Shown: one piece after another, positions 1-64,000 of the stretch
Layout: every line of letters starts with the position of its first letter
How positions within the stretch are numbered: position 1 is the first letter of the stretch
Assembly: GCA_910574865.1 (NCBI GenBank)
Contig: CAJTDN010000013.1
Span: forward strand, 62,001-126,000
Origin: Lachnospiraceae bacterium
GTDB taxonomy: Bacteria > Bacillota > Clostridia > Lachnospirales > Lachnospiraceae
DNA length: 64,000 nucleotides
Direction of reading: 5' to 3'
Notes under the pieces: generated by a model
Database searches by the model: none
The model's input: the letters and a program-made list of their open reading frames with translations, nothing else
Told to the model about the DNA's origin: nothing
Made by a program: the position numbers and the translations under genes

Positions 1-44
1 AAATTCTGGAGGGATACGCCGCGTACCTGGAATCCTTGAAATGA
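1..44 (+). CDS. C-terminal end of an upstream gene (partial)
   Basis: The frame starting at base 3 reads ILEGYAAYLESLK and stops at TGA 42-44, followed by an 81-base gap and the ribosome binding site of the next gene. The short tail looks like a normal protein end and is on the same strand as the operon that follows. The gene itself lies outside the window and cannot be identified. Confidence 0.45.
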   Translation, partial: ILEGYAAYLESLK

Positions 45-125
45 TAAAGCGGAGAAGTGGGCCGGAGATAAAGAGTATGGAAACGCCCCGCATGGGGACG
101 CAAGGGAAATTTTGGAGGGTGAAAG

Positions 126-1151
126 ATGCCAAAAAGGGAAGAAATGTATAAGTTCGACGAGCAGAAGTTCTTGTTGGACGGGCTCAAGGTGTACGCGATT
201 CGCGTTTCCATCGAGGAAGCCGCGGACAGGCTGGCAGGCCGGCAGTTTTCTAACCTGGTCCTGACCGGGGTGGGTGGCACGACCGCCGAGTTGCATGCCG
301 TGCGCCGGATTGTCGAGATTTATTCGGACATTCCGGTACATTTGTTAAACGCGGCGGAAGCCCGGGCGTGCGCGGACAGGAGGATTACGAAGGATTCTTT
401 GCTCATTACCGCGTCCAAGTCGGGCGACACGAAAGAAACCGTGGAAATATGCCGGTACGCAAGGGAACTGGGGGCGACGGTGGCGTCGTTTGTGGCCACG
501 GCGGACTGTCCGCTGGCGAAAGTCTCGGACGAGGTCATCGTCTCGCCGGAAGAGGGAATGGAAAACACGTATCTGAGATTATATTTGTTTATCCTGCGGT
601 ATTTGTATCAGAAAGGGTGTTTTCCGGCGTATGAGCGGTTCGCGGACCAGATGAAACGTTTGCACCCGGAAGCGTTGCGCGTGAAGCACCGGTATGACGC
701 GACAGCGGATGAAAATACCCGCAAATATTACAAGGAACCGTATCAGATATGGATAGGGAGCGATATGGTTTTTGGTGAATTGACGCTGCTTACGATGTGC
801 GTGCTGGAGGAGATGCAGTGGATGCGAAACCGCCTGGTCAGCTCGGCGGAATTTTTCCATGGGACATTGGAACTGGTGGAGAAGGATGTCATGGTCACGC
901 TGGTGAAGGGGCTTGGCCCGTGCCGCGAGCTGGACGAGCGCGTGGAGCGTTTTTTGCAGGGACGGACGGACAAGCTGGTCGTCGTGGATCTGGAGGAGGT
1001 CAGGCTCACGGGCATTGACGAGGAGTTCCAGTACCTCCTTTCCCCGGTTTTGTTTGCCAACGTGATGGAGGGAAGATACTGCTGGAACCTGGAAAAATAT
1101 TCCGGGCACGACTTGTCCATCCGTAGGTACTACCGGCAGTTCGAGTACTGA
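126..1151 (+). CDS. Double-SIS-domain sugar-phosphate enzyme, FrlB-like deglycase
   Basis: A 341-residue protein with two SIS (sugar isomerase) domains. The first carries the TGVGGTTAE strand-loop (residues 47-55) and the phosphate-binding ASKSGDTKE loop (about 97-105). The second carries GSDMVFGELTLL (211-222) and SAEFFHGTLELVEKD (240-254). The FFHG segment and the preceding EEMQW stretch resemble fructoselysine-6-phosphate deglycase FrlB and its relatives, which cleave phosphorylated Amadori products in the cytosol. An upstream GGAGGG at 115-120 fixes the ATG. The next gene is a HAD phosphatase and a SorC regulator follows, a usual setting for a sugar-phosphate pathway. The SIS assignment is firm; the exact substrate is inference. 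An isomerase role is the alternative. Confidence 0.75.
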   Translation: MPKREEMYKFDEQKFLLDGLKVYAIRVSIEEAADRLAGRQFSNLVLTGVGGTTAELHAVRRIVEIYSDIPVHLLNAAEARACADRRITKDSLLITASKSGDTKETVEICRYARELGATVASFVATADCPLAKVSDEVIVSPEEGMENTYLRLYLFILRYLYQKGCFPAYERFADQMKRLHPEALRVKHRYDATADENTRKYYKEPYQIWIGSDMVFGELTLLTMCVLEEMQWMRNRLVSSAEFFHGTLELVEKDVMVTLVKGLGPCRELDERVERFLQGRTDKLVVVDLEEVRLTGIDEEFQYLLSPVLFANVMEGRYCWNLEKYSGHDLSIRRYYRQFEY

Positions 1152-1201
1152 CGGTTTTGGGTCTTTTGATTATGGCGTGAAAGGAATGGCGGGGAGGAAG
1201 G

Positions 1202-1990
1202 ATGAACAGGGTATTCTTTTTTGACATTGATGGCACGATATACCGTGACACGGTCGGGGTGACACAAAACACGGTAAAGGCATTTGAGCGGCTCAGGCGG
1301 CAGGGGGATTACGTGGTGTTCTCCACGGGGCGCACCACGCCCTCCATCGAGCCGGAGTTTCCAAATGTGCCATATGACGGGTATGTCGGTGGAAATGGTA
1401 CGCAGGTCGTGTTTTGTGGGCGGATTATTTTAAACATCGCCATGGATGACGGCCTTCTGAATCGAATCGTGGCCTGTCTTCGAAGGGACGGGCGGGAATT
1501 CGTGATGGAAGGGGACTGGGATTTGTATTCCGATTCCTATGACTGCAATTGTTCGACATTTGATTATTCATTTTACAAAGAAAAACTGGGAGACCGCCTG
1601 AAGCCGACAGACGCAAGGGACCGGCACGTGAACAAGATGGCCGTCCTGATTGGCAAAAGGCCGCTTGAGCTGGAAAAATATAGGGAAATATTGGACGAGG
1701 TGACGTACGTCCTTCATGAGGACGTGTGGGAGCTGGGGCCGAAGTCCTGCAGCAAGGCGAGCGGGGCTTCGGTATTATTGAAACATTTGGGCGTGTCCCC
1801 GCAGGAATGCTACGCGTTCGGGGACAGCAAAAACGACCTTGAGATATTGGAATATGTGGGACATGCCATCGCCATGGGGGATGCCTGCGAGGAAGTGAAA
1901 CGGCGGGCGTGCCTCGTGACGGATACCGTGGAAAGGGACGGCGTGCAAAAAGCCCTGGACCGGCTGGGCGTCTGGGAATGTCCGGGGTGA
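1202..1990 (+). CDS. HAD superfamily phosphatase, Cof type
   Basis: A 262-residue cytosolic haloacid-dehalogenase hydrolase of the Cof (IIB) subfamily, which dephosphorylates sugar phosphates and related metabolites. Motif I is FFDIDGT at residues 6-12 with the nucleophile and acid-base aspartates D8 and D10. Motif IV is GDSKNDLEIL near residue 207, and a conserved lysine precedes it. The cap domain lies between, which is the normal IIB layout and length. GGGAGG ends four bases before the ATG. It sits 50 bases after the SIS gene and is probably co-transcribed with it. Cof enzymes are promiscuous, so the substrate cannot be read from sequence. Confidence 0.85.
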   Translation: MNRVFFFDIDGTIYRDTVGVTQNTVKAFERLRRQGDYVVFSTGRTTPSIEPEFPNVPYDGYVGGNGTQVVFCGRIILNIAMDDGLLNRIVACLRRDGREFVMEGDWDLYSDSYDCNCSTFDYSFYKEKLGDRLKPTDARDRHVNKMAVLIGKRPLELEKYREILDEVTYVLHEDVWELGPKSCSKASGASVLLKHLGVSPQECYAFGDSKNDLEILEYVGHAIAMGDACEEVKRRACLVTDTVERDGVQKALDRLGVWECPG

Positions 1991-2055
1991 ATGAGGCACG
2001 GCCTATCGCCGCACGTATGGTGATTGGTGAGAAATGACGAAGGAGGGACGGTGTT

Positions 2056-3051
2056 TTGGCGATGCTTGACAAAGTATATGAGCAGTCATTAAATCTGATG
2101 GTCAAGGCGGCTTACGATTATTACAACGTCGGGCTGTCGCAGAGCGAGATTAGCGAACGCCTCGGAATTTCCGTCCCGACAGTTTCACGGCTGTTGAAGA
2201 AGGCGAGGGACAAGCATATCGTGGAATTTTACATCCCGAGCCAGTTCATTGACTGCATGCACCTGGAACAAGAGTTGAATGAAAAGCTGGGAATCAAGGA
2301 AGTCATTTTGTCCCCGAACCTGGAAAAAATCAGCACGGCTCTGGACGTGGAGATAAAGAAGAACGTGGCTTTGGAAGGGGCAAGGTATTTGCAGCGTGTC
2401 ATAACGAAGGAGGATGTGTTGGGAGTTGGCTGGGGACGGACGATGTATTACCTGATTCATTATCTGAACCCGAGCCAGAAGATTGACGCGTCGTTCGTGA
2501 CGCTGCATGGTAGTATCACGGAGGCGGTCAGCAACCTGGATCCCCAGATGCTGGTAGCGAGAGCGAGCATGGCGTTTGGCGGGCGCAGGCAGTACCTGGT
2601 GTCAAAGGCGTTAATCGAGAACAGGGAACGTCTGGAAAAAATCTGGAACTCGGAAAACGGAAAAAAGATGCAGGCGCGGTTCCATGACATCACGATTTCT
2701 ATCAGTGGTGTCGGCACATGGTATCCGGAACCAAAATCCCCGCTTGCCAGCGAGGAATACCTGGATGCGGGGCGTATCCGGGAACTGCAGGAAAAAGAGG
2801 TGTGCGCGGATATCGCCCTGCATTTTATTGACAGGAACGGCAAGGAATGTGAAACCGATTTGAAATACCAGACACTCACCATTGGCTTGGAGACCTATAA
2901 GAATATCCCGACCAAGGTGGTGGTCGCTTCCGGATTTGAGAAGGCGGACACCGTGCTGGCGTTGCTGAAGGGGAAACTGGTGGACGTGTTAATCATGGAT
3001 TACGCGCTGGCGGAAGCGGTGGAAAAGAGGCTGGACGAGTGCGTGCCGTGA
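2056..3051 (+). CDS. SorC/DeoR-type sugar-binding transcriptional regulator
   Basis: A 331-residue regulator. The N-terminus holds a helix-turn-helix (about residues 25-50, GLSQSEISERLGISVPTVSR) followed by a SorC-type effector domain that normally binds a phosphorylated sugar. Start choice: AGGAGG at 2041-2046 is nine bases before TTG 2056 and fifteen before ATG 2062, so the rare TTG start is favoured; the GTG at 2051 is out of frame. It lies between the HAD gene and the exporter and is the obvious candidate to control the operon in response to a pathway sugar phosphate. No operator was recognised by eye. Confidence 0.85.
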   Translation: MAMLDKVYEQSLNLMVKAAYDYYNVGLSQSEISERLGISVPTVSRLLKKARDKHIVEFYIPSQFIDCMHLEQELNEKLGIKEVILSPNLEKISTALDVEIKKNVALEGARYLQRVITKEDVLGVGWGRTMYYLIHYLNPSQKIDASFVTLHGSITEAVSNLDPQMLVARASMAFGGRRQYLVSKALIENRERLEKIWNSENGKKMQARFHDITISISGVGTWYPEPKSPLASEEYLDAGRIRELQEKEVCADIALHFIDRNGKECETDLKYQTLTIGLETYKNIPTKVVVASGFEKADTVLALLKGKLVDVLIMDYALAEAVEKRLDECVP

Positions 3052-3072
3052 GGGATTGGAAAGAGGGAAGGC

Positions 3073-3963
3073 ATGGGAGGAAAAGTGAGTGTACAAAAGA
3101 AAGCGGTGCTGGCATTGGTCTTGTGCGCGCTTTTGTGGAGCACGTCGGGATTTGTCCTGAAATCGGTGACGGCCTTGGACAGCATGCGCGTGTCCGGTTA
3201 CAGGTGTCTGATATCGTCCATTTTTTTATTGTGCGTGCAGGGAAGGCCGGTGATTCAAAAAAAGAACCGTTGGTTCTGGGTGGGGTGCGCCTCCTATGCG
3301 CTGGCTTCGTATTTAATCGTGCAGGCGAACGCGCTGACAACCGCCGCCAACGCGATTATCCTGCAATATGTGGCACCGGTGTTCGTATGCATCTTTTCGG
3401 TGGTATTCCTTCACCAGAAAATGGAGGGACACCACTTCGTGGTCATCGGGGCGGTCATTTTGGGTCTCGTGTTCTTTTTCAGGGAGTCGCTTGACATGGA
3501 CGGGGCGCATACCTTGGGAAATGTCGTGGCACTGCTGGCCGGTGTCGTGATGGCCATGCAGGCCGTGTCCGTCTGCCAGGTGCAGGATGCCAGGGCGGTG
3601 CGTTCCGTCGTGGTTATCGGCGGCATTTTGAATTTTATTTTATGCCTGCCGTTTATGAAGCACGGGGCGGTGCCGGTTTCGGATTACGTGTGGGTGTTGT
3701 TTTTGGGGATTTTCCAGCTTGGCTTGTCTTACGCGCTGTATGCGTGGGCGGTGGGACACCTGACACCGTTGGAAGTGATTTTGATTCCCGCCATAGAGCC
3801 GCTTGTCAATCCGCTGCTGACGCTGGTAATCAAGAAAGAACGGCTGACTTTCGACACGGTTATCGGCGGGGTAATCGTTGTCGGTTCCATCACGGTATGG
3901 AGCGTGTGGAAGGAAAAACGGCGGGGGAACGCGGAAAACCTAAAAGAGAGGAAAGGAAGGTGA
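3073..3963 (+). CDS. EamA/DMT-family membrane transporter
   Basis: A 296-residue protein with about ten hydrophobic segments arranged as two EamA repeats, the layout of drug/metabolite transporters in the cytoplasmic membrane. The N-terminal part reads LALVLCALLWSTSGF, typical of EamA repeat 1, and the second half ends with a short basic tail. The ATG at 3073 follows GAGGGAAGG; a GTG at 3085 with its own GGAGG four bases upstream is an alternative start. It overlaps nothing and is five bases before the next gene, so it belongs to the operon. It probably moves the substrate or an intermediate; direction and ligand are unknown. Confidence 0.8.
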   Translation: MGGKVSVQKKAVLALVLCALLWSTSGFVLKSVTALDSMRVSGYRCLISSIFLLCVQGRPVIQKKNRWFWVGCASYALASYLIVQANALTTAANAIILQYVAPVFVCIFSVVFLHQKMEGHHFVVIGAVILGLVFFFRESLDMDGAHTLGNVVALLAGVVMAMQAVSVCQVQDARAVRSVVVIGGILNFILCLPFMKHGAVPVSDYVWVLFLGIFQLGLSYALYAWAVGHLTPLEVILIPAIEPLVNPLLTLVIKKERLTFDTVIGGVIVVGSITVWSVWKEKRRGNAENLKERKGR

Positions 3964-3968
3964 GGAAC

Positions 3969-4811
3969 ATGGCAAAGCGTTTTACGCGGGAGGAAATCAA
4001 GGCGAATTTCGCGAACGTGGTGTCGCGCCACCGTCCTGTCCTGGTGACGACGGCCGGGATGGGATTGTCCGCCAAGTTCGAGCAAAAGGGCGGAACGGAC
4101 ATGGTTGCCGTGAGCAATGCCAGTGTCCTGGCAATGGACGGGCATAGTCCGGTTATTTCCATCATGCCGTATGGAAATGCCAACGATTTGGTGCTTGGCA
4201 CGATGAAAAGAATCGTTTCCCAGGTGGAGGCGGTTCCGCTGATGGCGGGAATCTGCGCGACGGATCCGACCACGGATCTGGTTCCGTTTTTAAAGGAACT
4301 GGGGTTTTACAAGGCGTCCGCCGTGTTTAACACGCCGAGCGTGGGAATGTTTGAAGGGGATTTTAAAAGGATGCTGGAGAGGGCGGAAATCTCGTACGAA
4401 CAAGAGGTTGCCGCCCTGTCGGAGGCTTCGGCGCGGGGATTTTACACGATGGGGATGGCATATACGACGGAGCAGGCGGAGCTGATGGCACGGGCGGGGG
4501 TGGACGCGGTGATTTGCAACTTCGGGTTCACCATTGACCCGGGGGAAGAGGTGGTCGCTTATTTGACCGAGGGTTTCACGGCGGAGAAGATGCAGAGGAT
4601 GCGAAGGGCGGTGCGCGCCGTCAACCCGGAAATGCTGGTCCTGGTACATGGGGGGCTCTTGAATTCGCCGGAGGCGGCAAGGCGGATATTGGCGGATACC
4701 GGGGCGGCGGGAATGCTGCTGGCCTCGGCCGTGGAACGGATACCCGTGCAGGAGCCGCTGATGCGGGCCGTGCAGGAATTTAAGAATGTCACGTTGGAAA
4801 GGAGAGTGTGA
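3969..4811 (+). CDS. TIM-barrel protein of the PEP-hydrolase-like family, copy A
   Basis: A 280-residue protein starting MAKRFTREEIK. It belongs to the TIM-barrel family (Pfam PEP_hydrolase, COG5564) that forms the C-terminal half of plant and fungal Tm-1-type proteins. Diagnostic segments are TTAGMGLSAKFEQKGG near residues 26-41, LAMDGHSP, VPLMAGICATDP, and LVLVHGGLLNSPE near the C-terminus. The start is ATG 3969 with GGAAGG at 3955-3960; the upstream frame is open but overlaps the transporter and has no match. It is the first of three paralogues around the Tm-1-like gene and ends one base before the next. Despite the family name the reaction is not established here. Confidence 0.8.
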   Translation: MAKRFTREEIKANFANVVSRHRPVLVTTAGMGLSAKFEQKGGTDMVAVSNASVLAMDGHSPVISIMPYGNANDLVLGTMKRIVSQVEAVPLMAGICATDPTTDLVPFLKELGFYKASAVFNTPSVGMFEGDFKRMLERAEISYEQEVAALSEASARGFYTMGMAYTTEQAELMARAGVDAVICNFGFTIDPGEEVVAYLTEGFTAEKMQRMRRAVRAVNPEMLVLVHGGLLNSPEAARRILADTGAAGMLLASAVERIPVQEPLMRAVQEFKNVTLERRV

Positions 4812-4812
4812 A

Positions 4813-5664
4813 ATGGCCAGACGTTATACGAGGGAGCAGGTCTTGAAACGGATTGAGGAGCAGCGAAAACAGCATCATCCCATCGTGATATCCGGCGCGG
4901 GAACGGGAATTTCCGCCAAATTTGCCGAGCGGGGCGGGGTGGACATGATTGGTATTTATAATTCCGGGCGGTTCCGCATGGACGGGCACAATTCGGGATG
5001 CGGGCAGATGTATTTCAGCAGCGCCAACGAGGAAATACTGGCACTCGCGAAGCGGATCATGCCGGTCATCAAGGAGGTCCCGGTCATTGCCGGAATCGCG
5101 GGAAACGACCCGTCCGTTGACATGGAGACGTATTTTCGTATCTTGCAGTTCTATGGTTTTTCGGCCGTCATGAATTTCCCGACATGCGGGGATTTTTTGG
5201 GTTTTTTACAGACCACGATGGAGGAAATGGATGAATACGGAATCGGGTTCAAGCAGGAGGCAGAGAGCCTGGCCCTGGCCCATGAGATGGGACTGTTCAC
5301 GCTGGGATACGCGTTTACCCTGGAGCAGGCGGAAATGCTGGGACAAGCGGGAATCGACATCCTTATCTGCCACCTGGGACTGACGCAGGGTGGCGTGGGC
5401 GGGCCGGCGGCGGGAGACCGCTCGGTGGATTTGGCGGAAGCGGCCAGAACCGTGGGGAAGTTCGAGGAGGCGGCCAGGAAATATAACCCGGACATTTTGC
5501 TGATGGCGCACGGCGGGCCGATTTCCACTCCCGAGGACACCCGTTACATATACGCGCACACGAATTCCATCGGTTTTCTGGGAGCATCGAGTATCGAGCG
5601 GATTCCGGTGGAACAGCCGATTTTGGAGGCGGTGCGGCAATTCAAGGACATTATGATTGAATAA
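4813..5664 (+). CDS. TIM-barrel protein of the PEP-hydrolase-like family, copy B
   Basis: A 283-residue paralogue of the preceding gene, starting MARRYTREQVLKRIEEQ. It has the same landmarks: GAGTGISAKFAERGGVDMI, FRMDGHNSGCGQ, VPVIAGIAGNDP, LICHLGLTQGG and LMAHGGPISTPED. It is the closest of the three copies to the canonical family sequence. AAAGGAG at 4798-4803 precedes ATG 4813, which begins one base after the stop of copy A, so the two are translationally coupled. TIM-barrel proteins of this type are usually found next to, or fused to, a Tm-1-like protein, which is the next gene. Reaction unknown; a lyase or hydrolase acting on a small carbonyl acid is a reasonable inference. Confidence 0.85.
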   Translation: MARRYTREQVLKRIEEQRKQHHPIVISGAGTGISAKFAERGGVDMIGIYNSGRFRMDGHNSGCGQMYFSSANEEILALAKRIMPVIKEVPVIAGIAGNDPSVDMETYFRILQFYGFSAVMNFPTCGDFLGFLQTTMEEMDEYGIGFKQEAESLALAHEMGLFTLGYAFTLEQAEMLGQAGIDILICHLGLTQGGVGGPAAGDRSVDLAEAARTVGKFEEAARKYNPDILLMAHGGPISTPEDTRYIYAHTNSIGFLGASSIERIPVEQPILEAVRQFKDIMIE

Positions 5665-5676
5665 GGAGGGATGAAA

Positions 5677-7017
5677 ATGGATAGGCCGAACATTATCGTG
5701 GCGGGAATATTGAACACGAAGGGCGAGACCGTCCGCTATATCGCGGAGCGGGTAAAGGAAGCCGGGGGAAACCCGCTTGTCATGGAACTGAGCCTGGGGA
5801 AGGAGTGCGGCTGGGCGGACATTTCTCTGGGGGAACTGTTAAAATCCGTGGGGAAGACGGCACAGGACGTGTTTTCCCTTGACCGGGCGGGCGCGTGCGA
5901 ACTCGTGACGAAAGGGGCGGTCCGGACGGTTTTGCGGCTGTACGGAGAAGGAAAGGTGCAGGGGGTCATTGCCACGGGCGGAAGCATGGGGACGAGTATC
6001 GCGTGCACGATGATGCGGGCGTTGCCAATCGGCGTGCCGAAAATGATGTTGTCGACGGACGCGTCCGGCGAGGTGAGCGTGCATGTCGGGACGCGTGACA
6101 TTTGCATGCTGTACCCGATCGCGGAGACGGGGCTGAACCGGATCACCAGACGGATTTTGAATTACGCGGCGGCGGGAATCGTCGGGATGGCGTCGGCACC
6201 GAAGGTGGTGGAGACGCAGAACAGGCCGCTGGTCGGCTGCATGATGTTCGGGGTGACAACCCCGTGCGTGCTCCGCGCGCAAAAGCACATGGAGGAGCAA
6301 GGCTACGAGGTCATCGTGAACCATTGTACGGGCGCGGGCGGGCAAAGCATGGAGGAAATGATGGAGGAAGGGCACATCGTGGGAATGCTCGACCTCACGA
6401 CGGAGGAAGTGACGGCGGACGTGTTTGACACGAAGTTCCAGCGTTCGGGCCCGGCGAGGCTTAAAACGGCGGCCAAAAAAGGCATCCCGCAGGTTGTCAG
6501 CGTGGGCGGGAGCGAGCTGATGCTGTACGAGGGCGTGGGGGACGTGCCGGAACATTTGATGGCGGAAATTAAAAGCGGGGTGCGGAAACTGTACAACCAT
6601 AACCCGGCGGTGGCCTGCGTGGCCATCACGGAGGAGGAGACGCGTATGTTTGCCCGGGAATTTGCCCGGAGGCTGGCTCCGGCGACGGCACCTACGGTAA
6701 TCTGCATCCCCATGCGCGGCTGGGGAGGGTGCGATATCGCGGCCCCGAACCTGGAACTTGGCTGGGCGGGGGACGGCGCGGGGCCGACCTGGATTGCCGG
6801 TGGAAACCCGGCACATTCCCGCAGGAGCGAGGTCATGCTGGAGGTGCTGCAGGAGGAACTGCCCCGCAAGGAAAACCTGGAGGTGCTGGTGGTGGACAAG
6901 CATATCAACGAGCCCGAATTTGCCGACATTGCGGCGGAGCTTTTGACGGAAATGCTGGACGGGACGTGGAAGCGGGGGTCGCATGCCGGACTTCCATACG
7001 TGCGGAGCTTGTTTTGA
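5677..7017 (+). CDS. Tm-1-like ATP-binding domain protein (UPF0261)
   Basis: A 446-residue protein of the UPF0261/Tm-1-like ATP-binding family. The N-terminus has IIVAGILNTKGETVRYIAE and a glycine-rich GVIATGGSMGTSIA loop near residue 95; the C-terminal half contains GVTTPCV, VSVGGSELM and RGWGGCDIAAPN. Length is normal for the unfused bacterial form. AAGGAGG at 5663-5669 sits seven bases before ATG 5677, so this start is preferred over ATG 5671, which touches the Shine-Dalgarno. In plant Tm-1 the same domain precedes a TIM-barrel domain in one chain; here it is flanked by three separate TIM-barrel genes, implying a joint function. The bacterial reaction is unknown to me. Confidence 0.88.
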   Translation: MDRPNIIVAGILNTKGETVRYIAERVKEAGGNPLVMELSLGKECGWADISLGELLKSVGKTAQDVFSLDRAGACELVTKGAVRTVLRLYGEGKVQGVIATGGSMGTSIACTMMRALPIGVPKMMLSTDASGEVSVHVGTRDICMLYPIAETGLNRITRRILNYAAAGIVGMASAPKVVETQNRPLVGCMMFGVTTPCVLRAQKHMEEQGYEVIVNHCTGAGGQSMEEMMEEGHIVGMLDLTTEEVTADVFDTKFQRSGPARLKTAAKKGIPQVVSVGGSELMLYEGVGDVPEHLMAEIKSGVRKLYNHNPAVACVAITEEETRMFAREFARRLAPATAPTVICIPMRGWGGCDIAAPNLELGWAGDGAGPTWIAGGNPAHSRRSEVMLEVLQEELPRKENLEVLVVDKHINEPEFADIAAELLTEMLDGTWKRGSHAGLPYVRSLF

Positions 7018-7035
7018 TGGAAAGAGGGATGTTTT

Positions 7036-7854
7036 ATGATAAAGCGAGACGCGGTGTTGGGCACGCTTTACGACTGCGTGGACAGCGGCAACACGATTTT
7101 TGTTTTCGGGGCGGGAAGCGGGCTTTCGGCGCGGGCGGCACATATGGCGGGCGTGCATCTGATTTCCGTCTATTCCACGGCGATTTTGCGGATGAAAGGG
7201 TTGAATTCCCTGACCTGCGCGCTTCCCGTCGCTAACGCGAACCAATTGTTGCTGGATGAGGGCGGGGTTATTGTGAGGCAGGCCGGATGCACTCCCTGCA
7301 TCGCGGGAATCGCGGCGCAGGACCCGTTCCATCCCGTGGGGGAAATGTTGGACAAAGTGGAGAAAATGGGATTTTGCGGCGTGTCAAACGAGCCGTTTGC
7401 CGGAATTTACGGGAGCTGGTTCGCTGACTTGCTGGAAGAATACGGCATGGGCTTTAGCGCGGAGCTGGACATGTTAAGGCAGGCCGCGGAGAGGGGACTT
7501 CTCACGATGGGCTGGGCGTTTGACGAGGAACAGGCGTGCCGCCTGGTGGAAAACGGGATTGACATTGTCGGCGTGATGGTGATGGACGGGCCCGGAAAGT
7601 ACTCGGCGGGAAAGACGGAGGAGGAACGGCTGCGGGAGGCGGTTCTGGAAGTGAGGAAGATGTGCCAGGCCGCATTGAAAATCAACCCGCAGGCTATTTT
7701 AATCACGCACGGCGACCCGTTTTATGACGTGAAGACGGCGACGGAGTCGTTAATCAGCACGGGGGCGGTGGGATATGCCTCCGGATCAAGCGGGGAGAGG
7801 CTGCCCTCTATGGACGGTATCGTGAAAACGTGCCAGGAGTTTTTAAACATGTGA
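7036..7854 (+). CDS. TIM-barrel protein of the PEP-hydrolase-like family, copy C
   Basis: A 272-residue third paralogue, more diverged than copies A and B. It keeps FGAGSGLSARAAHMAGVHLI, LRMKGLNSL, TPCIAGIAAQDP and ILITHGDPFYD. The lysine of the SAKF motif is replaced by arginine (SAR) and the G-G-V-D-M strand has changed, so it may have another substrate or only a structural role. GAAAGAGGG at 7020-7028 precedes the ATG. It is 18 bases after the Tm-1-like gene. Its stop codon overlaps the first bases of a long palindrome, so the first transcript of the operon may end or be processed here. Confidence 0.8.
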   Translation: MIKRDAVLGTLYDCVDSGNTIFVFGAGSGLSARAAHMAGVHLISVYSTAILRMKGLNSLTCALPVANANQLLLDEGGVIVRQAGCTPCIAGIAAQDPFHPVGEMLDKVEKMGFCGVSNEPFAGIYGSWFADLLEEYGMGFSAELDMLRQAAERGLLTMGWAFDEEQACRLVENGIDIVGVMVMDGPGKYSAGKTEEERLREAVLEVRKMCQAALKINPQAILITHGDPFYDVKTATESLISTGAVGYASGSSGERLPSMDGIVKTCQEFLNM

Positions 7855-7928
7855 TGATACCAGGGTTCCAAGGCCATGCGTTCCATGCTTGTATGGAAAA
7901 GCATGGATTTGGAACCCGTCGGTATCAT
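7854..7928. repeat. Long intergenic palindrome (REP/MITE-like), copy 1
   Basis: Outer arms ATGATACC (7854-7861) and GGTATCAT (7921-7928) enclose GGGTTCCAA/TTGGAACCC, CCATGC/GCATGG and TTCCAT/ATGGAA, leaving a six-base loop GCTTGT. Almost the whole 75 bases pair. The same core TTCCATGCTTG(C/T)ATGGAA recurs at 23985-24019 and 54159-54191, so this is a dispersed element. It lies right after the stop of TIM copy C with no U-run. Confidence 0.85.
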
Positions 7929-7951
7929 AGATTATCAGGAGGATGATAAAG

Positions 7952-8278
7952 ATGGTGGTATTCCAGATTATGTATCCGTATGCGGAAAATTACAAGTTCG
8001 ACATGGATTATTATGTAAACAACCACCTCGTGGCGGCGGGGAAATTATTAGGGGATTCCTGCCTGAAGGTGGAAGTGACAAAAGGATTTAAGGAGTTTTA
8101 CCCGGACACGACCCCGTTTTTCGCGGTTGTCGCGAGGCTGGCGTTTGAAAGCGAGGAGGCGTTTTTCGCGGCATTCACGGACGAGGTGGACGCGTTTTTG
8201 ATGGAGGACATCCCGAAATTCACGGACATCGCGCCGGTGTGGCAGCTGGAGGAAGTCGTGTACCAAGGCGGGAAGTAG
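7952..8278 (+). CDS. EthD-family small protein
   Basis: A 108-residue protein starting MVVFQIMYPYAENYKFDMDYY. The N-terminal strand followed by F-D-M-D-Y-Y and H-L is typical of EthD-type dimeric alpha/beta-barrel proteins, whose members act on small metabolites but are rarely characterised. CAGGAGG at 7936-7942 is nine bases before ATG 7952; the ATG at 7943 directly abuts the Shine-Dalgarno and is unlikely. It lies between the palindrome and the RuBisCO-like gene, inside the presumed operon. A monooxygenase, isomerase or dehydratase-like role is possible; sequence alone does not decide. Confidence 0.7.
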   Translation: MVVFQIMYPYAENYKFDMDYYVNNHLVAAGKLLGDSCLKVEVTKGFKEFYPDTTPFFAVVARLAFESEEAFFAAFTDEVDAFLMEDIPKFTDIAPVWQLEEVVYQGGK

Positions 8279-8561
8279 CGCGATAGGAATTTTCTGCCCG
8301 TCGGTATGGGATATAGGGACGGGACACGCCACGGCGTGCGGGGGGAGTGAAAATTTTTTCGTACCCCGGATGAAAATAATTTCAATATTGTGGGTGCGCG
8401 GGGGTGATTTTATAATTGGGTCATAAGGCGGCGCGGGAATCCGAATCATGAAAGACGGGGATATCCCGGGCGCGGCATTATAAGGCGGACTGCAAGATGT
8501 GCCATTTCCTGATGGCGGGAAGGCGGTTCACAAGAATACTATTTTTGAAAGGGGATAAGAA
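8279..8561. other. Intergenic region before the RuBisCO-like gene
   Basis: This 283-base gap is the largest inside the first operon. It holds a possible promoter (8388-8416) and A+T-rich tracts between G+C-rich stretches. I see no convincing small gene. The gap suggests that the RuBisCO-like gene can be transcribed separately from the genes upstream. Confidence 0.5.
8388..8416 (+). promoter_or_regulatory. Possible promoter for the RuBisCO-like gene
   Basis: TATAAT at 8411-8416 is a perfect -10; TTGTGG at 8388-8393 with a 17-base spacer is a weak -35. It lies about 145 bases before the start codon, leaving a long leader. The weak -35 would fit activation by a regulator, which is inference. 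Confidence 0.4.
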
Positions 8562-9878
8562 ATGTTTATTGATCCGATTATCATGCAATTACCGGAGGAA
8601 ATTGACCGCGAGCGGTTCGTGGTCGCCACGTACTATGCGGCGGGGAAGGCGGGGACGAACATGGTGAAATTCGCGGCCGCGCTGGCAATCGAGCAGACGT
8701 GCGGGACGTGGCTGAAGGTGCCGGGGGAGACCCCGGAAGTGAGGGAACGCGCGATTGGCCGCGTGCTCGGCGTGTACGAGGCGCCGGCGTACCAGATTGG
8801 CGTGCCAGAAGACGTGGGGGAGCGGCATTTTATCATCCGCATCGCCTACCCGTGGCACAATTTCGGGGCACAGTTTTCCATGATGTTGTCAACCGTGATT
8901 GGTAATATTTCCAGCTCGGGCAAGGTGAAGCTGCTGGATCTGGAATTCCCGAAAAGCTTTCTGGATAATTTCCAGGGACCGAAATTCGGGGTGCAAGGAA
9001 TCCGGGAGATTTTAGGCGTGTACGACCGGCCGCTTTTGAACAACATGATTAAGCCGTGCATCGGGCTCACCCCGGAAAAGACGGCGGAACTGGCGTATGA
9101 GGCGGCCGTCGGCGGGGTGGACGTGATTAAGGATGACGAGCTCGTGTGCGACCCGTCGTTCTGCCGCCTGGAAGACCGCGTGAAAGCGGTCATGGAGGCC
9201 ATCAAGCGGGCGGACGAGGTGAAAGGTGAAAAGACGTTGTACGCGTTCAACATCACGGCTCCGGCGTTGCAGATGCGGGAGAACGCGTATAAGGCGATTG
9301 AGGCGGGGGCCAACGCGCTGATGGTTAATTACGCGTCGGTCGGTCTGGACACGGTGCGGCTCATCACGGAAGACCCAAATGTAAATGTCCCGGTTCTGGC
9401 GCATTCGGATTACACGGGCGCGCAGTATGAGAGCCCGTGGTCGGGACTTTCCGCCACGCTGATTGGCGCGAAGATGCCGCGTCTGGCCGGCCTGGACATG
9501 ATTATCGGCCTGACGCCTTACGGCAAGTTCCCGATGATGATGGACACGTTCGTCAACATGGGATTGCAGATGCTCGCGCCGATGCGGCACATAAAGCCGG
9601 TGTTCCCGATGCCGGGCGGCGGGACCACGCAGGGGCACATCGAGGACGTGGTGAAAAAATTCGGCAACGACGTGATGATTGCGGCCGGCGGCGCGATTCA
9701 CGGGCACCCGATGGGGCCGGCGGCAGGCGCGAGGGCGTTCCGCCAGGGAATCGACGCGGTGTGCAAAGGACGGTCACTGGCCGAGGCGGCGAAGGAGCAC
9801 GAGGAGCTGGGTGCGGCGGTGGAATGCTGGGGCATTTACACGGAGGACAAGACGGGGCTGTTCGATCTGAAAGGCTGA
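8562..9878 (+). CDS. RuBisCO-like protein (form IV)
   Basis: A 438-residue cytosolic protein with the large-subunit RuBisCO fold. Equivalents of active-site residues can be placed: E44 and T49-W50 (AIEQTCGTW), N115 (IGNIS), K164 (IKPCIGLTP), carbamylatable K190 with D192/E193 (GGVDVIKDDEL), H281 (LAHSDYTG), K322 (TPYGKF), and two Gly-rich phosphate loops (PGGGTTQGH 351-359, AAGGAIHGH 374-382). Two residues essential in true RuBisCO are changed: K177 to C166 and R295 to S282, so carboxylation of ribulose bisphosphate is unlikely. Relatives act in methionine salvage (enolase, MtnW) or D-apionate use (decarboxylase/transcarboxylase). AAAGGGG precedes the ATG. The neighbours suggest a new or apionate-like sugar-acid pathway. 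Confidence 0.92.
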   Translation: MFIDPIIMQLPEEIDRERFVVATYYAAGKAGTNMVKFAAALAIEQTCGTWLKVPGETPEVRERAIGRVLGVYEAPAYQIGVPEDVGERHFIIRIAYPWHNFGAQFSMMLSTVIGNISSSGKVKLLDLEFPKSFLDNFQGPKFGVQGIREILGVYDRPLLNNMIKPCIGLTPEKTAELAYEAAVGGVDVIKDDELVCDPSFCRLEDRVKAVMEAIKRADEVKGEKTLYAFNITAPALQMRENAYKAIEAGANALMVNYASVGLDTVRLITEDPNVNVPVLAHSDYTGAQYESPWSGLSATLIGAKMPRLAGLDMIIGLTPYGKFPMMMDTFVNMGLQMLAPMRHIKPVFPMPGGGTTQGHIEDVVKKFGNDVMIAAGGAIHGHPMGPAAGARAFRQGIDAVCKGRSLAEAAKEHEELGAAVECWGIYTEDKTGLFDLKG

Positions 9879-9966
9879 CATGTGAGGAAAAAGGCCGCGG
9901 GCGGTTGAAAAGCGGTTATCCGTATGTTTTTGAAAGGCTGGCTCATGTGAAACGAGGCCGCGGGCG
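9868..9966 (+). repeat. Imperfect 36-base direct repeat at the end of the RuBisCO-like gene
   Basis: Unit 1 (9868-9903) and unit 2 (9931-9966) both run TGAAAGGCTG, then a CATGTGA segment, then AGGCCGCGGGCG. Unit 1 includes the last codons and stop of the RuBisCO-like gene. The second copy is noncoding, so the 3' end of the gene was probably duplicated locally. Confidence 0.6.
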
Positions 9967-10011
9967 ACGGCCGGTACATGAATGATAACGATGAAAGAGA
10001 GGTAAAGGATT

Positions 10012-10509
10012 ATGGAATTTATGGATGCCGTATGCGCGAGGAGAAGCGTGAGGAAATTTACGGAGAAAAAAGTGGAAAGGGAATTAATCCAGGAAATTCT
10101 GAAGGCGGGAATGGCAGGGCCGACCGCGCTTGGCAAGAATCCCTGGCAGTTTTTGGTGATGGACGAGTCCGGGAGCGTGGAAAAATTGAAAGAAGCCCTT
10201 CCGTATGGACAGTATAATTGCACGGCCGCAATCGTGGTGATGGGTGACGTGGAAATCAGCAAGCACTACTGGGCGGTGGATGCCTTAATCGCGGCTACCA
10301 ATATCGTGAACGCGGCGGCGGACAAGGGGGTCGACAGCGTGTGGATTGGTCTTTACCCGTTTGAAAAGGAATGGGTGGTGGTGCAGGAAAAGGTCGGATT
10401 GCCGGAAAACGTGAAACCGGCATGTGTCATCGAACTGGGCTACGGCGAGGAAAAGCTGGAGGCGCGCACGCAGTACATGGAAGAGCGGGTTCATTGGAAC
10501 AAGTATTGA
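10012..10509 (+). CDS. Nitroreductase-family flavoprotein
   Basis: A 165-residue nitroreductase-fold protein that would bind FMN as a dimer and use NAD(P)H. The N-terminus MEFMDAVCARRSVRKFTEKKV carries the classical RRSVRKF FMN-phosphate motif; AGPTALGKNPWQFLVM is the second flavin loop; IELGYGEEK near the end is the usual closing strand. Length is typical of the short clostridial form. AGAGAGG at 9996-10002 sits nine bases before the ATG. It lies 133 bases after the RuBisCO-like gene and before an FAD/NAD reductase, which could supply electrons. The physiological substrate is unknown. Confidence 0.85.
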   Translation: MEFMDAVCARRSVRKFTEKKVERELIQEILKAGMAGPTALGKNPWQFLVMDESGSVEKLKEALPYGQYNCTAAIVVMGDVEISKHYWAVDALIAATNIVNAAADKGVDSVWIGLYPFEKEWVVVQEKVGLPENVKPACVIELGYGEEKLEARTQYMEERVHWNKY

Positions 10510-10612
10510 GGCGTACATGTCTGCTGGCGCAAATAGTTGAAAAAAGGGACAAGAGTGGCGGCACGTGGTGTAACACGGGCGTGCGCGACCCTTGGCAAGG
10601 AGGTAAAAGAAA

Positions 10613-11395
10613 ATGTTCAAGGTATATAAAAACGTGGAAATGACGAAGGAAGGGTACTTGTTTGGTATCGAGGCGGCGGAAGCGTCGCGCCAGTGCGCGC
10701 CGGGGCAATATTTTGAACTGGCGATGCCGGGGGATGAACATAGGATTCCGGTCGTGCTGACGGACATCCTTCCCGACCGTGGCATTATCAAAGTGGTGTT
10801 CCGTCCCATAAATGACACGACAAGAGCCATGGCGGTCATGGAGGACGGCGGCGAAGTGGAGGGCGTGTTCGGCCCGTACGGCAGGAAGGCCCCGTTTCTG
10901 GACGAGGAGTGGGAAGGAAAGCAGGTGCTTGTCATCGCGGAAGATTTGGCCGGGGCGCAGGCTTACATGATAATCCATGATTTGAAGAAAAAAGGCGCGG
11001 CGGTGGATGCCGTCGCCGGCGGGCGGACGAAGGGGTGCCTTTATTTGTCCGAGTTCACGGGTGAATTGTGCAGGGATTATTTGAACTTGTCCGAAGACGG
11101 GACACAAGGCGAGACCGGAACAATTTGCGGAAAAATAGATGACATTCTGGCCAAAACGGATTATAATATGTGCGTGGTCATGGGAAGCGTGGAGATTTTG
11201 CAGGTGGTGGCCAAAAAGACAGCCATGAAAAATATCCCGACGTGGATTTCTGTGGATTCGATGGTCACATCGAAGGACGGGTACCGTTTCCTTGACCATG
11301 TGATGGTAAAAGGGGAGCGCGTGGAAATCCGCGAGCAGGGCACGATGATGAAAGCCGACGGGGTAGATTTTGAGGAATTGAAGGGCCAGCTTTAA
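10613..11395 (+). CDS. FAD/NAD(P)-binding reductase lacking the Fe-S cluster motif
   Basis: A 260-residue protein resembling the PyrK/NfnA/sulfide dehydrogenase beta-type reductases. PGQYFELAMPG (about residues 30-40) is the FAD-domain segment and GVFGPYGRKAPF the flavin loop; QVLVIAEDLAGAQAYMI is a degenerate NAD-binding strand (family norm G-x-G-x-A). The C-terminal cysteine-rich 2Fe-2S loop of the family is absent: there is no C-x4-C-x2-C pattern. AAGGAGG at 10598-10604 gives a clear start. It probably passes electrons from NAD(P)H to the neighbouring nitroreductase or to a pathway enzyme. Function by family is moderate, role is inference. Confidence 0.65.
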   Translation: MFKVYKNVEMTKEGYLFGIEAAEASRQCAPGQYFELAMPGDEHRIPVVLTDILPDRGIIKVVFRPINDTTRAMAVMEDGGEVEGVFGPYGRKAPFLDEEWEGKQVLVIAEDLAGAQAYMIIHDLKKKGAAVDAVAGGRTKGCLYLSEFTGELCRDYLNLSEDGTQGETGTICGKIDDILAKTDYNMCVVMGSVEILQVVAKKTAMKNIPTWISVDSMVTSKDGYRFLDHVMVKGERVEIREQGTMMKADGVDFEELKGQL

Positions 11396-11420
11396 AGAAA
11401 GGCAGGCAGATTGCGTGAAC

Positions 11421-11450
11421 GCGCCAAGGCGACGTATGCCTTGGCGTGCG
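11421..11450 (+). promoter_or_regulatory. Hairpin in the HPr leader
   Basis: CGCCAAGGC (11422-11430) and GCCTTGGCG (11438-11446) form a perfect nine-base-pair stem with a seven-base loop, followed by another GC pair. There is no U-run, so it is more likely an RNA-stability or processing element than a terminator. It ends about 12 bases before the Shine-Dalgarno of the HPr gene. Confidence 0.5.
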
Positions 11451-11472
11451 CCTTATACGAGGAGGAATAAAA

Positions 11473-11748
11473 ATGTACTGTAAATCGACGAAGGTCGTCA
11501 ACGCGACGGGGCTGCATGCGCGTCCTGCCGCCGATTTCGTGAAGGTCTCGAAAAAATTCGATTCGAAGATAACCGTGACGAGGGAAAATGACCCGAAGAA
11601 CGTCAAAGCCAATGGAAAGTCCCTGATTTCCATTCTCGCGCTATGCGCGACGAAGGATTCCGTGATACATATCGCTGCCGAAGGGGCGGACGAGGTGGAA
11701 GCGGTGGAAACGCTGGCCGCGCTGGTGGATTCGGGTCTGGGAGAATAA
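11473..11748 (+). CDS. HPr-family phosphocarrier protein
   Basis: A 91-residue HPr-like phosphocarrier of the sugar phosphotransferase system. NATGLHARPAADF holds the phosphorylated histidine H15 and R17. The regulatory serine is at S50 in GKSLISIL (S46 in standard numbering), shifted by a short insertion; the usual I-M-G-V-M segment after it is L-I-S-I-L, so control by HPr kinase may differ. GAGGAGGAA precedes ATG 11473. It is three bases before the enzyme I gene. It may be the general HPr of the cell or a dedicated one; its place at the end of a sugar-pathway operon favours the latter weakly. Confidence 0.88.
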   Translation: MYCKSTKVVNATGLHARPAADFVKVSKKFDSKITVTRENDPKNVKANGKSLISILALCATKDSVIHIAAEGADEVEAVETLAALVDSGLGE

Positions 11749-11751
11749 ATC

Positions 11752-13590
11752 ATGGATAAGACACAAAACGAAAGCATCAGCTTGAAGGGCAACCCGGTTT
11801 CGCGGGGAATCGCCGCCGGCAGGGTGTTCTGGTACGAGCCTTTCGTACCAGATATAAAGGAATGCCATATCGAGGCGGCAGGCACGGAAGCGGCCTTAAG
11901 AAAATATGAGGAGGCGGTCGCCGCCGCCAGGAAGGAACTGCAGGATGTTTATGAGTCCCTGAAAGAGGAGGACGAGCATAGGGCGGGAATTTTTCTGGCG
12001 CACATGGAAATATTGGAAGACGAGATGCTGGACGAGGAAATCCGTTCGGCCATCGGCGAATCCCTATCGGAACCCGGGTGGGCGGCCGAGCGCGTGTATT
12101 CTAATTATGCGAAACTGTTAGGAGAGATGGAGGACGAGCTGATCCGCGAGCGGGCGGCGGACATCATGGATGTCAAGAACCGGCTGCTCCGGTGCTTCCA
12201 AGGAGTCCCGCAAAGGAATTTGTCGAGGCTTCCGGGAGCGGTCATCGTGGCTGCGCATGACTTGCTGCCGTCGGATACCGCGACGATAGACCGTGAAAAC
12301 GTGCTGGCCATCGTGACGGAAGCGGGAGGGGCGACCTCGCACAGCGCGATTCTGGCGAAGGGGTTCGGCATCCCCGCGCTGCTCGGCATAAAGGGGCTTA
12401 AAGACGCGCTGGGGAGAGAAGAGGCGGCCACCGCCGCCTGCGAGGTGCCGGGTGAAATGAGGGCGGCCACCGCTGTCGGAAACGTATTGGATGAAGCGGG
12501 GGCGGGCGTTGCCGTCGTGGATGCGTTGGACGGCGTGCTTATCGTGAATCCGGACAAAGACACGCGGGAACATTATTTCAAGCGTCTGGGGAAGTGGGAA
12601 GAGGAACAAAGGCTGACGCGGGAATTTTTGCGGCGGGAACCGCTGACGAAGGACGGCGTGAGAATCGAAATCGGCCAGAACATTGGCTCGGCCGCTCGCG
12701 AGGCGTTGGCCGCGAGCGGGTATACGGATTTTGTCGGGCTGTTCCGGACGGAGTTCTTGTTCATGGAAAAGGAAAGCATGCCCACGGAGGAAGAGCAGTT
12801 CGTGGCGTATTGCAAGGTGCTAAAGGCGTACGGCGGCCGTCCGGTAACCGTGCGCACGCTCGACATAGGGGGCGACAAGACACTGCCGTATCTCGAACAG
12901 GAGAAGGAAGAGAACCCGTTTCTGGGAAACCGCGCGCTCCGGCTCTGTTTCGAAAATCCGTGTCTTTTCAAGACGCAGCTTCGCGCCTTGTACCGGGCTT
13001 CCGTCCATGGAAAGCTTCAGATTATGCTTCCCATGGTGGGCGGCATGGATGACATTTTGCGGGCGAAGCAGATTATCGGGGACGTGAAAAATGAACTGGC
13101 GGCCGAGGGCATCGCCATCTCGCAGGACGTGAAGGTGGGCATCATGATTGAAATCCCCTCCATCGCCCTGCTGGCCGACGTGGTGGCGAAAGAGGTGGAT
13201 TTTGCTTCCATCGGGACGAATGATTTGTGCCAGTATTTGCTGGCGGCGGACCGCATGAATCCGGCGGTGGCATCCTATTACCAAAGTTACCACCCGGCCT
13301 TGTACCGGTTAATCGGGTACGTGGCGGACGAGTTTCAAAAGGCGGGAAAGCCCTTGTGCGTGTGCGGGGAGCTGGGCGGTGACAGGCTGACGGTTCCGGT
13401 GCTCGTGGGCCTGGGCCTGAGAAAGCTGTCCATGGGGGGCTCATCCGTTTGCGAGGTCAAACGTGTGTTGTCGAAAATGACGGTGGCAAGGATGGAAGAG
13501 CTGGCGGCGAAGGTGAAAGCGTGCAAAACGGATCAGGAAGTGCGGGATTTGTGTGAGAAATATATGGAAAATACGTTGGGGAATGATTGA
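11752..13590 (+). CDS. ptsI: PTS enzyme I (phosphoenolpyruvate-protein phosphotransferase)
   Basis: A 612-residue enzyme I that transfers phosphate from phosphoenolpyruvate to HPr. The phosphohistidine is H197 in GGATSHSAILAKG; the PEP-binding TIM barrel carries LFRTEFLFM, SIGTNDLCQYLLAADR and the catalytic cysteine C538 in VCGELGGD. The family is usually about 570-575 residues; the extra length is mainly at residues 222-262, an Ala/Glu-rich stretch after the phosphohistidine domain. It begins three bases after HPr and is the second half of a pts pair. Because its substrate is phosphoenolpyruvate, proximity to three PEP-hydrolase-like TIM-barrel genes is notable, but a functional link is only inference. 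Confidence 0.92.
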   Translation: MDKTQNESISLKGNPVSRGIAAGRVFWYEPFVPDIKECHIEAAGTEAALRKYEEAVAAARKELQDVYESLKEEDEHRAGIFLAHMEILEDEMLDEEIRSAIGESLSEPGWAAERVYSNYAKLLGEMEDELIRERAADIMDVKNRLLRCFQGVPQRNLSRLPGAVIVAAHDLLPSDTATIDRENVLAIVTEAGGATSHSAILAKGFGIPALLGIKGLKDALGREEAATAACEVPGEMRAATAVGNVLDEAGAGVAVVDALDGVLIVNPDKDTREHYFKRLGKWEEEQRLTREFLRREPLTKDGVRIEIGQNIGSAAREALAASGYTDFVGLFRTEFLFMEKESMPTEEEQFVAYCKVLKAYGGRPVTVRTLDIGGDKTLPYLEQEKEENPFLGNRALRLCFENPCLFKTQLRALYRASVHGKLQIMLPMVGGMDDILRAKQIIGDVKNELAAEGIAISQDVKVGIMIEIPSIALLADVVAKEVDFASIGTNDLCQYLLAADRMNPAVASYYQSYHPALYRLIGYVADEFQKAGKPLCVCGELGGDRLTVPVLVGLGLRKLSMGGSSVCEVKRVLSKMTVARMEELAAKVKACKTDQEVRDLCEKYMENTLGND

Positions 13591-13679
13591 CAAGCGGACT
13601 CAAAAGGTATAAGATGCTTGAAGCCGGGGAAGTGCTGGCATTCCTGTGTCAGCGCGGATACCGCGATAGAATATGGAAA

Positions 13680-15032
13680 ATGGAGCTTGATATGGGTACG
13701 GTCAAGGATTTTACAAAAGGAAGTCCCGCCAAGGGCATCATGCTTTTCGCGTTGCCGCTTATGTTGGGAAATTTGTTTCAGCAGTTATATACGATGGTGG
13801 ACACCATCATTGTCGGGCAAGGGGTCGGCGTGAACGCGCTGGCCTCTCTTGGCGCGGCCGACTGGCTGAGCTGGATGGTGCTGGGGCTGATGACGGGCCT
13901 GACGCAGGGCTTCGGTATCTTGTATTCCCAGTTTTACGGGGCGGGGGATATCGCGAAATTGAAAAAATCCATAGGGGATGCCTGCATCGTCGTGATTGCC
14001 GCGCTCGTTTTATTGACCACGGCGGCGGAGCTTGCCATCGAGCCGGTACTCCGTGTTTTGAACACGCCGGCGGACGTTTATGGAGGCGCGGTGCTGTATT
14101 TGCGGATTCTTTTTGCCGGGATTCCTGTCAGTTTGTTGTATAATTTCGCGTCGGCCATGCTGCGCTCGCTGGGGGACGGGAAGAGCCCGCTTTATGCCAT
14201 GGTGTGCGCTTCCTGCGTGAACATCGGGCTGGACAGCCTGTTCGTGCTGGGACTGAAATGGGGGATTGCCGGGGCGGCCGTGGCGACGATTATCGCCCAG
14301 GGCGTGTCACTTTTATATTGCGTGCGTGTCATTCGGGGGATTTCCGTCCTGCATATCCAAAGGGAAGATTTGCATCCGGACAAGAGGATGATCGTGAAAT
14401 TGCTGGGACTCGGCCTCCCGATCATGTTCCAGAACACGATTATCAGCGTGGGCGGCATGGTCGTCCAATACGTGATCAACGGTTTCGGCGTGTTGTTCGT
14501 GGCGGGATTTACGGCGACCAACAAGCTGTACGGGATTTTGGAAGTGGCGGCGATTTCGTATGGTTTTTCCGTGACGACTTACGTGGCGCAAAATTACGGC
14601 GCGGGGGATTACGGGCGGATCCGTAAGGGAATCCGGGCGGGAATCGGTCTCGCGCTTGCCACGTCGTGCGTCATTTCCGCGTTCATGTTCCTGTGCGGAA
14701 GGATGATTTTATCGATGTTCATTTCCGCGCCCGAGCCGGAGGGCGGGACGGTTCTGGGAATCGCGTGGCATTATTTACAAATCATGAGCGTGTTTTTGAT
14801 GGTTTTGTATTTGCTGTATGTGTACCGGGCGGCCTTGCAGGGACTGGGAAACACGCTGGTTCCCATGGTTTCCGGGTTTGTGGAGCTGATCATGCGTGTG
14901 GCCGCGGTCATGATACTGCCGCGCTTTTTTGGAGAGGAAGGCTTGTTCTGGGCCGAGGTGATGGCATGGGCGGGAGCCGCGGCGATACTGGCGGTCGCCT
15001 ATTATGTGGAAATGAAAAGAAAAGAGCCGTAG
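13680..15032 (+). CDS. MATE-family efflux transporter
   Basis: A 450-residue multidrug and toxin extrusion (MATE) exporter with about twelve membrane segments. The N-terminal block KGIMLFALPLMLGNLFQQLY and the TMVDTIIVG motif of helix 1-2 are typical; DVRGSL-like segment LRSLGDGKSPLYAM lies in the first half. Start is uncertain: the frame is open back to TTG 13587, which overlaps enzyme I, but the family begins near MELDMGTVKDFTKG, so ATG 13680 (or 13692) is chosen. It is an inner-membrane antiporter for cationic or organic substrates. It may be independent of the upstream operon. Confidence 0.88.
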   Translation: MELDMGTVKDFTKGSPAKGIMLFALPLMLGNLFQQLYTMVDTIIVGQGVGVNALASLGAADWLSWMVLGLMTGLTQGFGILYSQFYGAGDIAKLKKSIGDACIVVIAALVLLTTAAELAIEPVLRVLNTPADVYGGAVLYLRILFAGIPVSLLYNFASAMLRSLGDGKSPLYAMVCASCVNIGLDSLFVLGLKWGIAGAAVATIIAQGVSLLYCVRVIRGISVLHIQREDLHPDKRMIVKLLGLGLPIMFQNTIISVGGMVVQYVINGFGVLFVAGFTATNKLYGILEVAAISYGFSVTTYVAQNYGAGDYGRIRKGIRAGIGLALATSCVISAFMFLCGRMILSMFISAPEPEGGTVLGIAWHYLQIMSVFLMVLYLLYVYRAALQGLGNTLVPMVSGFVELIMRVAAVMILPRFFGEEGLFWAEVMAWAGAAAILAVAYYVEMKRKEP

Positions 15033-15098
15033 ATACTATTCACGGGGCTGTGCGCCCTGCCGCACGGCCACCGTCCGATAAAGTGATGGTGTCGATAG

Positions 15099-15212
15099 GG
15101 CATCCAGCCCATTGCCGTAGGCAATTTAACCTCATCAACCGCGAAGCGGCAATGAGGTTATGAGCAAGTAGCGAAGCGGATTGCGAATACCCGCTTCACT
15201 TGGCTGGATGCC
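15099..15212. repeat. Structured inverted-repeat element
   Basis: GGCATCCAGCC (15099-15109) and GGCTGGATGCC (15202-15212) are perfect inverted arms around about 90 bases that hold further hairpins: ATTGCC/GGCAAT (15111-15125) and CCTCAT/ATGAGG around an AACCGCGAAGCGG stretch (15130-15157). It has no reading frame worth naming. The layout resembles a MITE-like or RNA-structured element. Confidence 0.6.
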
Positions 15213-15246
15213 GTTACAATCACGACCGGTTAGGCCGTGAATTGTA
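15213..15246. repeat. Short palindrome shared with 53042-53088
   Basis: TTACAATCACG, then ACCGGTTAGG, then CCGTGAATTGTAA pair as an imperfect hairpin. A relative (TTGCAATCCG, GGCCGGTTGAACCGTGAACTG) lies at 53042-53075. Both copies are intergenic and near small toxin or unknown genes. Confidence 0.45.
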
Positions 15247-15271
15247 AAGAGCCGTAAAAATAACGGCTCTT
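15247..15271. terminator. Bidirectional terminator between MATE and RelE genes
   Basis: AAGAGCCGT (15247-15255), loop AAAAATA, ACGGCTCTT (15263-15271): a nine-pair stem with an A/T-rich loop between two converging genes. It would stop the minus-strand toxin-antitoxin transcript and the plus-strand transporter transcript. Confidence 0.7.
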
Positions 15272-15278
15272 AGATAAA

Positions 15279-15599
15279 CTATAAAATATCGCGGTATTCT
15301 CTGGCACCATACAAAATTCGCATAATAATAACTTCGCGTTTTTCTGGATTGGGCAGGTAAAAAACCATATAATTTCGTATGATTAGTTTTCGGTAGCCTT
15401 TGGATGCAAGGAGTGAGTCATCAACTTCAAACCCAATCAAAGGATGCGTTTTTAGACGGTTGATGGAGGTTTCCATTTCGTTCAAAAGCTTTTCAGCAGC
15501 CTGTGGGTTGTGTAATGTTTCACTTATATAGGAATCAATTTCGTCTAAATCTTGATATGCCAGTGGCGTATATCGGATTTGATAAAGTTTACTTTCCAT
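15279..15599 (-). CDS. RelE/ParE-family toxin
   Basis: A 106-residue toxin of the RelE/ParE superfamily. It starts MESKLYQIRYTPLAYQDLDEI and contains LINEM-like helix LLNEMETSINRLKTHPLIGFEV and the C-terminal YLPNPEKREVIIMRILYGAREYRDIL, the usual R-I-L-x-G-x-R signature. Members either cut mRNA on the ribosome or poison gyrase. It overlaps the antitoxin by eleven bases, the standard type II arrangement, with the antitoxin upstream. A terminator follows its stop. It is A+T-rich next to G+C-rich flanks, suggesting acquisition. Confidence 0.88.
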   Translation of the reverse strand: MESKLYQIRYTPLAYQDLDEIDSYISETLHNPQAAEKLLNEMETSINRLKTHPLIGFEVDDSLLASKGYRKLIIRNYMVFYLPNPEKREVIIMRILYGAREYRDIL

Positions 15600-15852
15600 G
15601 TTTTTTCCTTAATCGTTGGAATATATCGTCACCATCAAGGAGAGGGACGGCATTTTTTAATTGGCTTTCGGCGGCATCAAGTTTCCTATATATATTTAAT
15701 AATCCCAATTGCTTTTCATAGGTATCCATGCTCATTATGACTAAATGCCCGGTTCCGTTTTTGGTAATGAAAACCGGTTCTTCTGTTTGATAGCATAATT
15801 CTGAAATTTTCCTTGTATTTTCTAAATCTGTCATTGGACAAATGGTTGGCAT
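15589..15852 (-). CDS. Phd/YefM-family antitoxin
   Basis: An 87-residue antitoxin starting MPTICPMTDLENTRKISELC. The segment EEPVFITKNGTGHLVIMSMDTYEK is the hallmark of Phd/YefM antitoxins, whose N-terminus binds the operator and whose C-terminus wraps the toxin. AGGGAG (plus-strand CTCCCT at 15861-15866) sits eight bases before the ATG; an earlier ATG at 15885 lacks a site. It is the first gene of the pair with the RelE toxin and would repress its own promoter. A second, related Phd protein lies at 38648-38914. Confidence 0.9.
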   Translation of the reverse strand: MPTICPMTDLENTRKISELCYQTEEPVFITKNGTGHLVIMSMDTYEKQLGLLNIYRKLDAAESQLKNAVPLLDGDDIFQRLRKKHGK

Positions 15853-15968
15853 GTTATCAGCTCCCTTCTGCATATAGAATACCACGAAGACAAGTGATAA
15901 TTCAAGTCTTAATTTTAAAATAAAGTAACATATAGAATGGCGTTGCTGTTCGGATTCGTGCTTTCAGG

Positions 15969-15997
15969 TTGACTTTTCACGGAAATAGAACTATAAT
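15969..15997 (+). promoter_or_regulatory. Sigma-A promoter of the first GPH transporter
   Basis: TTGACT (15969-15974), 17-base spacer, TATAAT (15992-15997): near-perfect. The surrounding sequence is almost the same at 46377-46405 before the second transporter copy, so promoter and gene were duplicated together. Confidence 0.85.
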
Positions 15998-16072
15998 CTT
16001 GGTGAAGATAGACAAAAAAACGAAGAATTGATAGGATTTATGGATGAAGTGACCAATAAGGAGGCTGATACT

Positions 16073-17557
16073 ATGAATGCGAAGTTATCGAGGCGCAACC
16101 TTTGGGCGTACCCGGTCGGTTCAATCGGGCGCGACATGGCGGTGGGGATGTTTAGCGGCTACCTGCTCACGTACGTGCTGTTTACAAAGAATCTGACGGG
16201 CGCGCAGTTCGCGGCGCTTAGCGTCATCATGATGGCCGCGAGGATTTTTGACGCGTTCAATGACCCCGTCATGGGCAATATCATCGAGGCCACCAGGACA
16301 AGGTTTGGAAAGTTCAAGCCGTGGATCGCGGTTGGCTGCGTCTTGAGCATCGTGGTCATCATTTTTTCCTTTACAAACCCGTTCCAAGGGTGGACTTATG
16401 TGGTGACGTTCGGCATCTTATATTTTGCCTATAGCATCGTTTTCACGATGAACGACATCGCCTACTGGGGGATGGTTCCGGCCCTGGCCAGGCAGGCGCA
16501 GGACCGCAACCGGCTGACATCGCGCACCGTTTTCTTCGCCGGGGTGGGGCAGTTTCTGGCGGGCATCATCGTGCCGACGTTCACGGCCGGCTCCATGGTC
16601 ATCGGGGGAAACGCGATCACGGCCTACCGGGTAGTGTCCATCGTGATATGCTCCTTGTTTTTCGCGTTCCAGCTGATGACCGTTTTGCTTGTGCAGGAGG
16701 ACAATCCTGACCAGACGCAGGCGGAACATGTCAGCCTGCGCAAGATTTTCCAAATCATCAGGGGCAATGACCAGCTCGTGTGGTGCGGTTTTTGCTTCCT
16801 GATTTTTTCCATCGGGCAGGTGCTGCTCGGCAACGGGCTTTCCGTCACGTATTTGTATTTTTCCTTTGGCTATAACGGTCTTTTGCTCTCCATTTTCAGT
16901 ATACTCGGGAACCTGGCGGGCGCGATTTTGATGATACGTTTTGCCGCCCTTTCCGAGCGGCATAGCAGGAACCAGCTCATGCTGGGAGGGACGGTCATGT
17001 CGGTGGCCGGTTATTTTGCCATGCTCGTGGTCGGCCTGGTGATTCCGTCCTCGTTTCTGACGGTGAAGTTTTCCTTGTTGGTTGTGAGCAATTTGTTCGC
17101 GTTTTTGGGGCAGACGTTGGTTTACCTGCTGCTTATGATCTGCATCGCCAACACGGTGGAATTTAACGAGTGGAAGACGGGCAGGCGCGAGGAAGGAATC
17201 ATTTTTTCCGTCAGGCCGTTCATGACGAAGCTGGCCGGGGCCATCGCGCAGTTCCTCGTCATGATGATTTACCTGCTCGTCGGGGTGCGTTCCGTCACGA
17301 ACCAGATTTCGGATTGGGAAAATGCCGCGTCGGCGGGGCGTTGCACGATGGAGGAAAAGGTGGTTCAGATTGAAAGCCTGCTGGCGGAGGTTCCCACGTC
17401 AAAGACGAACGCCCTGCTGGCTTGTATGACAATTCTGCCAATCGTGTTTTTGCTTGTGGCTTACGCGATATACAAGAAGAAATACATTATCACGGAACAA
17501 TTTTATGACGAAATCACGGAAGAAATCAGGAATGAATCCGCAGAATCCCGCCGGTGA
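16073..17557 (+). CDS. GPH-family sugar:cation symporter, copy 1
   Basis: A 494-residue glycoside-pentoside-hexuronide:cation symporter with about twelve membrane helices. FDAFNDPVMGNI is the family motif for cation binding, and KFKPWIA the loop 2-3 signature. AAGGAGG at 16058-16064 precedes ATG 16073; codons upstream in frame have no counterpart in copy 2. It is nearly identical to the gene at 46482-47945 (two differences in the first hundred residues). Downstream is the membrane-anchored hydrolase gene. It likely imports a sugar or glycoside; the hydrolase may work on an ester of it. Confidence 0.9.
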   Translation: MNAKLSRRNLWAYPVGSIGRDMAVGMFSGYLLTYVLFTKNLTGAQFAALSVIMMAARIFDAFNDPVMGNIIEATRTRFGKFKPWIAVGCVLSIVVIIFSFTNPFQGWTYVVTFGILYFAYSIVFTMNDIAYWGMVPALARQAQDRNRLTSRTVFFAGVGQFLAGIIVPTFTAGSMVIGGNAITAYRVVSIVICSLFFAFQLMTVLLVQEDNPDQTQAEHVSLRKIFQIIRGNDQLVWCGFCFLIFSIGQVLLGNGLSVTYLYFSFGYNGLLLSIFSILGNLAGAILMIRFAALSERHSRNQLMLGGTVMSVAGYFAMLVVGLVIPSSFLTVKFSLLVVSNLFAFLGQTLVYLLLMICIANTVEFNEWKTGRREEGIIFSVRPFMTKLAGAIAQFLVMMIYLLVGVRSVTNQISDWENAASAGRCTMEEKVVQIESLLAEVPTSKTNALLACMTILPIVFLLVAYAIYKKKYIITEQFYDEITEEIRNESAESRR

Positions 17558-17684
17558 TAGCCCGATTGCAAGAATGCGGGTGGCGATTGCGGGAGCACTT
17601 TGCACGAAGCGATTGAGTTTTCCATGTGGTGGTATCGCCACCAGGCGACAAGAGGGGGTTGTTATGAAAGGAAGGGCGTTTGAC

Positions 17685-18644
17685 ATGAAGAAGAGAAAAC
17701 AGAAGGGAATCGTGGCCGCCCTGGGCGGGACACTGGCGGCATCGGCGGCCGTTTTGGGGGCGGGGGACTTTTTCTACCGGCTCTGCCTGACCCAGACGGT
17801 GGACAAGACGAAAATATTTTCCGCGCCGCATAACCGTCCGAGTGACGACGTGCCACCGTCCACGGTGAACGAGGACATGGTGTGGCTTTCCAGGCAAGAG
17901 ACAAAGGAGCGGACGATTTTTTCCGAGGACGGGCTGTGCCTGCGGGGGATATTGCTACCAAACCCGGCGGGAGGGCCGTGGGCCATCCTCTGTCACGGGT
18001 ATACGGGGCATGCCGAGGAAATGGCGGATTTTGCCCGTGAATTTTACAAGCGGGGATACCAGGTCCTGATGCCGGACGCGCGCGGCCATGGCAAGAGCGA
18101 AGGCGATTACATAGGGATGGGTTGGCCGGACAGGCGCGACATCGTTTGCTGGGCCAGGCACCTGGCGGACAAGGAACGGGCGGAAAACATCGTGATTCTG
18201 GGAATTTCCATGGGCGGTGCCATGGTCATGATGGCTTCGGGCGAGAAGCTGCCCCTGCAGGTTCGCGCGATTGTCGAGGATTGTGGTTATACTTCCGCAT
18301 GGGACGAGTTCCATTACCAGCTGAAAATGCTGTACCACCTGCCGTCGTTCCCTTTGCTGAACATGATGGATATGTTTGCCAGGAAGCGGGCGGGATACGG
18401 CCTGAAGGAAGCCAGCGCGCTAAAACAAGTGGCGAAATGTAAAATCCCCATGATGTTCATCCACGGCAAGAAGGATTCCATGGTGCCGTATGAAATGCTA
18501 AGGCCTTTGTACGAGGCGGCCACCTGCCCGAAGGAGCTGTTCGTGGCGGAGCAGGCGGGGCACGGGGAGTCGAGGCAGGCGGAGCCGGAGGAATATTGGA
18601 AAAGGGTGTTCGCGTTTCTGGGGAAATATTTGGATGTTTGTTGA
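17685..18644 (+). CDS. Membrane-anchored alpha/beta hydrolase, copy 1
   Basis: A 319-residue alpha/beta-hydrolase with one N-terminal hydrophobic helix (residues about 8-28), so it is probably tethered with its catalytic part outside. The nucleophile lies in GISMGG, the oxyanion segment is LCHGYTGHAEEMADF, MPDARGHGKSEG is typical of the BAAT/acyl-CoA or peptidase-like hydrolases, the acid is in HGKKDSMVP and the histidine in AGHGES. ATG 17685 follows AAAGGAAGGG; ATG 17664 is an alternative. A near copy is at 47957-48913. A terminator follows. Substrate unknown; an ester or peptide is likely. Confidence 0.85.
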   Translation: MKKRKQKGIVAALGGTLAASAAVLGAGDFFYRLCLTQTVDKTKIFSAPHNRPSDDVPPSTVNEDMVWLSRQETKERTIFSEDGLCLRGILLPNPAGGPWAILCHGYTGHAEEMADFAREFYKRGYQVLMPDARGHGKSEGDYIGMGWPDRRDIVCWARHLADKERAENIVILGISMGGAMVMMASGEKLPLQVRAIVEDCGYTSAWDEFHYQLKMLYHLPSFPLLNMMDMFARKRAGYGLKEASALKQVAKCKIPMMFIHGKKDSMVPYEMLRPLYEAATCPKELFVAEQAGHGESRQAEPEEYWKRVFAFLGKYLDVC

Positions 18645-18663
18645 AGCAAGGAGGTCTTAATTA

Positions 18664-18702
18664 ACCCGGTTATAGGGAAAATCTATAACCGGGTATCTTT
18701 TT
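18664..18702 (+). terminator. Intrinsic terminator after hydrolase copy 1
   Basis: ACCCGGTTATAG (18664-18675) and CTATAACCGGGT (18683-18694) form a twelve-pair stem with a seven-base loop, followed by ATCTTTTTT. The same hairpin recurs at 50364-50402. Confidence 0.9.
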
Positions 18703-18708
18703 ATCGTA

Positions 18709-18738
18709 TTGGACATTTTAATCCTACCATGTTAGTAT
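18709..18738 (+). promoter_or_regulatory. Promoter region of metY copy 1
   Basis: TTGGAC (18709-18714), 18-base spacer, TAGTAT (18733-18738). It sits directly after the terminator and the whole stretch is conserved before metY copy 2. A regulator site within it could not be assigned. Confidence 0.45.
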
Positions 18739-18760
18739 GAATACAGAAAGGACAAAGTAA

Positions 18761-20107
18761 ATGGAGGATGAAAAAACGGCAAATAATCATGAAATTAACA
18801 AGGGAATTGATATCAGGGATTCGAAGAACTGGGGATTCGAGACGAGGCAGTTGCATATCGGGCAGGAGCAGGCGGATCCGGTGACGGATGCGCGGGCGGT
18901 TCCGATTTATGCGACGACGTCTTATGTGTTTCATGACTCGCAGCATGCGGCCGACCGTTTTGGATTGCGGGACGCGGGGAACATTTACGGGAGGCTGACG
19001 AACCCGACACAGGACGTGTTCGAGCGGCGCATCGCGTCCTTGGAGGGTGGCGTGGCGGCACTGGCGGTGGCCAGCGGGGCGGCGGCCATCAGCTACACGT
19101 TCCAGGCTTTGGCGAAGGCAGGCGAGCATATCGTGGCGGCCAAGACGATTTATGGCGGGACATACAACCTGCTGGCCCACACGCTCCCCTTGACGAACGG
19201 CATCAGCGCGACATTTGTTGACCCGGAGGTGGAAGGGGCGTTCGAGGCGGCCATCCGGGAAAACACGAAAGCGATTTTCGTGGAGACGTTGGGAAATCCC
19301 AATTCGAATTTGGCGGATTTGGAAAGCCTGGCGGAAATCGCCCATAGGCATCAGATTCCGTTGGTGGTGGACTCCACGTTCGCGACCCCGTACCTGATTC
19401 GCCCGATAGAATATGGCGCGGACATCGTGGTACATTCCGCGACGAAGTTCATCGGCGGCCACGGGACGGCTATCGGTGGCGTGATTGTCGACAGCGGGAA
19501 TTTTGACTGGAAAGCGTCCGGGAAATATCCGTGGATTTCCGAACCGAATCCGAGCTACCATGGCATTTCCTTCGCGGACGCGGTGGGCGTGGCGGCCTTC
19601 GTGACGTACATCCGGGCAATCTTGTTGCGCGACACCGGTGCGACGTTGTCCCCGTTCCATGCGTTCATTTTCCTGCAGGGACTGGAAACCTTGTCTCTGC
19701 GCGTGGAGCGTCACGTGGAAAACGCGTTGAAAATCGTGGAATATCTGGCAAACCACCCGCAGGTGGAAGCGGTGCACCACCCGTCGTTGCCGGGCGAGCC
19801 GACACACGAATTATATAAGAAATATTTGCCAAACGGCGGCGGCTCCATCTTCACGTTTGAAATCAAGGGGGACGAAAAGACCGCGCAAAAATTCATTGAC
19901 AACCTGGCGATATTTTCCCTGCTGGCGAACGTGGCGGACGTGAAATCGCTGGCGATACACCCGGCCACGACCACGCACAGCCAGTGCACCGAGGAGGAAC
20001 TGCAAGACCAGGGAATCAGGCCGAACACCATCCGTCTGTCGATTGGCATCGAGAAGGCGGAGGACCTGATGAAGGCACTGGATGCGGCGTTCGAGGCGAT
20101 TCCGTAA
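18761..20107 (+). CDS. metY: O-acetylhomoserine aminocarboxypropyltransferase (MetY), copy 1
   Basis: A 448-residue PLP enzyme of the Cys/Met metabolism family (MetY type), which makes homocysteine from O-acetylhomoserine and sulfide. HIGQEQADPVTDARAVPIY is the characteristic N-terminus, VVDSTFATPYL the cofactor-stacking strand, and the PLP lysine sits in VVHSATKFIGGHGTAIGG. AAAGGA at 18747-18752 is eight bases before the ATG. It is nearly identical in sequence to the gene at 50461-51807. It has its own promoter after a terminator, so its co-localisation with the transporter and hydrolase reflects block duplication and not a single transcript. Confidence 0.93.
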   Translation: MEDEKTANNHEINKGIDIRDSKNWGFETRQLHIGQEQADPVTDARAVPIYATTSYVFHDSQHAADRFGLRDAGNIYGRLTNPTQDVFERRIASLEGGVAALAVASGAAAISYTFQALAKAGEHIVAAKTIYGGTYNLLAHTLPLTNGISATFVDPEVEGAFEAAIRENTKAIFVETLGNPNSNLADLESLAEIAHRHQIPLVVDSTFATPYLIRPIEYGADIVVHSATKFIGGHGTAIGGVIVDSGNFDWKASGKYPWISEPNPSYHGISFADAVGVAAFVTYIRAILLRDTGATLSPFHAFIFLQGLETLSLRVERHVENALKIVEYLANHPQVEAVHHPSLPGEPTHELYKKYLPNGGGSIFTFEIKGDEKTAQKFIDNLAIFSLLANVADVKSLAIHPATTTHSQCTEEELQDQGIRPNTIRLSIGIEKAEDLMKALDAAFEAIP

Positions 20108-20124
20108 AAAAAATACGGATACAC

Positions 20125-20153
20125 TTGATATTTTTTGCAGATAGTCATATAAT
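20125..20153 (+). promoter_or_regulatory. Promoter of the AAA ATPase/RloB-like pair
   Basis: TTGATA (20125-20130), 17-base spacer, TATAAT (20148-20153). It lies 104 bases before the ATPase start, and its transcript would begin with a leader that holds a long hairpin. Confidence 0.7.
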
Positions 20154-20196
20154 AGCAAAGAAGAGGCTGACAGTTTGTTTTGGTCGTATAAAAAAG

Positions 20197-20235
20197 GACT
20201 CAAGGTTGAAAACCGTCGGATTTTGACCTTGAGTC
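20197..20235 (+). promoter_or_regulatory. Leader hairpin before the ATPase gene
   Basis: GACTCAAGGT (20197-20206) and ACCTTGAGTC (20226-20235) form a perfect ten-pair stem, extended inside by AAAACCG/ATTTT-type pairing. No U-run follows; the Shine-Dalgarno GAGCGGAGAG comes right after. This could be a binding site for a repressor or an RNA switch controlling the pair. Confidence 0.5.
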
Positions 20236-20256
20236 AATTGGAGCGGAGAGATTATC

Positions 20257-21366
20257 ATGTTAAAAAAATTTTGTGTGGAAAACTTTAAAAATTTTAAGGA
20301 CAAAATCACGTTTGATTTGGGCTCCCCGAGTAATTACGGTTTTAATTCCGAGATAATCAGGAACGGTTGCGTTACAAAGGGTATCATATATGGAGTTAAC
20401 AGTTGCGGCAAGTCCAATCTGGGATTGGCTATTTTTGATATAATTGTTCATTTGACAGAAAAACAAAAGATTATGCAAGGGTATGATTCTTATCTGAATC
20501 TGGATGGAAGAAAGTCATTTGCTGAGTTTGAGTATGTCTTTGGATTTGACGGGCATGAAGTGGTTTATAAATATAAAAAAAAGGATGTAAATACAATCTT
20601 GTATGAGAGTCTTTCAATTGATGAAAAAGAAGTGATTTATTATGATTTTGTATCAAGAGAAGGGTTTACCTCTCTTGCGGGGTCTGATACTTTGAATGCT
20701 TCTATTAAGAATGAAAGTCCGATATCTAGGGTGAAGTATGTAAATAATAATTCCATACTGGTTGATAACACGGAGAACCAAGTGTTTAAACAATTTATCA
20801 ATTTTGTGGAACGCATGCTTCTGTTCTATTCATTGGATAGCAGGGGATATGAAGGCTTTATGAATGGGAGTGAGGGTATTGCGGAGGGAATTATAAACAG
20901 CGGAAAGGTTGATGATTTTCAAAAATTTCTTGCGGAGAACGGTATTGTTTATGATTTGTATGCAGTTGATGAGGACGGAAGAAAAGTTATTTATTGCCGT
21001 TTTCAAAATGAGGATGCAAGTTTCTTTAGAATTGTTTCTACGGGAACCAGGTCGCTTGCGGTTTTTTATTATTGGTATATTAAAATGAAGGCGGCGTCAT
21101 TTGTTTTTATCGATGAGTTTGATGCGTTTTACCATTATGAGTTATCTGAAAATCTGGAAAAACGCTTGAAAAAAATAGAAGGGGTGCAGATATTTACCAC
21201 CACGCATAATACGAACCTTATGAGCAATGACATCCTAAGGCCTGATTGTCATTTTATTTTAGGGGATAATAAAATCAAGGCGATTTCACAACGAACGGAG
21301 AAGGAGCTTCGCCAGGCCCATAATCTTCAGAAAATGTATAAGGCGGGTGCGTTTGATGGCTGCTAA
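20257..21366 (+). CDS. AAA-family ATPase, RloA/AbiLi-like
   Basis: A 369-residue ATPase of the SMC/OLD-like AAA group. The Walker A is GVNSCGKSN near residue 48, preceded by ENFKNFKDKITFDL, the classic N-terminal strand. An ABC-type signature STGTRSLAVFYYW comes before Walker B FVFIDEFDAFYH, and the H-loop is TTTHNTNLM. Residues 90-260 form an insert without recognisable motifs. The composition is A+T-rich, unlike the flanks, which suggests transfer. It overlaps the next gene by eleven bases; that partner has a TOPRIM/RloB-like layout. The pair resembles RloAB or AbiL-type phage-defence modules. Defence is inference. Confidence 0.75.
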   Translation: MLKKFCVENFKNFKDKITFDLGSPSNYGFNSEIIRNGCVTKGIIYGVNSCGKSNLGLAIFDIIVHLTEKQKIMQGYDSYLNLDGRKSFAEFEYVFGFDGHEVVYKYKKKDVNTILYESLSIDEKEVIYYDFVSREGFTSLAGSDTLNASIKNESPISRVKYVNNNSILVDNTENQVFKQFINFVERMLLFYSLDSRGYEGFMNGSEGIAEGIINSGKVDDFQKFLAENGIVYDLYAVDEDGRKVIYCRFQNEDASFFRIVSTGTRSLAVFYYWYIKMKAASFVFIDEFDAFYHYELSENLEKRLKKIEGVQIFTTTHNTNLMSNDILRPDCHFILGDNKIKAISQRTEKELRQAHNLQKMYKAGAFDGC

Positions 21367-21847
21367 AGATTATAAAGCGTTCATAATCGAAGGGGAAGCC
21401 AGAGAGCCTCTTATTATAAATAATATATCAAAAGTGTTTTTTGCCCATGCAAAATTTAAGATAATTACGCTTCCCGCGGGGCAAAACATCTACATGCTTT
21501 GGAAAAAATTGAAAGAAGATAATTTTGAAACAGATATCATCGAAGTGCTGCGGGAAAATAATAAAGACTTGGAAGAGCAACTGGATGGGATTGGCAGGGA
21601 TGATTTTTCCGAAGTATATCTTTTTTTTGATTATGATGGGCATCAAGATTATATTCAATATACGGAATCAATAAATCCTGGTGAAATACGAAAAATGGAA
21701 GCATGTGAAATTCAGAAAAACAGAGTGTTTGTTTTAAGTGCTTTTCCAGAATTTTTATTGGACTATTTTGGAATAAAACTTTGGAAGAAATGTGTACGGC
21801 ACATGAATAATCAACTCGAAAAGTGGGGGTGCAGGAATAAGGGATAG
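21356..21847 (+). CDS. RloB/TOPRIM-like partner of the ATPase
   Basis: A 163-residue protein starting MAAKDYKAFIIEGEAREPL. An early acidic EGE followed by R-E-P, the VYLFFDYDGH strand (D-x-D) near residue 92, and FVLSAFPEFLLDYFG near residue 130 match, in order, the acidic and S-x-P-x-F-E-x-L-L elements of RloB-like nucleases and the AbiLii group. It is shorter than RloB, so a C-terminal part may be missing. It starts inside the ATPase gene with AGGCGGG upstream and ends in a terminator that overlaps its stop codon. Low-complexity A+T-rich composition agrees with the ATPase. Nuclease activity is inferred from motif layout. Confidence 0.6.
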   Translation: MAAKDYKAFIIEGEAREPLIINNISKVFFAHAKFKIITLPAGQNIYMLWKKLKEDNFETDIIEVLRENNKDLEEQLDGIGRDDFSEVYLFFDYDGHQDYIQYTESINPGEIRKMEACEIQKNRVFVLSAFPEFLLDYFGIKLWKKCVRHMNNQLEKWGCRNKG

Positions 21848-21877
21848 CCAGATAAAATCTTTTCCGGCTGTCCTTTT
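21841..21877 (+). terminator. Terminator of the ATPase pair
   Basis: GGATAGCC (21841-21848) and GGCTGTCC (21865-21872) pair over eight bases with one G-U, followed by TTTTT (21873-21877). The stop codon TAG is in the left arm. Confidence 0.7.
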
Positions 21878-21936
21878 TCAGGATATGGAATGAGGATGAC
21901 TGCCCTATGTATTGTGAAGAGAGGAAGGTGTGGAAT

Positions 21937-22620
21937 ATGGAACATAAAAGATTATTGATTACGGGCTTCGAGCCGTTCGGGGGCGAGACGGTGAACCCTT
22001 CCTGGGAGGCGGTGCGAAGGTTGCCGGAACGGATAATATGCAAAGAGAGGGCGGGGGCTGCGACGCAGGGGGAAATCGTGGATGCGGAAAGTATATGTGT
22101 GGAGTATATTTTGACGAAGCTGCAAATTCCGGTCGTTTACGGTCGGGCGGCGGAAATGGTTCTCGACACGGCGAAAGAACTGTGTCCGGACGTGATTCTT
22201 AGCGTTGGCCAGGCCAAGGGACGCGACAAGGTCACCCCGGAAGTAATCGGGATTAATCTGCGGGAAGGAACAATTCCTGACAACGAGGGTTACCAGCCGG
22301 AGGGCGTGCCTGTCGTGCAAGACGGCCCGGCGGCGTATTTTTCTACCGTGCCGGTGCGGAAAATGGTGGCGGCGATGAAGGCGGAAGGTTTGCCGGGCGC
22401 GTTGTCTTATTCCGCAGGGGTGTATGTCTGTAACGACGTGTTGTATTCCTTGTTGCGCTATTATCATGGGACTGGGACGCTCGTGGGATTCGTCCACGTC
22501 CCGCTTTTGCCAGAGCAGGCGAAGGAGGGGGAACCGTGCATGTCGCTCGAGGAAATCGTGAGGGCGTTGGAAGTGGCAATCGGGGTTACAGTTCTGCCCC
22601 CCGGCCAATCACTACGCTGA
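21937..22620 (+). CDS. pcp: Pyroglutamyl-peptidase I
   Basis: A 227-residue cytosolic cysteine peptidase that removes N-terminal pyroglutamate from peptides. LITGFEPFGGETVNPSWEA is the family N-terminus; the catalytic Glu-Cys-His are in IDPDN-like segment GINLREGTIPDNEG, SAGVYVCNDVLYS and GFVHVPLLPEQ. The length is normal. GAGGAAGG at 21921-21928 sits eight bases before ATG 21937; ATG 21907 has no site. A long palindrome follows its stop. It is not obviously linked to the signalling operon that follows. Confidence 0.93.
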   Translation: MEHKRLLITGFEPFGGETVNPSWEAVRRLPERIICKERAGAATQGEIVDAESICVEYILTKLQIPVVYGRAAEMVLDTAKELCPDVILSVGQAKGRDKVTPEVIGINLREGTIPDNEGYQPEGVPVVQDGPAAYFSTVPVRKMVAAMKAEGLPGALSYSAGVYVCNDVLYSLLRYYHGTGTLVGFVHVPLLPEQAKEGEPCMSLEEIVRALEVAIGVTVLPPGQSLR

Positions 22621-22629
22621 TTGGCCGGG
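22600..22629 (+). terminator. Palindrome at the end of pcp
   Basis: CCCGGCCAATCA (22600-22611) and TGATTGGCCGGG (22618-22629) form a perfect twelve-pair stem with a six-base loop. There is no U-run. The left arm CCCCCGGCCAATCA also occurs at 31910-31923. It would weakly terminate or stabilise the transcript; the stop codon is inside it. Confidence 0.55.
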
Positions 22630-22671
22630 AGGATTGGCGGTTGAAATGTTACAAAGGAAGGAGCAAAAGTG

Positions 22672-23955
22672 ATGCGAAAGGCAAACGTGTTTTTATTGTT
22701 GGCGTTATCCGTGCTAATCTGTGCCGGGTGCGGTAAAAATGGAGGCAACGGCGGAAAAAGTGATGCTGGGGACAATGTCGGCGTGCCCGTCGAAGAAGCA
22801 GGCGTGGCCAAGGCCACTACCATGTATTTGGAAAAAACCGAGGGGATGGTAATGGTTTCTGATGAGGGAGGAACCGAACAAGAGCCGAGGGAAAAGCTAC
22901 CATTATTTAGCGGATATGGGATTAAGACACTGGAAGCCAGCTTCGGCTGGTTTAACCTGGATGACACGAAGCTGGTGAAAATGGATGAAAAAAGCGCGGC
23001 TTCCATCCAGAAGGAAGACAAGCATCTGGTGTTGTCGGCAGAGGACGGGACGCTTTATTTTAATGTGACGGAACCCTTGAAGGAGGACGAAAGCCTGGAC
23101 ATCCGCACCAGTTCCATGAGCGTGGGAATCCGGGGGACTTGCGGCTGGGTGGACGCGGAGGACGAGACTCTTTACCTTTTGGAGGGAACGGTGACGTGCG
23201 CCAGCATGGAGACGGGCGAGAACGTGGAGGTGACGGCCGGACAGTATGCGCGGCTCTCGAAAGAGGACGGAGGTTTTGAGATAGGCGAGTTCAAGCGCAA
23301 TGACGTTCCGAATTTTGTAAGGGAAGAGGCGGATGACAACGTGCTGGGGGCACTTGCGGAAGCGTGGCCGGAGGAGGGCAGCCTGGTGTATACGTTGCCG
23401 ATGACGTTTGATGAACTCAACACCGTGATGCAAAGCGTTTCCGGGACGGACACGGTTGTCGTCATCAAGGCGGGCGACGGGGAAAACACGTTGCGGTATG
23501 ACAATTACGGGACGGTGGACTGCCATTTGGTGGTGGACAGGGACGTTGACCTTGTAATCCCGGAGGAGGGCGGCCTGCTCATTTCAGGGACGATGGAGGT
23601 ACGTGGAAATATAGAAAATGCCGGGCAAATCCTGGTTGACGAGGATGGCACACTGCGGGTGGAAGGGAAATTTGACAATTTGGGTCTTTTGAACAATGGC
23701 TGGATTGAAAAGGCGATTAATGAGATGGACGGAACGGTCGGCAGGCAGAACAGCCGGCTCATTGCTGAAAGGGGAATCACGAGCACGGGCTCTTTGGGAA
23801 ATCTTGGCGTGATTGAAGGCGATTTGATTATCAACGGGGGAACACTTTTGTTATATAATGGCGAGGTGGAACAAGTCATTTTAAACGATGGCACATTGAT
23901 GGAACGGGACGGGACTTATGGCAGTCTCGTGCAAAATGGCGGAAGCGTGGAGTGA
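22672..23955 (+). CDS. FecR-domain lipoprotein
   Basis: A 427-residue secreted lipoprotein. The signal peptide MRKANVFLLLALSVLICAGC ends in a lipobox cysteine. A FecR-like domain follows: YLEKTEGMV near residue 45, a strand LRIRTSSMSVGIRGTCGW-like segment (TSSMSVGIRGTCGW), EGTVTC and VTAGQYARL. The last third is a repeat-like beta-strand region (GTMEVRGN, GTLRVEGKF, GVIEGDLIINGGTL). AAGGAAGGAG precedes ATG 22672; the GTG three bases earlier is also possible. It starts the operon containing the CHASE2 cyclase and may sense cell-surface state. The partner and ligand are unknown. Confidence 0.75.
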   Translation: MRKANVFLLLALSVLICAGCGKNGGNGGKSDAGDNVGVPVEEAGVAKATTMYLEKTEGMVMVSDEGGTEQEPREKLPLFSGYGIKTLEASFGWFNLDDTKLVKMDEKSAASIQKEDKHLVLSAEDGTLYFNVTEPLKEDESLDIRTSSMSVGIRGTCGWVDAEDETLYLLEGTVTCASMETGENVEVTAGQYARLSKEDGGFEIGEFKRNDVPNFVREEADDNVLGALAEAWPEEGSLVYTLPMTFDELNTVMQSVSGTDTVVVIKAGDGENTLRYDNYGTVDCHLVVDRDVDLVIPEEGGLLISGTMEVRGNIENAGQILVDEDGTLRVEGKFDNLGLLNNGWIEKAINEMDGTVGRQNSRLIAERGITSTGSLGNLGVIEGDLIINGGTLLLYNGEVEQVILNDGTLMERDGTYGSLVQNGGSVE

Positions 23956-23984
23956 AAAGATTTTGTTGATACTGAAATTAAAAG

Positions 23985-24019
23985 GTCATGCGTTCCATGC
24001 TTGCATGGAAAAGCATGAC
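23985..24019. repeat. Palindromic repeat, copy 2
   Basis: GTCATGC/GCATGAC and TTCCATGC/GCATGGAA flank a two-base loop, giving the core also seen at 7881-7898 and 54166-54183. The outer arms are partly lost: left TTGATAC and right GGATACC no longer pair. Confidence 0.75.
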
Positions 24020-24074
24020 TTTGGAAACTCCAGGATACCAACGAATTGCAACGTAGAATGGGTGAGGGTGAGAG

Positions 24075-25910
24075 ATGGCCATGAAAAAAAGGAATTTTGC
24101 AATTACTAGGCGGTTACGGGACTTGGTTATCAGTTGTATCATTGTCGGGGTATTGGTTTTGCTGACGGGGCTCGGCGTACTGGAACGGCCGGATTTGACC
24201 GTTTCGGACGCGTTATACCAGGAGCGCGTGGCGACGGACGGGAAAATTGTCATCATCGGGATTGACGAAAAGGCGCTGGACAAATACGGACCGTACCAGA
24301 CGTGGATTCGGGAGGGCATTGCCCGGACGCTGGAAATGTTGAACGAATCGGAAGACTGCCACCCGGCGGTCATCGGTATCGACGTGTTATTCAGTGGTAA
24401 GTCCGACGAAGAGACGGACGGGCGGCTGGCGGAAGCGGCGGGAGAGTATGGGAATGTCATCGCCGCGTGCGCCGCGCGGTACGGAACCGAGTTCGTGGAA
24501 GTGGACGGAGCGTACCGCCGGGATGATTTCAGTGTCCTTGCGTTTGAAAAGCCGTTCGAGGGGCTTGCCGGGGCGGCGGAGTGCGCCCACATTAACGCCA
24601 TGCTGGACGGGGACGGCATTTTGCGGCATCACTTGCTGTCGGTTCAGTTACCGGACGGGGGCGAGGTTTCGTCCATGGCATTGGCCGTCGCCAATCGGTA
24701 TCGAGCCGGACGCGGGGAAGAGGACGTGTCGCTACCGCCGGCCGACAGGCGGGGATTCTGGTATTTGCCATATTGCGGGAAACCGGGAGACTTTCCGGTC
24801 GTGTCCATCATGGACGTGTTGGAGGGCGAGGTTTCGGCAGATTATTTTGACGGGAAAATCGTGCTCGTCGGGCCGTGGGCGAGCGGGTTGCAGGACGCGT
24901 ATCTTACGTCAATCGACCATGCGAGGCAGATGTACGGGGTGGAATACCAGGCCAACGCGATACAGGTTTTGCTTTGGGAAGATTATAAGCATGAGCCGGG
25001 TGGTGGAATACAACTGGCGGTTTTGGCCGTGATTTTGCTGTTAGCGGCCATGGTGTTCCAAAGAAGGTCGTTGCGGCTTTCAACGGTTCTTTGGCTTGTC
25101 CTTGGCGGAGGCTGGGTTTTGCTTTGTATGTGGGCATACCGCGCGGGTTGGGTGCTGCATGTGCTGTGGGTTCCGATGGGCGTGACGATATTGTACGCCG
25201 GCGGTATCGTGTTACATTATGTGCGGGCGGCAAGAGAGCGGCAGGCGGTGACGAACACGTTCAAACGCTACGTGGCGCCGGAAATCGTCGCGAAGCTTTT
25301 AAAAGAGGGGAAGGACGCCTTGCAGTTGGGCGGCAACCTGACGGAAATCGCCGTGTTATTCGTGGACGTGCGTGGATTTACGACCATGTCGGAAAGGCTT
25401 TCGCCGTCACGGGTGGTGGAAATTTTGAATCGTTATCTGACATTGATTTCCGAATGCATTTTGAAAAATGGCGGCACGCTGGACAAGTTCGTGGGTGACG
25501 CGGCCATGGCTTTCTGGGGGGCGCCCCTAAAGGACGAGGATGCCGTCCTGCATGCGGCGCGCGCGGCAATGGACATGGTGGACGGCTCGAAGACGCTTGC
25601 CGAGGAACTGCTGGCGCAGTACGGGCAGTCGGTGTCGTTTGGTATCGGCATCCATTTCGGGGAGGCCGTGGTGGGAAACATCGGGTCGCCGAACCGCATG
25701 GATTACACGGCCATCGGGGACACGGTGAACACGGCGGCCAGGTTGGAGGCGAACGCCCCCGGTGGGACCATTTACATTTCCCGGGCGGTGGCCGACGCGC
25801 TGGAAGGGCGGATTAAGACGACCTCCCTGGGCGGGACAATCAAGCTAAAAGGCAAGACGGACGGGTTTGAGGTGTTGACGCTGGACAAAATCATAGAAAA
25901 ACGGGGATGA
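24075..25910 (+). CDS. CHASE2-domain class III adenylate cyclase
   Basis: A 611-residue membrane cyclase. An N-terminal transmembrane helix (about 19-39) leads into an extracellular CHASE2 domain (GKIVIIGIDEKALDKYG, PAVIGIDVLFSG, VLVGPWASGLQDAYLT), then two or three membrane helices (about 313-380) and a cytosolic class III catalytic domain (about 420-600). The metal-binding aspartates are in VLFVDVRGFT and KFVGDAAMAFWG, and K in DKFVGD with D in YTAIGDTVNTAARLE indicate ATP use and cAMP product. GAGGGTGAGA favours ATG 24081, but 24075 is possible. It is the centre of an operon with FecR-like lipoprotein, MBL-fold protein and HD-GYP protein. Confidence 0.9.
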   Translation: MAMKKRNFAITRRLRDLVISCIIVGVLVLLTGLGVLERPDLTVSDALYQERVATDGKIVIIGIDEKALDKYGPYQTWIREGIARTLEMLNESEDCHPAVIGIDVLFSGKSDEETDGRLAEAAGEYGNVIAACAARYGTEFVEVDGAYRRDDFSVLAFEKPFEGLAGAAECAHINAMLDGDGILRHHLLSVQLPDGGEVSSMALAVANRYRAGRGEEDVSLPPADRRGFWYLPYCGKPGDFPVVSIMDVLEGEVSADYFDGKIVLVGPWASGLQDAYLTSIDHARQMYGVEYQANAIQVLLWEDYKHEPGGGIQLAVLAVILLLAAMVFQRRSLRLSTVLWLVLGGGWVLLCMWAYRAGWVLHVLWVPMGVTILYAGGIVLHYVRAARERQAVTNTFKRYVAPEIVAKLLKEGKDALQLGGNLTEIAVLFVDVRGFTTMSERLSPSRVVEILNRYLTLISECILKNGGTLDKFVGDAAMAFWGAPLKDEDAVLHAARAAMDMVDGSKTLAEELLAQYGQSVSFGIGIHFGEAVVGNIGSPNRMDYTAIGDTVNTAARLEANAPGGTIYISRAVADALEGRIKTTSLGGTIKLKGKTDGFEVLTLDKIIEKRG

Positions 25911-25986
25911 ACGTGATGGACGCGTGGCGGCATGAAAGGAATGGCCGTGCGCGGTATGTGATGCCGGGGAGTGGAAAGGAGCGGGA

Positions 25987-27027
25987 ATGGACGGGAAAAA
26001 CTGGTGCGTGGAGATCTGGGGCGGACGCGGCTCGTTTCCCAGGCCGGAAGGGCGTTTTTTGAAATATGGCGGGAACACGTCTTGTGTTTCCCTTGAACAT
26101 AACGGGGGAATCATCGTGCTGGACGCGGGAAGCGGCCTGGTGAACCTGGGGCGACGGTTGGCGGAACCGAGGAAACACTTGGCAAAATCGCGGAAACGGC
26201 CAGCCAAACCGGGGCGGCATTTGGCAGAATTGGGGAGAAGGTTGGGGGGTGACGGGCGTGAGAGTTCGGACGCGCCTTTTCGGCGCGTGGACATTTTGTT
26301 AAGCCACCTGCATCTCGACCATGTGCAGGGGTTGCCCATGTTCCAGCCATTTTATGATGCGGAAATGGAGATTCATCTGTATGGGCCGCCGGGATTTGAG
26401 CGGCATTTGAAAATGTTGGTCGAACCGCCATACTGGCCGGTTGGTTTTTCAGATTTCTCGGCCAGGGTGCATTTTCATGAATTGCGGCCGGGAGAGGCAT
26501 TTTCCTTGAACGGCCTTGACGTGGCCACGATGGCGGGGAACCATCCGGGCGGGAGCATTTTATATAGGGTTGATAGTGTGAATATGGATTCTGGAAATTC
26601 GACCGGTCACAACCAGAATGTCGAGAATTTTTCTGGCAGGCGTCTGGCAGGCGCAGATTCGCAAGGCGCGGGTTTGAATGCCGGGAATTTGGATGGCGCG
26701 GGCTCGTGCGGTGGAAAAAAAAGCCTGGTGTATGCCCTGGATTGTGAGACGGATGAGAGGATTTCGCGGGAACTGGAGGATTTCGCGAAGGAAGCGGATT
26801 TCTTATTGTGGGATGCGGGATTTACGGCGGAAGACATGAAGCCTGGCTGGGGGCACTCGACATGGGAACAGGGCGTGGAAGTGCGGCGCGCGGCGCGGGC
26901 GAAAAAAGTCGTGATGATGCATTATAATACGGAATATGACGACACGTTTTTACAACAGTTGGAAGAGGCTGCGAAAAACGAGGACAAAGCGGTCATATTT
27001 GCCAGGGAGGGGATGAAATTATGCTGA
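25987..27027 (+). CDS. Metallo-beta-lactamase-fold protein, possible cyclic-nucleotide phosphodiesterase
   Basis: A 346-residue cytosolic MBL-fold protein. The metal motif is SHLHLDHVQGLP (H-x-H-x-D-H), with a later histidine in MAGNHPGGS, aspartate in YALDCETDE and VVMMHYNTEYDD. Two low-complexity insertions break the fold: residues about 52-90 are rich in R/K/L/G and residues about 195-237 are N/G/S-rich. AAAGGAGCGGGA precedes the ATG. It lies 76 bases after the cyclase gene and overlaps the next gene by seven bases. The fold and the neighbour suggest cAMP hydrolysis, which is inference; RNase or phosphonate-like functions are alternatives. Confidence 0.75.
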   Translation: MDGKNWCVEIWGGRGSFPRPEGRFLKYGGNTSCVSLEHNGGIIVLDAGSGLVNLGRRLAEPRKHLAKSRKRPAKPGRHLAELGRRLGGDGRESSDAPFRRVDILLSHLHLDHVQGLPMFQPFYDAEMEIHLYGPPGFERHLKMLVEPPYWPVGFSDFSARVHFHELRPGEAFSLNGLDVATMAGNHPGGSILYRVDSVNMDSGNSTGHNQNVENFSGRRLAGADSQGAGLNAGNLDGAGSCGGKKSLVYALDCETDERISRELEDFAKEADFLLWDAGFTAEDMKPGWGHSTWEQGVEVRRAARAKKVVMMHYNTEYDDTFLQQLEEAAKNEDKAVIFAREGMKLC

Positions 27028-28661
27028 GCCAGGAAAATATTAATCGGATTTTACAAATCGGAGTGTCGTTGTCCGCCGAGCGGAATTTGGACGACCTTTT
27101 GGAGGAAATTTTGTCCGGCGTGATGGAGCTTGCGCATTGTGACGCGGGAACGCTCTATCTGTTGAAGGATGACGCGCTGCATTTTGAAATTATGAAAAGC
27201 GGGATGCTGTCAAATATGGGAAAGCTTGCCGGGGACAGTGCGAAAAAGGGAACGGGGCAGTTGGAGACAAATGGTTCGAAGAAGTCCTCCGGGGATGGCG
27301 GGAAGGCAGACGCGAAGCCAAATCTGCCTCCCGTCCCGCTGAAACGGGAAAACGTATGCGCGTTCTCCTTGTTGGAAAATCGGACGGTCCGCGTCGCCGA
27401 TGTGCGGCAATGTGAGGAATATGATTTTTCCGGTCCCATCCGTTATGACGCGATGACAGGCTATCACACGCAATCCATGCTGGTGGTGCCGATGAGCAAC
27501 CGCGAAGGGGAGCGGCTGGGCGTGATTCAGTTGATTAACGCGCAGGATGGGAATGGAAACGTCTGCCCGTTTCCGGAGGACATGACGCTGGTGCTTGAGT
27601 CGGTGGCCTCGCAGGCGGCCATCACGATTCAAAACGTGCGCTACATTCAGGAAATCAAAGACCTGGTGTATTCTTTCGTGCGCACGATGTCGTCGGCCAT
27701 TGACCGACGCAGCCCTTATACGGGAAACCACACGCGGCACATGGCCACGTATTGTGAGCGGTTCCTGGATTTTTTGAACGATTGGGCAGAGGAAAATAGA
27801 GAGGGAAAAGAGATACGCGGGGACGCGGCTGCCATGCCGGATGACGCACGCGAGGGGGAAGGGTCTGTCCTGACGGAGGGAGCGCGAAGCGAGGCTATGT
27901 TTTTCACGCCGGAGCGCAGGGAGGAATTGCTGATGAGCGTGTGGCTTCATGACATCGGCAAGCTTGTCATCCCGCTGGAAGTGATGGACAAGCCCACGCG
28001 GCTTCTGCCCGAGCAGCATAAAGATTTTTTACATCGCATGGAAGTCATCCGCCTGCAATCCCGCATCAAACATTTGGAAGGCGGCATGTCCATGGAAACG
28101 TACGAGGAAATACAAACGGCGACAAGGGAGGCACAATGCCTGGTTGAGGAAATCAATACCGGCCGGCCGCTCGCGGATGGGGAAAAAGAGGCGGTGGAGG
28201 CGTTGGCCGAGCGGACATACATGGACAAGGACGGGGAGCGGCCGTGGCTTGAGCCGGAAGAAAAGGCAATGCTTTTAATCCCCCGTGGCACGCTTTCGGA
28301 AGCGGAGCGGAAAGTGATAGAGTCCCATGTGTCGGCCACCGGGGAATTGTTGTCGGAAATCCGCTTTTCGAAAGAACTTTCCCATGTGCGCGAATGGGCG
28401 TCCTCGCATCATGAACTGCTTAACGGCAGAGGCTACCCTCGTCATCTGCAAGGTGACGAAATTCCGTTGGAGGTGCGCATTTTGACGATATTGGACATTT
28501 TCGATGCGCTGACCGCCGCCGACCGCCCCTATAAAAAGGCGAAAACGCCGGAGGTGGCGCTTGATATTTTGAAAGCGGACGCGAAAAACGGCAGGCTGGA
28601 CGAGGAACTGGTAAGGCTGTTCGAGGAAAGCCGGTGCTGGGACATGGCAGAAAATTTGTAA
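27021..28661 (+). CDS. GAF and HD-GYP domain phosphodiesterase
   Basis: A 546-residue signalling protein. The N-terminal GAF domain (about residues 18-190) carries CDAGTLYLLKDD and MLVVPMSNREGERLGVIQLINA. The C-terminal HD domain starts SPYTGNHTRHMATYCERF, has SVWLHDIGKLVIP and SSHHELLNGRGYPRHLQGDEI, close to the HD-GYP pattern of cyclic-di-GMP hydrolases. A linker of about 45 acidic residues (VLTEGARSE region) and a long insert (about 350-440) interrupt the HD domain. Its last base is six bases before a bidirectional terminator. It completes the operon and links it to cyclic-dinucleotide turnover; the nucleotide is inferred from family. Confidence 0.88.
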   Translation: MLSQENINRILQIGVSLSAERNLDDLLEEILSGVMELAHCDAGTLYLLKDDALHFEIMKSGMLSNMGKLAGDSAKKGTGQLETNGSKKSSGDGGKADAKPNLPPVPLKRENVCAFSLLENRTVRVADVRQCEEYDFSGPIRYDAMTGYHTQSMLVVPMSNREGERLGVIQLINAQDGNGNVCPFPEDMTLVLESVASQAAITIQNVRYIQEIKDLVYSFVRTMSSAIDRRSPYTGNHTRHMATYCERFLDFLNDWAEENREGKEIRGDAAAMPDDAREGEGSVLTEGARSEAMFFTPERREELLMSVWLHDIGKLVIPLEVMDKPTRLLPEQHKDFLHRMEVIRLQSRIKHLEGGMSMETYEEIQTATREAQCLVEEINTGRPLADGEKEAVEALAERTYMDKDGERPWLEPEEKAMLLIPRGTLSEAERKVIESHVSATGELLSEIRFSKELSHVREWASSHHELLNGRGYPRHLQGDEIPLEVRILTILDIFDALTAADRPYKKAKTPEVALDILKADAKNGRLDEELVRLFEESRCWDMAENL

Positions 28662-28666
28662 TCTAG

Positions 28667-28699
28667 GAAAAAAGAGTTTCGACTACGAAGCTCTTTTTC
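28667..28699. terminator. Bidirectional terminator between HD-GYP gene and AraC pseudogene
   Basis: GAAAAAAGAG (28667-28676) and CTCTTTTTC (28691-28699) pair around a loop with CGACTACG. A-run on one side and T-run on the other (CCTTTTTT) fit termination of both converging genes. Confidence 0.75.
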
Positions 28700-28704
28700 C
28701 TTTT

Positions 28705-29946
28705 TTATTCTTTAAATTCTATAATCTTGTAATATTCCCGGTATTCGGACGGGGTCATGTGATATTTTTCCTTAAAATAAAAGCTGAACCGGCTGGGGGA
28801 GGAAAAGCGCATGTAGTCCGATATCTGTCCGACGGGTTCGTCGGAGTATTTCAATAAGTTGGCGGCGGCGTTCAGACGCTCGTCGCGGATATATTGCTGG
28901 ATGGTCATCCCGGTCTTTTTGGAAAAAAGCTGAGAAAGATAATTGTTACTGATGTTCAATTCGGCCGCCATGTCCGAAATTTTAAATGGCTGGTATAAAT
29001 GTCTTGCAATGTAATTTTTGCACTGTTCAATCAAAACCCCGCGCCGTAGTTCCTGCCTGCGCAGGTGGACCAGCGTGGTGAAGGTGCGGAAGCATTCGAT
29101 GAACAAATCATATAGTCTTAAAATGTCATGGCACGCGGCGGCCTTTTGCAGAAGCAGGTCGGAAGCCTCGTAACAATTGAGCGGTGGAACCCCGCCCCGG
29201 ATGGCGGCATGGGCCGCAAGCGACACGAACGTGACGAGATTGTATTCGAGCTGCTTGTATTCATTGTCCCTGGCCTGTGTGCCAACATGGTCGAATTCGG
29301 AAGCTATATTCTGCACTTTTGCAATCATTTCATTCATTGTCCTGACATCCCCGTTTTCAATATGACGGAACCAAAGTCATTCCCCTTCGTAGGTATGTTG
29401 TTTTTTCTCTTCTTTATGTTTGTAGAGGTGGTATGACGTGGAATCTGACACGGTCAGTTGAAAGGAATCATTTTTACGTATGCTGATTTGACTTGTGTCC
29501 ATGCTTTCCCCGGTCAACATGAGCCAGACAAGGGCGGTCATGCTCATGATTTGCTGGACGGAAAATTTCGGGATTCGTTTTTTTTCGGGGGCCAGATTGT
29601 ATTTTTCCCAAAAGGCCTCTGCCTGGCCCGTGGTTAAATAGTTGCTTCCCATAGGACCGAGAAGCAGGTACGCTTCCCCCACATTGGGGAAAAAGGCGAA
29701 ATAGACATTGTCCGCGAGAATTAAAACCTGCGGGAGCAGAACGAAATCAGAATCCGCCTTGTCCGCGGTGCAGTTGGCAAGGATGGTTTTTAGAAAATAA
29801 ATTTTTTCGGGCGCGGGAAGTGTTTCCGGGCAGGTGAGGCCCAAGTCGGTATCAAAAGCATATGCCTGGACACGGAAACATTCCGTGACGTGGCGGATGA
29901 TATAGTGGTAATCCGGCGTACGCGACATGAAAAATCGTATCACCAT
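28705..29946 (-). pseudogene. AraC-family regulator interrupted by one in-frame TGA
   Basis: Two open stretches lie in the same frame: 29380-29946 encodes the sensor half (MVIRFFMSRTPDYHYI to KKQHTYEGE) and 28705-29376 the rest, with an in-frame TGA at 29377-29379 in between. Continuing through the stop gives HTYEGE-stop-LWFRHIENGD VRTMNEM, exactly the join expected in a 413-residue AraC regulator, so a single nonsense change explains the gap. The C-terminal part has two helix-turn-helix units (KISDMAAELNISNNYLSQLF and PVGQISDYMRFSSPSRFSFY). A truncated GH3 gene lies divergent next door, probably its former target. Confidence 0.8.
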
Positions 29947-30005
29947 GCCTGAAATTAACGGTTAAACTTATATCAGATGTGGAATGGCTCCCGACTCTAT
30001 AGGCG

Positions 30006-30695
30006 GTGAGCAACATGTTTGTATCAGTAGCGGGCGCGGTTTTGGAAAACTGGTTTCCGGGTACGACCGGCGGGGAAGCCCTGGCGGAAGTATTGTTTGG
30101 TGATTACAACCCGGCCGGGCGGCTGCCGGTGACGGCGCCGAGAAGCGTGGGGCAGCTTCCGGTTTTTAGCGGGCAGTATGTGGGTAACAGTTATTATGGG
30201 AAATATACGCCGACGAGTGCCTGCCGGTACGTGGATTCGACACCGGAACCGCTTTATTATTTCGGACATGGCCTTTCTTATACGACATTTGCTTATGAAG
30301 ACTTGGAAATTTCAGAATCGGAAGTCGCGTCGGAAGGGACGGTGAGCGTGTCTTGTCGTGTGAAAAATGTCGGGAAGAGGGACGGGGAAGAAGTGGTACA
30401 GCTTTATGTGTCCGACATGCAGGCTTCCAAGCTGCGTCCTTATCAGGAATTTGCGGGGTGCGCGAGGGTCGCGCTGAAATCGGGAGAAGAAAAACGGGTC
30501 ACGTTCACCATACGAGCCGACCAGTTCGCGTTCGTGGGGAAGGATGGGAAGTGGATTGTGGAAGCGGGGGAGATGAAAGTGATGATAGGCGGTTCGTCTG
30601 CCGAACTGCCGCTCCAAGGCACGTTTAATATCACGGACACGGCCAAAATCAGACCGGCCAGACGCGGATTTTTTGCCAAGGCGGACGTGGAATAA
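30006..30695 (+). pseudogene. C-terminal fragment of a GH3 beta-glucosidase
   Basis: The 229 residues match only the C-terminal part of a GH3 glycosidase: AVLENWFPGTTGGEALAEVL and FGDYNPAGRLPVTAP are typical of the second alpha/beta domain, PLYYFGHGLSYTTF is the classical segment before the fibronectin type III-like domain, and VKNVGKRDGEEVVQLYV begins it. The roughly 500-residue N-terminal TIM barrel with the catalytic aspartate is absent, so activity is not expected. Upstream is the broken AraC gene. An ATG at 30015 follows a GGCGGTGAG at 30002-30010, but this is probably accidental. Confidence 0.82.
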
Positions 30696-30727
30696 GGGGA
30701 AAAGGGGCAGGAAAAGCCCCTCACAAG

Positions 30728-31015
30728 GTTGTTTTCAAATCTTTTTTTCGTCCTTATGTGGAATAAAATCGCGTCGCGGCCGGTTTGGGGCGACACGCCG
30801 TAGGAAAGGGCCTGGCAATATTCCTTCACCCCGGCATCCAAGTAGAGGTTCAGTTTGCGCACATAGTCGTGGCTTAAGGCGCTTGGAGACACGATTTCGA
30901 TAATCCAGTCCGGTGCGCCGCTGCATCCGCGTTCCGTCAGCTTGCCCGGGTCGCAGATGACGCTTAAGTCTGGCTGGACGATGGTTTTCTTGTCGTCAAA
31001 CGTTTTAGTTTTCAC
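30728..31015 (-). pseudogene. Uma2-type endonuclease fragment joined to a DUF fragment
   Basis: Residues encoded by 30815-31015 (reading from 31015) match a Uma2 family protein: QPDLSVICDPGKL, GCSGAPDWIIEIVSPS, KLNLYLDAGVKEY. From 30814 down to 30728 the frame continues as ALSYGVSPQTGRDAILF, which matches instead the tail of the unknown protein at 51936-52976 (TLSYGVSPEIEKNVLYV). The join is seamless, so recombination between the two genes is likely. PFAVWLN near 31110-31130 on the same strand could be the detached front of the Uma2 gene. There is no proper start codon or binding site. Confidence 0.65.
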
Positions 31016-31297
31016 GTATATACTATACCAAATGATTGAAAAAAATAAAGTGTAAAATGCAAGGGGACGCTTGATTGAGCCACGACTTTTTGATATGATG
31101 AAAATACAGTTCAGCCAGACTGCAAAAGGACGGCAAATCATGCTTGCATGGATTTGGTGGATTGCTAGCGGTCTGAGGGAGCACCCGCTCATGAGCAAAA
31201 AGAGCTGCGGACGCAGCGGAGAGCGTCGCTAGACGCGTTTTTGTGAATGGTGTGGTTGAACTGTAATATGATGAGAAAAGAAATGAGGACGTGACTT
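31016..31297. other. Intergenic region before the Uma2 gene
   Basis: It holds a CATGCTTGCATG palindrome near 31139-31150 related to the dispersed repeat, a GAGCGTCGCTAGACGC stretch, and a possible promoter TTGTGA (31241-31246), 17-base spacer, TAATAT (31264-31269). I see no gene. Confidence 0.4.
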
Positions 31298-31843
31298 ATG
31301 GCCATACCGCAAAAAGTGCTTTACACGGTTGATGATATTTATGCCTTGCCTGACGGGCAGCGGGCGGAATTGATTGACGGGCAGATTTACATGATGTCCC
31401 CGCCAAACACGCTTCACCAGAAAATCAGCTGGAAGCTTCATCAGGAAATCGCGAATTATATCAGTTCCCAAAATGGGAACTGTGACGTTTATGCCGCCCC
31501 GTTCGCGGTGTTTTTAAACAAGGACGCGCATAATTATTTAGAACCAGACCTCTCCGTCATTTGTGACAAGTCCAAACTGGACGAACATGGCTGCAATGGC
31601 GCGCCTGACTGGATTATTGAAATTGTTTCCCCGTCCACGAGCCGTCTGGACTATGGCGTGAAGCTCTTTAAATACCGTATGGCGGGGGTTCGCGAGTATT
31701 GGATTGTAAATCCGTTAAAACAAACCGTCACGGTATATGATTTTGAATATGAGGAAAAGACGGATCAGTATGCCTTTACGGACACGATTCCCGTTTGTAT
31801 ATATGAAAATTTAAGTATCAACCTTGCAAAGTTGTTAAAGTAA
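31298..31843 (+). CDS. Uma2-family (PD-(D/E)XK-like) endonuclease domain protein
   Basis: A 181-residue Uma2 family protein with the restriction-endonuclease-like fold. YTVDDIYALPDGQRAELIDGQIYMM is the N-terminal signature; the catalytic region is LEPDLSVICDKSKL and GAPDWIIEIVSPST (D-x-n-E-I-V with a neighbouring lysine), then YRMAGVREYWIVNP. AATGAGGACGTGA precedes the ATG. Such proteins are abundant in some bacteria and cyanobacteria, often in multiple copies linked to mobile DNA; a physiological role is not settled. Two fragments of the same family are at 30815-31015 and 53152-53217 in the window. Confidence 0.85.
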   Translation: MAIPQKVLYTVDDIYALPDGQRAELIDGQIYMMSPPNTLHQKISWKLHQEIANYISSQNGNCDVYAAPFAVFLNKDAHNYLEPDLSVICDKSKLDEHGCNGAPDWIIEIVSPSTSRLDYGVKLFKYRMAGVREYWIVNPLKQTVTVYDFEYEEKTDQYAFTDTIPVCIYENLSINLAKLLK

Positions 31844-31845
31844 AC

Positions 31846-31891
31846 GGTATCATGGGGGCAAAACTTGTTTTGACCCCAACATCATATTATT
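31846..31891. repeat. Repeat shared with 54374-54418, right-end element
   Basis: GGTATCATGGGGGCAAAAC then TTGTTTTGACCCCAACATC: the same 45 bases occur at 54374-54418 with three differences. GGGGGCAAAAC pairs with GTTTTGACCCC. It directly follows the Uma2 stop and could act as its terminator. Confidence 0.7.
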
Positions 31892-31909
31892 CTATTCGCA
31901 CCAATCATG

Positions 31910-31942
31910 CCCCCGGCCAATCAGCCTAAGTGTTGGCGGGGG
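31910..31942. repeat. Hairpin spanning the AraC start region
   Basis: CCCCCGGCCAA (31910-31920) pairs with TTGGCGGGGG (31933-31942) with one bulge. The left arm equals the arm of the palindrome after pcp (22598-22611). The GTG start assigned to the next gene sits inside the hairpin loop side, so the true 5' end of that gene is uncertain. Confidence 0.5.
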
Positions 31943-33042
31943 ATTTTCCGCTTCACAGACACAGTTTCGTAGAATTGGAGTATATTTTTGGCGGGAAGGG
32001 AAGCAATATCATAAATGGCGTGGAATATCCGTTGTCCCCGGGAATGGCGAGCTTGCTTCTGCCCTGGCATGCGCATGAACTGAAGTCGGACAAAGAGAAT
32101 CCCCTTCAGATTTACAAGTGTTCTTTTCGGACAGATTTTCTGACCGGAGGCAATGAACTGATGGGGCATGTCGGCAAGATGCTGCTGGAGTTTAAGGATT
32201 ATCAATTGGTAACAATGCTGGACGATGCCGGCAGGGAGAGTTTTGAGAACGTGTTTCGCCTGGCATTGAAGGAGAAACGCCAAAACGCGAACTATAAGGA
32301 CGCGTTCATGTCGGCCTTGATTTCAGAATTGGTCATTTTATTTTTACGTTGTTCCCATCCGACCGAGCGCAAGGGGTTCAGCGTGTGGGACGTGGCGCGG
32401 CGGATACAGTTGGAATATGCGAACCCGGTTCTTGACGGGGAAGAAGTGGCGCGGGACTTTGGGTATAGTCTGGCACAGTTGAACCGGAAACTGAAGTCGG
32501 AGACCGGCCTGACGTTTTTTGAAATGCTGCAGGAGGCGAGGGTACGCAGCGCGTGCTACCTGCTGATTTATACGGACATGGACATTGAGGACATTGCCAA
32601 AATGACGGGGCATAAAAGCCGGAGTGGCATGTATCGTTCATTTGAACGGCTCAAGGGCATGTCGCCCGCCACGTTTCGCGAGAGAAGCGAGCGAAAGGAC
32701 GGGCAGTCGGAAACGTTGCTTTATTCCATGACCTATACGAAGCTGCTCTATTACCTTCATAAGCATTTTGCGGAAAATGTGTCGCTTGACCAGGTCGCAA
32801 AGGAATTTCATTATAATAAGAGCTACCTTTGCCAGTTGCTTGTCAAGGATAACACGACCTTTCATGACATGCTGAACGAGATACGCATTTATAACGCGTG
32901 CAAGCTACTGGATATCACGGAGAAAACAATCGAGGTCATTTCTGCGGAAGTGGGGTTTGGCTCTGTGAATGCGTTTTATGAGAATTTCAGGAAATACAGG
33001 GGATGCCCACCCGGGGAATATCGGGCGCGAAAAGACACGTGA
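31930..33042 (+). CDS. AraC-family regulator with two AraC-type DNA-binding domains
   Basis: A protein of up to 370 residues. An N-terminal cupin-like ligand part (HRHSFVELEYIFGGKG, WHAHEL) is followed by two complete AraC-type helix-turn-helix domains: one from about 150 to 245 (VARDFGYSLAQLNRKLKSE and IEDIAKMTGHKSRSGMYRSF) and one from about 262 to 367 (VAKEFHYNKSYLCQLLVKD and IEVISAEVGFGSVNAFYENF). The only start is GTG 31930 inside a hairpin without a Shine-Dalgarno, and the cupin begins abruptly, so the 5' end may be lost. It precedes the mannoside operon on the same strand and probably activates it. Confidence 0.75.
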   Translation: MLAGDFPLHRHSFVELEYIFGGKGSNIINGVEYPLSPGMASLLLPWHAHELKSDKENPLQIYKCSFRTDFLTGGNELMGHVGKMLLEFKDYQLVTMLDDAGRESFENVFRLALKEKRQNANYKDAFMSALISELVILFLRCSHPTERKGFSVWDVARRIQLEYANPVLDGEEVARDFGYSLAQLNRKLKSETGLTFFEMLQEARVRSACYLLIYTDMDIEDIAKMTGHKSRSGMYRSFERLKGMSPATFRERSERKDGQSETLLYSMTYTKLLYYLHKHFAENVSLDQVAKEFHYNKSYLCQLLVKDNTTFHDMLNEIRIYNACKLLDITEKTIEVISAEVGFGSVNAFYENFRKYRGCPPGEYRARKDT

Positions 33043-33273
33043 CGTGAAAGTGTCCGTGTCTGGCGGAAGTGCTTTGAGGGTGAATCTTCTAGTGGCTTCT
33101 ATCCGGGAAGGAGATGTCAAAATCGACAACCGTGGTCTAAATTTTTCGGATATTAAAAAAGAACAAGTGTGATATCATATAGTCGTGGCAGCCACGGACG
33201 TGCCGAACCGGTACCTGGACGTGGAACGCCGCGGCTATTTTCTTACTATTGTTAAAGAAGGAGGAAGGCAGGC
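33043..33273. other. Intergenic leader of the mannoside operon
   Basis: The stretch has A+T-rich sequence near 33140-33185 that could hold a promoter (GTGATATCATATAG) and a G+C-rich inverted region near 33186-33235. I see no gene; the frame reading KVSVSGGSALRVNLLV here is unsupported. Confidence 0.35.
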
Positions 33274-34647
33274 ATGAAAAAGAAGGAGTATGCAACATCC
33301 AGGGGAGAACGGGTGAGCGTGGGTTTTTTTGCTTTTGGCGCGATTTTGTCGTATTATGTGATTTACAGTTATTTACAATTGTTTTTGACGGATTTCGTGG
33401 GGGTTTCCGCATCGGCGGTGGCGGTGGTCTTCATGATCGCGAAAATTTTTGACGCGGTCAATGACCCGGTTTTCGGTGTCATAGTGGACATGGCAAAACC
33501 CAAAAGTGGCAAGTACCTGCCGTGGTTAAAAGTGGCGGCCATGGCGATTCCGATTACGACGCTTATCGTCTTTTGGAACCCGGTAAGCCAATCTTTTCCC
33601 ATGTGGGCGAAAATCTTGTGGGCATTAATTTCATACGTGCTGTGGGACCTGGCCTATACCATGTATGACGCCCCGCTTAGCTCGTTAATCACGGTCACGT
33701 CCAAGGGCATGTACGAGAGGAATTTTTTGATGGCGCTGACGTCGTTCATGGTATACATGGGAGGACTTCTGGTGGTGGTCATCGTCCCGATCTTATACCC
33801 GATGTTTGGCTGGGGCGTGACGGGAACCGTGCTGGGCGTGTTATGCTTCTTGTCAATGATTGCGATGCCTTTTAAGGTAAAGGAGCGCTACGCGGCAGAA
33901 ACCGAGCAGGAGGCGACACTTAAGGAAATGATATCTTGTGTCGTGGGAAATAAATTTCTGCTGATCGTGGTTCTTTCCATGATTGTCGGTTCCCTGACCG
34001 ATGTTTCAACCACGTTGCAGACATATTTTGCCATTTACTGTCTTGGTGGAAGCGAATGGCTGACACCCATTGCCCTGGCGACCACGCTGCCGGTGCTGGC
34101 GGTGGTTTTGTTTGTGCCGAAGCTGTTAACAAAAGTGGACAAGTTCTGGGCGTATATCGTGTCCCGGATTATCACTGTCATGATTACGATTGTCATCTAT
34201 TTCGTGGGGTATGAAAATGTCCCGGTAATGGTATCCCTGGTGGCGTTACGTGCCGTGGTGTCTTCCTTGTGGGGATCGATTGGCATGCTGTTCATCGCGG
34301 ACTGTGTGGAATATGGACAATATAAGACGGGCATGCGGAACCAGGGAATCGCTTTTTCGCTGAAGGCGTTTGTCAATAAAGTGGTGGTCGCGATAGCGGG
34401 CGCGGTCGGAATGCTTTCCTTGTCACTGGTGGGATACGTGGAGGGCGGCGTCGCGCAATCCGCAGAAACCATCCGGGGAATTTGGGCATTGTATGCGTTG
34501 GGGCCGGCAATCGGCGCGGTCGTGGCCGTGGCCATCATGATTGCGTGTTATAAATTGCGGGACAAGGACATTGATTTAATGGCCAGGTGCAATAAGGGCG
34601 AAATTACGCGTGAAGAGTGTGAACGACAACTTGGCGGGAGGTTCTGA
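33274..34647 (+). CDS. GPH-family sugar:cation symporter of the mannoside operon
   Basis: A 457-residue GPH symporter with about twelve membrane helices, distinct from the duplicated pair at 16 and 46 kb. Motifs are FDAVNDPVFGVIVDMAKPKSG and KYLPWLKV, and a cytosolic loop before the last helices reads CVEYGQYKTGMRNQG, typical of the family. AAGGAGGAAGG at 33258-33268 precedes the ATG. The next gene, four bases later, is a GH2 beta-mannosidase, so mannosides or mannobiose are the likely cargo, driven by sodium or proton. Confidence 0.9.
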   Translation: MKKKEYATSRGERVSVGFFAFGAILSYYVIYSYLQLFLTDFVGVSASAVAVVFMIAKIFDAVNDPVFGVIVDMAKPKSGKYLPWLKVAAMAIPITTLIVFWNPVSQSFPMWAKILWALISYVLWDLAYTMYDAPLSSLITVTSKGMYERNFLMALTSFMVYMGGLLVVVIVPILYPMFGWGVTGTVLGVLCFLSMIAMPFKVKERYAAETEQEATLKEMISCVVGNKFLLIVVLSMIVGSLTDVSTTLQTYFAIYCLGGSEWLTPIALATTLPVLAVVLFVPKLLTKVDKFWAYIVSRIITVMITIVIYFVGYENVPVMVSLVALRAVVSSLWGSIGMLFIADCVEYGQYKTGMRNQGIAFSLKAFVNKVVVAIAGAVGMLSLSLVGYVEGGVAQSAETIRGIWALYALGPAIGAVVAVAIMIACYKLRDKDIDLMARCNKGEITREECERQLGGRF

Positions 34648-34650
34648 ATT

Positions 34651-37146
34651 ATGAAAATCATTCATCTTTGCGGCTCTTGCCGAATGCGCGCGGCAGGGGA
34701 AGAGACGGAAATTCCGGCGGAAATTCCGGGAAGCGTGGCGACCGCGTTGTTGGCATGCGGCAGGATTTTGGATCCTTATGACCGAAATCATGAAGAACAG
34801 GTTTTGCCGGTTTTTGACCAGGATTACATTTTCACCAAAGAGTTCGAGGTGCGGCGCGAGGATTTGGCGCATGACCGTGTATACCTTGTCTGTGAGGGGC
34901 TGGACACGATATGTGACATTACGTTAAATGGCGAGCCGTTGGCATCCACGAAGAACATGTTTGTAAATTACCGGTTGGACGTGAAGGAACGCTTACGGAC
35001 AGGAAAAAACAAGGTGGAATTTTATTTCCACTCGCCGCGCCGTTTTTTGCAAGAGCATCCGGTAAATTTGGGAAAACCGTTTCATGTCATTCGAAAGGCC
35101 GCGTGTATGTTCGGCTGGGACTGGGGCATCAATTTGCCGGACAGCGGCGTGTGGAAGCCTTGTTACATTGAGGGGTTTGACGCGGGCCGGCTGGAACGGG
35201 TTGATATCGCGCAAAGGCACGGGCGGGGGCGCGTGACCTTGGAAATGAAGGTGCGGTGCGAGTTGTGGACGAAGGAGGGCATGGAGGTGGCCGTGTCCGT
35301 ATTCGCGCCGGACGGGAGCCTGGTTTGGACGGGGAGGAAAGAAGCCGCGGTTCAAAATGAGTTCGTGCTGGAAGTGGAAGACCCGCGGCTGTGGTGGCCG
35401 CGGGGATATGGCGGGCAGCCTCTGTACCGGGTGGAAGCAAGCTTGTCCATGCAAAGCAAGGAAGTGGACAGCATAAAAAAGCAGATTGGCCTGCGTACCG
35501 TGGTGTTAAACCGGGAAAGGGACAGACGCGGACACAAGTATGAAATTTTGGTCAATGGCGTCTCCGTTTATGTCAAGGGGGAAAGCATGGTAATTCACGA
35601 TGCTCTGATTCCACGGTCCACGAAGGCTCGCTGGGAGGAACTCGTTGACAATTGCGTGCGTTCGAACCTGAACTGTATCCGTGTGTGGGGCGGGGCCTAT
35701 TATCCGCCGGACGTTTTCTATGAACTGTGTGACCTGCACGGGCTTTTGGTTTTCCAGGACTTTATGTTTGCCTGCACTTTTTACTATCCTTCCGATTCTT
35801 TTATGGAAAATATTCAGGTGGAGGTGGAGCAGCAGCTTGTCCGCCTGCGTGACCATGCTTGTATTTGCTTGTTCTGCGGCAATAACGAATTGGACTGCAT
35901 TTATACGGCCATGACTTCCAAGGAGCCGGAGACTGTCGCGTTGCGTGAGTTGTTTGGGGCGGCAGACGCGTTTGATTTTAAAACACGGCTTTTTATCCGG
36001 CATATTTATAAAAAAATATTTTTGAAATGTATTCCCGGGCTATGCGGGCGGCTGGCGCCGCAAATTTCATACGTGCATTCGTCCCCCACGGGATACCGGC
36101 CGTTCGGGGCGAAATCTATTTATGACTATTTGGCGGACGGGGACATGCACTATTATCTGCAGTATAACGGGAACGCGCCCTATCAAAAAATGCGCCAGTT
36201 TGAATTTCGTTTTGTGAGCGAATTGGGATTTCAGAGTTATCCGTCCTATAAGACGATAAAAAGTTTCACGGCAAAGGAGGACCGAAGTCCCTATACGCCG
36301 GTCATGTATGCCCATCAAAAATGCAAGGACGGGAATGAGACGATAGAGGAGTATTTGAAACGGGAATATTGCGTGCCGGAGGATTTTGAGGATTATGTGT
36401 ACTTGTCCCAGCTGCAGGCGGCGGAAATCATGGGATATTCCGTCGAGCACATGCGCCGGCACAATGATTTTAACCGGGGCGTCATCATGTGGCAGCTAAA
36501 TGACTGCTGGCCGGTATGTTCATGGTCCGGGATTGATTATTATGGCCGGTGGAAGGCCCAGCAGTATTATACGAGACGGTTTTTCGCGCCGGTACTGGTA
36601 TCGGCCGAGGAGCGGGGCCTGCAGGTGGATTTTTACGTGGTTTGTGACGGGACGAATCTTTACCGGGGCAAGCTTGTCTGGGCGCTGGAGACGGAAGATA
36701 AAGTGCTGGAGGAAGGGACGCTGCCGGTGCAAGGCCAGAAAAACCAGGCCGTTTTAGCCGGGAAGGTGAATTTTGAAAATTACGCGAAATATCGCGGGCA
36801 GATGTATTTGCGCTATCATTTGGAGGGCCTGGAAGAGGAAACGGGCATGAAGACGGTGCTTTTTTGCCCGGCAAAGGATTTTTCGTTTGCTCCCGGCGGG
36901 CTGTCGTGGGAGGTGTCAGAGACGGACGGATTCTTTGAAATCACGGTGGAAAGCCAGAACCTGGTCAAGGGGGTCATGTTTGACCTTATGGAAGGGGACG
37001 CGATTTTTTCTGATAATTTTTTTGATTTGAAAGGGAGAAGAAAAATTTGCGTTCGTAAGGCGGATTGTGATACTATGGAACTGGCAACATTTGAAAGGCA
37101 ATTGTCGGTGAAAAATCTAAATGATATTATGAGGAAGGGAATATGA
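34651..37146 (+). CDS. GH2 beta-mannosidase
   Basis: An 831-residue cytosolic glycosidase with the GH2 layout: jelly roll (residues 1-180; FDQDYIFTKEFEV, MFVNYRLDV), immunoglobulin-like domain, and TIM barrel (about 290-660). The acid/base is the glutamate in LFCGNNEL and the nucleophile the glutamate in SELGFQSYPS, typical of the beta-mannosidase branch; WGWDWGINLP-like segment FGWDWGINLPDSGVW is a marker of that branch. It begins three bases after the symporter stop. It would free mannose from imported mannosides. There is no signal peptide. The C-terminal 170 residues are beta-rich. The last four bases overlap the next gene. Confidence 0.93.
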   Translation: MKIIHLCGSCRMRAAGEETEIPAEIPGSVATALLACGRILDPYDRNHEEQVLPVFDQDYIFTKEFEVRREDLAHDRVYLVCEGLDTICDITLNGEPLASTKNMFVNYRLDVKERLRTGKNKVEFYFHSPRRFLQEHPVNLGKPFHVIRKAACMFGWDWGINLPDSGVWKPCYIEGFDAGRLERVDIAQRHGRGRVTLEMKVRCELWTKEGMEVAVSVFAPDGSLVWTGRKEAAVQNEFVLEVEDPRLWWPRGYGGQPLYRVEASLSMQSKEVDSIKKQIGLRTVVLNRERDRRGHKYEILVNGVSVYVKGESMVIHDALIPRSTKARWEELVDNCVRSNLNCIRVWGGAYYPPDVFYELCDLHGLLVFQDFMFACTFYYPSDSFMENIQVEVEQQLVRLRDHACICLFCGNNELDCIYTAMTSKEPETVALRELFGAADAFDFKTRLFIRHIYKKIFLKCIPGLCGRLAPQISYVHSSPTGYRPFGAKSIYDYLADGDMHYYLQYNGNAPYQKMRQFEFRFVSELGFQSYPSYKTIKSFTAKEDRSPYTPVMYAHQKCKDGNETIEEYLKREYCVPEDFEDYVYLSQLQAAEIMGYSVEHMRRHNDFNRGVIMWQLNDCWPVCSWSGIDYYGRWKAQQYYTRRFFAPVLVSAEERGLQVDFYVVCDGTNLYRGKLVWALETEDKVLEEGTLPVQGQKNQAVLAGKVNFENYAKYRGQMYLRYHLEGLEEETGMKTVLFCPAKDFSFAPGGLSWEVSETDGFFEITVESQNLVKGVMFDLMEGDAIFSDNFFDLKGRRKICVRKADCDTMELATFERQLSVKNLNDIMRKGI

Positions 37147-37604
37147 AGTATCAAATCGAGCGGGTGAACACGGCGACCGCGGTTATCACGGAAGGGAAGA
37201 AAGGCGTGCACATGTTCCTTCTGGAAGGGGAAAATCGTGCCCTTTTGATTGACACCGGGACGGGCGAGGGAAATCTGTCGGAATGTATAAAAAAATTGAC
37301 GGACAAGCCCGTTTTGGTGGTGAATACCCATGGGCATTACGATCATATGGGCGGCATGGATTTTTGCGACAAGCCGGAGGCTTACGTGGAGGCTTTGCAA
37401 CGTTTGCAGAAACGCGTCACGCCGAAAACCGTATTATACTCCAATCATCACGAGAATCCGGTGCCGCAAGAATATATTCAGAAATACATTACATGTGCCA
37501 CGAAGATTATGGAGCGGCCCGAGGAGGGCGTGAAGATGAAATATGGCGCGGGGCTATGGGACGTGATGGTTTATGAGGACGTGAAGCTGACATTTGACCG
37601 GTAG
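37143..37604 (+). CDS. MBL-fold protein with internal deletion
   Basis: A 153-residue protein, far below the usual 250-300 residues of its group. The N-terminal half (GVHMFLLEGENRALLIDTGTG and VVNTHGHYDHMGGMDF) carries the metal motif, and then the sequence jumps to EAYVEALQRLQKRV and VLYSNHHENPVPQEYI, which match the family C-terminus. About 100 residues of the middle, including metal ligands, are missing, yet the frame is kept. Activity is therefore doubtful. It overlaps beta-mannosidase by four bases and belongs to the same operon. A genuinely small protein is less likely. Confidence 0.6.
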   Translation: MKYQIERVNTATAVITEGKKGVHMFLLEGENRALLIDTGTGEGNLSECIKKLTDKPVLVVNTHGHYDHMGGMDFCDKPEAYVEALQRLQKRVTPKTVLYSNHHENPVPQEYIQKYITCATKIMERPEEGVKMKYGAGLWDVMVYEDVKLTFDR

Positions 37605-37689
37605 GGGCACGAGAGTTTTGCGGGTGAAATGCTTTCTCTACGTTGCCGTTAAAAGTAAAATTGCAGGGAAACGGGAAAGGAGAATTACG

Positions 37690-38376
37690 ATGAAGCGAAG
37701 TGAGATAAACGCGGCGTTAAGAGAAATGGAGGAAATGTGCAGGAGGCATTGCTGTTATTTGCCGCCGTTTTGCAATTTCACGCCGGAGGAATGGAAAGAA
37801 AGAAGTCATGAATATGACGAGGTGCGGGAGTGCATGCTGGGATGGGACATTACGGATTATGGCCTGGGGAAATTTGACGAGGTGGGATTTTCCCTGATTA
37901 CGATTCGAAACGGCAACCGTGCCATGGCAAAGAAGTATCCCAAGGTCTATGCGGAAAAACTGCTGTATTTGCGGGAGGGGCAATATTCACCCAATCATTT
38001 CCATTGGTACAAGACGGAGGACATCATCAACCGAGGGGGCGGGAACGTGCTGATTCGCGTGTACAATTCCCTGCCCGGCGAAGAGAAGGATCTCGAGGGC
38101 GACGTCACCGTCCATATGGACGGGCGGACATACACGGTGCCGGCCGGCACGCAAATCCGCCTGACACCGGGTGAGAGCATCCATATCCAGCAACGGCTGT
38201 ATCACGACTTCGAGGTGGAGCCGGGGAGCGGGGCGGTGCTTCTGGGGGAGGTCAGCCAGTGCAATGACGACGCCCATGACAACCGTTTCCTGCCGCCAGT
38301 GGGGCGGTTCCCCGAAATCGAAGAGGACGAGCCGCCATACCGGTTATTGTGTAACGAGTACCCGAAAGCGCAGTGA
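37690..38376 (+). CDS. D-lyxose/D-mannose isomerase family protein
   Basis: A 228-residue cupin-fold sugar isomerase (D-lyxose isomerase type, also acting on mannose). The metal ligands are in SPNHFHWYKTEDIIN (two histidines and a glutamate) with a further histidine in RLYHDFEVEP. ATG 37690 follows GGAAAGGAG at 37673-37681. Placed after the symporter and beta-mannosidase, the inferred pathway is mannoside import, hydrolysis to mannose, isomerisation to fructose and entry to glycolysis. The preference for mannose over lyxose is inferred from operon context only. Confidence 0.85.
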   Translation: MKRSEINAALREMEEMCRRHCCYLPPFCNFTPEEWKERSHEYDEVRECMLGWDITDYGLGKFDEVGFSLITIRNGNRAMAKKYPKVYAEKLLYLREGQYSPNHFHWYKTEDIINRGGGNVLIRVYNSLPGEEKDLEGDVTVHMDGRTYTVPAGTQIRLTPGESIHIQQRLYHDFEVEPGSGAVLLGEVSQCNDDAHDNRFLPPVGRFPEIEEDEPPYRLLCNEYPKAQ

Positions 38377-38399
38377 AAGAATATGGGGGGGCTATATGT

Positions 38400-38546
38400 G
38401 GAGTTCCCGGACAGCCGGTCAATCGTCTTTTTCAGTGTGATGTTTTTTTTCAGGGAGCGGGCGGTTTCGCTCAGATGCAGTTTGTTACCTGCAAGCATGC
38501 CATAAACCATTTGGTGGACAAACTTCTGCTGTGGGCGTTTTAACTT
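38400..38546 (-). mobile_element. N-terminal fragment of a transposase
   Basis: The minus strand reads KLKRPQQKFVHQMVYGMLAG, then NKLHLSETARSLKKNITLKK, then TIDRLSGN, the N-terminal helical region of a family of DDE transposases seen in Firmicutes. There is no start codon context and no catalytic domain; downstream sequence is unrelated. It is a remnant, lying just after the isomerase gene and before an antitoxin gene. Confidence 0.55.
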
Positions 38547-38575
38547 CCGTGAAATTTTTACGGAAAAGTTTGGTG

Positions 38576-38604
38576 TTGACTTGATATCATGAAATGAGTA
38601 TAAT
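38576..38604 (+). promoter_or_regulatory. Promoter of the Phd antitoxin
   Basis: TTGACT (38576-38581), 17-base spacer, TATAAT (38599-38604) lie just before the antitoxin gene. A hairpin TTCCGT/ACGGAA (38545-38565) lies upstream. Overlapping GATATC-like symmetry in the spacer could be the antitoxin operator. Confidence 0.75.
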
Positions 38605-38647
38605 GTGGGTAGAATTCTGCTATCGAAAAAAATCAGGAGGTGTTGCT

Positions 38648-38914
38648 ATGAATATTCGTCCATCAGCTGCAATCCGTCAAAATTACAACGAGATTGCCGA
38701 TATGTGCAGAAAGACTGCGGAGCCGGTTTTTCTTACCAAAAATGGTGAGGGTGATTTAGTCGTCATGGATATTGAAACCTACAATAGACGAGAAAAGATG
38801 CTGAAGCTTCGGGAGGAGTTGATTGCCGTTGAGGAAGACAGACTTGCGGGCAGAGTGGGGTGCACTCTTGACGAATTGGAAGATTATCTTGACGACATAA
38901 TTGAAAAGGTATAA
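38648..38914 (+). CDS. Phd/YefM-family antitoxin
   Basis: An 88-residue antitoxin starting MNIRPSAAIRQNYNEIADMC. The segment AEPVFLTKNGEGDLVVMDIETYN is the family signature and closely resembles the antitoxin at 15589-15852. AGGAGGTG at 38635-38642 precedes the ATG. The partner toxin that begins three bases after its stop is cut short, so this gene is in effect an antitoxin without a working toxin. It could still repress its own promoter or neutralise related toxins. Confidence 0.88.
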   Translation: MNIRPSAAIRQNYNEIADMCRKTAEPVFLTKNGEGDLVVMDIETYNRREKMLKLREELIAVEEDRLAGRVGCTLDELEDYLDDIIEKV

Positions 38915-38917
38915 TGT

Positions 38918-39118
38918 ATGGCAGAGAACAGAAAATACAAAGTTATTGTTTCCGATAGGGCAAAAAGAATGCTGGGGACGCATATTCGCTTTATGTCGCA
39001 AGTCAGCAAGGAAGCGGCCCTTTGGTCAGAAGATAATATCGCTTTTGACCAAAGGAGGCGCACTATGACTAACCCTGAAAAATCAAACAAATCTTATTGT
39101 CTGAAATTGAAAAGATGA
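38918..39118 (+). pseudogene. Truncated RelE/ParE toxin
   Basis: A 66-residue open stretch. Residues 1-34 (MAENRKYKVIVSDRAKRMLG and THIRFMSQVSKEAA) match the N-terminus of RelE/ParE toxins that pair with this antitoxin type. After that the sequence turns to unrelated LWSEDNIAFDQRRRTMTNPEK, and the catalytic C-terminus is lost. At the breakpoint CCTTTGGTCA/TGACCAAAGG (39018-39055) form an inverted repeat, possibly the trace of an insertion or deletion. Confidence 0.7.
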
Positions 39119-39153
39119 ACTGACACCGTGAGGATTTCTATTTGTTCTTGTAA

Positions 39154-41400
39154 TTAGTGGTACAACCCCGTCCGTCTTCTTCCAGTTATCAGCCATGCGG
39201 CAGAAATGACCATAAGGATGGCCGGCCATCCAATCGGCGCATAATCCCCTGTTTTGGGCGGAAGTTTGTCGTTACTTTGGTTTTGCGCGGGAACGTTTGA
39301 TGGCTTCTGCGTAGTTTCATTTGAAGAACCGTCTGACGGTTTTTGCGGTTGCCCGTTTGACGAATCGTCACCCGGCGTTGCGTCGGGATTGTCCGGCTTA
39401 TTACTTGGCTGTTCCGGCTTTTGGACGGGTTGTTCGGGATTTTTATCTGGTTCGCCCGGTTGTTCCGGCTTTTCATCCGAACCACCGGGATTTTCATCGG
39501 GATTTTCCGGTGGTTGGCCCGGCTGTTCCGGCTTTTCATCCGAACCGCCGGGATTTTCATCGGGATTTTCCGGTGTTTGGCCCGGCTGTTCCGTCTCGTT
39601 TTCCTTTATCGTCAACGTTGTCAGTGCCTGTCCGTCGGTAAAGCGAATCGCAACTGTATGGTCACCTACGGCCAACGTTTTGATATATTCTGGTTTGAAT
39701 GTGATAATCGTGGAACCGGGCGTGGCGATGTAATGCTCTTTTGAAAGTTCGGTTCCGTCCACCAATACGCTGACAAATTTGTCGAGATTGCCATCCACCC
39801 TGATGGCCACGTCCGTGTCCGTATCAGTCGCGATGGTCTGGTCGGCGCCCTCGAGGATGGAAATGGCGGGTAACGGCTTCAAAGCGGCAATCGCCGAATC
39901 AATCGCCGCCGCGTATCCGTCCACGACATCTTGTTCCCGGAAGTCCTTTCCACGGATGACTGCTCCTATCGCGGCCTCCACCTCGTCAAAATTCGTGTAA
40001 CCTCTCTTGTCCAATGCGTTCGCCCTGGCAATGGCCGCGTCCACCGCGCCATAATCCGCATCAGAAAAGGACACTTGCCCGTTTGTATTATTGCTTGATA
40101 TATTGTCATAGGACGGCAATCCGTTCGCGGTAATGGTACCGCCGACCTGGACGTTGTTTCCAGAGGAAATGCCTCCGTCCCCGACTTCCGTCGTGCCACC
40201 GCTGATGACGATGTCGCCATTGGCACGAATGCCGGGCACACCTAAATCGCCGGGAGAAACGACGGTCGAATCCGTCATCGTCAGATTACCGGTTCCTACA
40301 AGGATGCCGCTGAATTGTGGGGCGGACGTGCATGTCAACTCGGAAGCGGAAATTTCCAGGTCGCCATTTGGACAATAAACACCTACGTCGGCCGCGGATT
40401 CGGCGGTAACCGAGGAATCCTTGATAATCGTATCCTTCTCCACGTAAAAGGCCGGCCAGTATCCTTTGGCGGTCAGGTTCGAAGCGTCCGTGACCGCAAG
40501 ATCCGTACAAGAAAGGCCGTTGCGATTTATGGATTCTGTACTTACGGTGGAATTGGAAATGGTGATTTTTTCATTTGCCGACAAAGCCAGCCCTCTCTCT
40601 GTATGCACGTTCACGTCAGAGCCATTTACAATTTCCAGGTTCCCGCAGGATACCGCGTAATGTTCTGCCGCCGGGATGGCGAGCTTGCTGCCGGATATTT
40701 TCAAAATACCGCCCCCTACCGCGATTCCCGCGTCCACCGTGTTCATGGTGACGGTGGAATTGTCGGAAATCGTAAGGGAGGCTGCCCCCGTGGCGTTAAT
40801 CCCGGTGCTTTGGGCATATTCGCCGGAACTGGTCGGCATGTTGATTTCTATCCGGGAATTGCTGATTTGGTTCTCGCCCCCGCAAATATAGATGGCATAG
40901 GCACTGACATCCTGGTGCAAATCGTCGAAGGTGATTTGCAGGCTTGCATCCCGGACGTCCAGCCCGCCGTCGTCAATGCGGATTCCGCAACGGGAAATGC
41001 TCCCGAGTTCCGGAACCTGGTTCGCATGGATGGAAAGGCTTCCGCCGCCCGTCCCCTTTATTTGAAACGAACTGTTGCCCCAAATGCCGAAATGGGCGTC
41101 AATGGAGTTTTGTCCGACCAGTTCCACGACCACGCCTTGTTCATGGATTTCAATACCATATGTAAGCGTGTCTCCGGCAGTGCCCGCGTTGATGGTTGCA
41201 TTGTCCAGCGTCAATGTCTTCGTGCCTGGGTCGAATTTGGCCGTGCCATTCCCGCAGGTTAACGTATAATCCTGCTCCAGAAGAATGTTGGTTCCGTTCA
41301 CCATGATGGGTTTGGTATCCGCAAAAACTGTAATGGGCTGCAACATGCAAATATAGCATACGGCCAGAAACAAGGAGAGTGATTTTTTCATTGCTTGCAT
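39154..41400 (-). CDS. Large cell-wall-anchored surface protein with sortase signal
   Basis: A 748-residue secreted protein. A signal peptide (MQAMKKSLSLFLAVCYICML, ending after AVFAD-like cleavage TVFADT), then beta-helix-like repeats rich in the pattern S/D-x-T/V-x-N (about residues 40-480; carbohydrate-binding or right-handed helix type), then a Pro/Glu-rich repetitive linker (GQTPENPDENPGGSDEKPEQ occurs in two similar blocks), and a C-terminal sorting signal LPPKTGD followed by a hydrophobic helix (PIGWPAILMVISAAWLI) and RRR tail. The start ATG at 41400 has AAAGGA upstream. It probably binds host or dietary glycans; the ligand is unknown. Confidence 0.85.
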   Translation of the reverse strand: MQAMKKSLSLFLAVCYICMLQPITVFADTKPIMVNGTNILLEQDYTLTCGNGTAKFDPGTKTLTLDNATINAGTAGDTLTYGIEIHEQGVVVELVGQNSIDAHFGIWGNSSFQIKGTGGGSLSIHANQVPELGSISRCGIRIDDGGLDVRDASLQITFDDLHQDVSAYAIYICGGENQISNSRIEINMPTSSGEYAQSTGINATGAASLTISDNSTVTMNTVDAGIAVGGGILKISGSKLAIPAAEHYAVSCGNLEIVNGSDVNVHTERGLALSANEKITISNSTVSTESINRNGLSCTDLAVTDASNLTAKGYWPAFYVEKDTIIKDSSVTAESAADVGVYCPNGDLEISASELTCTSAPQFSGILVGTGNLTMTDSTVVSPGDLGVPGIRANGDIVISGGTTEVGDGGISSGNNVQVGGTITANGLPSYDNISSNNTNGQVSFSDADYGAVDAAIARANALDKRGYTNFDEVEAAIGAVIRGKDFREQDVVDGYAAAIDSAIAALKPLPAISILEGADQTIATDTDTDVAIRVDGNLDKFVSVLVDGTELSKEHYIATPGSTIITFKPEYIKTLAVGDHTVAIRFTDGQALTTLTIKENETEQPGQTPENPDENPGGSDEKPEQPGQPPENPDENPGGSDEKPEQPGEPDKNPEQPVQKPEQPSNKPDNPDATPGDDSSNGQPQKPSDGSSNETTQKPSNVPAQNQSNDKLPPKTGDYAPIGWPAILMVISAAWLITGRRRTGLYH

Positions 41401-41801
41401 TTTCGCGTTCCTTTCTTTGTGTGGCTTAGCAGTCTGTTCATATGTCTTAAATTTACGGATTCCTTTCACACCCGTGCAATTACTGCTTAGACATAGTGTA
41501 CTATATCTGGGTGAAAGAAGCAACTCTTTTTAGGAAATGGCTTGCGGCATTTTCTATGAGCACTTGGCATCTGTTTTTTAGATGCTTTTGCGTGAATGGA
41601 CTCCGCGCATCTTGGCGCGGGGCTTCTTTATTCCCGCGAGCAACGAGCCAAAGTCATGCTTGCATGACCTTGGCGACTGCCGCGAGGGTGCAATACCCCG
41701 CAGCTTGCTGCGCATTCAAGCTATGATGCCCCGTAGCTTGCTGCGGGGTATTTCACTCATCGCCGCATTTAAATTTGTTTTTGATTATGGGCTTATTATT
41801 G
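41401..41801. other. Intergenic region with repeats
   Basis: The 400 bases upstream of the surface-protein start hold a 5' leader (promoter not evident) and then two or three hairpins at 41648-41673 and 41729-41748 (separate entry). I see no gene. Confidence 0.4.
41648..41752. repeat. Cluster of palindromes related to the dispersed element
   Basis: CCAAAGTCATG/CATGACCTTGG (41648-41673) shares the CATGCTTGCATG core with other copies. CCCCGTAGC/GCTGCGGGG (41729-41748) is a strong hairpin followed by TATTTC and may act as a terminator. A third arm ACCCCGCAGCTTGCTGCG lies between (41696-41713). Confidence 0.65.
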
Positions 41802-41885
41802 CATGGAGATAAGGAGTCGGAGGGCGTAAGTCCCAAGGAATACCGGGAGCGGGCGAGGAACGTGGATGAAAAGGATTCAGTTTGA
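41802..41885 (+). pseudogene. C-terminal stump of an AraC-type regulator
   Basis: The frame ending at TGA 41883-41885 reads KESEGVSPKEYRERARNVDE then KDSV, which is the usual extreme C-terminus of AraC regulators (G-V-S-P-K-E-Y-R). Nothing upstream in the frame matches the rest of the domain. It probably represents the remainder of the regulator for the glycosidase gene that follows. Confidence 0.6.
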
Positions 41886-42043
41886 ATTAAGCAAAATAAA
41901 CTCAATTTACGATTGAAATTAAGCGCCGGATTTGTTATTTTTAAAAGATAGAAATATCGCCAATGGGAGGGCTTCCAGTCTGCGGAGTGGCCGTCTGATT
42001 GGCGGCACGATAATTTCAATCAAAGGCAAGGAGGAAATGGGCG

Positions 42044-43603
42044 ATGAGGCAATATGAGACATTTGAATTGGCATTTTCCGGCACCGCGCCGGAAGGCGGC
42101 GAGGCGCAGGTGAATTTGGACGCGGTGTTCACGAACCAAGGGACAAAGATTTCCGTGAAGGGCTTTTATGCCGGAAATGGTACGTACAAGGTGCGCTTTT
42201 ATCCGGAGGCGGCCGGCCTTTGGCAGTGGAAGGTAAGCGGCGTGGTCGAGGCGTCCGGCGAGGAAGAGTGCGTGGCGGCGGAAGGGACGCTGCCGTTGCA
42301 AAACGGGAAATGGCACGTCGGGCGCGGCATCGTGCATGCGGACGGATTGCATTTTAAATATGCGGACGGCAGCAGTTACAAACCGTTCGGGACGACGATT
42401 TATGCGTTGGTGCACCAGGAGAAGGCGTTGATTGACCAGACGATGGAGACGTTGAAGACGGCGCCGTTTAACAAGGTGCGTTTTTGTGCGTTTCCCAAGC
42501 ATTATGATTACAACCACAACGACCCGGAACATTTTGCCTTTGAAAAGACCGACGGCAAATGGGACGTGCATCGTCCGTGCTTTGCCTATTGGGACGCGCT
42601 GGAGGAGCGGATCCGCGAACTGGACGGGCTGGGAATCCAGGGCGACTTGATTTTGTTCCATCCATATGACTGCTGGGGATTCGCCGAGCTGGATGAAGAG
42701 GAGTGCATGGTGTACCTCGACTATTTGTTGCGCCGTTTGTCCGCGTACCCGAACCTTTGGTGGAGTTTGGCCAACGAGTATGACTTGATGGAACATTTTG
42801 AATTGCAGTGGTGGTATGATTTCGCGAAATTTATTGCGGAAAACGACCCGTACCATCATCTGCTTAGCAACCACAATTGCATTCCCTATTGGGACTTTGC
42901 CGAGGAGCATACGACGCACTGCTGCATCCAGGACACCTGCGTGAAACAAGTACCGAATTTGCAAAAAAAATATGGCAAGCCGGTCGTGTTTGACGAATGC
43001 TGCTACGAGGGCGACTTGCAGTATCCCTGGGGCAATATTTCCGCGCGGGAGATGACGGAACGTTTTTGGACGGCGGTCACGCTGGGTGGGTATTGCACGC
43101 ACGGCGAAGTGTTTGAAAACGAGGATGAGGTACTATGGTGGGCCAAGGGCGGCACGCTCAAGGGCGAGAGCCCGGCCCGGATTGCCTTCCTTCGTTCCAT
43201 CGTGGAAGAACTGCCGGGCAATCTGGAATTCGTTCCCGGACAAATGGCTGCGATGTCCTACGGGCAATTGAAGGAAATGGAAAAGAATCCCGAGATGTTA
43301 AAAAATCTTCCGGTCATTGCCAGGGGAATGGTGAAAATGTCGGAGAGTCGTTTCGAGGCCTTCATCGAGCGGCATAGTGAGACACTCGGACATTGCGGCG
43401 AGGAGGCCTACCTGCGTTATTTTGGCAGGGAATGCAATGGTCGTGGCATCATGGAACTGCCAGAGACGGGCAACTACGAGGTGGAGGTCATCGACACCTG
43501 GGAGATGACGCGCGATAGGGTGAAAAGCGGTGTCAACGGCAAAGTGGAAGTGAAACTTCCGGGCAGGGAAGGCATGGCGCTGCTTGCCCGGAAGATTGGA
43601 TAA
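42044..43603 (+). CDS. DUF5060/DUF5605-type TIM-barrel glycoside hydrolase
   Basis: A 519-residue cytosolic protein without signal peptide. The N-terminal about 90 residues are a DUF5060 beta-sandwich; residues about 105-400 form a TIM barrel with the acid/base in WWSLANEYDLM and a probable nucleophile in VVFDECCYEG; the C-terminal about 95 residues are a DUF5605-type beta domain. It resembles the apiosidase-like (DUF4038/GH140-type) barrel group. AAGGAGG at 42029-42035 precedes the ATG. Upstream is an AraC stump. Substrate is not assigned; apiose-containing or other plant glycans are possible, and the RuBisCO-like locus at 8.5 kb could belong to apiose use, but this is conjecture. Confidence 0.75.
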   Translation: MRQYETFELAFSGTAPEGGEAQVNLDAVFTNQGTKISVKGFYAGNGTYKVRFYPEAAGLWQWKVSGVVEASGEEECVAAEGTLPLQNGKWHVGRGIVHADGLHFKYADGSSYKPFGTTIYALVHQEKALIDQTMETLKTAPFNKVRFCAFPKHYDYNHNDPEHFAFEKTDGKWDVHRPCFAYWDALEERIRELDGLGIQGDLILFHPYDCWGFAELDEEECMVYLDYLLRRLSAYPNLWWSLANEYDLMEHFELQWWYDFAKFIAENDPYHHLLSNHNCIPYWDFAEEHTTHCCIQDTCVKQVPNLQKKYGKPVVFDECCYEGDLQYPWGNISAREMTERFWTAVTLGGYCTHGEVFENEDEVLWWAKGGTLKGESPARIAFLRSIVEELPGNLEFVPGQMAAMSYGQLKEMEKNPEMLKNLPVIARGMVKMSESRFEAFIERHSETLGHCGEEAYLRYFGRECNGRGIMELPETGNYEVEVIDTWEMTRDRVKSGVNGKVEVKLPGREGMALLARKIG

Positions 43604-43644
43604 AAAGGCCGCGTACGTTGGCGCATGGATATTGATTGACAAAG

Positions 43645-43685
43645 CGTAATCGTGGACACCCTAATGGGCCGTGTCCACGATTACG
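43645..43685. terminator. Perfect 15-pair hairpin between convergent genes
   Basis: CGTAATCGTGGACAC (43645-43659) and GTGTCCACGATTACG (43671-43685) pair perfectly around an eleven-base loop. No U-run follows on either side. The right arm is the last coding part of the FMN-binding lipoprotein gene, whose stop lies in the loop. It may terminate or protect both transcripts. Confidence 0.6.
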
Positions 43686-44098
43686 ATGCTGGAGTCTCCT
43701 TTTCGGGCTTGTTCAATCACCGCGGCGGCAAGTTTTTGGAAACTGTCAAAAGATGACGAGGCTCCGGTTAGGGCATCGTACTCACCGTTTCCTTGTCCCT
43801 CCAAAAGCTGGCCGGCGTAATAGCGGGTGTATTCGTTCGGGTACGTGCCGTTCACATGCAGCATGTTCTGCATGTAGGCGTTATCCCAACTCTTGATGAA
43901 ACCGCTGGCGTTTTCTGCATTGTATTCTACGGAAACGATGTTTCCGCCTTTGACGATAATCGTGATATATTCTTTCCAACCATGGCTGTATTCGGAAGCC
44001 TGGGCGGTGTAATAGCCATCTTGAAGACTTGTGTTACCGCCACAGGCTGTCAGTAGCAGTGATAATAGCAGCAGGACTACGACAAGTGCTTTTTTCAT
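43661..44098 (-). CDS. FMN-binding-domain lipoprotein
   Basis: A 145-residue membrane lipoprotein. The signal peptide ends with LLTACGG. The FMN-binding domain starts DGYYTAQASEY and ends with DALTGASSSFDSF, a form of the S/T-G-A-S/T motif at which ApbE attaches FMN covalently. Such extracellular flavoproteins carry electrons. It shares four bases with the end of the chemoreceptor gene upstream, so the two are co-translated. The combination of a chemoreceptor and a flavinylated lipoprotein suggests a link between redox and motility or sensing, as inference. Confidence 0.85.
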   Translation of the reverse strand: MKKALVVVLLLLSLLLTACGGNTSLQDGYYTAQASEYSHGWKEYITIIVKGGNIVSVEYNAENASGFIKSWDNAYMQNMLHVNGTYPNEYTRYYAGQLLEGQGNGEYDALTGASSSFDSFQKLAAAVIEQARKGDSSIVIVDTAH

Positions 44099-46134
44099 TT
44101 ATCATGTTCCTCCTTCAAAACAAATTTTTTCACCTGGAACTGGAGGTTTTCGGCTTCCTTTGCCAGCAATTCGCTGGACTGTTCCGTTCCGCCGGCACTT
44201 TGCAGGTTCCGATTGGCAATGTCGGAGATGGCGTCAATCCGTTCTTCCATGAGGGATAGCGCGCTTTCCTGTCCTTTCACCGCGATAACCAGCCGGTTCG
44301 AGATGTTGCTGATTTGTGAGGACACGGAGGAAATGGCTTGCAATGCCTCGGCGGTGTTGGATGTCATTTCCACACCGGTCTGAATGATGGTCTTGGTGTT
44401 GCCTGCCATTTCCACCGCGCTTTTTGCGGCTTGCGCGCTTTTCGTGGCCAATTGCTTAACTTCGTTGGCCACCACGGCGAAGCCTTTTCCGGCAGTTCCG
44501 GCCCTGGCGGCTTCCACGGAAGCGTTGATGGCCAGAATGTTGGTCTGGAAGGCGATGTCCTCTATGGCCTTGGCAATCTTGGTGATTTCCTGCGCGTTAT
44601 CGCTAATGTTGCCCATGGCGTCGGAGAGGGCGGACATCTGGGTGTTGGCATCCTGGATGCGAACAGTGATTTCTTCTGCCTTGAACCGGGTTTGGTCACT
44701 GCTTTCGCTGACATTGCCAAGCTGTTCCTTTACATGCCCCACTTCGTGGACCAGTTCCCGGGTAGACTGATTTTGCTCAAGCGAGGCCTGGTGCAACTGG
44801 GCGGATTGACCGCTTAATTCTTCGGCCATGGCCGCGAGCCTGGTCGCGGCGGCCCGGAAACCGAGCATCGTTTCATTCATGGACAAGACAATGGTGTTCA
44901 GGCTGCCCTCAATCAAGGAAAAGTCACCTTTATAATCTACTTGTGGTTCAATACACAGGTTGCGTTCCGCGATTTGCGTCAGCACCTGCTGAATGTCCGA
45001 TATGTATCGATTGACACTTTCCACGGTGGCATCCAGCGTTCGGGTCAAAATTTCCAGTTCGTCCCCGGAATGGACGGGGAGAACCTCCGTGTGCAAATCG
45101 CCGTCGGATAGTGCCACCATCCGTCCGGTCACGCTCTTGACCGGGCTGGAAATGGAGCGGGACAAGCGCAGCACAAGTAAAATCGAGATGATCAATACCG
45201 CCGCGGTCGCCAGTACCGCCACCAGCATCGCCGCGGTGATTAAGTGGTTATAATCGGACTTTGGCACTTGGATGACCAGTGACCATCGTGTACCGCGGAT
45301 GGGAGAATACGCCACGAGGGTATCCTCCCCGTCGATGGAGAATTCCGTCGCGCCGGTCTCGCCGGTGACTATGCGGTCAAGAGAATCTTGGTTGCCATGG
45401 TTAAGTTGGGCAAAGGAGGTTCCGTCAAGAGCCAATGACTGTTCCGGATGGCCGACGACGATGCCGTCCCGGTTAATCATGTAGGCGGTACCATTCTTAC
45501 CCAAGTTGATGGCGCTGATGACGTCGTCAAGGGCGTCGTATTTGTAAACGCCGACCACGTATAGGGCCGTCTTGCCATTTTCCTTCACGGGCATTCCCAT
45601 CATGATGCCCAATTTGTTTTGAAAGGTGGTGGACGTGTGGATGGTCAGGTTGTCCGTCGCTTTAAGGGATGCGAAGAAACCGGCGTCCAAATTTTGCGGC
45701 GCGGCATCAAGTCCCTGGATCAACTTTCCCTCCAGGTCATATAGGGCAATCGTATGTAACTCGTAAATTTCTGCAGCTTCGATTAAGACGCTTTCGCGGT
45801 TCTCATGGGTTTTTGCGGCGTCAATTTGGGCTTCTCCGGCCTCGTTGGCATTGATGGCGATTGGCAGGCGGGAATCTGCCGCAAGGGTCATCATTCGGTC
45901 TGCCAGCATGTGGATGTTGGCCTCCATCGTCTTGGCGGACTGCCGGGCCATGGGTTGTAAACTGTCCAGCAAGATGCTGTTTGCCAGCGAGTGCATGGAA
46001 AGAGCCATAATCACGCAACAGATAACTACTAAAATTAAAATGTTAAGAGTCGTGTTTTTTAATATCCTTCCGTTGAGGCTTTGTCTCGCTTTACGGTTGG
46101 AGCGAGGCTTTGCCTTTTTTGTTGTCAAGTTCAT
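44095..46134 (-). CDS. Methyl-accepting chemotaxis protein with dCache sensor
   Basis: A 679-residue receptor. A basic N-terminus is followed by a membrane helix (about 31-53), a large extracellular double-Cache sensor (about 55-300), a second helix (about 298-322), HAMP (about 322-375), and a cytosolic signalling domain whose hairpin tip is VVANEVKQLATKSAQAAKSA and IEDIAFQTNILAINASVEAA. It senses a small ligand outside and controls CheA. The start is uncertain: AAAGGAGA sits closer to an out-of-frame ATG at 46144 that opens a 17-codon mini-ORF. The FMN-binding lipoprotein gene overlaps its stop. No other chemotaxis gene is in the window. Confidence 0.93.
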   Translation of the reverse strand: MNLTTKKAKPRSNRKARQSLNGRILKNTTLNILILVVICCVIMALSMHSLANSILLDSLQPMARQSAKTMEANIHMLADRMMTLAADSRLPIAINANEAGEAQIDAAKTHENRESVLIEAAEIYELHTIALYDLEGKLIQGLDAAPQNLDAGFFASLKATDNLTIHTSTTFQNKLGIMMGMPVKENGKTALYVVGVYKYDALDDVISAINLGKNGTAYMINRDGIVVGHPEQSLALDGTSFAQLNHGNQDSLDRIVTGETGATEFSIDGEDTLVAYSPIRGTRWSLVIQVPKSDYNHLITAAMLVAVLATAAVLIISILLVLRLSRSISSPVKSVTGRMVALSDGDLHTEVLPVHSGDELEILTRTLDATVESVNRYISDIQQVLTQIAERNLCIEPQVDYKGDFSLIEGSLNTIVLSMNETMLGFRAAATRLAAMAEELSGQSAQLHQASLEQNQSTRELVHEVGHVKEQLGNVSESSDQTRFKAEEITVRIQDANTQMSALSDAMGNISDNAQEITKIAKAIEDIAFQTNILAINASVEAARAGTAGKGFAVVANEVKQLATKSAQAAKSAVEMAGNTKTIIQTGVEMTSNTAEALQAISSVSSQISNISNRLVIAVKGQESALSLMEERIDAISDIANRNLQSAGGTEQSSELLAKEAENLQFQVKKFVLKEEHDK

Positions 46135-46376
46135 GTTCTCTCATGTCTCTCCTTTTCTTGATGATTCTTTGAAAAATCCCGCGATACAAGAATAAAAGCC
46201 TGCTCGAATAACTGGAAAATCAGACGGATTGATTTGATTTTCCAATGGCGAATAGACTTTAACCAAGTATATCATAGATCACTTGCAAAAAAAAGTCTTT
46301 TTTACAAAATATGGGTTATTTGGGGCGTTTTGTAAATCGCCTCTTTGTTTTTGGGAAAATTGCGATAGAATTCATA
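46135..46376. other. Divergent intergenic region
   Basis: Between the chemoreceptor and the second GPH copy, A+T-rich with T-runs near 46290-46310 and a plus-strand promoter at 46377-46405. On the minus strand a mini-ORF of 17 codons from 46144 overlaps the chemoreceptor start. No other gene seen. Confidence 0.45.
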
Positions 46377-46405
46377 TTGACTTTTCATGGAAATAGAACT
46401 ATAAT
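46377..46405 (+). promoter_or_regulatory. Sigma-A promoter of the second GPH transporter
   Basis: TTGACT (46377-46382), 17-base spacer, TATAAT (46400-46405), closely matching the promoter at 15969-15997 in both boxes and spacer. Confidence 0.85.
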
Positions 46406-46481
46406 TTTGGCTGAAACAAACAAAAAAATAGGGAAATCAATAGAATTTTCAGGCGAAACAACCAATAAGGAGGAGGGTATT

Positions 46482-47945
46482 ATGAACACGAAATTGTCGA
46501 GGCGTAATCTCTGGGCGTACCCGGTCGGCTCAATCGGGCGCGACATGGCGGTGGGGATGTTTTCAGGCTACCTGCTCACGTACGTTTTGTTTACAAAGAA
46601 CCTGACGGGCGCGCAGTTCGCGGCGCTTAGCGTCATCATGATGGCGGCGAGGATTTTCGACGCGTTCAACGACCCCGTCATGGGCAATATCATCGAGGCC
46701 ACAAGGACCCGGTTTGGAAAGTTCAAGCCATGGATCGCGATTGGGTGCGTGCTGAGCATCGTGGTCATTATTTTTTCTTTTACCAACCCGTTCCAGGGGT
46801 GGACTTACGTGGTGACGTTCGGTATCCTTTATTTTGCTTACAGCATCGTCTTCACGATGAACGACATCGCTTACTGGGGGATGGTGCCGGCGTTGGCCAG
46901 GCAGGCGCAGGATCGCAACCGGTTGACGTCGCGTACCGTGTTCTTCGCCGGCGTGGGACAGTTTTTGGCGGGAATCATCGTTCCCACCTTCACGGCAGGT
47001 TCGATGGTCATCGGGGGTAACGCGATTACGGCCTACCGGGTGGTTTCCATCGTGATATGCTCCTTGTTTTTTGCCTTCCAAATGCTTACCGTGTTATTGG
47101 TCCAGGAGGACAACCCGGATCAGACGAAGGCGGAGCCGGTCAGCCTGCGCAAGATTTTCCAAACGATCCGGGGCAATGACCAGCTCGTGTGGTGCGGGTT
47201 TTGCTTTTTGGTTTTTTCCATCGGGCAGGTATTGCTCGGCAACGGCCTTTCCGTCAGTTATTTGTACTTTTCGTTTGGCTATAATGGATTGCTGCTCTCC
47301 ATTTTCAGCATCCTCGGGAATCTGGCGGGGGCAATCTTGATGATACGGTTTGCCGCGCTTTCCGAGCGGCACAATCGGAACCAGCTCATGCTGGGCGGGA
47401 CGGTGATGTCGGTGGCCGGTTATTTCGCCATGCTAGTCATTGGCCTGGCGGTTCCGTCCTCGCTTTTGACGGTGAAGTTTTCCTTGCTGGTCGTGAGTAA
47501 TTTGTTCGCGTTTTTGGGGCAGACGCTGGTTTACTTGCTGCTCATGATTTGCATCGCGAACACGGTGGAATATAACGAGTGGAAGACGGGCAGGCGGGAG
47601 GAGGGAATCATTTTTTCCGTCAGGCCGTTCATGACGAAGCTGGCCAGTGCCATCGCGCAGTTCCTCGTCATGATGATTTATCTTATTGTCGGGGTGCGTT
47701 CGGTCACGAACCAGATTTCCGATTGGGAAAATGCCGCGTCAGCGGGGCGTTGCACGATGGAGGAAAAGGTGGTTGAGATTGAACGCTTGCTGGCGGAGGT
47801 TCCCGCGTCAAGGACGAACGCCCTGCTTGTTTGCATGACGATTTTGCCGATTCTGTTTTTGCTTGTTGCTTACGCGATATATCGGAAGAAATACATTATC
47901 ACGGAAGAATTCTATGAGAAAATAACCGGGGAAATTTCACGTTAG
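46482..47945 (+). CDS. GPH-family sugar:cation symporter, copy 2
   Basis: A 487-residue copy of the symporter at 16073-17557, starting MNTKLSRRNLWAYPVGSIGR and keeping FDAFNDPVMGNI. The two proteins differ mainly in scattered conservative changes and in their last dozen residues. AAGGAGG at 46466-46472 precedes the ATG. The hydrolase copy follows after only eleven bases, against 127 in block 1. Retention of function in both copies suggests dosage or different inducers; the promoter is also copied. Confidence 0.9.
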   Translation: MNTKLSRRNLWAYPVGSIGRDMAVGMFSGYLLTYVLFTKNLTGAQFAALSVIMMAARIFDAFNDPVMGNIIEATRTRFGKFKPWIAIGCVLSIVVIIFSFTNPFQGWTYVVTFGILYFAYSIVFTMNDIAYWGMVPALARQAQDRNRLTSRTVFFAGVGQFLAGIIVPTFTAGSMVIGGNAITAYRVVSIVICSLFFAFQMLTVLLVQEDNPDQTKAEPVSLRKIFQTIRGNDQLVWCGFCFLVFSIGQVLLGNGLSVSYLYFSFGYNGLLLSIFSILGNLAGAILMIRFAALSERHNRNQLMLGGTVMSVAGYFAMLVIGLAVPSSLLTVKFSLLVVSNLFAFLGQTLVYLLLMICIANTVEYNEWKTGRREEGIIFSVRPFMTKLASAIAQFLVMMIYLIVGVRSVTNQISDWENAASAGRCTMEEKVVEIERLLAEVPASRTNALLVCMTILPILFLLVAYAIYRKKYIITEEFYEKITGEISR

Positions 47946-47956
47946 GAGGGAACGAC

Positions 47957-48913
47957 ATGGAGAAAAAGACGAAGCTGGCCGCCTTGGGAGGAACCCTGGC
48001 GGTATCGGCGGCCGTTTTGGGGGCGGGGGATTTTTTCTACCGGCTCTGCCTGACCCAGACGGTGGACAAGACGAAGATATTTTCCGCGCCGCACAACCGA
48101 CCGAGCGACGACGTACCGCCGTCCACGGTGAGCCGGGACATGGAGTGGCTTTCCAAACAAGAGACGGAGGAACGGACGATTTATTCCGAGGACGGGTTGC
48201 GCCTGCGGGGCATTTTGCTGAGGAATCCGGCGGGAGGATCGTGGGCCATCCTCTGCCACGGGTATACGGGGCATGCCGAGGAAATGGCGGACTTTGCCCG
48301 TGAATTTTACGGGCGGGGATACCAGGTCTTGATGCCTGACGCGCGCGGCCATGGCAAGAGCGAGGGCGACTACATCGGGATGGGCTGGCCGGACAGGCGC
48401 GACATCGTTTGCTGGGCCAGGCACCTGGCCGACGGGGAAGGAGCAAAGGACATCGTGCTTCTGGGGATTTCCATGGGCGGTGCCATGGTCATGATGGCCT
48501 CGGGCGAAAAGCTGCCGCCGCAGGTCCGCGCCATTGTCGAGGATTGCGGTTATACTTCCGCCTGGGATGAATTTCATTACCAGCTGAAAATGTTGTATCA
48601 CCTTCCATCGTTCCCGCTGCTGCACATGATGGACATGTTTGCCAGGAGGCGGGCGGGATACGGCCTGAAGGAGGCCAGCGCCTTAAAGCAGGTGGCGAAA
48701 TGTAAAGTCCCCATGATGTTCATTCATGGCAAAAAGGATTCCATGGTGCCGTACGAGATGCTGAAGCCTTTGTACGAGGCGGCAAACTGTCCGAAAGAAT
48801 GTCTCGTGGTAGAACAGGCGGGACATGGGGAGTCGAGGCAGGCAAAGCCGGAGGAATATTGGAAAAGGGTGTTCGCGTTTTTGGGGAAATATGTGAATCC
48901 GATTGCGAAGTGA
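47957..48913 (+). CDS. Membrane-anchored alpha/beta hydrolase, copy 2
   Basis: A 318-residue copy of the hydrolase at 17685-18644, with one N-terminal membrane helix, LCHGYTGHAEEMADF, GISMGG nucleophile, HGKKDSMVP acid and AGHGESRQ histidine. GGAGGGAACGAC precedes the ATG. The usual terminator that follows the first copy is absent here because about 1.4 kb of A+T-rich DNA with three genes is present between this gene and it. A promoter for the insert overlaps the last codons. Confidence 0.87.
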   Translation: MEKKTKLAALGGTLAVSAAVLGAGDFFYRLCLTQTVDKTKIFSAPHNRPSDDVPPSTVSRDMEWLSKQETEERTIYSEDGLRLRGILLRNPAGGSWAILCHGYTGHAEEMADFAREFYGRGYQVLMPDARGHGKSEGDYIGMGWPDRRDIVCWARHLADGEGAKDIVLLGISMGGAMVMMASGEKLPPQVRAIVEDCGYTSAWDEFHYQLKMLYHLPSFPLLHMMDMFARRRAGYGLKEASALKQVAKCKVPMMFIHGKKDSMVPYEMLKPLYEAANCPKECLVVEQAGHGESRQAKPEEYWKRVFAFLGKYVNPIAK

Positions 48914-48931
48914 TAATGGTTATGCTATAAT
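48903..48931 (+). promoter_or_regulatory. Extended -10 promoter of the inserted module
   Basis: TTGCGA (48903-48908), 17-base spacer, TGCTATAAT (TATAAT 48926-48931) with the TG extension. It begins in the last codons of the hydrolase and drives the three-gene insert. Confidence 0.65.
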
Positions 48932-48985
48932 CAGTAAGGTGAATTGAATAAACCGTATTGGGCTAAAGAAGAGGTGTTAAAAACA

Positions 48986-49516
48986 ATGGACAAAGAGAAG
49001 AGAAGCAAATATGCGGAAATTTTGCTCAAGGCATACCAAAATAACGCATTTAAAATTGTATGGAGCGCATCGGGATATTCGATGGTGGTCGATTCCAAGA
49101 AGAAGGATTTGTTTCCAGAAATAAAAGAAAAAGAGTTTGTAGAGTATGCTTTTTCTGTTATAAAGATTATTGTGGACTTGGTGGAACAAGAAGCGATTGA
49201 TGAAAAAAACGAATCTGATTTAGAGGCCGCCAGATTTATTTTGGACAGAGAACCTGGGTTAAAGAATCATCTTTATATAAAAAGAAATAGCAAAATAGAT
49301 TGCTTTAAACGGTTAGAGTGTGAGATTATCAGCCATAGAAATGAAGAAGAACCGATATGTGTAGAGGCAACATCGGCTATTGTGAAAGTTATAGTTGAAA
49401 AGAACGAGGAAGATATTTCTTATATGTTTGAAACTTCCATAAGGGATTTGAATGATATAATCGGGGAATTGACTGAATTAAAAAAGAGGATGCAAATGAT
49501 AGAAACGGGGAAGTAA
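48986..49516 (+). CDS. Unknown protein of the inserted three-gene module
   Basis: A 176-residue protein starting MDKEKRSKYAEILLKAYQNN. I do not recognise a family. It is rich in Glu, Lys and Ile and predicted mostly helical, without membrane segments or signal peptide; NAFKIVWSASGYSMVVDSKK and ICVEATSAIVKVIVEKNEED are its most beta-like stretches. AGAAGAGGTG at 48967-48976 favours ATG 48986 over TTG 48944. It is followed after one base by the DUF433 gene, so the three genes form one operon. A role as accessory or third component of the toxin-antitoxin-like pair is inference. Confidence 0.7.
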   Translation: MDKEKRSKYAEILLKAYQNNAFKIVWSASGYSMVVDSKKKDLFPEIKEKEFVEYAFSVIKIIVDLVEQEAIDEKNESDLEAARFILDREPGLKNHLYIKRNSKIDCFKRLECEIISHRNEEEPICVEATSAIVKVIVEKNEEDISYMFETSIRDLNDIIGELTELKKRMQMIETGK

Positions 49517-49517
49517 A

Positions 49518-49952
49518 ATGACAGAACTTTTAGAGAAAATATCTGAAAAAAACATTCCAGAGATACAATATACATATAAGAAAAAGAATGATTGGATGAA
49601 AAGAGAGTATGAATCTGGTCTAAAATTGGATTGCAAGACATATAATAGGGATATGAAGCGAAGTATTGTATTTTTACAAAATGATGCCGTAGGTCATCAG
49701 AAAATTGAACAATATATGAAAAAAATTGCAAAAAAATTTGACCGGATACAAGTTGATGAAAGGAAATTAAGCGGTATGCCTGTCGTGAAAAATACCAGAA
49801 TACCGGTCAGTCTTATTGTCGCGTGCTTAAAAGATGAAATGTCTATTCGGGAGATTTGTGAGGAATACAGATTAACATGGGCGGATGTAGAGGAAGCCAT
49901 GGAATATGTGATAGAAATTCTGGATGCGCCATATCAGGAAGGTCGGGAATGA
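49518..49952 (+). CDS. DUF433 antitoxin-like protein with N-terminal extension
   Basis: A 144-residue protein. Residues about 74-135 are a DUF433 domain: IQVDERKLSGMPVVKNTRIPVSLIVACLKDE and YRLTWADVEEAMEYV, with the usual G-x-P-V-x-x-x-T-R-I-P motif and a helix-turn-helix-like part. About 70 extra residues lie in front. DUF433 proteins are paired with PIN-like DUF5615 proteins as predicted type II toxin-antitoxin systems. The stop overlaps the start of the next gene as ATGA. It is very A+T-rich compared with flanking genes. Antitoxin action is inferred from the pairing. Confidence 0.8.
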   Translation: MTELLEKISEKNIPEIQYTYKKKNDWMKREYESGLKLDCKTYNRDMKRSIVFLQNDAVGHQKIEQYMKKIAKKFDRIQVDERKLSGMPVVKNTRIPVSLIVACLKDEMSIREICEEYRLTWADVEEAMEYVIEILDAPYQEGRE

Positions 49953-50338
49953 AAATACTGTTAGATGAAAATATCACACAGAAATCAGTCTTTGTTTTAG
50001 AAAAATATGGACACGATGTGATTCATGTGCTAAATAGATTTGAAGCCGGTAAAAGCGACGAGGATGTATTTAAATTAGCATTGCGGGAGAAGCGTGCACT
50101 GATTACGTTGAATGGCAAAGATTTTGTGGTTTTGATTCCACCAATGTCGGACTTGGAATTGCACTATGGACTGGTTTGGTTACGAGGGTTTCAGGTTACA
50201 AATAAAACATATGAGGATGTCATGGATGTGATAGGGATTTTTTTGAAAAACAAAGAATCCATAAAAAATGCATATTATGCCGTAAAGAAGAAAGAGGGTT
50301 CTTATGAAATAGTCCGACGCTATCCGAAAGTGATATAG
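49949..50338 (+). CDS. DUF5615 PIN-like toxin
   Basis: A 129-residue PIN-like protein starting MKILLDENITQKSVFVLEKYGHDVIHV. The first strand MKILLDEN with its aspartate and glutamate, AGKSDEDVFKLALREKRALIT and TLNGKDFV place acidic residues where PIN ribonucleases bind metal. It overlaps the DUF433 gene by four bases (ATGA), which implies coupled translation, a typical toxin-antitoxin layout with antitoxin first. It ends just before the terminator-metY region that is common to both duplicated blocks. RNase activity is inferred from the fold family. Confidence 0.8.
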   Translation: MKILLDENITQKSVFVLEKYGHDVIHVLNRFEAGKSDEDVFKLALREKRALITLNGKDFVVLIPPMSDLELHYGLVWLRGFQVTNKTYEDVMDVIGIFLKNKESIKNAYYAVKKKEGSYEIVRRYPKVI

Positions 50339-50363
50339 GTGCTGATTGAATGATAGGTGTCAT

Positions 50364-50402
50364 ACCCGGTTATAGAGAAAATCTATAGCCGGGTATATTT
50401 TT
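50364..50402 (+). terminator. Intrinsic terminator after the inserted module
   Basis: ACCCGGTTATAG (50364-50375) and CTATAGCCGGGT (50383-50394) with a seven-base loop, then TATATTTTT. It is the counterpart of the hairpin at 18664-18702; one stem position differs. Confidence 0.85.
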
Positions 50403-50460
50403 ATCGTATTGGACATTTTAAACCTACTATGTTAGTATGAATACGGAAAGGACAAAGTAT

Positions 50461-51807
50461 ATGGAGGATGAAAAAATGGCAAATAATCATGAAATTAACA
50501 AAGGGATTGATATTAGGGATTCTAAGAACTGGGGATTTGAGACGAGGCAGTTACATATAGGGCAGGAGCAGGCCGATCCTGCGACGGACGCGAGGGCGGT
50601 TCCGATTTATGCCTCGACATCGTATGTGTTCCATGATTCACGGCATGCGGCCGACCGCTTCGGCCTGCGGGACGCGGGAAATATTTATGGGAGGCTGACA
50701 AATCCCACGCAGGACGTGTTCGAGCAACGCATCGCCTCTTTGGAAGGCGGCGTGGCGGCACTGGCGGTGGCGAGCGGAGCGGCGGCCATCAGTTACACGT
50801 TCCAGGCGTTGGCGAAGGCGGGGGAGCACATCGTGGCCTCCAAGACGATTTATGGCGGGACATACAATCTGCTCGCCCATACGCTTCCATTAACGAACAA
50901 TATCAGCACGACGTTCGTCGATTCGGAGGTGGAAGGTTCGTTTGCGGCGGCCATCCAGGAGAATACGAAAGCGATTTTCGTGGAAACGCTCGGAAATCCC
51001 AATTCAAACTTGGTGGACTTGGAGGAGTTGGCCAAGGTGGCGCATGAACATGGTATCCCATTGGTGGTGGACTCCACGTTCGCGACCCCGTACCTGATTC
51101 GCCCGATAGAATATGGGGCGGACATCGTGGTACATTCCGCGACGAAGTTCATCGGAGGACATGGCACGGCGATTGGTGGCGTGATTGTCGACGGCGGGAA
51201 ATTTGACTGGAAGACTTCCGGGAAATACCCTTGGATTTCAGAGGCAAATCCGAGCTACCATGGCATTTCTTTCGCGGACGCGGTGGGCGCGTCGGCTTTC
51301 GTGACATACATCCGGGCTATTTTGCTGCGCGATACCGGCGCGACGCTTTCCCCCTTCCATGCGTTTGTGTTCCTGCAGGGGCTGGAGACGTTGTCGCTTC
51401 GCGTGGAGCGTCATGTGGAAAATGCGTTAAAAATCGTGGAATATTTGGCGAGCCATCCACAAGTGGAAGCGGTGCACCACCCCTCGCTTCCAAGTGAGCC
51501 GAGCCACGAATTGTATCGGAAGTATTTGCCGGACGGCGGCGGATCCATTTTCACGTTTGAAATCAAGGGGGATGGGAAGACCGCTCAGAAGTTCATCGAC
51601 AATCTGGCGATATTTTCCCTGCTGGCAAACGTGGCCGACGTGAAGTCGCTCGTCATTCATCCGGCGACGACCACGCACAGCCAGTGCACGGAGGAGGAGC
51701 TTCTCGACCAGGGCATCAAGAAAAATACCATCCGCTTGTCGATTGGCGTTGAGAAGGTGGGGGATTTGATTGCGGCGCTTGACGCGGCATTTGAGGCGGT
51801 AAAATAG
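50461..51807 (+). CDS. metY: O-acetylhomoserine aminocarboxypropyltransferase (MetY), copy 2
   Basis: A 448-residue PLP enzyme nearly identical to the MetY at 18761-20107, with HIGQEQADPATDARAVPIY, VVDSTFATPYL and the lysine in VVHSATKFIGGHGTAIGG. GAAAGGA precedes ATG 50461; a frame opening 24 bases earlier also exists here but is closed by a stop in copy 1, so the ATG shared by both is chosen. Its upstream 100 bases, including terminator and promoter, match copy 1. Two copies could raise homocysteine/methionine synthesis capacity. Confidence 0.93.
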   Translation: MEDEKMANNHEINKGIDIRDSKNWGFETRQLHIGQEQADPATDARAVPIYASTSYVFHDSRHAADRFGLRDAGNIYGRLTNPTQDVFEQRIASLEGGVAALAVASGAAAISYTFQALAKAGEHIVASKTIYGGTYNLLAHTLPLTNNISTTFVDSEVEGSFAAAIQENTKAIFVETLGNPNSNLVDLEELAKVAHEHGIPLVVDSTFATPYLIRPIEYGADIVVHSATKFIGGHGTAIGGVIVDGGKFDWKTSGKYPWISEANPSYHGISFADAVGASAFVTYIRAILLRDTGATLSPFHAFVFLQGLETLSLRVERHVENALKIVEYLASHPQVEAVHHPSLPSEPSHELYRKYLPDGGGSIFTFEIKGDGKTAQKFIDNLAIFSLLANVADVKSLVIHPATTTHSQCTEEELLDQGIKKNTIRLSIGVEKVGDLIAALDAAFEAVK

Positions 51808-51935
51808 ATATTATTATAGATAGGCATCATGATAGATAAGCATTATGATTGAAATAAGCGTTCCATCAAGAAGCAGGGTTGTCGAGAGTGGATATTTCAC
51901 GACAACCCTTTCGTTCGTTTTTCGTGTTGACACAG

Positions 51936-52976
51936 TTATAGGGAAATGCATAGTTCCATGTCCCCCATGGTTTTTACGTGGAACGTGATTCGCCACCGCA
52001 CTTCCTTGACGGGCGTGAAATGCAGGGCGGAGCAAGCCATGTGGCGGCCGGGGACGGGGCTTTTCCCGGTTAGGAAGACGGCCGTCGGGCCGTCCGCGCC
52101 CGCACTGGTTCTGGAAGGACTTTTGCCGCCGTTTCCCGGTTCGCCCGGCTCTTTCTTACGCGGGGAATCCCCTTGCGACTGGTCGCAGACATAGAGCACG
52201 TTCTTCTCAATTTCCGGCGACACGCCGTAAGAAAGCGTCTGCGCGTGTTCGGGATAGCACATGTCCTTTTCTCCAATCTCATCGAAGCTTTGCCAAAACT
52301 GTTCGCATCCATATAAGGTTAACACATACTCCTGCCCGGTCGCCGGGTGCGCGGTCTTGATTTCCGTGGGAAATGTCTGGGTCGCGTCGGTCGTAAAATA
52401 ACCCGTGGTGACAGAAATTTCGCGGGCGTGCAGTATGAGGGAAAGCTGCCGCGGCGTACACGTCGGGGGCTGCTTCCGGTAAAAAGACAGCCGTTCAAAA
52501 TGCCAGCAAAGCATCCGGTCGCACCCATAGGCGGCCATCAATTTTTCCGCGTCTTCGTCATTGCACCAAGTCTCGACGGCTTCCTCCGCTTTTTGGGCCT
52601 CCGCTTGTAGAAATTCCACGGGATACCATAGGATGGAGCCAAAGGCCCGTGACCGCAGCGGCTGCCCGTCAAGGCACAGGTCGGCCGAGAAATCCTTGCA
52701 GGCCGGGTTGTCGGCTTCCATCTCTTCATAATCCTCGTGTGTTTTCAAAGAAAGCCGCCGCTTTCGGTTCCATTTTTGGAGGAAGGCCTGCATGTCCGAT
52801 ATCGAAAAATGGGTGCAGACGTCCATCACGACGGTGGAGTCGTTATAATAAATCGCCGGGATGAAAAGTTCGTTTGCACCCCAGGAAAAGGTGTAGTTGA
52901 CGGGAAGCTTGGCCAACTTGTCCTTGGATTTTCCCTTGCCCCAGATGTTGCCGTTTTGAGTGTCATATACGTCCAT
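51936..52976 (-). CDS. Unknown protein, DUF-like
   Basis: A 346-residue soluble protein starting MDVYDTQNGNIWGKGKSKDK with CCTCCT (minus-strand AGGAGG, 52984-52989) just upstream. I do not recognise the family. It contains FSWGANELFIPAIYYNDST, VEFLQAEAQKAEEAVETWCN and ALQHTLSYGVSPEIEKNVLY-like segment QTLSYGVSPEIEKNVLYVC. A copy of the last segment is fused to a Uma2 fragment at 30728-30814, and a Uma2 fragment lies upstream at 53152-53217, so the two families travel together. Function unknown. Confidence 0.65.
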   Translation of the reverse strand: MDVYDTQNGNIWGKGKSKDKLAKLPVNYTFSWGANELFIPAIYYNDSTVVMDVCTHFSISDMQAFLQKWNRKRRLSLKTHEDYEEMEADNPACKDFSADLCLDGQPLRSRAFGSILWYPVEFLQAEAQKAEEAVETWCNDEDAEKLMAAYGCDRMLCWHFERLSFYRKQPPTCTPRQLSLILHAREISVTTGYFTTDATQTFPTEIKTAHPATGQEYVLTLYGCEQFWQSFDEIGEKDMCYPEHAQTLSYGVSPEIEKNVLYVCDQSQGDSPRKKEPGEPGNGGKSPSRTSAGADGPTAVFLTGKSPVPGRHMACSALHFTPVKEVRWRITFHVKTMGDMELCISL

Positions 52977-53151
52977 GTCGTTTCCTCCTGGTATATCGGC
53001 GCGTCCATTTTTAGACGGACCGGCTGAATAGTGACTATTTTGTTGCAATCCGCGGCCGGTTGAACCGTGAACTGTAACCATTTTACAGTAATGCCATAAG
53101 AAAAACAAGGGAGGGAAGGACGCCCTGCTATTGGGCGGGAACATGACGGAA
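52977..53151. other. Intergenic region with palindromes
   Basis: Holds the Shine-Dalgarno of the minus-strand unknown gene and a palindromic stretch at 53042-53088. No gene seen here. Confidence 0.4.
53042..53088. repeat. Palindromic repeat related to 15213-15246
   Basis: The stretch contains GCCGGTTGAACCG (53054-53066) and, next, ACTGTAA/TTACAGT (53071-53088), two adjacent hairpins. GGCCGGTT and CCGTGAA occur also at 15221-15238. Confidence 0.45.
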
Positions 53152-53217
53152 ATTGCCGCCCCGTTTGCGGTGTTTTTAAACAAGGATTCTCATAATTATT
53201 TAGAACCCGACCTCTCC
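53152..53217 (+). pseudogene. Fragment of a Uma2-type gene
   Basis: The plus-strand frame reads IAAPFAVFLNKDSHNYLEPD then LS, matching residues 65-87 of the Uma2 protein at 31298-31843 (APFAVFLNKDAHNYLEPDLS). It begins and ends abruptly, with no start codon or rest of the gene, so it is a remnant. Confidence 0.8.
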
Positions 53218-53223
53218 ATTTGC

Positions 53224-53297
53224 GCCGTACTGCCCTCTGTACACCGACGTTAGCATCAATGAACAGACGGCGTGCTGCCTTCTGTACATCAACGTCA
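53224..53297. repeat. Imperfect 28-base direct repeat beside proB
   Basis: GCCGTACTGCCCTCTGTACA (53224 onward) recurs with changes as GGCGTGCTGCCTTCTGTACA (53269 onward), each followed by a C-A/T-C-A/G-ACGT end. The second unit reaches the proB stop codon. Read on the minus strand it gives VQKAARRLF and VQRAVRRKW; no gene is evident. Confidence 0.5.
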
Positions 53298-54092
53298 TAG
53301 TTTTCCGATAAACCTCGTCCCCACTTCTTTCCCTTCGACGATGTCATAAATCCGCTCGGGGTGTTTCCCGTTCGTAATCACGGTCTCGATTCCCTGGTTT
53401 ATCGCCAGCGTGGCGGCTTGTAATTTCGTCTTCATGCCACCCGTCCCGCGCCTGGAGCCGGCGCTTCCCGCAGCTTGGTACAAGCTTTCGTCAATGTGCT
53501 CGATCTTGGAAATCAGCCGGGCATCGGAAAACAGCCGCGGATCCTTGTCGTATAGGCCCTCGATGTCGGAGAGGATGATGAGCTTGGAAGCCTGGCAAAG
53601 TACCGCCACGACCGCTGAAAGCATGTCGTTGTCTCCAAACAATCTTTCCTCGGACTCGATTTCCGAATAACTGACGGAATCATTCTCATTTACCACGGGA
53701 ATCACGTTCATTTCCAAAAGGGAGTTAAACGTGTTGATGAGGTTTTCTTTCTTGTCCTCTTTCTCGATGTCCTCCGCGTTTAACAAAATTTGGCCAATCG
53801 TCTTGTCATAATCGCCGAAAAACTTGTCATATAGGAACATGATCCGGCATTGCCCGACGGCGGCGGCCGCTTGTTTCAGGCGCATGCTTTCCGGCTTCGT
53901 CTTCATTCCCAGCTTGTGCATGCCCACGGCGATGGCTCCGGAGGACACCAGAATCACTTCGTAGCCCTTGTTCTGGATGTCCGACAAGACGCAGGCGAGC
54001 TTGTCGAAGGCCTTGAAGTCGCTAAGGCCCATTTCGTTCGTCAAGGTGGAAGTTCCGACCTTGACCACGATTCGATTATGATAATGTGTCAT
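53295..54092 (-). CDS. proB: Glutamate 5-kinase
   Basis: A 265-residue cytosolic kinase for the first step of proline synthesis. The N-terminus RIVVKVGTSTLTNE is the ATP-loop of the amino-acid-kinase fold; VSSGAIAVGMHKLG, NENDSVSYSEIE (glutamate site) and GTGGMKTKLQAA (phosphate loop) follow. The PUA domain present in many ProB proteins is absent, the normal short Firmicute form. No proA or proC gene is nearby in the window. Its stop falls in a direct repeat, and a 430-base repeat-rich gap precedes its start. Confidence 0.93.
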   Translation of the reverse strand: MTHYHNRIVVKVGTSTLTNEMGLSDFKAFDKLACVLSDIQNKGYEVILVSSGAIAVGMHKLGMKTKPESMRLKQAAAAVGQCRIMFLYDKFFGDYDKTIGQILLNAEDIEKEDKKENLINTFNSLLEMNVIPVVNENDSVSYSEIESEERLFGDNDMLSAVVAVLCQASKLIILSDIEGLYDKDPRLFSDARLISKIEHIDESLYQAAGSAGSRRGTGGMKTKLQAATLAINQGIETVITNGKHPERIYDIVEGKEVGTRFIGKL

Positions 54093-54520
54093 GTTTTCTA
54101 CCTCGGTTTCTTGAATTTTTTTGTCTTTTCGTTTATTATGATACCAGGGGTCAAAAAATCATGCGTTCCATGCTTGCATGGAAAAGCATGACTATGGAAC
54201 CCGCAAAACACCGAAAAGTAGCCATTTTCCGTAGGGAAATGAGCGGATTTGAGGTGTTTTAGAGTTGAGCCGCTTCGTTTTGAGCGGCGATACGAGCAAT
54301 AAGCGGAGCGCTTGCGAGTCGGTTTGCACCGCAAACCGAAAGCGTGGGAGCACGTAGTGCGGAGCAACTCGTGGGTATCATGGGGTCAAAACGTGTTTTA
54401 ACCCCAACATCTTATTATGAAAGATGGCAAATGCTGAAAATAATTTTCCGATTGAAAGAATATCACCATGTGGGAAAAAAGTCAATCTTTTTAGGATGAA
54501 ATATTGAACGGGGTGACGGT
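54093..54520. other. Repeat-rich divergent intergenic region
   Basis: Between proB and the response regulator lies a composite of palindromes at 54138-54418 (separate entry), then A+T-rich DNA. No gene seen; the regulator gene has a weak Shine-Dalgarno (GGGGTGA). Confidence 0.45.
54138..54418. repeat. Composite palindromic element
   Basis: Left ATGATACC (54138-54145) and right GGTATCAT (54374-54381) are inverted arms. After the left arm come TCATGC and the core TTCCATGCTTGCATGGAA (54166-54183). The middle holds AAAACACC (54205-54212) with GGTGTTTT (54253-54260) and several GCGGAGC/GCTTGCG-like stems, and the right end holds GGGGTCAAAAC/GTTTTAACCCC (54382-54405). It is larger than the simple repeats and resembles a MITE with inserted structured RNA. 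Confidence 0.65.
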
Positions 54521-55192
54521 ATGAAATTATTATATGCGGAAGATGAACGTGCCATGTCGGAGGCGGTTGTGGACATACTGACGTACCACAAATATATCGT
54601 GGACGCGGTTTATGACGGCGAGGACGCGTACTTTTACGCGAAGTCGGAGCAGTATGACGGTTTGATTCTGGACATCATGATGCCGAAAATGAGCGGGCTC
54701 GAAGTGCTGGAGAGGCTGCGGCACGAGGGTTGCCGCACGCCCGTCTTGCTTTTGACGGCGAAGGCGGAAATCGAGGACCAGGTGGAGGGGCTCGACCTCG
54801 GCGCGGATGATTACCTGCCAAAGCCGTTTCCGATGGAACTTTTGCTGGCACGGGTTCGCGCCATGCTCCGCCGCAGGGAGGAGTACACGCCGAACGTGCT
54901 TCGGTGCGGGAACATCGCGCTCAACCAGCAGAGTTTCGAATTGTCGTGCGAGGGAAAGGCGGTCGCATTGCCGAGAATCGAGTACCAACTCATGGAACTG
55001 TTGATGCTGAACCAGGGGATGTTTCTCTCCACGGAGACATTGCTTTGTAAGGTGTGGGGTTACGAGACCGAGGCGGAGGTCGGCACGGTTTGGGTTTACA
55101 TTTCCTATTTGCGGAAACGATTGTCCGCGCTGGGCGCAAATGTAAGCATCGTCGCGAAGCGAAACATCGGGTATACCTTGTCAGACGCATAA
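54521..55192 (+). CDS. OmpR-family response regulator
   Basis: A 223-residue response regulator. The receiver domain has the acidic pair in YAEDERAMSE, phospho-aspartate in LILDIMMPKMSG (about residue 51) and lysine in LPKPFPME (about 101). The C-terminal winged helix (about 125-223) is of the OmpR/PhoB type, with FLSTETLLCKVWGYETEAEV. It would bind direct repeats spaced about eleven bases. The histidine kinase gene follows after 135 bases. A candidate box for it is at 58805-58822 before the VTC/CotH operon. Confidence 0.92.
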   Translation: MKLLYAEDERAMSEAVVDILTYHKYIVDAVYDGEDAYFYAKSEQYDGLILDIMMPKMSGLEVLERLRHEGCRTPVLLLTAKAEIEDQVEGLDLGADDYLPKPFPMELLLARVRAMLRRREEYTPNVLRCGNIALNQQSFELSCEGKAVALPRIEYQLMELLMLNQGMFLSTETLLCKVWGYETEAEVGTVWVYISYLRKRLSALGANVSIVAKRNIGYTLSDA

Positions 55193-55261
55193 GATTCATA
55201 TAATATAGAAGAAGGAGGCCGGTTTTTTCATAGGGTAATGCCATTAAGTCTTCTGTATATA

Positions 55262-55290
55262 TTGACCTGATGGCATGAAATAGGTAATAG
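55262..55290 (+). promoter_or_regulatory. Possible internal promoter before the histidine kinase
   Basis: TTGACC (55262-55267), 17-base spacer, TAATAG (55285-55290). It would give the kinase its own transcript. ATGCCAT/ATGGCAT (55243-55278) form a hairpin around it. Support is moderate to weak. Confidence 0.35.
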
Positions 55291-55327
55291 CAAGTCAAAC
55301 AAGTATCACAAGATTTGAGGTAGTGAA

Positions 55328-56791
55328 ATGATACGGACATTACAGAAAAAATTTATCGTCACTTCAATGACGGCGATTACGGTGCTTCTTCTCCTGCTTC
55401 TGGGAGCGATTAACGTGGTCAACATCCGGGTCGTCGGGAACGAAATGGACGTGGCGTTGAACATTATTGCAGAGAACGAGGGCAATGCGCAGAATTTGGC
55501 ACCAAGGCCGTTGCTGGAGCCGTTGCCGGAAGACGGGGCGGGGACGCCATCGAAGGACGGGACGGAAGTGTCATCGGAAGACGGGGCCGGGATACAACCG
55601 CAGCCTCCGAAGGGACGGGAACCCTGGATGGCGGATGGATTTTCTTTCCCGGAATTATTCATGAACGGGCCAAAAAACGACGATGACATTTTTCTTTCTT
55701 CTAATTTCTTTGTCGTGCGCTTTAACGAAAATGGGCGAATCGTCTATGTGGACACGAGGCGCACGTCGGCCGTGGGGGAGTCGGAGGCGACGCATCTGGC
55801 ATCGACCGTGTTTGAGGGCGGTGAGGAAGACGGAAAAGAGGGGAAATACCGTTATCGCGTGGTCAGGTCGCGGGAAAACGGCGGCACGACCATTGTCTTT
55901 TTAGATGCGTCGAGTGGAATCGTTTCATATATCCGTGTCCTTGTTCTTTCCGGCGGCGTTGGCATCGTCTGCTGGGGATTGATGCTTTTGCTCGTGACGC
56001 TGCTTTCAAAAAAGGCGATTCGTCCAATTGCGGAAAACATGGAGCGGCAAAAGCGGTTCGTTACGAACGCGGGTCATGAAATCAAGACGCCGCTCGCCAT
56101 CATCCAATCGAACACCGAGGCGATGGAGCTTTATAACGGGGAAAATAAATGGAGCAAAAACATCAAGGAGCAGACGGGGCGGCTGTCCGATTTGATGCAA
56201 AACCTCCTCCTGCTCGCCCGCATGGACGAGGGCAACCTGCAAGTGTCGGTTTCACGGTTTTCCTTTAGCGAATTGTTGGAGGAAATGGTACGGGGATTCC
56301 TGCAGCCGATGGAGATGAAGGGTATTTGCCTGCAAAAAGAAATTTCGCAGGAGGTGTTCTTGTACGCCGATAAAAAGCACGTGGAACAACTGATTTCCAT
56401 CTTGCTGGATAATGCCGTGAAATATACGAATCCGGCTGGACGGATTTGGATTGGCCTGCATAAGACAAATGGGAAAGTGTTGTTTCAAGTGCAAAATACG
56501 TGCGACGGACTGCCGGAGGCTGTGCCGGAGAAGCTTTTTGACCGTTTTTACCGCGCCGACGAGGCACGGACGCGGGAAAGCGTGCGGGAAGGCGAAAATG
56601 CACGGGAGAATGCGGGTGAAAGCATGGATCGCGGTGCACGGGAAGGAATTTGTAAAAGTGGCGGATATGGAATCGGGCTGTCAATGGCGAAATCCCTCGC
56701 GGGCGCGAACGGCGGAAAAGTATATGCAAAATATTTGCAGGAAAGCGAAGGAATCGTCTTTGTGGCGGAATTCAAAAACTCCCGCGGCTGA
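55328..56791 (+). CDS. Sensor histidine kinase
   Basis: A 487-residue membrane sensor kinase partner of the response regulator upstream. A helix (about 10-32) leads to an extracellular part (about 33-200) containing a low-complexity Pro/Glu/Asp-rich stretch, then a second helix (about 201-224) and kinase core: FVTNAGHEIKTPLAIIQ (phospho-histidine), ILLDNAVKYTNPAG (N box), and GYGIGLSMAKSLAGANGG (G box). Between N and G boxes a repetitive R/E/A-rich insertion (TRESVREGENARENAG) enlarges the ATP lid. GAGGTAGTGAA precedes the ATG. The signal is unknown; a wall or polyphosphate state is suggested by the target operon. Confidence 0.9.
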   Translation: MIRTLQKKFIVTSMTAITVLLLLLLGAINVVNIRVVGNEMDVALNIIAENEGNAQNLAPRPLLEPLPEDGAGTPSKDGTEVSSEDGAGIQPQPPKGREPWMADGFSFPELFMNGPKNDDDIFLSSNFFVVRFNENGRIVYVDTRRTSAVGESEATHLASTVFEGGEEDGKEGKYRYRVVRSRENGGTTIVFLDASSGIVSYIRVLVLSGGVGIVCWGLMLLLVTLLSKKAIRPIAENMERQKRFVTNAGHEIKTPLAIIQSNTEAMELYNGENKWSKNIKEQTGRLSDLMQNLLLLARMDEGNLQVSVSRFSFSELLEEMVRGFLQPMEMKGICLQKEISQEVFLYADKKHVEQLISILLDNAVKYTNPAGRIWIGLHKTNGKVLFQVQNTCDGLPEAVPEKLFDRFYRADEARTRESVREGENARENAGESMDRGAREGICKSGGYGIGLSMAKSLAGANGGKVYAKYLQESEGIVFVAEFKNSRG

Positions 56792-56807
56792 TTCATGCTT
56801 TTATTCT

Positions 56808-58643
56808 TTATTTCCCGATGCCGTCGAGGGGAATCTGCCGTATCTCCCATGTACCGTCCGGGTGCAGCGTGACAAGCTCCGCGCCCCGTTGGGCCGTGTC
56901 GTTCTCAATGCCCGGCATCGCCAGATAATCAATGCTCATTCCATACGTGAGGCGGATTCCCTTGTATTCAAGCGACATGTTGTTATAATGGTCGTGGCCG
57001 CAAAAGACGGCCTTGGTGCTGCCAAGCTTGAGCATGCTGTCAAAGAGTTTGCTCGGGTAATCGGAACAGCACACCTTGTCAATCATTTTCTCATTGTTTT
57101 CACCAAAATAATAGGTCACCTCGTCACTGCCTTGTTCGTAAAGCTCGTAGGCGGTGCGGTATTGCTGCAGAGGGATGTGGAAAAATACCATTGACGATAT
57201 TGGGCGGCCCTCTTCCTTTTGCAGGCGTTTGACTTCCTGCTCGTACCATTCGACCTGGTCGTCCCGGATGTAGTCGTAAACATTGATTCCCTCGTTCGTG
57301 TACGCGTTTGAGTCGATGAGGAAAATTGCCTGGTTCAGCGTTCCGTCGCCGTTGCGGATTTCAATCAACTGGTTGTTCCTGCCGGTAACGTCGGGCTGGG
57401 TATAGGGATACAATAGGTTCCTGGAGGTTTTGTACGATAACGATTTGTAAAGTTCGTTGAGGTCGCCCTCCGACAACGTGGCCAGGTTTTCGGTGTCATG
57501 GTTCCCGTACGTGAACGCCCAGGGAATGTCCACGTTCCGCATGAAGGCGGCAAACTGGCCCACTGGGGCCGCATTGTTTAATGACAAGGACATGATTCCC
57601 ATGGGAAATGTCAAATCCCCCGTCACGATGACGAGGTCGGGCCGCGTGTACTCGATTTCGGCATACACGGCCTTCAGCGCCTTTAAGTCCTTGCGGAGAG
57701 AATAAAGGCTGCCGCCAAGGTGGATGTCCGTGAGGTGGAGGATTTTAAAGTCCTCCGTGGAGGAAACAATCGTGTAGACGCCGGTTTCCTCGTCATAGGA
57801 AATGGCATGCTCGTCGTGTTCGACCACGGGCAGCGAGTTGATGTATGGTTGCGTGTACCAGGTGTCCCTATGGAGCCTGGAGTAGCCTGAAGTGAGTACG
57901 ATGACGGCCGTCACGGCGGCGATTCGCTTCGGGTTTACCGTCAGGTTTTGAAACGTGATTTTCTTCCTCAGCGTAAGGTCGTAAAGGAGCACTAAGGCGG
58001 CAAAAATGACGCAGGCGGTGAGGAAGATGTTTACAAAATGGCCGAAGGCATTTCCGGCGAGCAGGGTGATGGCGATGGCCGTCATCTGGTACGCTGCGGA
58101 GAATAAAGTCATTCCCGCCAGGTGCCTTTTTTGTTTTCGGAGCAACTCCTCGTCAAGGCTCTTGATGCGGTTTCGCACCAGCTTGTGGCATAAGAAATTT
58201 TTGATGCAGAGGTACAAGGGGACTTCCACGACGATGATGTTGGAAAAAATATTTTCCGCGAATTCATCGGGTTTGGATTTTCCAAAAAAGAGGAAGCTAA
58301 GTTCCAGCGCGATAAACATGGTGAAAATGGCGAAAAACAAGGCTATGCCGTTCAGCCTGCGTTTCGTGTACACGTCAAAAAGCGCGCGCAAATGCCGCGA
58401 CTCATCCGTGTCGTGTTCGTCTGGGAAATTCGTGCCTGCCGCGTTCTCTATCCGGATGACTTTGCGGTAAACAAAGGCTCCTCCGATAAAAAGCGCGCCC
58501 GCGTAAAGCAGGACCCACGGCGCCTGGGAAGGGGCGGCAAATAAGTCATAGATGAACCAGGCCAGTTCAACCATGGCCGCCGTGGCCAGGAATGAAGCGA
58601 TATATATTCTTCGAAACTGTTTCTTGAGAATCCGTTTTTCCAT
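56808..58643 (-). CDS. Membrane metallophosphoesterase
   Basis: A 611-residue protein. The N-terminal half has about six membrane helices (about 13-35, 40-58, 95-118, 134-155, 175-198, 205-230, 240-262), the C-terminal half a metallophosphoesterase domain: LHLTDIHLGGSLYS (D-x-H), VIVTGDLTFP, FTYGNHDTENL, and the histidines in VFFHIPLQQY and VFCGHDHYNN. Substrate unknown. It lies between the kinase (convergent end) and the VTC/CotH operon (divergent start), and its 5' end is close to the predicted response-regulator box, so it may share control. Confidence 0.88.
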   Translation of the reverse strand: MEKRILKKQFRRIYIASFLATAAMVELAWFIYDLFAAPSQAPWVLLYAGALFIGGAFVYRKVIRIENAAGTNFPDEHDTDESRHLRALFDVYTKRRLNGIALFFAIFTMFIALELSFLFFGKSKPDEFAENIFSNIIVVEVPLYLCIKNFLCHKLVRNRIKSLDEELLRKQKRHLAGMTLFSAAYQMTAIAITLLAGNAFGHFVNIFLTACVIFAALVLLYDLTLRKKITFQNLTVNPKRIAAVTAVIVLTSGYSRLHRDTWYTQPYINSLPVVEHDEHAISYDEETGVYTIVSSTEDFKILHLTDIHLGGSLYSLRKDLKALKAVYAEIEYTRPDLVIVTGDLTFPMGIMSLSLNNAAPVGQFAAFMRNVDIPWAFTYGNHDTENLATLSEGDLNELYKSLSYKTSRNLLYPYTQPDVTGRNNQLIEIRNGDGTLNQAIFLIDSNAYTNEGINVYDYIRDDQVEWYEQEVKRLQKEEGRPISSMVFFHIPLQQYRTAYELYEQGSDEVTYYFGENNEKMIDKVCCSDYPSKLFDSMLKLGSTKAVFCGHDHYNNMSLEYKGIRLTYGMSIDYLAMPGIENDTAQRGAELVTLHPDGTWEIRQIPLDGIGK

Positions 58644-58804
58644 TTCAACCTAAATTCCTCCTGAAATTCATGTTTAAAAGTTTAAACGAAAAGAGATAAA
58701 AAAGCAATATGATATGTGCGTTTGGTTAAAATGGATGTTTGTTTGGTTTTTGCTAATGGAATTTTTGTGTGCCATGGGAAATTTTTATGAAATCAATCCT
58801 AAGT

Positions 58805-58836
58805 CTAAGGTTCGCTTAAGGTAGGGATGCTATGAT
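58805..58836 (+). promoter_or_regulatory. Predicted response-regulator box and -10 of the VTC/CotH operon
   Basis: CTAAGGT (58805-58811) and TTAAGGT (58816-58822) are direct repeats with starts eleven bases apart, the spacing used by OmpR-type dimers. TATGAT (58831-58836) is a -10 nine bases downstream, with no -35, so activator dependence is expected. The likely regulator is the OmpR-type protein at 54521-55192. Site call is from sequence; the assignment is inference. Confidence 0.6.
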
Positions 58837-58838
58837 GA

Positions 58839-59108
58839 ACCTCGCCAAGTTGCAGGTAACTACATTCGCACGTAGGCACTCAAAGTACGAGTGCCAAGTG
58901 CTGATAAAGAAGAGGTTACGCTGCACTAGGCTCGAAAAGACCTCGCCAAGTTGCAGGTAACTACATTCGCACATAGGCACTCAAAGTACGAGTGCCAAGT
59001 GCACATAAAGAAGAGGTTACGCTGCACTAGGCTCGAAAAGACCTCGCCAAGTTGCAGGTAACTACATTCGCACGTAGGCACTCAAAGTACGAGTGCCAAG
59101 TGCTCATA
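58839..59108 (+). repeat. 101-bp tandem repeat in the operon leader, 2.7 copies
   Basis: Units start at 58839, 58940 and 59041 with a period of exactly 101. Each has ACCTCGCCAAGTTGCAGGTA, a GGCACTCAAAGTACGAGTGCC hairpin, and then AAGAGGTTACGCTGCACTAG; the third unit stops after the hairpin. Units differ in a few bases only. It is inside the 5' leader downstream of the predicted start site, so it would be transcribed as three hairpin modules. Confidence 0.9.
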
Positions 59109-59126
59109 GTAAGGGAGGTGTGTGAA

Positions 59127-59804
59127 ATGCGTTTTCGCCACGAAGTGAAGCATCGGATAATTTATGCGGATTTATTGGCCCTGCGTTCGCGCTTGTCGTC
59201 CGTCCTTGCGCGGGACGCCCATGCCGTGGGCGGGCGCTATGAGGTTCGCAGTCTGTATTTTGACAATGTGGAAGACAAGGCGTTGCAAGAAAAGCTGGAC
59301 GGCGTAAATTGCCGGGAAAAATTTCGCATCCGCTATTATAATGGCGACACGTCGCTAATTTTGTTGGAGAAAAAAAGCAAGATTAACGGGCTTTGCAGCA
59401 AGGCACAGGCACGGATTGACCGGGGAGAAGCGCGGGCCATCGCAATCGGTGATTTTGCGCGGGAGGGATTCGAAATCGCGGGGAGGGAGTTGCTCCGGGA
59501 ACTGTGTTGCAAGATGGATTTGCAGGGATTACGGCCGAGAATCATCGTGGATTACACAAGGGAGGCGTTTGTCTACGCGCCGGGAAACGTGCGGGTCACG
59601 TTGGACTACGACATTCGGACCGGCATGGATTGCACGGATTTTTTGAATCCCGGTTGTGTCACGGTTCCAGTTCGGGACAGACCGATTATTCTGGAGGTCA
59701 AATGGGATGAGTTTTTGCCTTCCGTGGTTGCCGACCTCGTGCAGACCCCGGCCACGCGCACGGCGGCATTTTCAAAATACGCGGCGTGCCGCATATATAG
59801 TTAG
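59127..59804 (+). CDS. VTC-domain polyphosphate polymerase-like protein
   Basis: A 225-residue VTC domain protein, related to the catalytic tunnel of yeast polyphosphate polymerase (CYTH-type fold). RFRHEVKHRI is the N-terminal R-x-E-x-K motif, KFRIRYYN and LLEKKSKINGLCSK line the tunnel, and IILEVKWDEFLPSVV holds the later acidic-basic pair. AAGGGAGGTG at 59111-59120 fixes ATG 59127. DUF4956 and CotH genes follow, a set often found together in Firmicutes. It may make polyphosphate or modify a phosphorylated surface component; activity here is unproved. Confidence 0.88.
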   Translation: MRFRHEVKHRIIYADLLALRSRLSSVLARDAHAVGGRYEVRSLYFDNVEDKALQEKLDGVNCREKFRIRYYNGDTSLILLEKKSKINGLCSKAQARIDRGEARAIAIGDFAREGFEIAGRELLRELCCKMDLQGLRPRIIVDYTREAFVYAPGNVRVTLDYDIRTGMDCTDFLNPGCVTVPVRDRPIILEVKWDEFLPSVVADLVQTPATRTAAFSKYAACRIYS

Positions 59805-59920
59805 CATATACGCCGAGGCACAAATGTCCGTCACGCTTTAATCAAAAATTGACGTGCCAGTACCGTGGTTTTACGATGCGGACGAAGGCATGATTGTAGA
59901 AAGGGGAAGGTAATTTTATT

Positions 59921-60592
59921 ATGACATTTCAAGACATTTTTAAATCCGGTTTTTTAGAAAATGTGAACAGTATTTCCGTTTTGGACATGGCGATTGCCAT
60001 TGTTCTCGCCTTTGGCATCGGCATGTTTATTTTCTTTGTTTATAAAAAGACGTTTGCGGGCGTCATGTATTCGTCGGGCTTCGGGGTGACGCTGATTGCC
60101 TTGACCATGATTTCCACGTTCGTCATTTTGGCGGTCACGTCCAACGTGGTGCTGTCGCTGGGCATGGTGGGCGCGCTTTCCATCGTCCGCTTCCGTACCG
60201 CCATCAAGGAACCGCTTGACATCGCGTATTTGTTTTGGGCGATTGCCGCGGGCATCGTGCTAGCTGCGGGGATGGTTCCCCTGGCGGTGTTCGGGAGCGT
60301 CGGAATCGGAGCCGTGTTGCTTCTGTTTGCCAATAGGAAGCCGCATGTGAGGCCCTATATCGTCGTGCTTCGCTGTGAAGGGCATGAGAGCGAGAAAGCC
60401 GCCATGGATTTTTTGAAAAAGCAGGTGCAAAAACATGTTGTTAAGAGTAAGACCGCCCAGAAAGGGTTCGTGGAGCTGAATGTTGAAATCCGCATGAAAA
60501 ACGACGACACGGATTTTATAAACGCCCTTTCCGGCATGCCGGGCGTGGGCAGCGCGGTATTGGTCAGTTATAACGGGGAATATATGTCGTAA
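59921..60592 (+). CDS. DUF4956-family membrane protein
   Basis: A 223-residue protein with four hydrophobic segments in residues about 25-140 (MAIAIVLAFGIGMFIFFVYK, GFGVTLIALTMISTFVILAV, and a third and fourth near LVL-rich parts), then a cytosolic tail of about 85 residues (RPYIVVLRCEGHESEKAAMD). DUF4956 proteins are usually next to VTC-domain proteins and CotH, as here, and may form a membrane partner for them. AAAGGGGAAGG precedes the ATG. No enzymatic motif is visible. Confidence 0.87.
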   Translation: MTFQDIFKSGFLENVNSISVLDMAIAIVLAFGIGMFIFFVYKKTFAGVMYSSGFGVTLIALTMISTFVILAVTSNVVLSLGMVGALSIVRFRTAIKEPLDIAYLFWAIAAGIVLAAGMVPLAVFGSVGIGAVLLLFANRKPHVRPYIVVLRCEGHESEKAAMDFLKKQVQKHVVKSKTAQKGFVELNVEIRMKNDDTDFINALSGMPGVGSAVLVSYNGEYMS

Positions 60593-60671
60593 AAAGCGGC
60601 CGCGAAGAACGCCGGTGGCGTTCCTGATTTGATTGTAGTCGGTTCTGGCCGGGATAAATTGGAGGTAGATA

Positions 60672-62606
60672 ATGTCAACGCATAAATACATAGACAAAAT
60701 TTGTTGCGTGGCGCTTGTTTTTTCCGTGGTTTTGACCGTGGTGTTCATGAACGGGGAGAGTCTGGGCATTGTGAAGGCGTCAAGGGAAATGGGTTATGAA
60801 ACGCGTTTGTTTGACACGTCCAAGGTACATGCCATTGACATCGTGATAGACGACTGGGAAGGGTTCCTTGACACTTGCAAGTCGGAGCAATATGCGCTTT
60901 GTTCGGTTGTCATCGACAACGAGGCGTGCAAAAACGTCGGTATCCGCGCCAAGGGCAACACGTCGCTGACGCAGGTGGAAAGGTACGGGAATGACCGCTA
61001 TAGTTTTAAAATTGAGTTTGACCACTATGACGGCGCGCAAAATTATTATGGTCTGGATAAATTGAGCCTTAATAATATAATTCAGGATAACACGTATATG
61101 AAGGACTATCTCACGTATCAAATGATGGGATATTTCGACGTGGCCGCCCCGCTTTGCAGTTACGTTTACCTTACGGTCAACGGCGAGGACTGGGGATTGT
61201 ATCTGGCCGTCGAGGGCGTGGAGGAAAGTTTCCTGAAGCGTAATTATGGCGCGAATTATGGGGAACTGTACAAGCCGGACAGCCAGAGTTTGGGCGGCGG
61301 CAGGGGCGCAGGCGCGAGGTTTGACATGGGCGAGTGGCAGCAGGAGGGGAGCGCGGGGCAGGAGGAAAATGCCGAGAGCGGAGAAAATGTAAAGAGAGGG
61401 GAAAACGACGAAAAAGAAGAAGACGCGGGAATGAATGAAAATGCCGGACGCGAATTGCCGGAGATGTCGGGAAATGGTCAGGAGCCGCCGCGGATGCCAG
61501 AAGGGCAGCAGATGCCGGACGACCAGCAAATGCCGGATGGCCAGCAATTTCCAGGTGGGCAGCAGATGCCAAACGGCCGGCAAACGCCGGATGGCCAGCA
61601 ATTTCCAGAAGGGCAGCAGACGCCAAACGGCCAGCAAACGCCGGATGGCCAGCAATTTCCAGGTGGGCAGCAGATGCCAAACGACCAGCAAATGCCAGAT
61701 GGCCAGCAATTTCCAGGTGGGCAGCAGATGCCAAACGGCCAGCAAATGCCAGATGGGCAGCAGATGCCGGGGGATGGGAATGGTTTTGAAAATGTATTCG
61801 AGGCCGGCTTCATGGATGGAAGCATGGGAAGCGGTGACACGTCCCTGATTTATTCGGATGACGAGTATTCCAGCTATCAGAACATTTTTGACAATGCCAA
61901 GACGGACGTTTCCGACGCGGACAAGGATCGTTTGATTGCTTCGTTGAAACAAATGAACGAGCAGGAAAATATAGAGGAAGTCGTGGATGTGGACGGTGTA
62001 ATCCGTTATTTCGTGGTACATAATTTTGTATGCAATTTTGACAGCTACACGGGGATGATGGTCCATAATTATTATCTCTATGAAGAGGATGGAAAAATGT
62101 CCATGATTCCATGGGATTACAACCTCGCGTTCGGGGGATTCCAGGGCGCGCAGGACGCGACGGCACTTGTGAATGATCCCATCGATACTCCGGTATCCGG
62201 CGGGACGACAAAGTCCCGGCCGATGCTTTCCTGGATTTTCTCTAATGAGGAATATGTGCAAATATATCATGAGTATTTTGCCGAATTCATTGTCGAATAT
62301 TTTGACAGCGGTTATTTTGCCACGATGATAGACGGGGTGAAGGAACTGATTTCGCCTTATGTCGAGAAAGACCCGACGAAATTTTGCACGTATGAGGAAT
62401 TCGAGACCGGGATTGACACGCTGAGGGAATTCTGTCTGCTGCGTGCGGAAAGCGTGGCGGGGCAGTTGGATGGAAGCATCGCGTCCACGTCGGATGGGCA
62501 GGCGCAAAACAAGGAAAGTTTTATCGATGCGTCGGGCATCACCATATCTGACATGGGGACGATGAATGGCAGTATTGGACTGCCTGGTGGAAGTTATAAG
62601 AAGTAG
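60672..62606 (+). CDS. CotH-family kinase-like protein with a Q/P/G repeat insertion
   Basis: A 644-residue secreted or membrane-anchored protein. One N-terminal helix (about 12-32), then a CotH kinase-like domain (SLTQVERYGNDRYSFKIEFD, YYGLDKLSLNNIIQDNTYMK, GLYLAVEGVEESFLKRNYG), split by an insert of about 170 residues with a Q-Q-[MTF]-P repeat (about 276-365), and continuing LIASLKQMNEQENIEEVVDV and MSMIPWDYNLAFGGF (catalytic D). CotH phosphorylates spore-coat proteins in Bacillus. GGAGG at 60661-60665 precedes the ATG. It may phosphorylate surface proteins; the insert is probably an extended linker. Confidence 0.9.
   Translation: MSTHKYIDKICCVALVFSVVLTVVFMNGESLGIVKASREMGYETRLFDTSKVHAIDIVIDDWEGFLDTCKSEQYALCSVVIDNEACKNVGIRAKGNTSLTQVERYGNDRYSFKIEFDHYDGAQNYYGLDKLSLNNIIQDNTYMKDYLTYQMMGYFDVAAPLCSYVYLTVNGEDWGLYLAVEGVEESFLKRNYGANYGELYKPDSQSLGGGRGAGARFDMGEWQQEGSAGQEENAESGENVKRGENDEKEEDAGMNENAGRELPEMSGNGQEPPRMPEGQQMPDDQQMPDGQQFPGGQQMPNGRQTPDGQQFPEGQQTPNGQQTPDGQQFPGGQQMPNDQQMPDGQQFPGGQQMPNGQQMPDGQQMPGDGNGFENVFEAGFMDGSMGSGDTSLIYSDDEYSSYQNIFDNAKTDVSDADKDRLIASLKQMNEQENIEEVVDVDGVIRYFVVHNFVCNFDSYTGMMVHNYYLYEEDGKMSMIPWDYNLAFGGFQGAQDATALVNDPIDTPVSGGTTKSRPMLSWIFSNEEYVQIYHEYFAEFIVEYFDSGYFATMIDGVKELISPYVEKDPTKFCTYEEFETGIDTLREFCLLRAESVAGQLDGSIASTSDGQAQNKESFIDASGITISDMGTMNGSIGLPGGSYKK
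61497..61770 (+). repeat. Coding minisatellite in the CotH gene
   Basis: About fifteen short units of 18 bases (GGCCAGCA/GGGCAGCAG-type) encode Q-Q-M/F/T-P-x-G/D. They cluster into four 54-base higher-order units with consensus CAGCAATTTCCAGGTGGGCA. Copy number may change by slippage. Confidence 0.85.
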
Positions 62607-62811
62607 ATAATAGATAAATGTGCACGATACATTGCACAAACAGAACAAAAACGGAGAAATTGATTTTTTGATTGAAAAGTGTTGAGGAAAGGGGAATCTT
62701 GTTAAAATGGGATTTCCGCCAATGGAAGATGCCACTGGTTCTATGGTTTACCGAGATAACGGACACGGCAAAGATTACGGACGGTTTCAATAGGGAAGGT
62801 TTGCTGGAACA
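62607..62811. other. Intergenic region after CotH
   Basis: No convincing gene or strong terminator. GTGCA/TGCAC (62619-62635) could form a weak stem. An open stretch at 62672-62863 on the plus strand has no ribosome binding site. Confidence 0.4.
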
Positions 62812-62958
62812 TTATAGACAAAAAATTGATGGCTCCGTATTGCTTGCGGATGAAATTAATTGATTGCATCCGATTGAGAGAAAAAGTTCTGCAGATTCCA
62901 GTTCTTCCCGTTTGATTTCCCTATCCTTAAAATAATAAAACACCTCAAGCCGGTTCAT
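62812..62958 (-). CDS. Small ORF coupled to the amidotransferase gene
   Basis: A 48-residue open stretch starting MNRLEVFYYFKDREIKREEL. Its ATG overlaps the stop of the upstream glutamine-amidotransferase gene as ATGA (62955-62958), the usual sign of translational coupling. I do not recognise it. It could be a truncated remnant of a longer gene or a genuine small protein. Confidence 0.3.
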   Translation of the reverse strand: MNRLEVFYYFKDREIKREELESAELFLSIGCNQLISSASNTEPSIFCL

Positions 62959-63680
62959 TCTTTACATGCTTTGACAAAGGCGTCAAATAATGCCTGCTGT
63001 GCGGTGTTTCGTGCGCTCATGTGCTCGGGATGCCACTGCACGCCGGCGCAGAAGCGGTAATCTTTTAATTCGATGCCCTCCACGAAGCCGTCCGTGCTTT
63101 TGGCCGAGACAACCAGGCCGTCCCCGAGCTTGTCAATCGCCTGGTGGTGGATGCTGTTGACGGCGATTTTGGCAAAGGCCGTACCGGGCTTCCATGCCCC
63201 GGCATCGTTCATACAGTCGAACAATTTCGTGCCGGTGATGATTTCCACCGGATGGCAGGAGCGCGCGCGGGAAAGGAAATCGGAGTGTTTGTAGGTTTGC
63301 TTGTCCTTGATATCCTGGAAAAGCGTGCCGCCAAAAGAAACGTTCATCATCTGGACGCCGCGGCAGATTCCCAAGACGGGTTTCCCCATGTCGAGGAAGG
63401 CGGCGAGAAGCTTCGGCTCCGCCCGGTCGCGGACGGCGTTCGGCCTGCCGGTCTTGTCGGAGCGGGTTTGCCCATATAAGGAGGGCTCGACATCTGCGCC
63501 GCCCGGCAGTAACAGTCCGTCGCAGGAGGCTGCCAAACGAACCGCCTCGTCTGGATTTTCAAGCTCAATCCAGCATACGTCGGCACCGGAGCGGCGTAAG
63601 CTTTGGACATATTTTCCTTTCATGTATCTGCGAAACAAGTCGTTTCCCATCTGCGGCATGGCAATCGTAATTTGGCTCAT
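62955..63680 (-). CDS. Class I glutamine amidotransferase-like gamma-glutamyl hydrolase (PuuD-like)
   Basis: A 241-residue protein of the gamma-glutamyl-gamma-aminobutyrate hydrolase family. The catalytic cysteine is in LGICRGVQMMNVSFGG and the His-Glu of the triad in VQWHPEHM; SIHHQAIDKLGDGL and the opening MSQITIAMPQMG are typical. GGAGG (plus strand CCTCC 63690-63694) precedes ATG 63680. It would hydrolyse gamma-glutamyl conjugates, as in putrescine degradation; no other polyamine gene is near, so the real substrate is open. The following small ORF overlaps its stop by four bases. Confidence 0.88.
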   Translation of the reverse strand: MSQITIAMPQMGNDLFRRYMKGKYVQSLRRSGADVCWIELENPDEAVRLAASCDGLLLPGGADVEPSLYGQTRSDKTGRPNAVRDRAEPKLLAAFLDMGKPVLGICRGVQMMNVSFGGTLFQDIKDKQTYKHSDFLSRARSCHPVEIITGTKLFDCMNDAGAWKPGTAFAKIAVNSIHHQAIDKLGDGLVVSAKSTDGFVEGIELKDYRFCAGVQWHPEHMSARNTAQQALFDAFVKACKE

Positions 63681-63906
63681 CGCTGTAATCCTCCGGGATA
63701 TGTCTAAATTCGTTTTCTTGTAACTGCGAGGACTCTGGGCAGTTACATTTCCTGATTTTATTCTAAGACGGTTTCGCAATAAAATCAAGATGGAATTTCG
63801 CCTTGAAATAGGATGGATAATATGGTATAAATATCTATAGGGCACGAGTGTGAAAAAGCGTGCATTTTGAGAGGATAATAAAAAGTATGGTTTATAGGTG
63901 GAAGCT

Positions 63907-64000
63907 ATGATATGTGTGGAAAGAGGTTATTTGGAGCCGCGTTATGAAAATGCGGTTTGGGAGTTGCTTGTCTCGTCGGACAAAGAGTTCGTGCCGCCAC
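63907..64000 (+). CDS. Start of a probable GNAT acetyltransferase (partial)
   Basis: The frame from ATG 63907 reads MICVERGYLEPRYENAVWEL, LVSSDKEFVPP and runs off the window. AGGTGGAAGCT precedes it. The E-F-V-P-P segment resembles the start of GNAT proteins that often begin with such a phrase before the acetyl-CoA domain. The rest is outside, so only family-level guess is possible. Confidence 0.4.
   Translation, partial: MICVERGYLEPRYENAVWELLVSSDKEFVPP

Follow-up and report, generated by a model that had tools for sequence, protein, structure and literature searches.

A RuBisCO-like protein (RLP), PEP_hydrolase TIM barrels (PEPH, usually two) and a UPF0261/Tm-1-like protein recur together in anaerobes, pointing to a conserved module and to a metabolic pathway that looks undescribed. 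In the 64,000-nucleotide stretch of DNA analysed here (the window), which comes from a gut bacterium of the Lachnospiraceae, this module forms the centre of what we tentatively read, with somewhat less than even confidence, as a PTS-fed catabolic operon working by the steps proposed below. An earlier note on this DNA had suggested an undescribed-looking conserved RLP pathway, and the recurrence of the RLP, PEPH and Tm-1-like core bears this out; a literature search made mostly outside subscription journals found no link between 'RuBisCO-like protein' and 'Tm-1-like'.

Gene content of the operon

The window holds a run of 14 genes on the + strand; the gene set listed in the earlier note is real, but its count of 13 was one too low. 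The 5' end of the operon lies outside the window, where a divergent SDR gene, a mannose-family PTS (EIICD, EIIA, EIIB) and a DeoC aldolase come first, the 3' end of the deoC-like gene occupying positions 1..44 (+) of the window (TIGR00126, 175.3 bits, cut-off 117.3; L026 15364-16044). Because these PTS genes precede a run with its own HPr (11446..11748, +; start possibly 11473) and enzyme I (11752..13590, +; TIGR01417, 540 bits, cut-off 342), the unit is a PTS operon of the mannose family, with EIIA, EIIB, EIIC, EIID, enzyme I and HPr all there. The upstream PTS also makes likely the sugar-phosphate setting that had been proposed.

Between these ends, all on the + strand, the run begins with a SIS-domain protein distantly related to the fructoselysine-6-P deglycase FrlB (126..1151; 70.7 bits, cut-off 430), a HAD-IIB (Cof-type) phosphatase (1202..1990; TIGR00099, 150.7, cut-off 137), a SorC/DeoR-type regulator with a sugar-binding domain (2056..3051) and an EamA/DMT-family exporter (3073..3963). 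Three PEPH barrels and the Tm-1-like protein (5671..7017) follow, the barrels matching PF09370 at 221, 294 and 219 bits, all above the gathering score of 33.8. Barrel 1 (3969..4811) falls, on a long branch, in the tree group of barrel 2 (4813..5664; model pLDDT 89), which belongs to the RLP-linked lineage that usually lies directly 5' of the Tm-1-like gene; barrel 3 (7036..7854), also on a long branch, is placed near barrels that come after the Tm-1-like gene elsewhere. An EthD-family small protein (7943..8278; TIGR02118, 58.9 bits, cut-off 30.5) precedes the RLP (8562..9878), and a nitroreductase-family flavoprotein (10012..10509) and a PyrK/NfnA-like FAD/NAD-binding reductase (10613..11395; PRK06222, 118 bits, cut-off 220; no Pfam match) lie between the RLP and HPr. 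A scan gave 20 promoter-like sites vs 10.0 in shuffles and 20 terminator-like sites vs 17.2, and was set aside as evidence.

Spread of the core module and of the outer genes

We scanned the neighbourhood of the RLP at 79 loci, taken from the best 80 of 321 RLP hits. PEPH, Tm-1-like, FGGY and RLP genes were counted by tblastn; for PTS, phosphatase, SorC and GlpO/A we relied on blastp clusters, where a count means presence in the locus, and PTS was assigned manually in the window and in L046. At 28 of the 79 loci from these best hits, PEPH and Tm-1-like genes both lay within 8 kb of the RLP, and PEPH counted alone did so at 31 of the 79; a SorC-cluster gene was present in 43/79. The three core genes were found across Bacillota lineages and in one Caldisericota genome, in an order that differs between loci. 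Among genomes of the Syntrophomonas order, PEPH occurred in 15/15 with a clade RLP vs 3/48 others (three weak RLP hits, at 30-32 % identity, being placed among the 48), and in the window's own family in 8/17 vs 6/282 when five weak RLP hits were kept out of the clade, or 9/22 vs 5/277 when all 22 RLP genomes were taken. No sugar uptake genes were seen beside the module in the loci of Syntrophomonas relatives.

The outer genes behave differently. SIS, EamA, nitroreductase and mannose-PTS EIIB were each found in 2/95 RLP loci, namely the window and Lactonifactor longoviformis, EthD in 3/95 and DeoC in 4/95. Adjacency across genera, which had been named as the test of a pathway, was therefore seen for the core and failed for the outer genes, and the idea that the entire gene set is a widespread pathway has to be dropped. 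Such rarity is what one would expect if unrelated catabolic cassettes merely adjoined by chance in the window, and the outer genes may form a separate Amadori- or amino-sugar module. We nevertheless regard chance adjacency as improbable, since the core genes co-recur across Bacillota lineages and in a Caldisericota genome, and since Lactonifactor repeats the complete gene order, at 55-88 % identity (29 % for its second EthD copy). Among the loci examined, this is the only other place with the full order; its enzyme I sits elsewhere, and the locus also has EIICD.

Tm-1-like and PEPH proteins as a possible stand-in for a kinase

A second pattern concerns genes that the module may replace. FGGY or PTS genes were present at 2/37 RLP loci with PEPH or Tm-1-like vs 40/58 without, an archaeal 922-aa enzyme I-like protein not being counted as PTS, and every locus of a seven-row RLP subclade carries a single one of the three, Tm-1-like, PTS or FGGY. 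The window is an exception, having Tm-1/PEPH and PTS together. As Tm-1/PEPH occupies the place of the kinase or PTS beside sister RLPs, it most likely supplies a phosphorylated substrate, and our best guess is that it stands in for the kinase.

Both UPF0261 domains of the Tm-1-like protein score above the gathering score, and the protein has the Tm-1 fold; profile comparison gave no support for PurE homology of its N-domain. The Tm-1-like/PEPH family is common to bacteria, archaea, fungi and, in fused form, land plants. According to the part of PMC5028733 available to us, UPF0261 and TBST/PEP_hydrolase are fused in plant Tm-1 and co-evolve in prokaryotes and fungi, and the window likewise has both families as adjacent genes. 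The partnership with an RLP and the RLP-tied PEPH lineage go beyond that pair, neither being mentioned in that part of the paper. In a tree of 104 rows, four of them artefacts, RLP-linked PEPHs clustered apart from other PEPHs (5 label changes vs a shuffled mean of 29); the 'PEPH' of L034 and an outlying four-row group are clustering artefacts, probably joined via PEPH-AraC fusions. For plasmid-borne PEPH, the six records inspected out of 237 that matched had ABC transporters, cupin, SRPBCC or oxidoreductase genes and point to no one pathway.

All three paralogues in the window retain the columns invariant in alignments, so that we rejected the possibility of dead copies. The modelled PEPH fold is of the phosphate-binding barrel type. 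We also rejected 'PEP hydrolase' as the true activity, since the fold search with the model gave it no preference, phosphonopyruvate hydrolase appearing no closer than IGPS/TIM. Kinship of Tm-1/PEPH with the acetovanillone kinase HpeHI was discarded too, HpeHI having another fold (ATP-grasp/swivel) in the partial sources available, and Pfam finds UPF0261 and PEP_hydrolase only, as opposed to the ATP-grasp component and the swivel component bearing a catalytic His of a two-component small-molecule dikinase of the HpeHI type. By the title of entry 9mpy, a UPF0261 protein has been crystallised with the ketone acetovanillone; our literature search, including the accessible parts of PMC11837543 and PMC8612281, found no paper on Saro_1862/9mpy.

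The RLP and its relation to known enzymes

To our knowledge, few RLP functions are known. The window RLP is a form IV protein of an anaerobe clade (PF00016, 191.5 bits; PF02788, 45.7 bits) in which essential RuBP-carboxylase residues are replaced, and it reaches the cut-off of no named family. In the alignment it retains E60, T65, W66, N123, K175, K201, D203, E204, H294, K334, G380, G381, G403 and G404, while K177, R295, H327 and S379 are replaced, with C166, S282 and I315 standing at K177, R295 and H327. Across 93 clade rows (counts excluding three odd-length RLPs; L065, the first copy of L081, and L114 are absent from two of three alignments), K175, K201, D203, E204, H294 and W66 are invariant, E60 and K334 are kept in 86 each and N123 in 92. 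K177 is C throughout and R295 and H327 occur in 0, so that the three residues that would mark a bona fide RuBisCO are lost in every row. The protein thus shares with RuBisCO forms I-III the fold family and most catalytic residues, but differs by its four replacements and by the lack of a phosphoribulokinase among the annotated operon genes. Since the second-phosphate (P2) site is lost and most catalytic residues are kept, we infer from the sequence that the RLP enolises a mono-phosphorylated ketose. Residues linked to CO2 handling are retained, as are those needed for plain enolisation, a pattern that would fit decarboxylation and isomerisation alike.

The nearest named model is that of MtnW, the 2,3-diketo-5-methylthiopentyl-1-phosphate enolase (PRK09549, 359 of 409 bits; TIGR03332, 302 of 513.6), and a Syntrophomonas RLP, at 395.5 bits, also falls below the PRK09549 cut-off. 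Like MtnW, the RLP has a metal site of carbamylatable Lys, Asp and Glu, has lost the P2 residues and, at its loci, often has a phosphatase family close by (23/33 loci with both partners, of three unrelated kinds). It is conceivable, though unlikely, that the locus encodes an O2-free counterpart of the MtnW-MtnX end of methionine salvage, in which a 2,3-diketo- or 2-keto-1-phosphate is enolised by the RLP and then dephosphorylated by a HAD, PHP or ComB-like phosphatase, leaving a dicarbonyl for Tm-1-like/PEPH to cleave or hydrate where methionine salvage uses its O2-dependent dioxygenase; the ketone in 9mpy, known from its title, would fit. Yet the Tm-1-like loci L039, L042 and L031 are without those phosphatase clusters and have TpiA/RpiB-family genes, which call for a phosphorylated product. 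Moreover, the one aligned MtnW lacks the E60, N123 and K334 that the window RLP has and its clade mostly keeps, the modelled barrel is equally near phosphonopyruvate hydrolase and IGPS/TIM, and the RLP's neighbours are PTS, Tm-1-like and PEPH with no mtn genes among them. Neither the 14 genes of the window nor the five upstream include any for methionine salvage.

An MtnA-family gene (TIGR00524) does occur in 26/29 genomes with RLP and PEPH, as would be expected if the RLP served methylthioadenosine or 5'-deoxyadenosine salvage via MtnA-made ketose-1-phosphates. In the Syntrophomonas order, however, the baseline is equally high (43/48 without a clade RLP vs 15/15 with, p 0.33), the window's family shows 8/17 with RLP vs 75/282 without (p 0.09), MtnA is present in 11/13 RLP genomes picked without a local PEPH, and Lactonifactor, carrying the entire operon, lacks it. 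As MtnA is about equally frequent without the RLP, we rejected this salvage as the substrate source and consider it very improbable.

OiaX, the 3-oxo-isoapionate-4-phosphate decarboxylase of D-apiose catabolism, is a catabolic RLP with a mono-phosphorylated substrate. An OiaX-like decarboxylase would turn a branched or 3-oxo acid phosphate into a tetrulose phosphate, and TpiA-/RpiB-like isomerases would carry it to erythrose-4-phosphate. TpiA- and RpiB-family genes indeed accompany the RLP in 6/7 loci of one subclade, an Amidohydro_2-cluster gene (candidate lactonase) adjoins the RLP in L039, L042 and L044, and K334 is shared with OiaX; but that same subclade lacks E60 and K334. For the single RpiB examined, the D-erythrulose-4-P isomerase model ranks second (132 bits, cut-off 240), behind ribose-5-phosphate isomerase B (143.5 vs cut-off 135). 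The window RLP scores 218.7 of the 700 bits set for OiaX (NF042437), and two aligned OiaX, which fall outside the clade in the tree (long branches), have R295 and lack N123, opposite to the RLP clade. With neither a DUF1537 kinase nor TpiA/RpiB-type isomerases among the annotated window-operon genes, we find this reading doubtful.

A proposed route and its meaning

Returning to the PTS-fed operon, the observed genes, co-occurrence, residue pattern and exclusion pattern would suggest the following substrate, reactions and order of steps. Most likely, the Tm-1-like/PEPH pair would act as an ATP-dependent two-component enzyme that delivers a phosphorylated substrate to the RLP. This mono-phosphorylated ketose would be held by the old P1 phosphate site, and Mg and the carbamylated lysine would take the C3 proton to give an enediolate, which would then be re-protonated (carbonyl shift or epimerisation) or lose CO2; the RLP would not be a RuBP carboxylase. 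Sugar-phosphate isomerases, aldolases or a phosphatase (in the window, the HAD protein) would then act on the products. With considerable doubt, we put forward the wider proposal that Tm-1-like/PEPH is a new two-component ATP-dependent enzyme phosphorylating a sugar or ketone, which in anaerobes feeds an RLP clade with kept carboxylase residues acting on mono-phosphorylated ketoses, possibly with CO2 uptake or release.

Few functions of RLPs are known (PMC7325909, seen in part), and Tm-1/UPF0261 and PEP_hydrolase have no settled biochemical role, despite their fusion in land plants, in what we could consult of PMC5028733. Our survey yields a recurring partner set, an RLP-tied PEPH lineage and a swap with kinases or PTS, and the questions of RLP and Tm-1/PEPH function thereby merge into one small set of assays. 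With this pathway, gut Bacillota and relatives of Syntrophomonas would gain a carbohydrate route.

Operon Layout and Its Counterpart in Lactonifactor

All 14 same-strand genes that the earlier note had read from the sequence were recovered by profile searches and translations, with their families as guessed. The genes PEPH1, PEPH2, Tm-1-like and PEPH3 are separated by gaps of about 1, 12 and 18 bases (start codons as called). Same-contig upstream sequence places the window's first base within the operon, and adds deoC (TIGR00126 over cut-off), genes for PTS EIIB and EIIA, a one-gene mannose-family EIICD, and a divergent SDR. Because these EII genes are joined by HPr and enzyme I at the opposite end, the PTS is complete. 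The next gene after the operon is a MatE gene (13587-15032). By eye, recombinase- and relaxase-like mobile-element genes lie about 5-6 kb before the operon (L026:1-6552, in the upstream stretch), and two small overlapping genes in the window (15279-15885, minus strand) resemble in translation a ParE/RelE-type toxin and antitoxin. A protein with CHASE2 and adenylate/guanylate cyclase domains is encoded at 24075-25907 (plus strand).

Lactonifactor longoviformis (locus L046, judged to be the same record as G133) has the same order: SDR, EIICD, EIIA, EIIB, DeoC, SIS, HAD, SorC, EamA, two PEPH, Tm-1-like, PEPH, two EthD, RLP, nitroreductase, reductase and HPr. Lactonifactor products encoded within the span match their counterparts at 55-88% identity, except for the second EthD at 29%; for the upstream genes the range is 68-85%. 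In Lactonifactor the SDR is preceded by an enzyme I and by a regulator that combines PRD and sigma-54-activator domains. Among 95 RLP loci (79 from a genome scan, 15 from genomes of the window's family, and the window), the outer genes are rare, with SIS, EamA, nitroreductase and EIIB at two, EthD at three and DeoC at four, so the evidence for them comes only from the window genome and Lactonifactor. At locus L048, whose RLP is 84-85% identical, the place of the PTS is taken by a branched-chain-type ABC transporter, a RidA-family gene and an M29-like gene, which precede the RLP, two PEPH and EthD; the locus yielded no Tm-1-like gene.

A Core of RLP, PEPH and Tm-1-Like Genes

Scanning the genome collection with five close RLPs as queries gave 321 relatives, of which the best 80, at 79 loci, were retained. 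Of these loci, 31 carry PEPH no more than 8 kb from the RLP, and 28 carry both PEPH and Tm-1-like at that distance. The PEPH-bearing loci include Lachnospiraceae and Oscillospiraceae MAGs, Ca. Formimonas, Desulfoscipio, Syntrophomonadaceae, Thermoanaerobacterales and a Caldisericota genome, and the core gene order differs among them. In the Syntrophomonas order, PEPH is present in 15/15 genomes with a clade RLP (at least 50% identity to a Syntrophomonas RLP) vs. 3/48 others, which include three weak RLP hits, one of these with PEPH. In the window's family it is present in 8/17 genomes with a clade RLP vs. 6/282 (five weak RLP hits fall outside the 17); RLP and PEPH are adjacent in six genomes (G000, G015, G035, G110, G133, G271). 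The Fisher tests on both sets of counts treat genomes as unrelated. Among 29 genomes picked for a surveyed RLP without local PEPH, eight carry PEPH elsewhere, and in one of these eight it adjoins another RLP (L154). In a quick PEPH tree of 104 rows, four being artefacts, RLP-linked barrels cluster apart from those of RLP-less loci (5 changes vs. 29 in shuffles).

PEPH is also found away from RLP. Because it is fused to an AraC-type helix-turn-helix at L142:8621-9808 (minus strand; HTH_18, 72.9 bits) and, by eye, at L150:6251-7441 (plus strand), the barrel would appear to serve as a sensor too in these loci without RLP. Locus L146 (G085:C1:1164000-1183000) holds six PEPH and two Tm-1-like genes without RLP, next to an apparent ribose-type ABC transporter and an SDR. 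At L142, L143 and L149, PEPH/Tm-1-like genes without RLP adjoin, by eye, a 627-aa aryl-sulfate-sulfotransferase-like protein and a DASS-type transporter.

Family and Active Site of the RLP

The RLP stays below every NCBIfam equivalog cut-off, with scores of 359/409 for MtnW, 219/700 for OiaX and 277/497 for form III. In a quick tree of 101 rows with long branches flagged, it is placed in a clade made up mainly of anaerobes and separate from OiaX and form I; MtnW and a Vibrio RLP attach near the clade base on long branches. Four more distant RLP-like hits in the window's family (G149:C3, G080:C13, G258:C26, G256:C99; 29-33% identity) differ from the window's clade in having an MtnA-family gene some 1-7 kb away, and their loci are probably of the methionine-salvage type.

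Across 93 clade rows, K175, K201, D203, E204, H294 and W66 are invariant; E60 and K334 are each retained in 86, N123 in 92 and S379 in 13, while K177 is Cys and R295 and H327 are lost in all. By the established roles of these residues, P1 binding and the metal/carbamate site are retained, and the second phosphate site is lost. From these residues we infer that the substrate may be a ketose with one phosphate and an uncharged far end. The loss of R295 speaks against an acid at that end, and the retained E60, N123 and K334 allow for CO2 chemistry.

Alternative Partners of Sister RLPs

Sister RLPs without PEPH/Tm-1 are accompanied by FGGY kinases or a gat-type PTS with EI and HPr; other partners are GlpABC-like or GlpO-like dehydrogenases (one GlpA exceeds the PRK11101 cut-off), glycerol-1-phosphate-dehydrogenase-like enzymes and class II aldolases. 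FGGY (tblastn, within 8 kb) or PTS (EI or gat EIIC clusters in the locus; mannose EIICD/EIIB searched separately, window and Lactonifactor entered by hand) occurs at 2/37 loci with PEPH or Tm-1-like vs. 40/58 with neither (p = 2e-10, relatedness ignored), and GlpO/A-like genes at 0/37 vs. 17/58. In a seven-member RLP subclade (L031, L034, L036, L039, L040, L042, L044), six loci have TpiA and RpiB, and each of the seven has one of Tm-1-like, PTS or FGGY. At both L047 and L081, GlpABC-like genes lie between two RLPs from different subclades; HAD and a gat-type PTS come next, and EI and HPr are upstream.

The simplest reading of this exclusion pattern is that Tm-1/PEPH would occupy the kinase's place beside the RLP. 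Against it, the window and Lactonifactor own both PTS and Tm-1/PEPH, and phosphatase families, of three unrelated kinds at RLP loci (HAD, PHP, ComB-like), occur at 23/33 double-positive loci vs. 11/62. A mechanism in which the RLP would enolise a mono-phosphorylated ketose, with Tm-1-like/PEPH supplying the phosphorylated substrate, is a tentative proposal, conceivable but somewhat short of probable.

The association of Tm-1-like with PEPH is already described (PMC5028733); in the partial texts covered by our literature search, a link of RLP to either was not found. The RLP module is real and conserved, apparently undescribed, and in the window it lies within a lineage-specific PTS operon.
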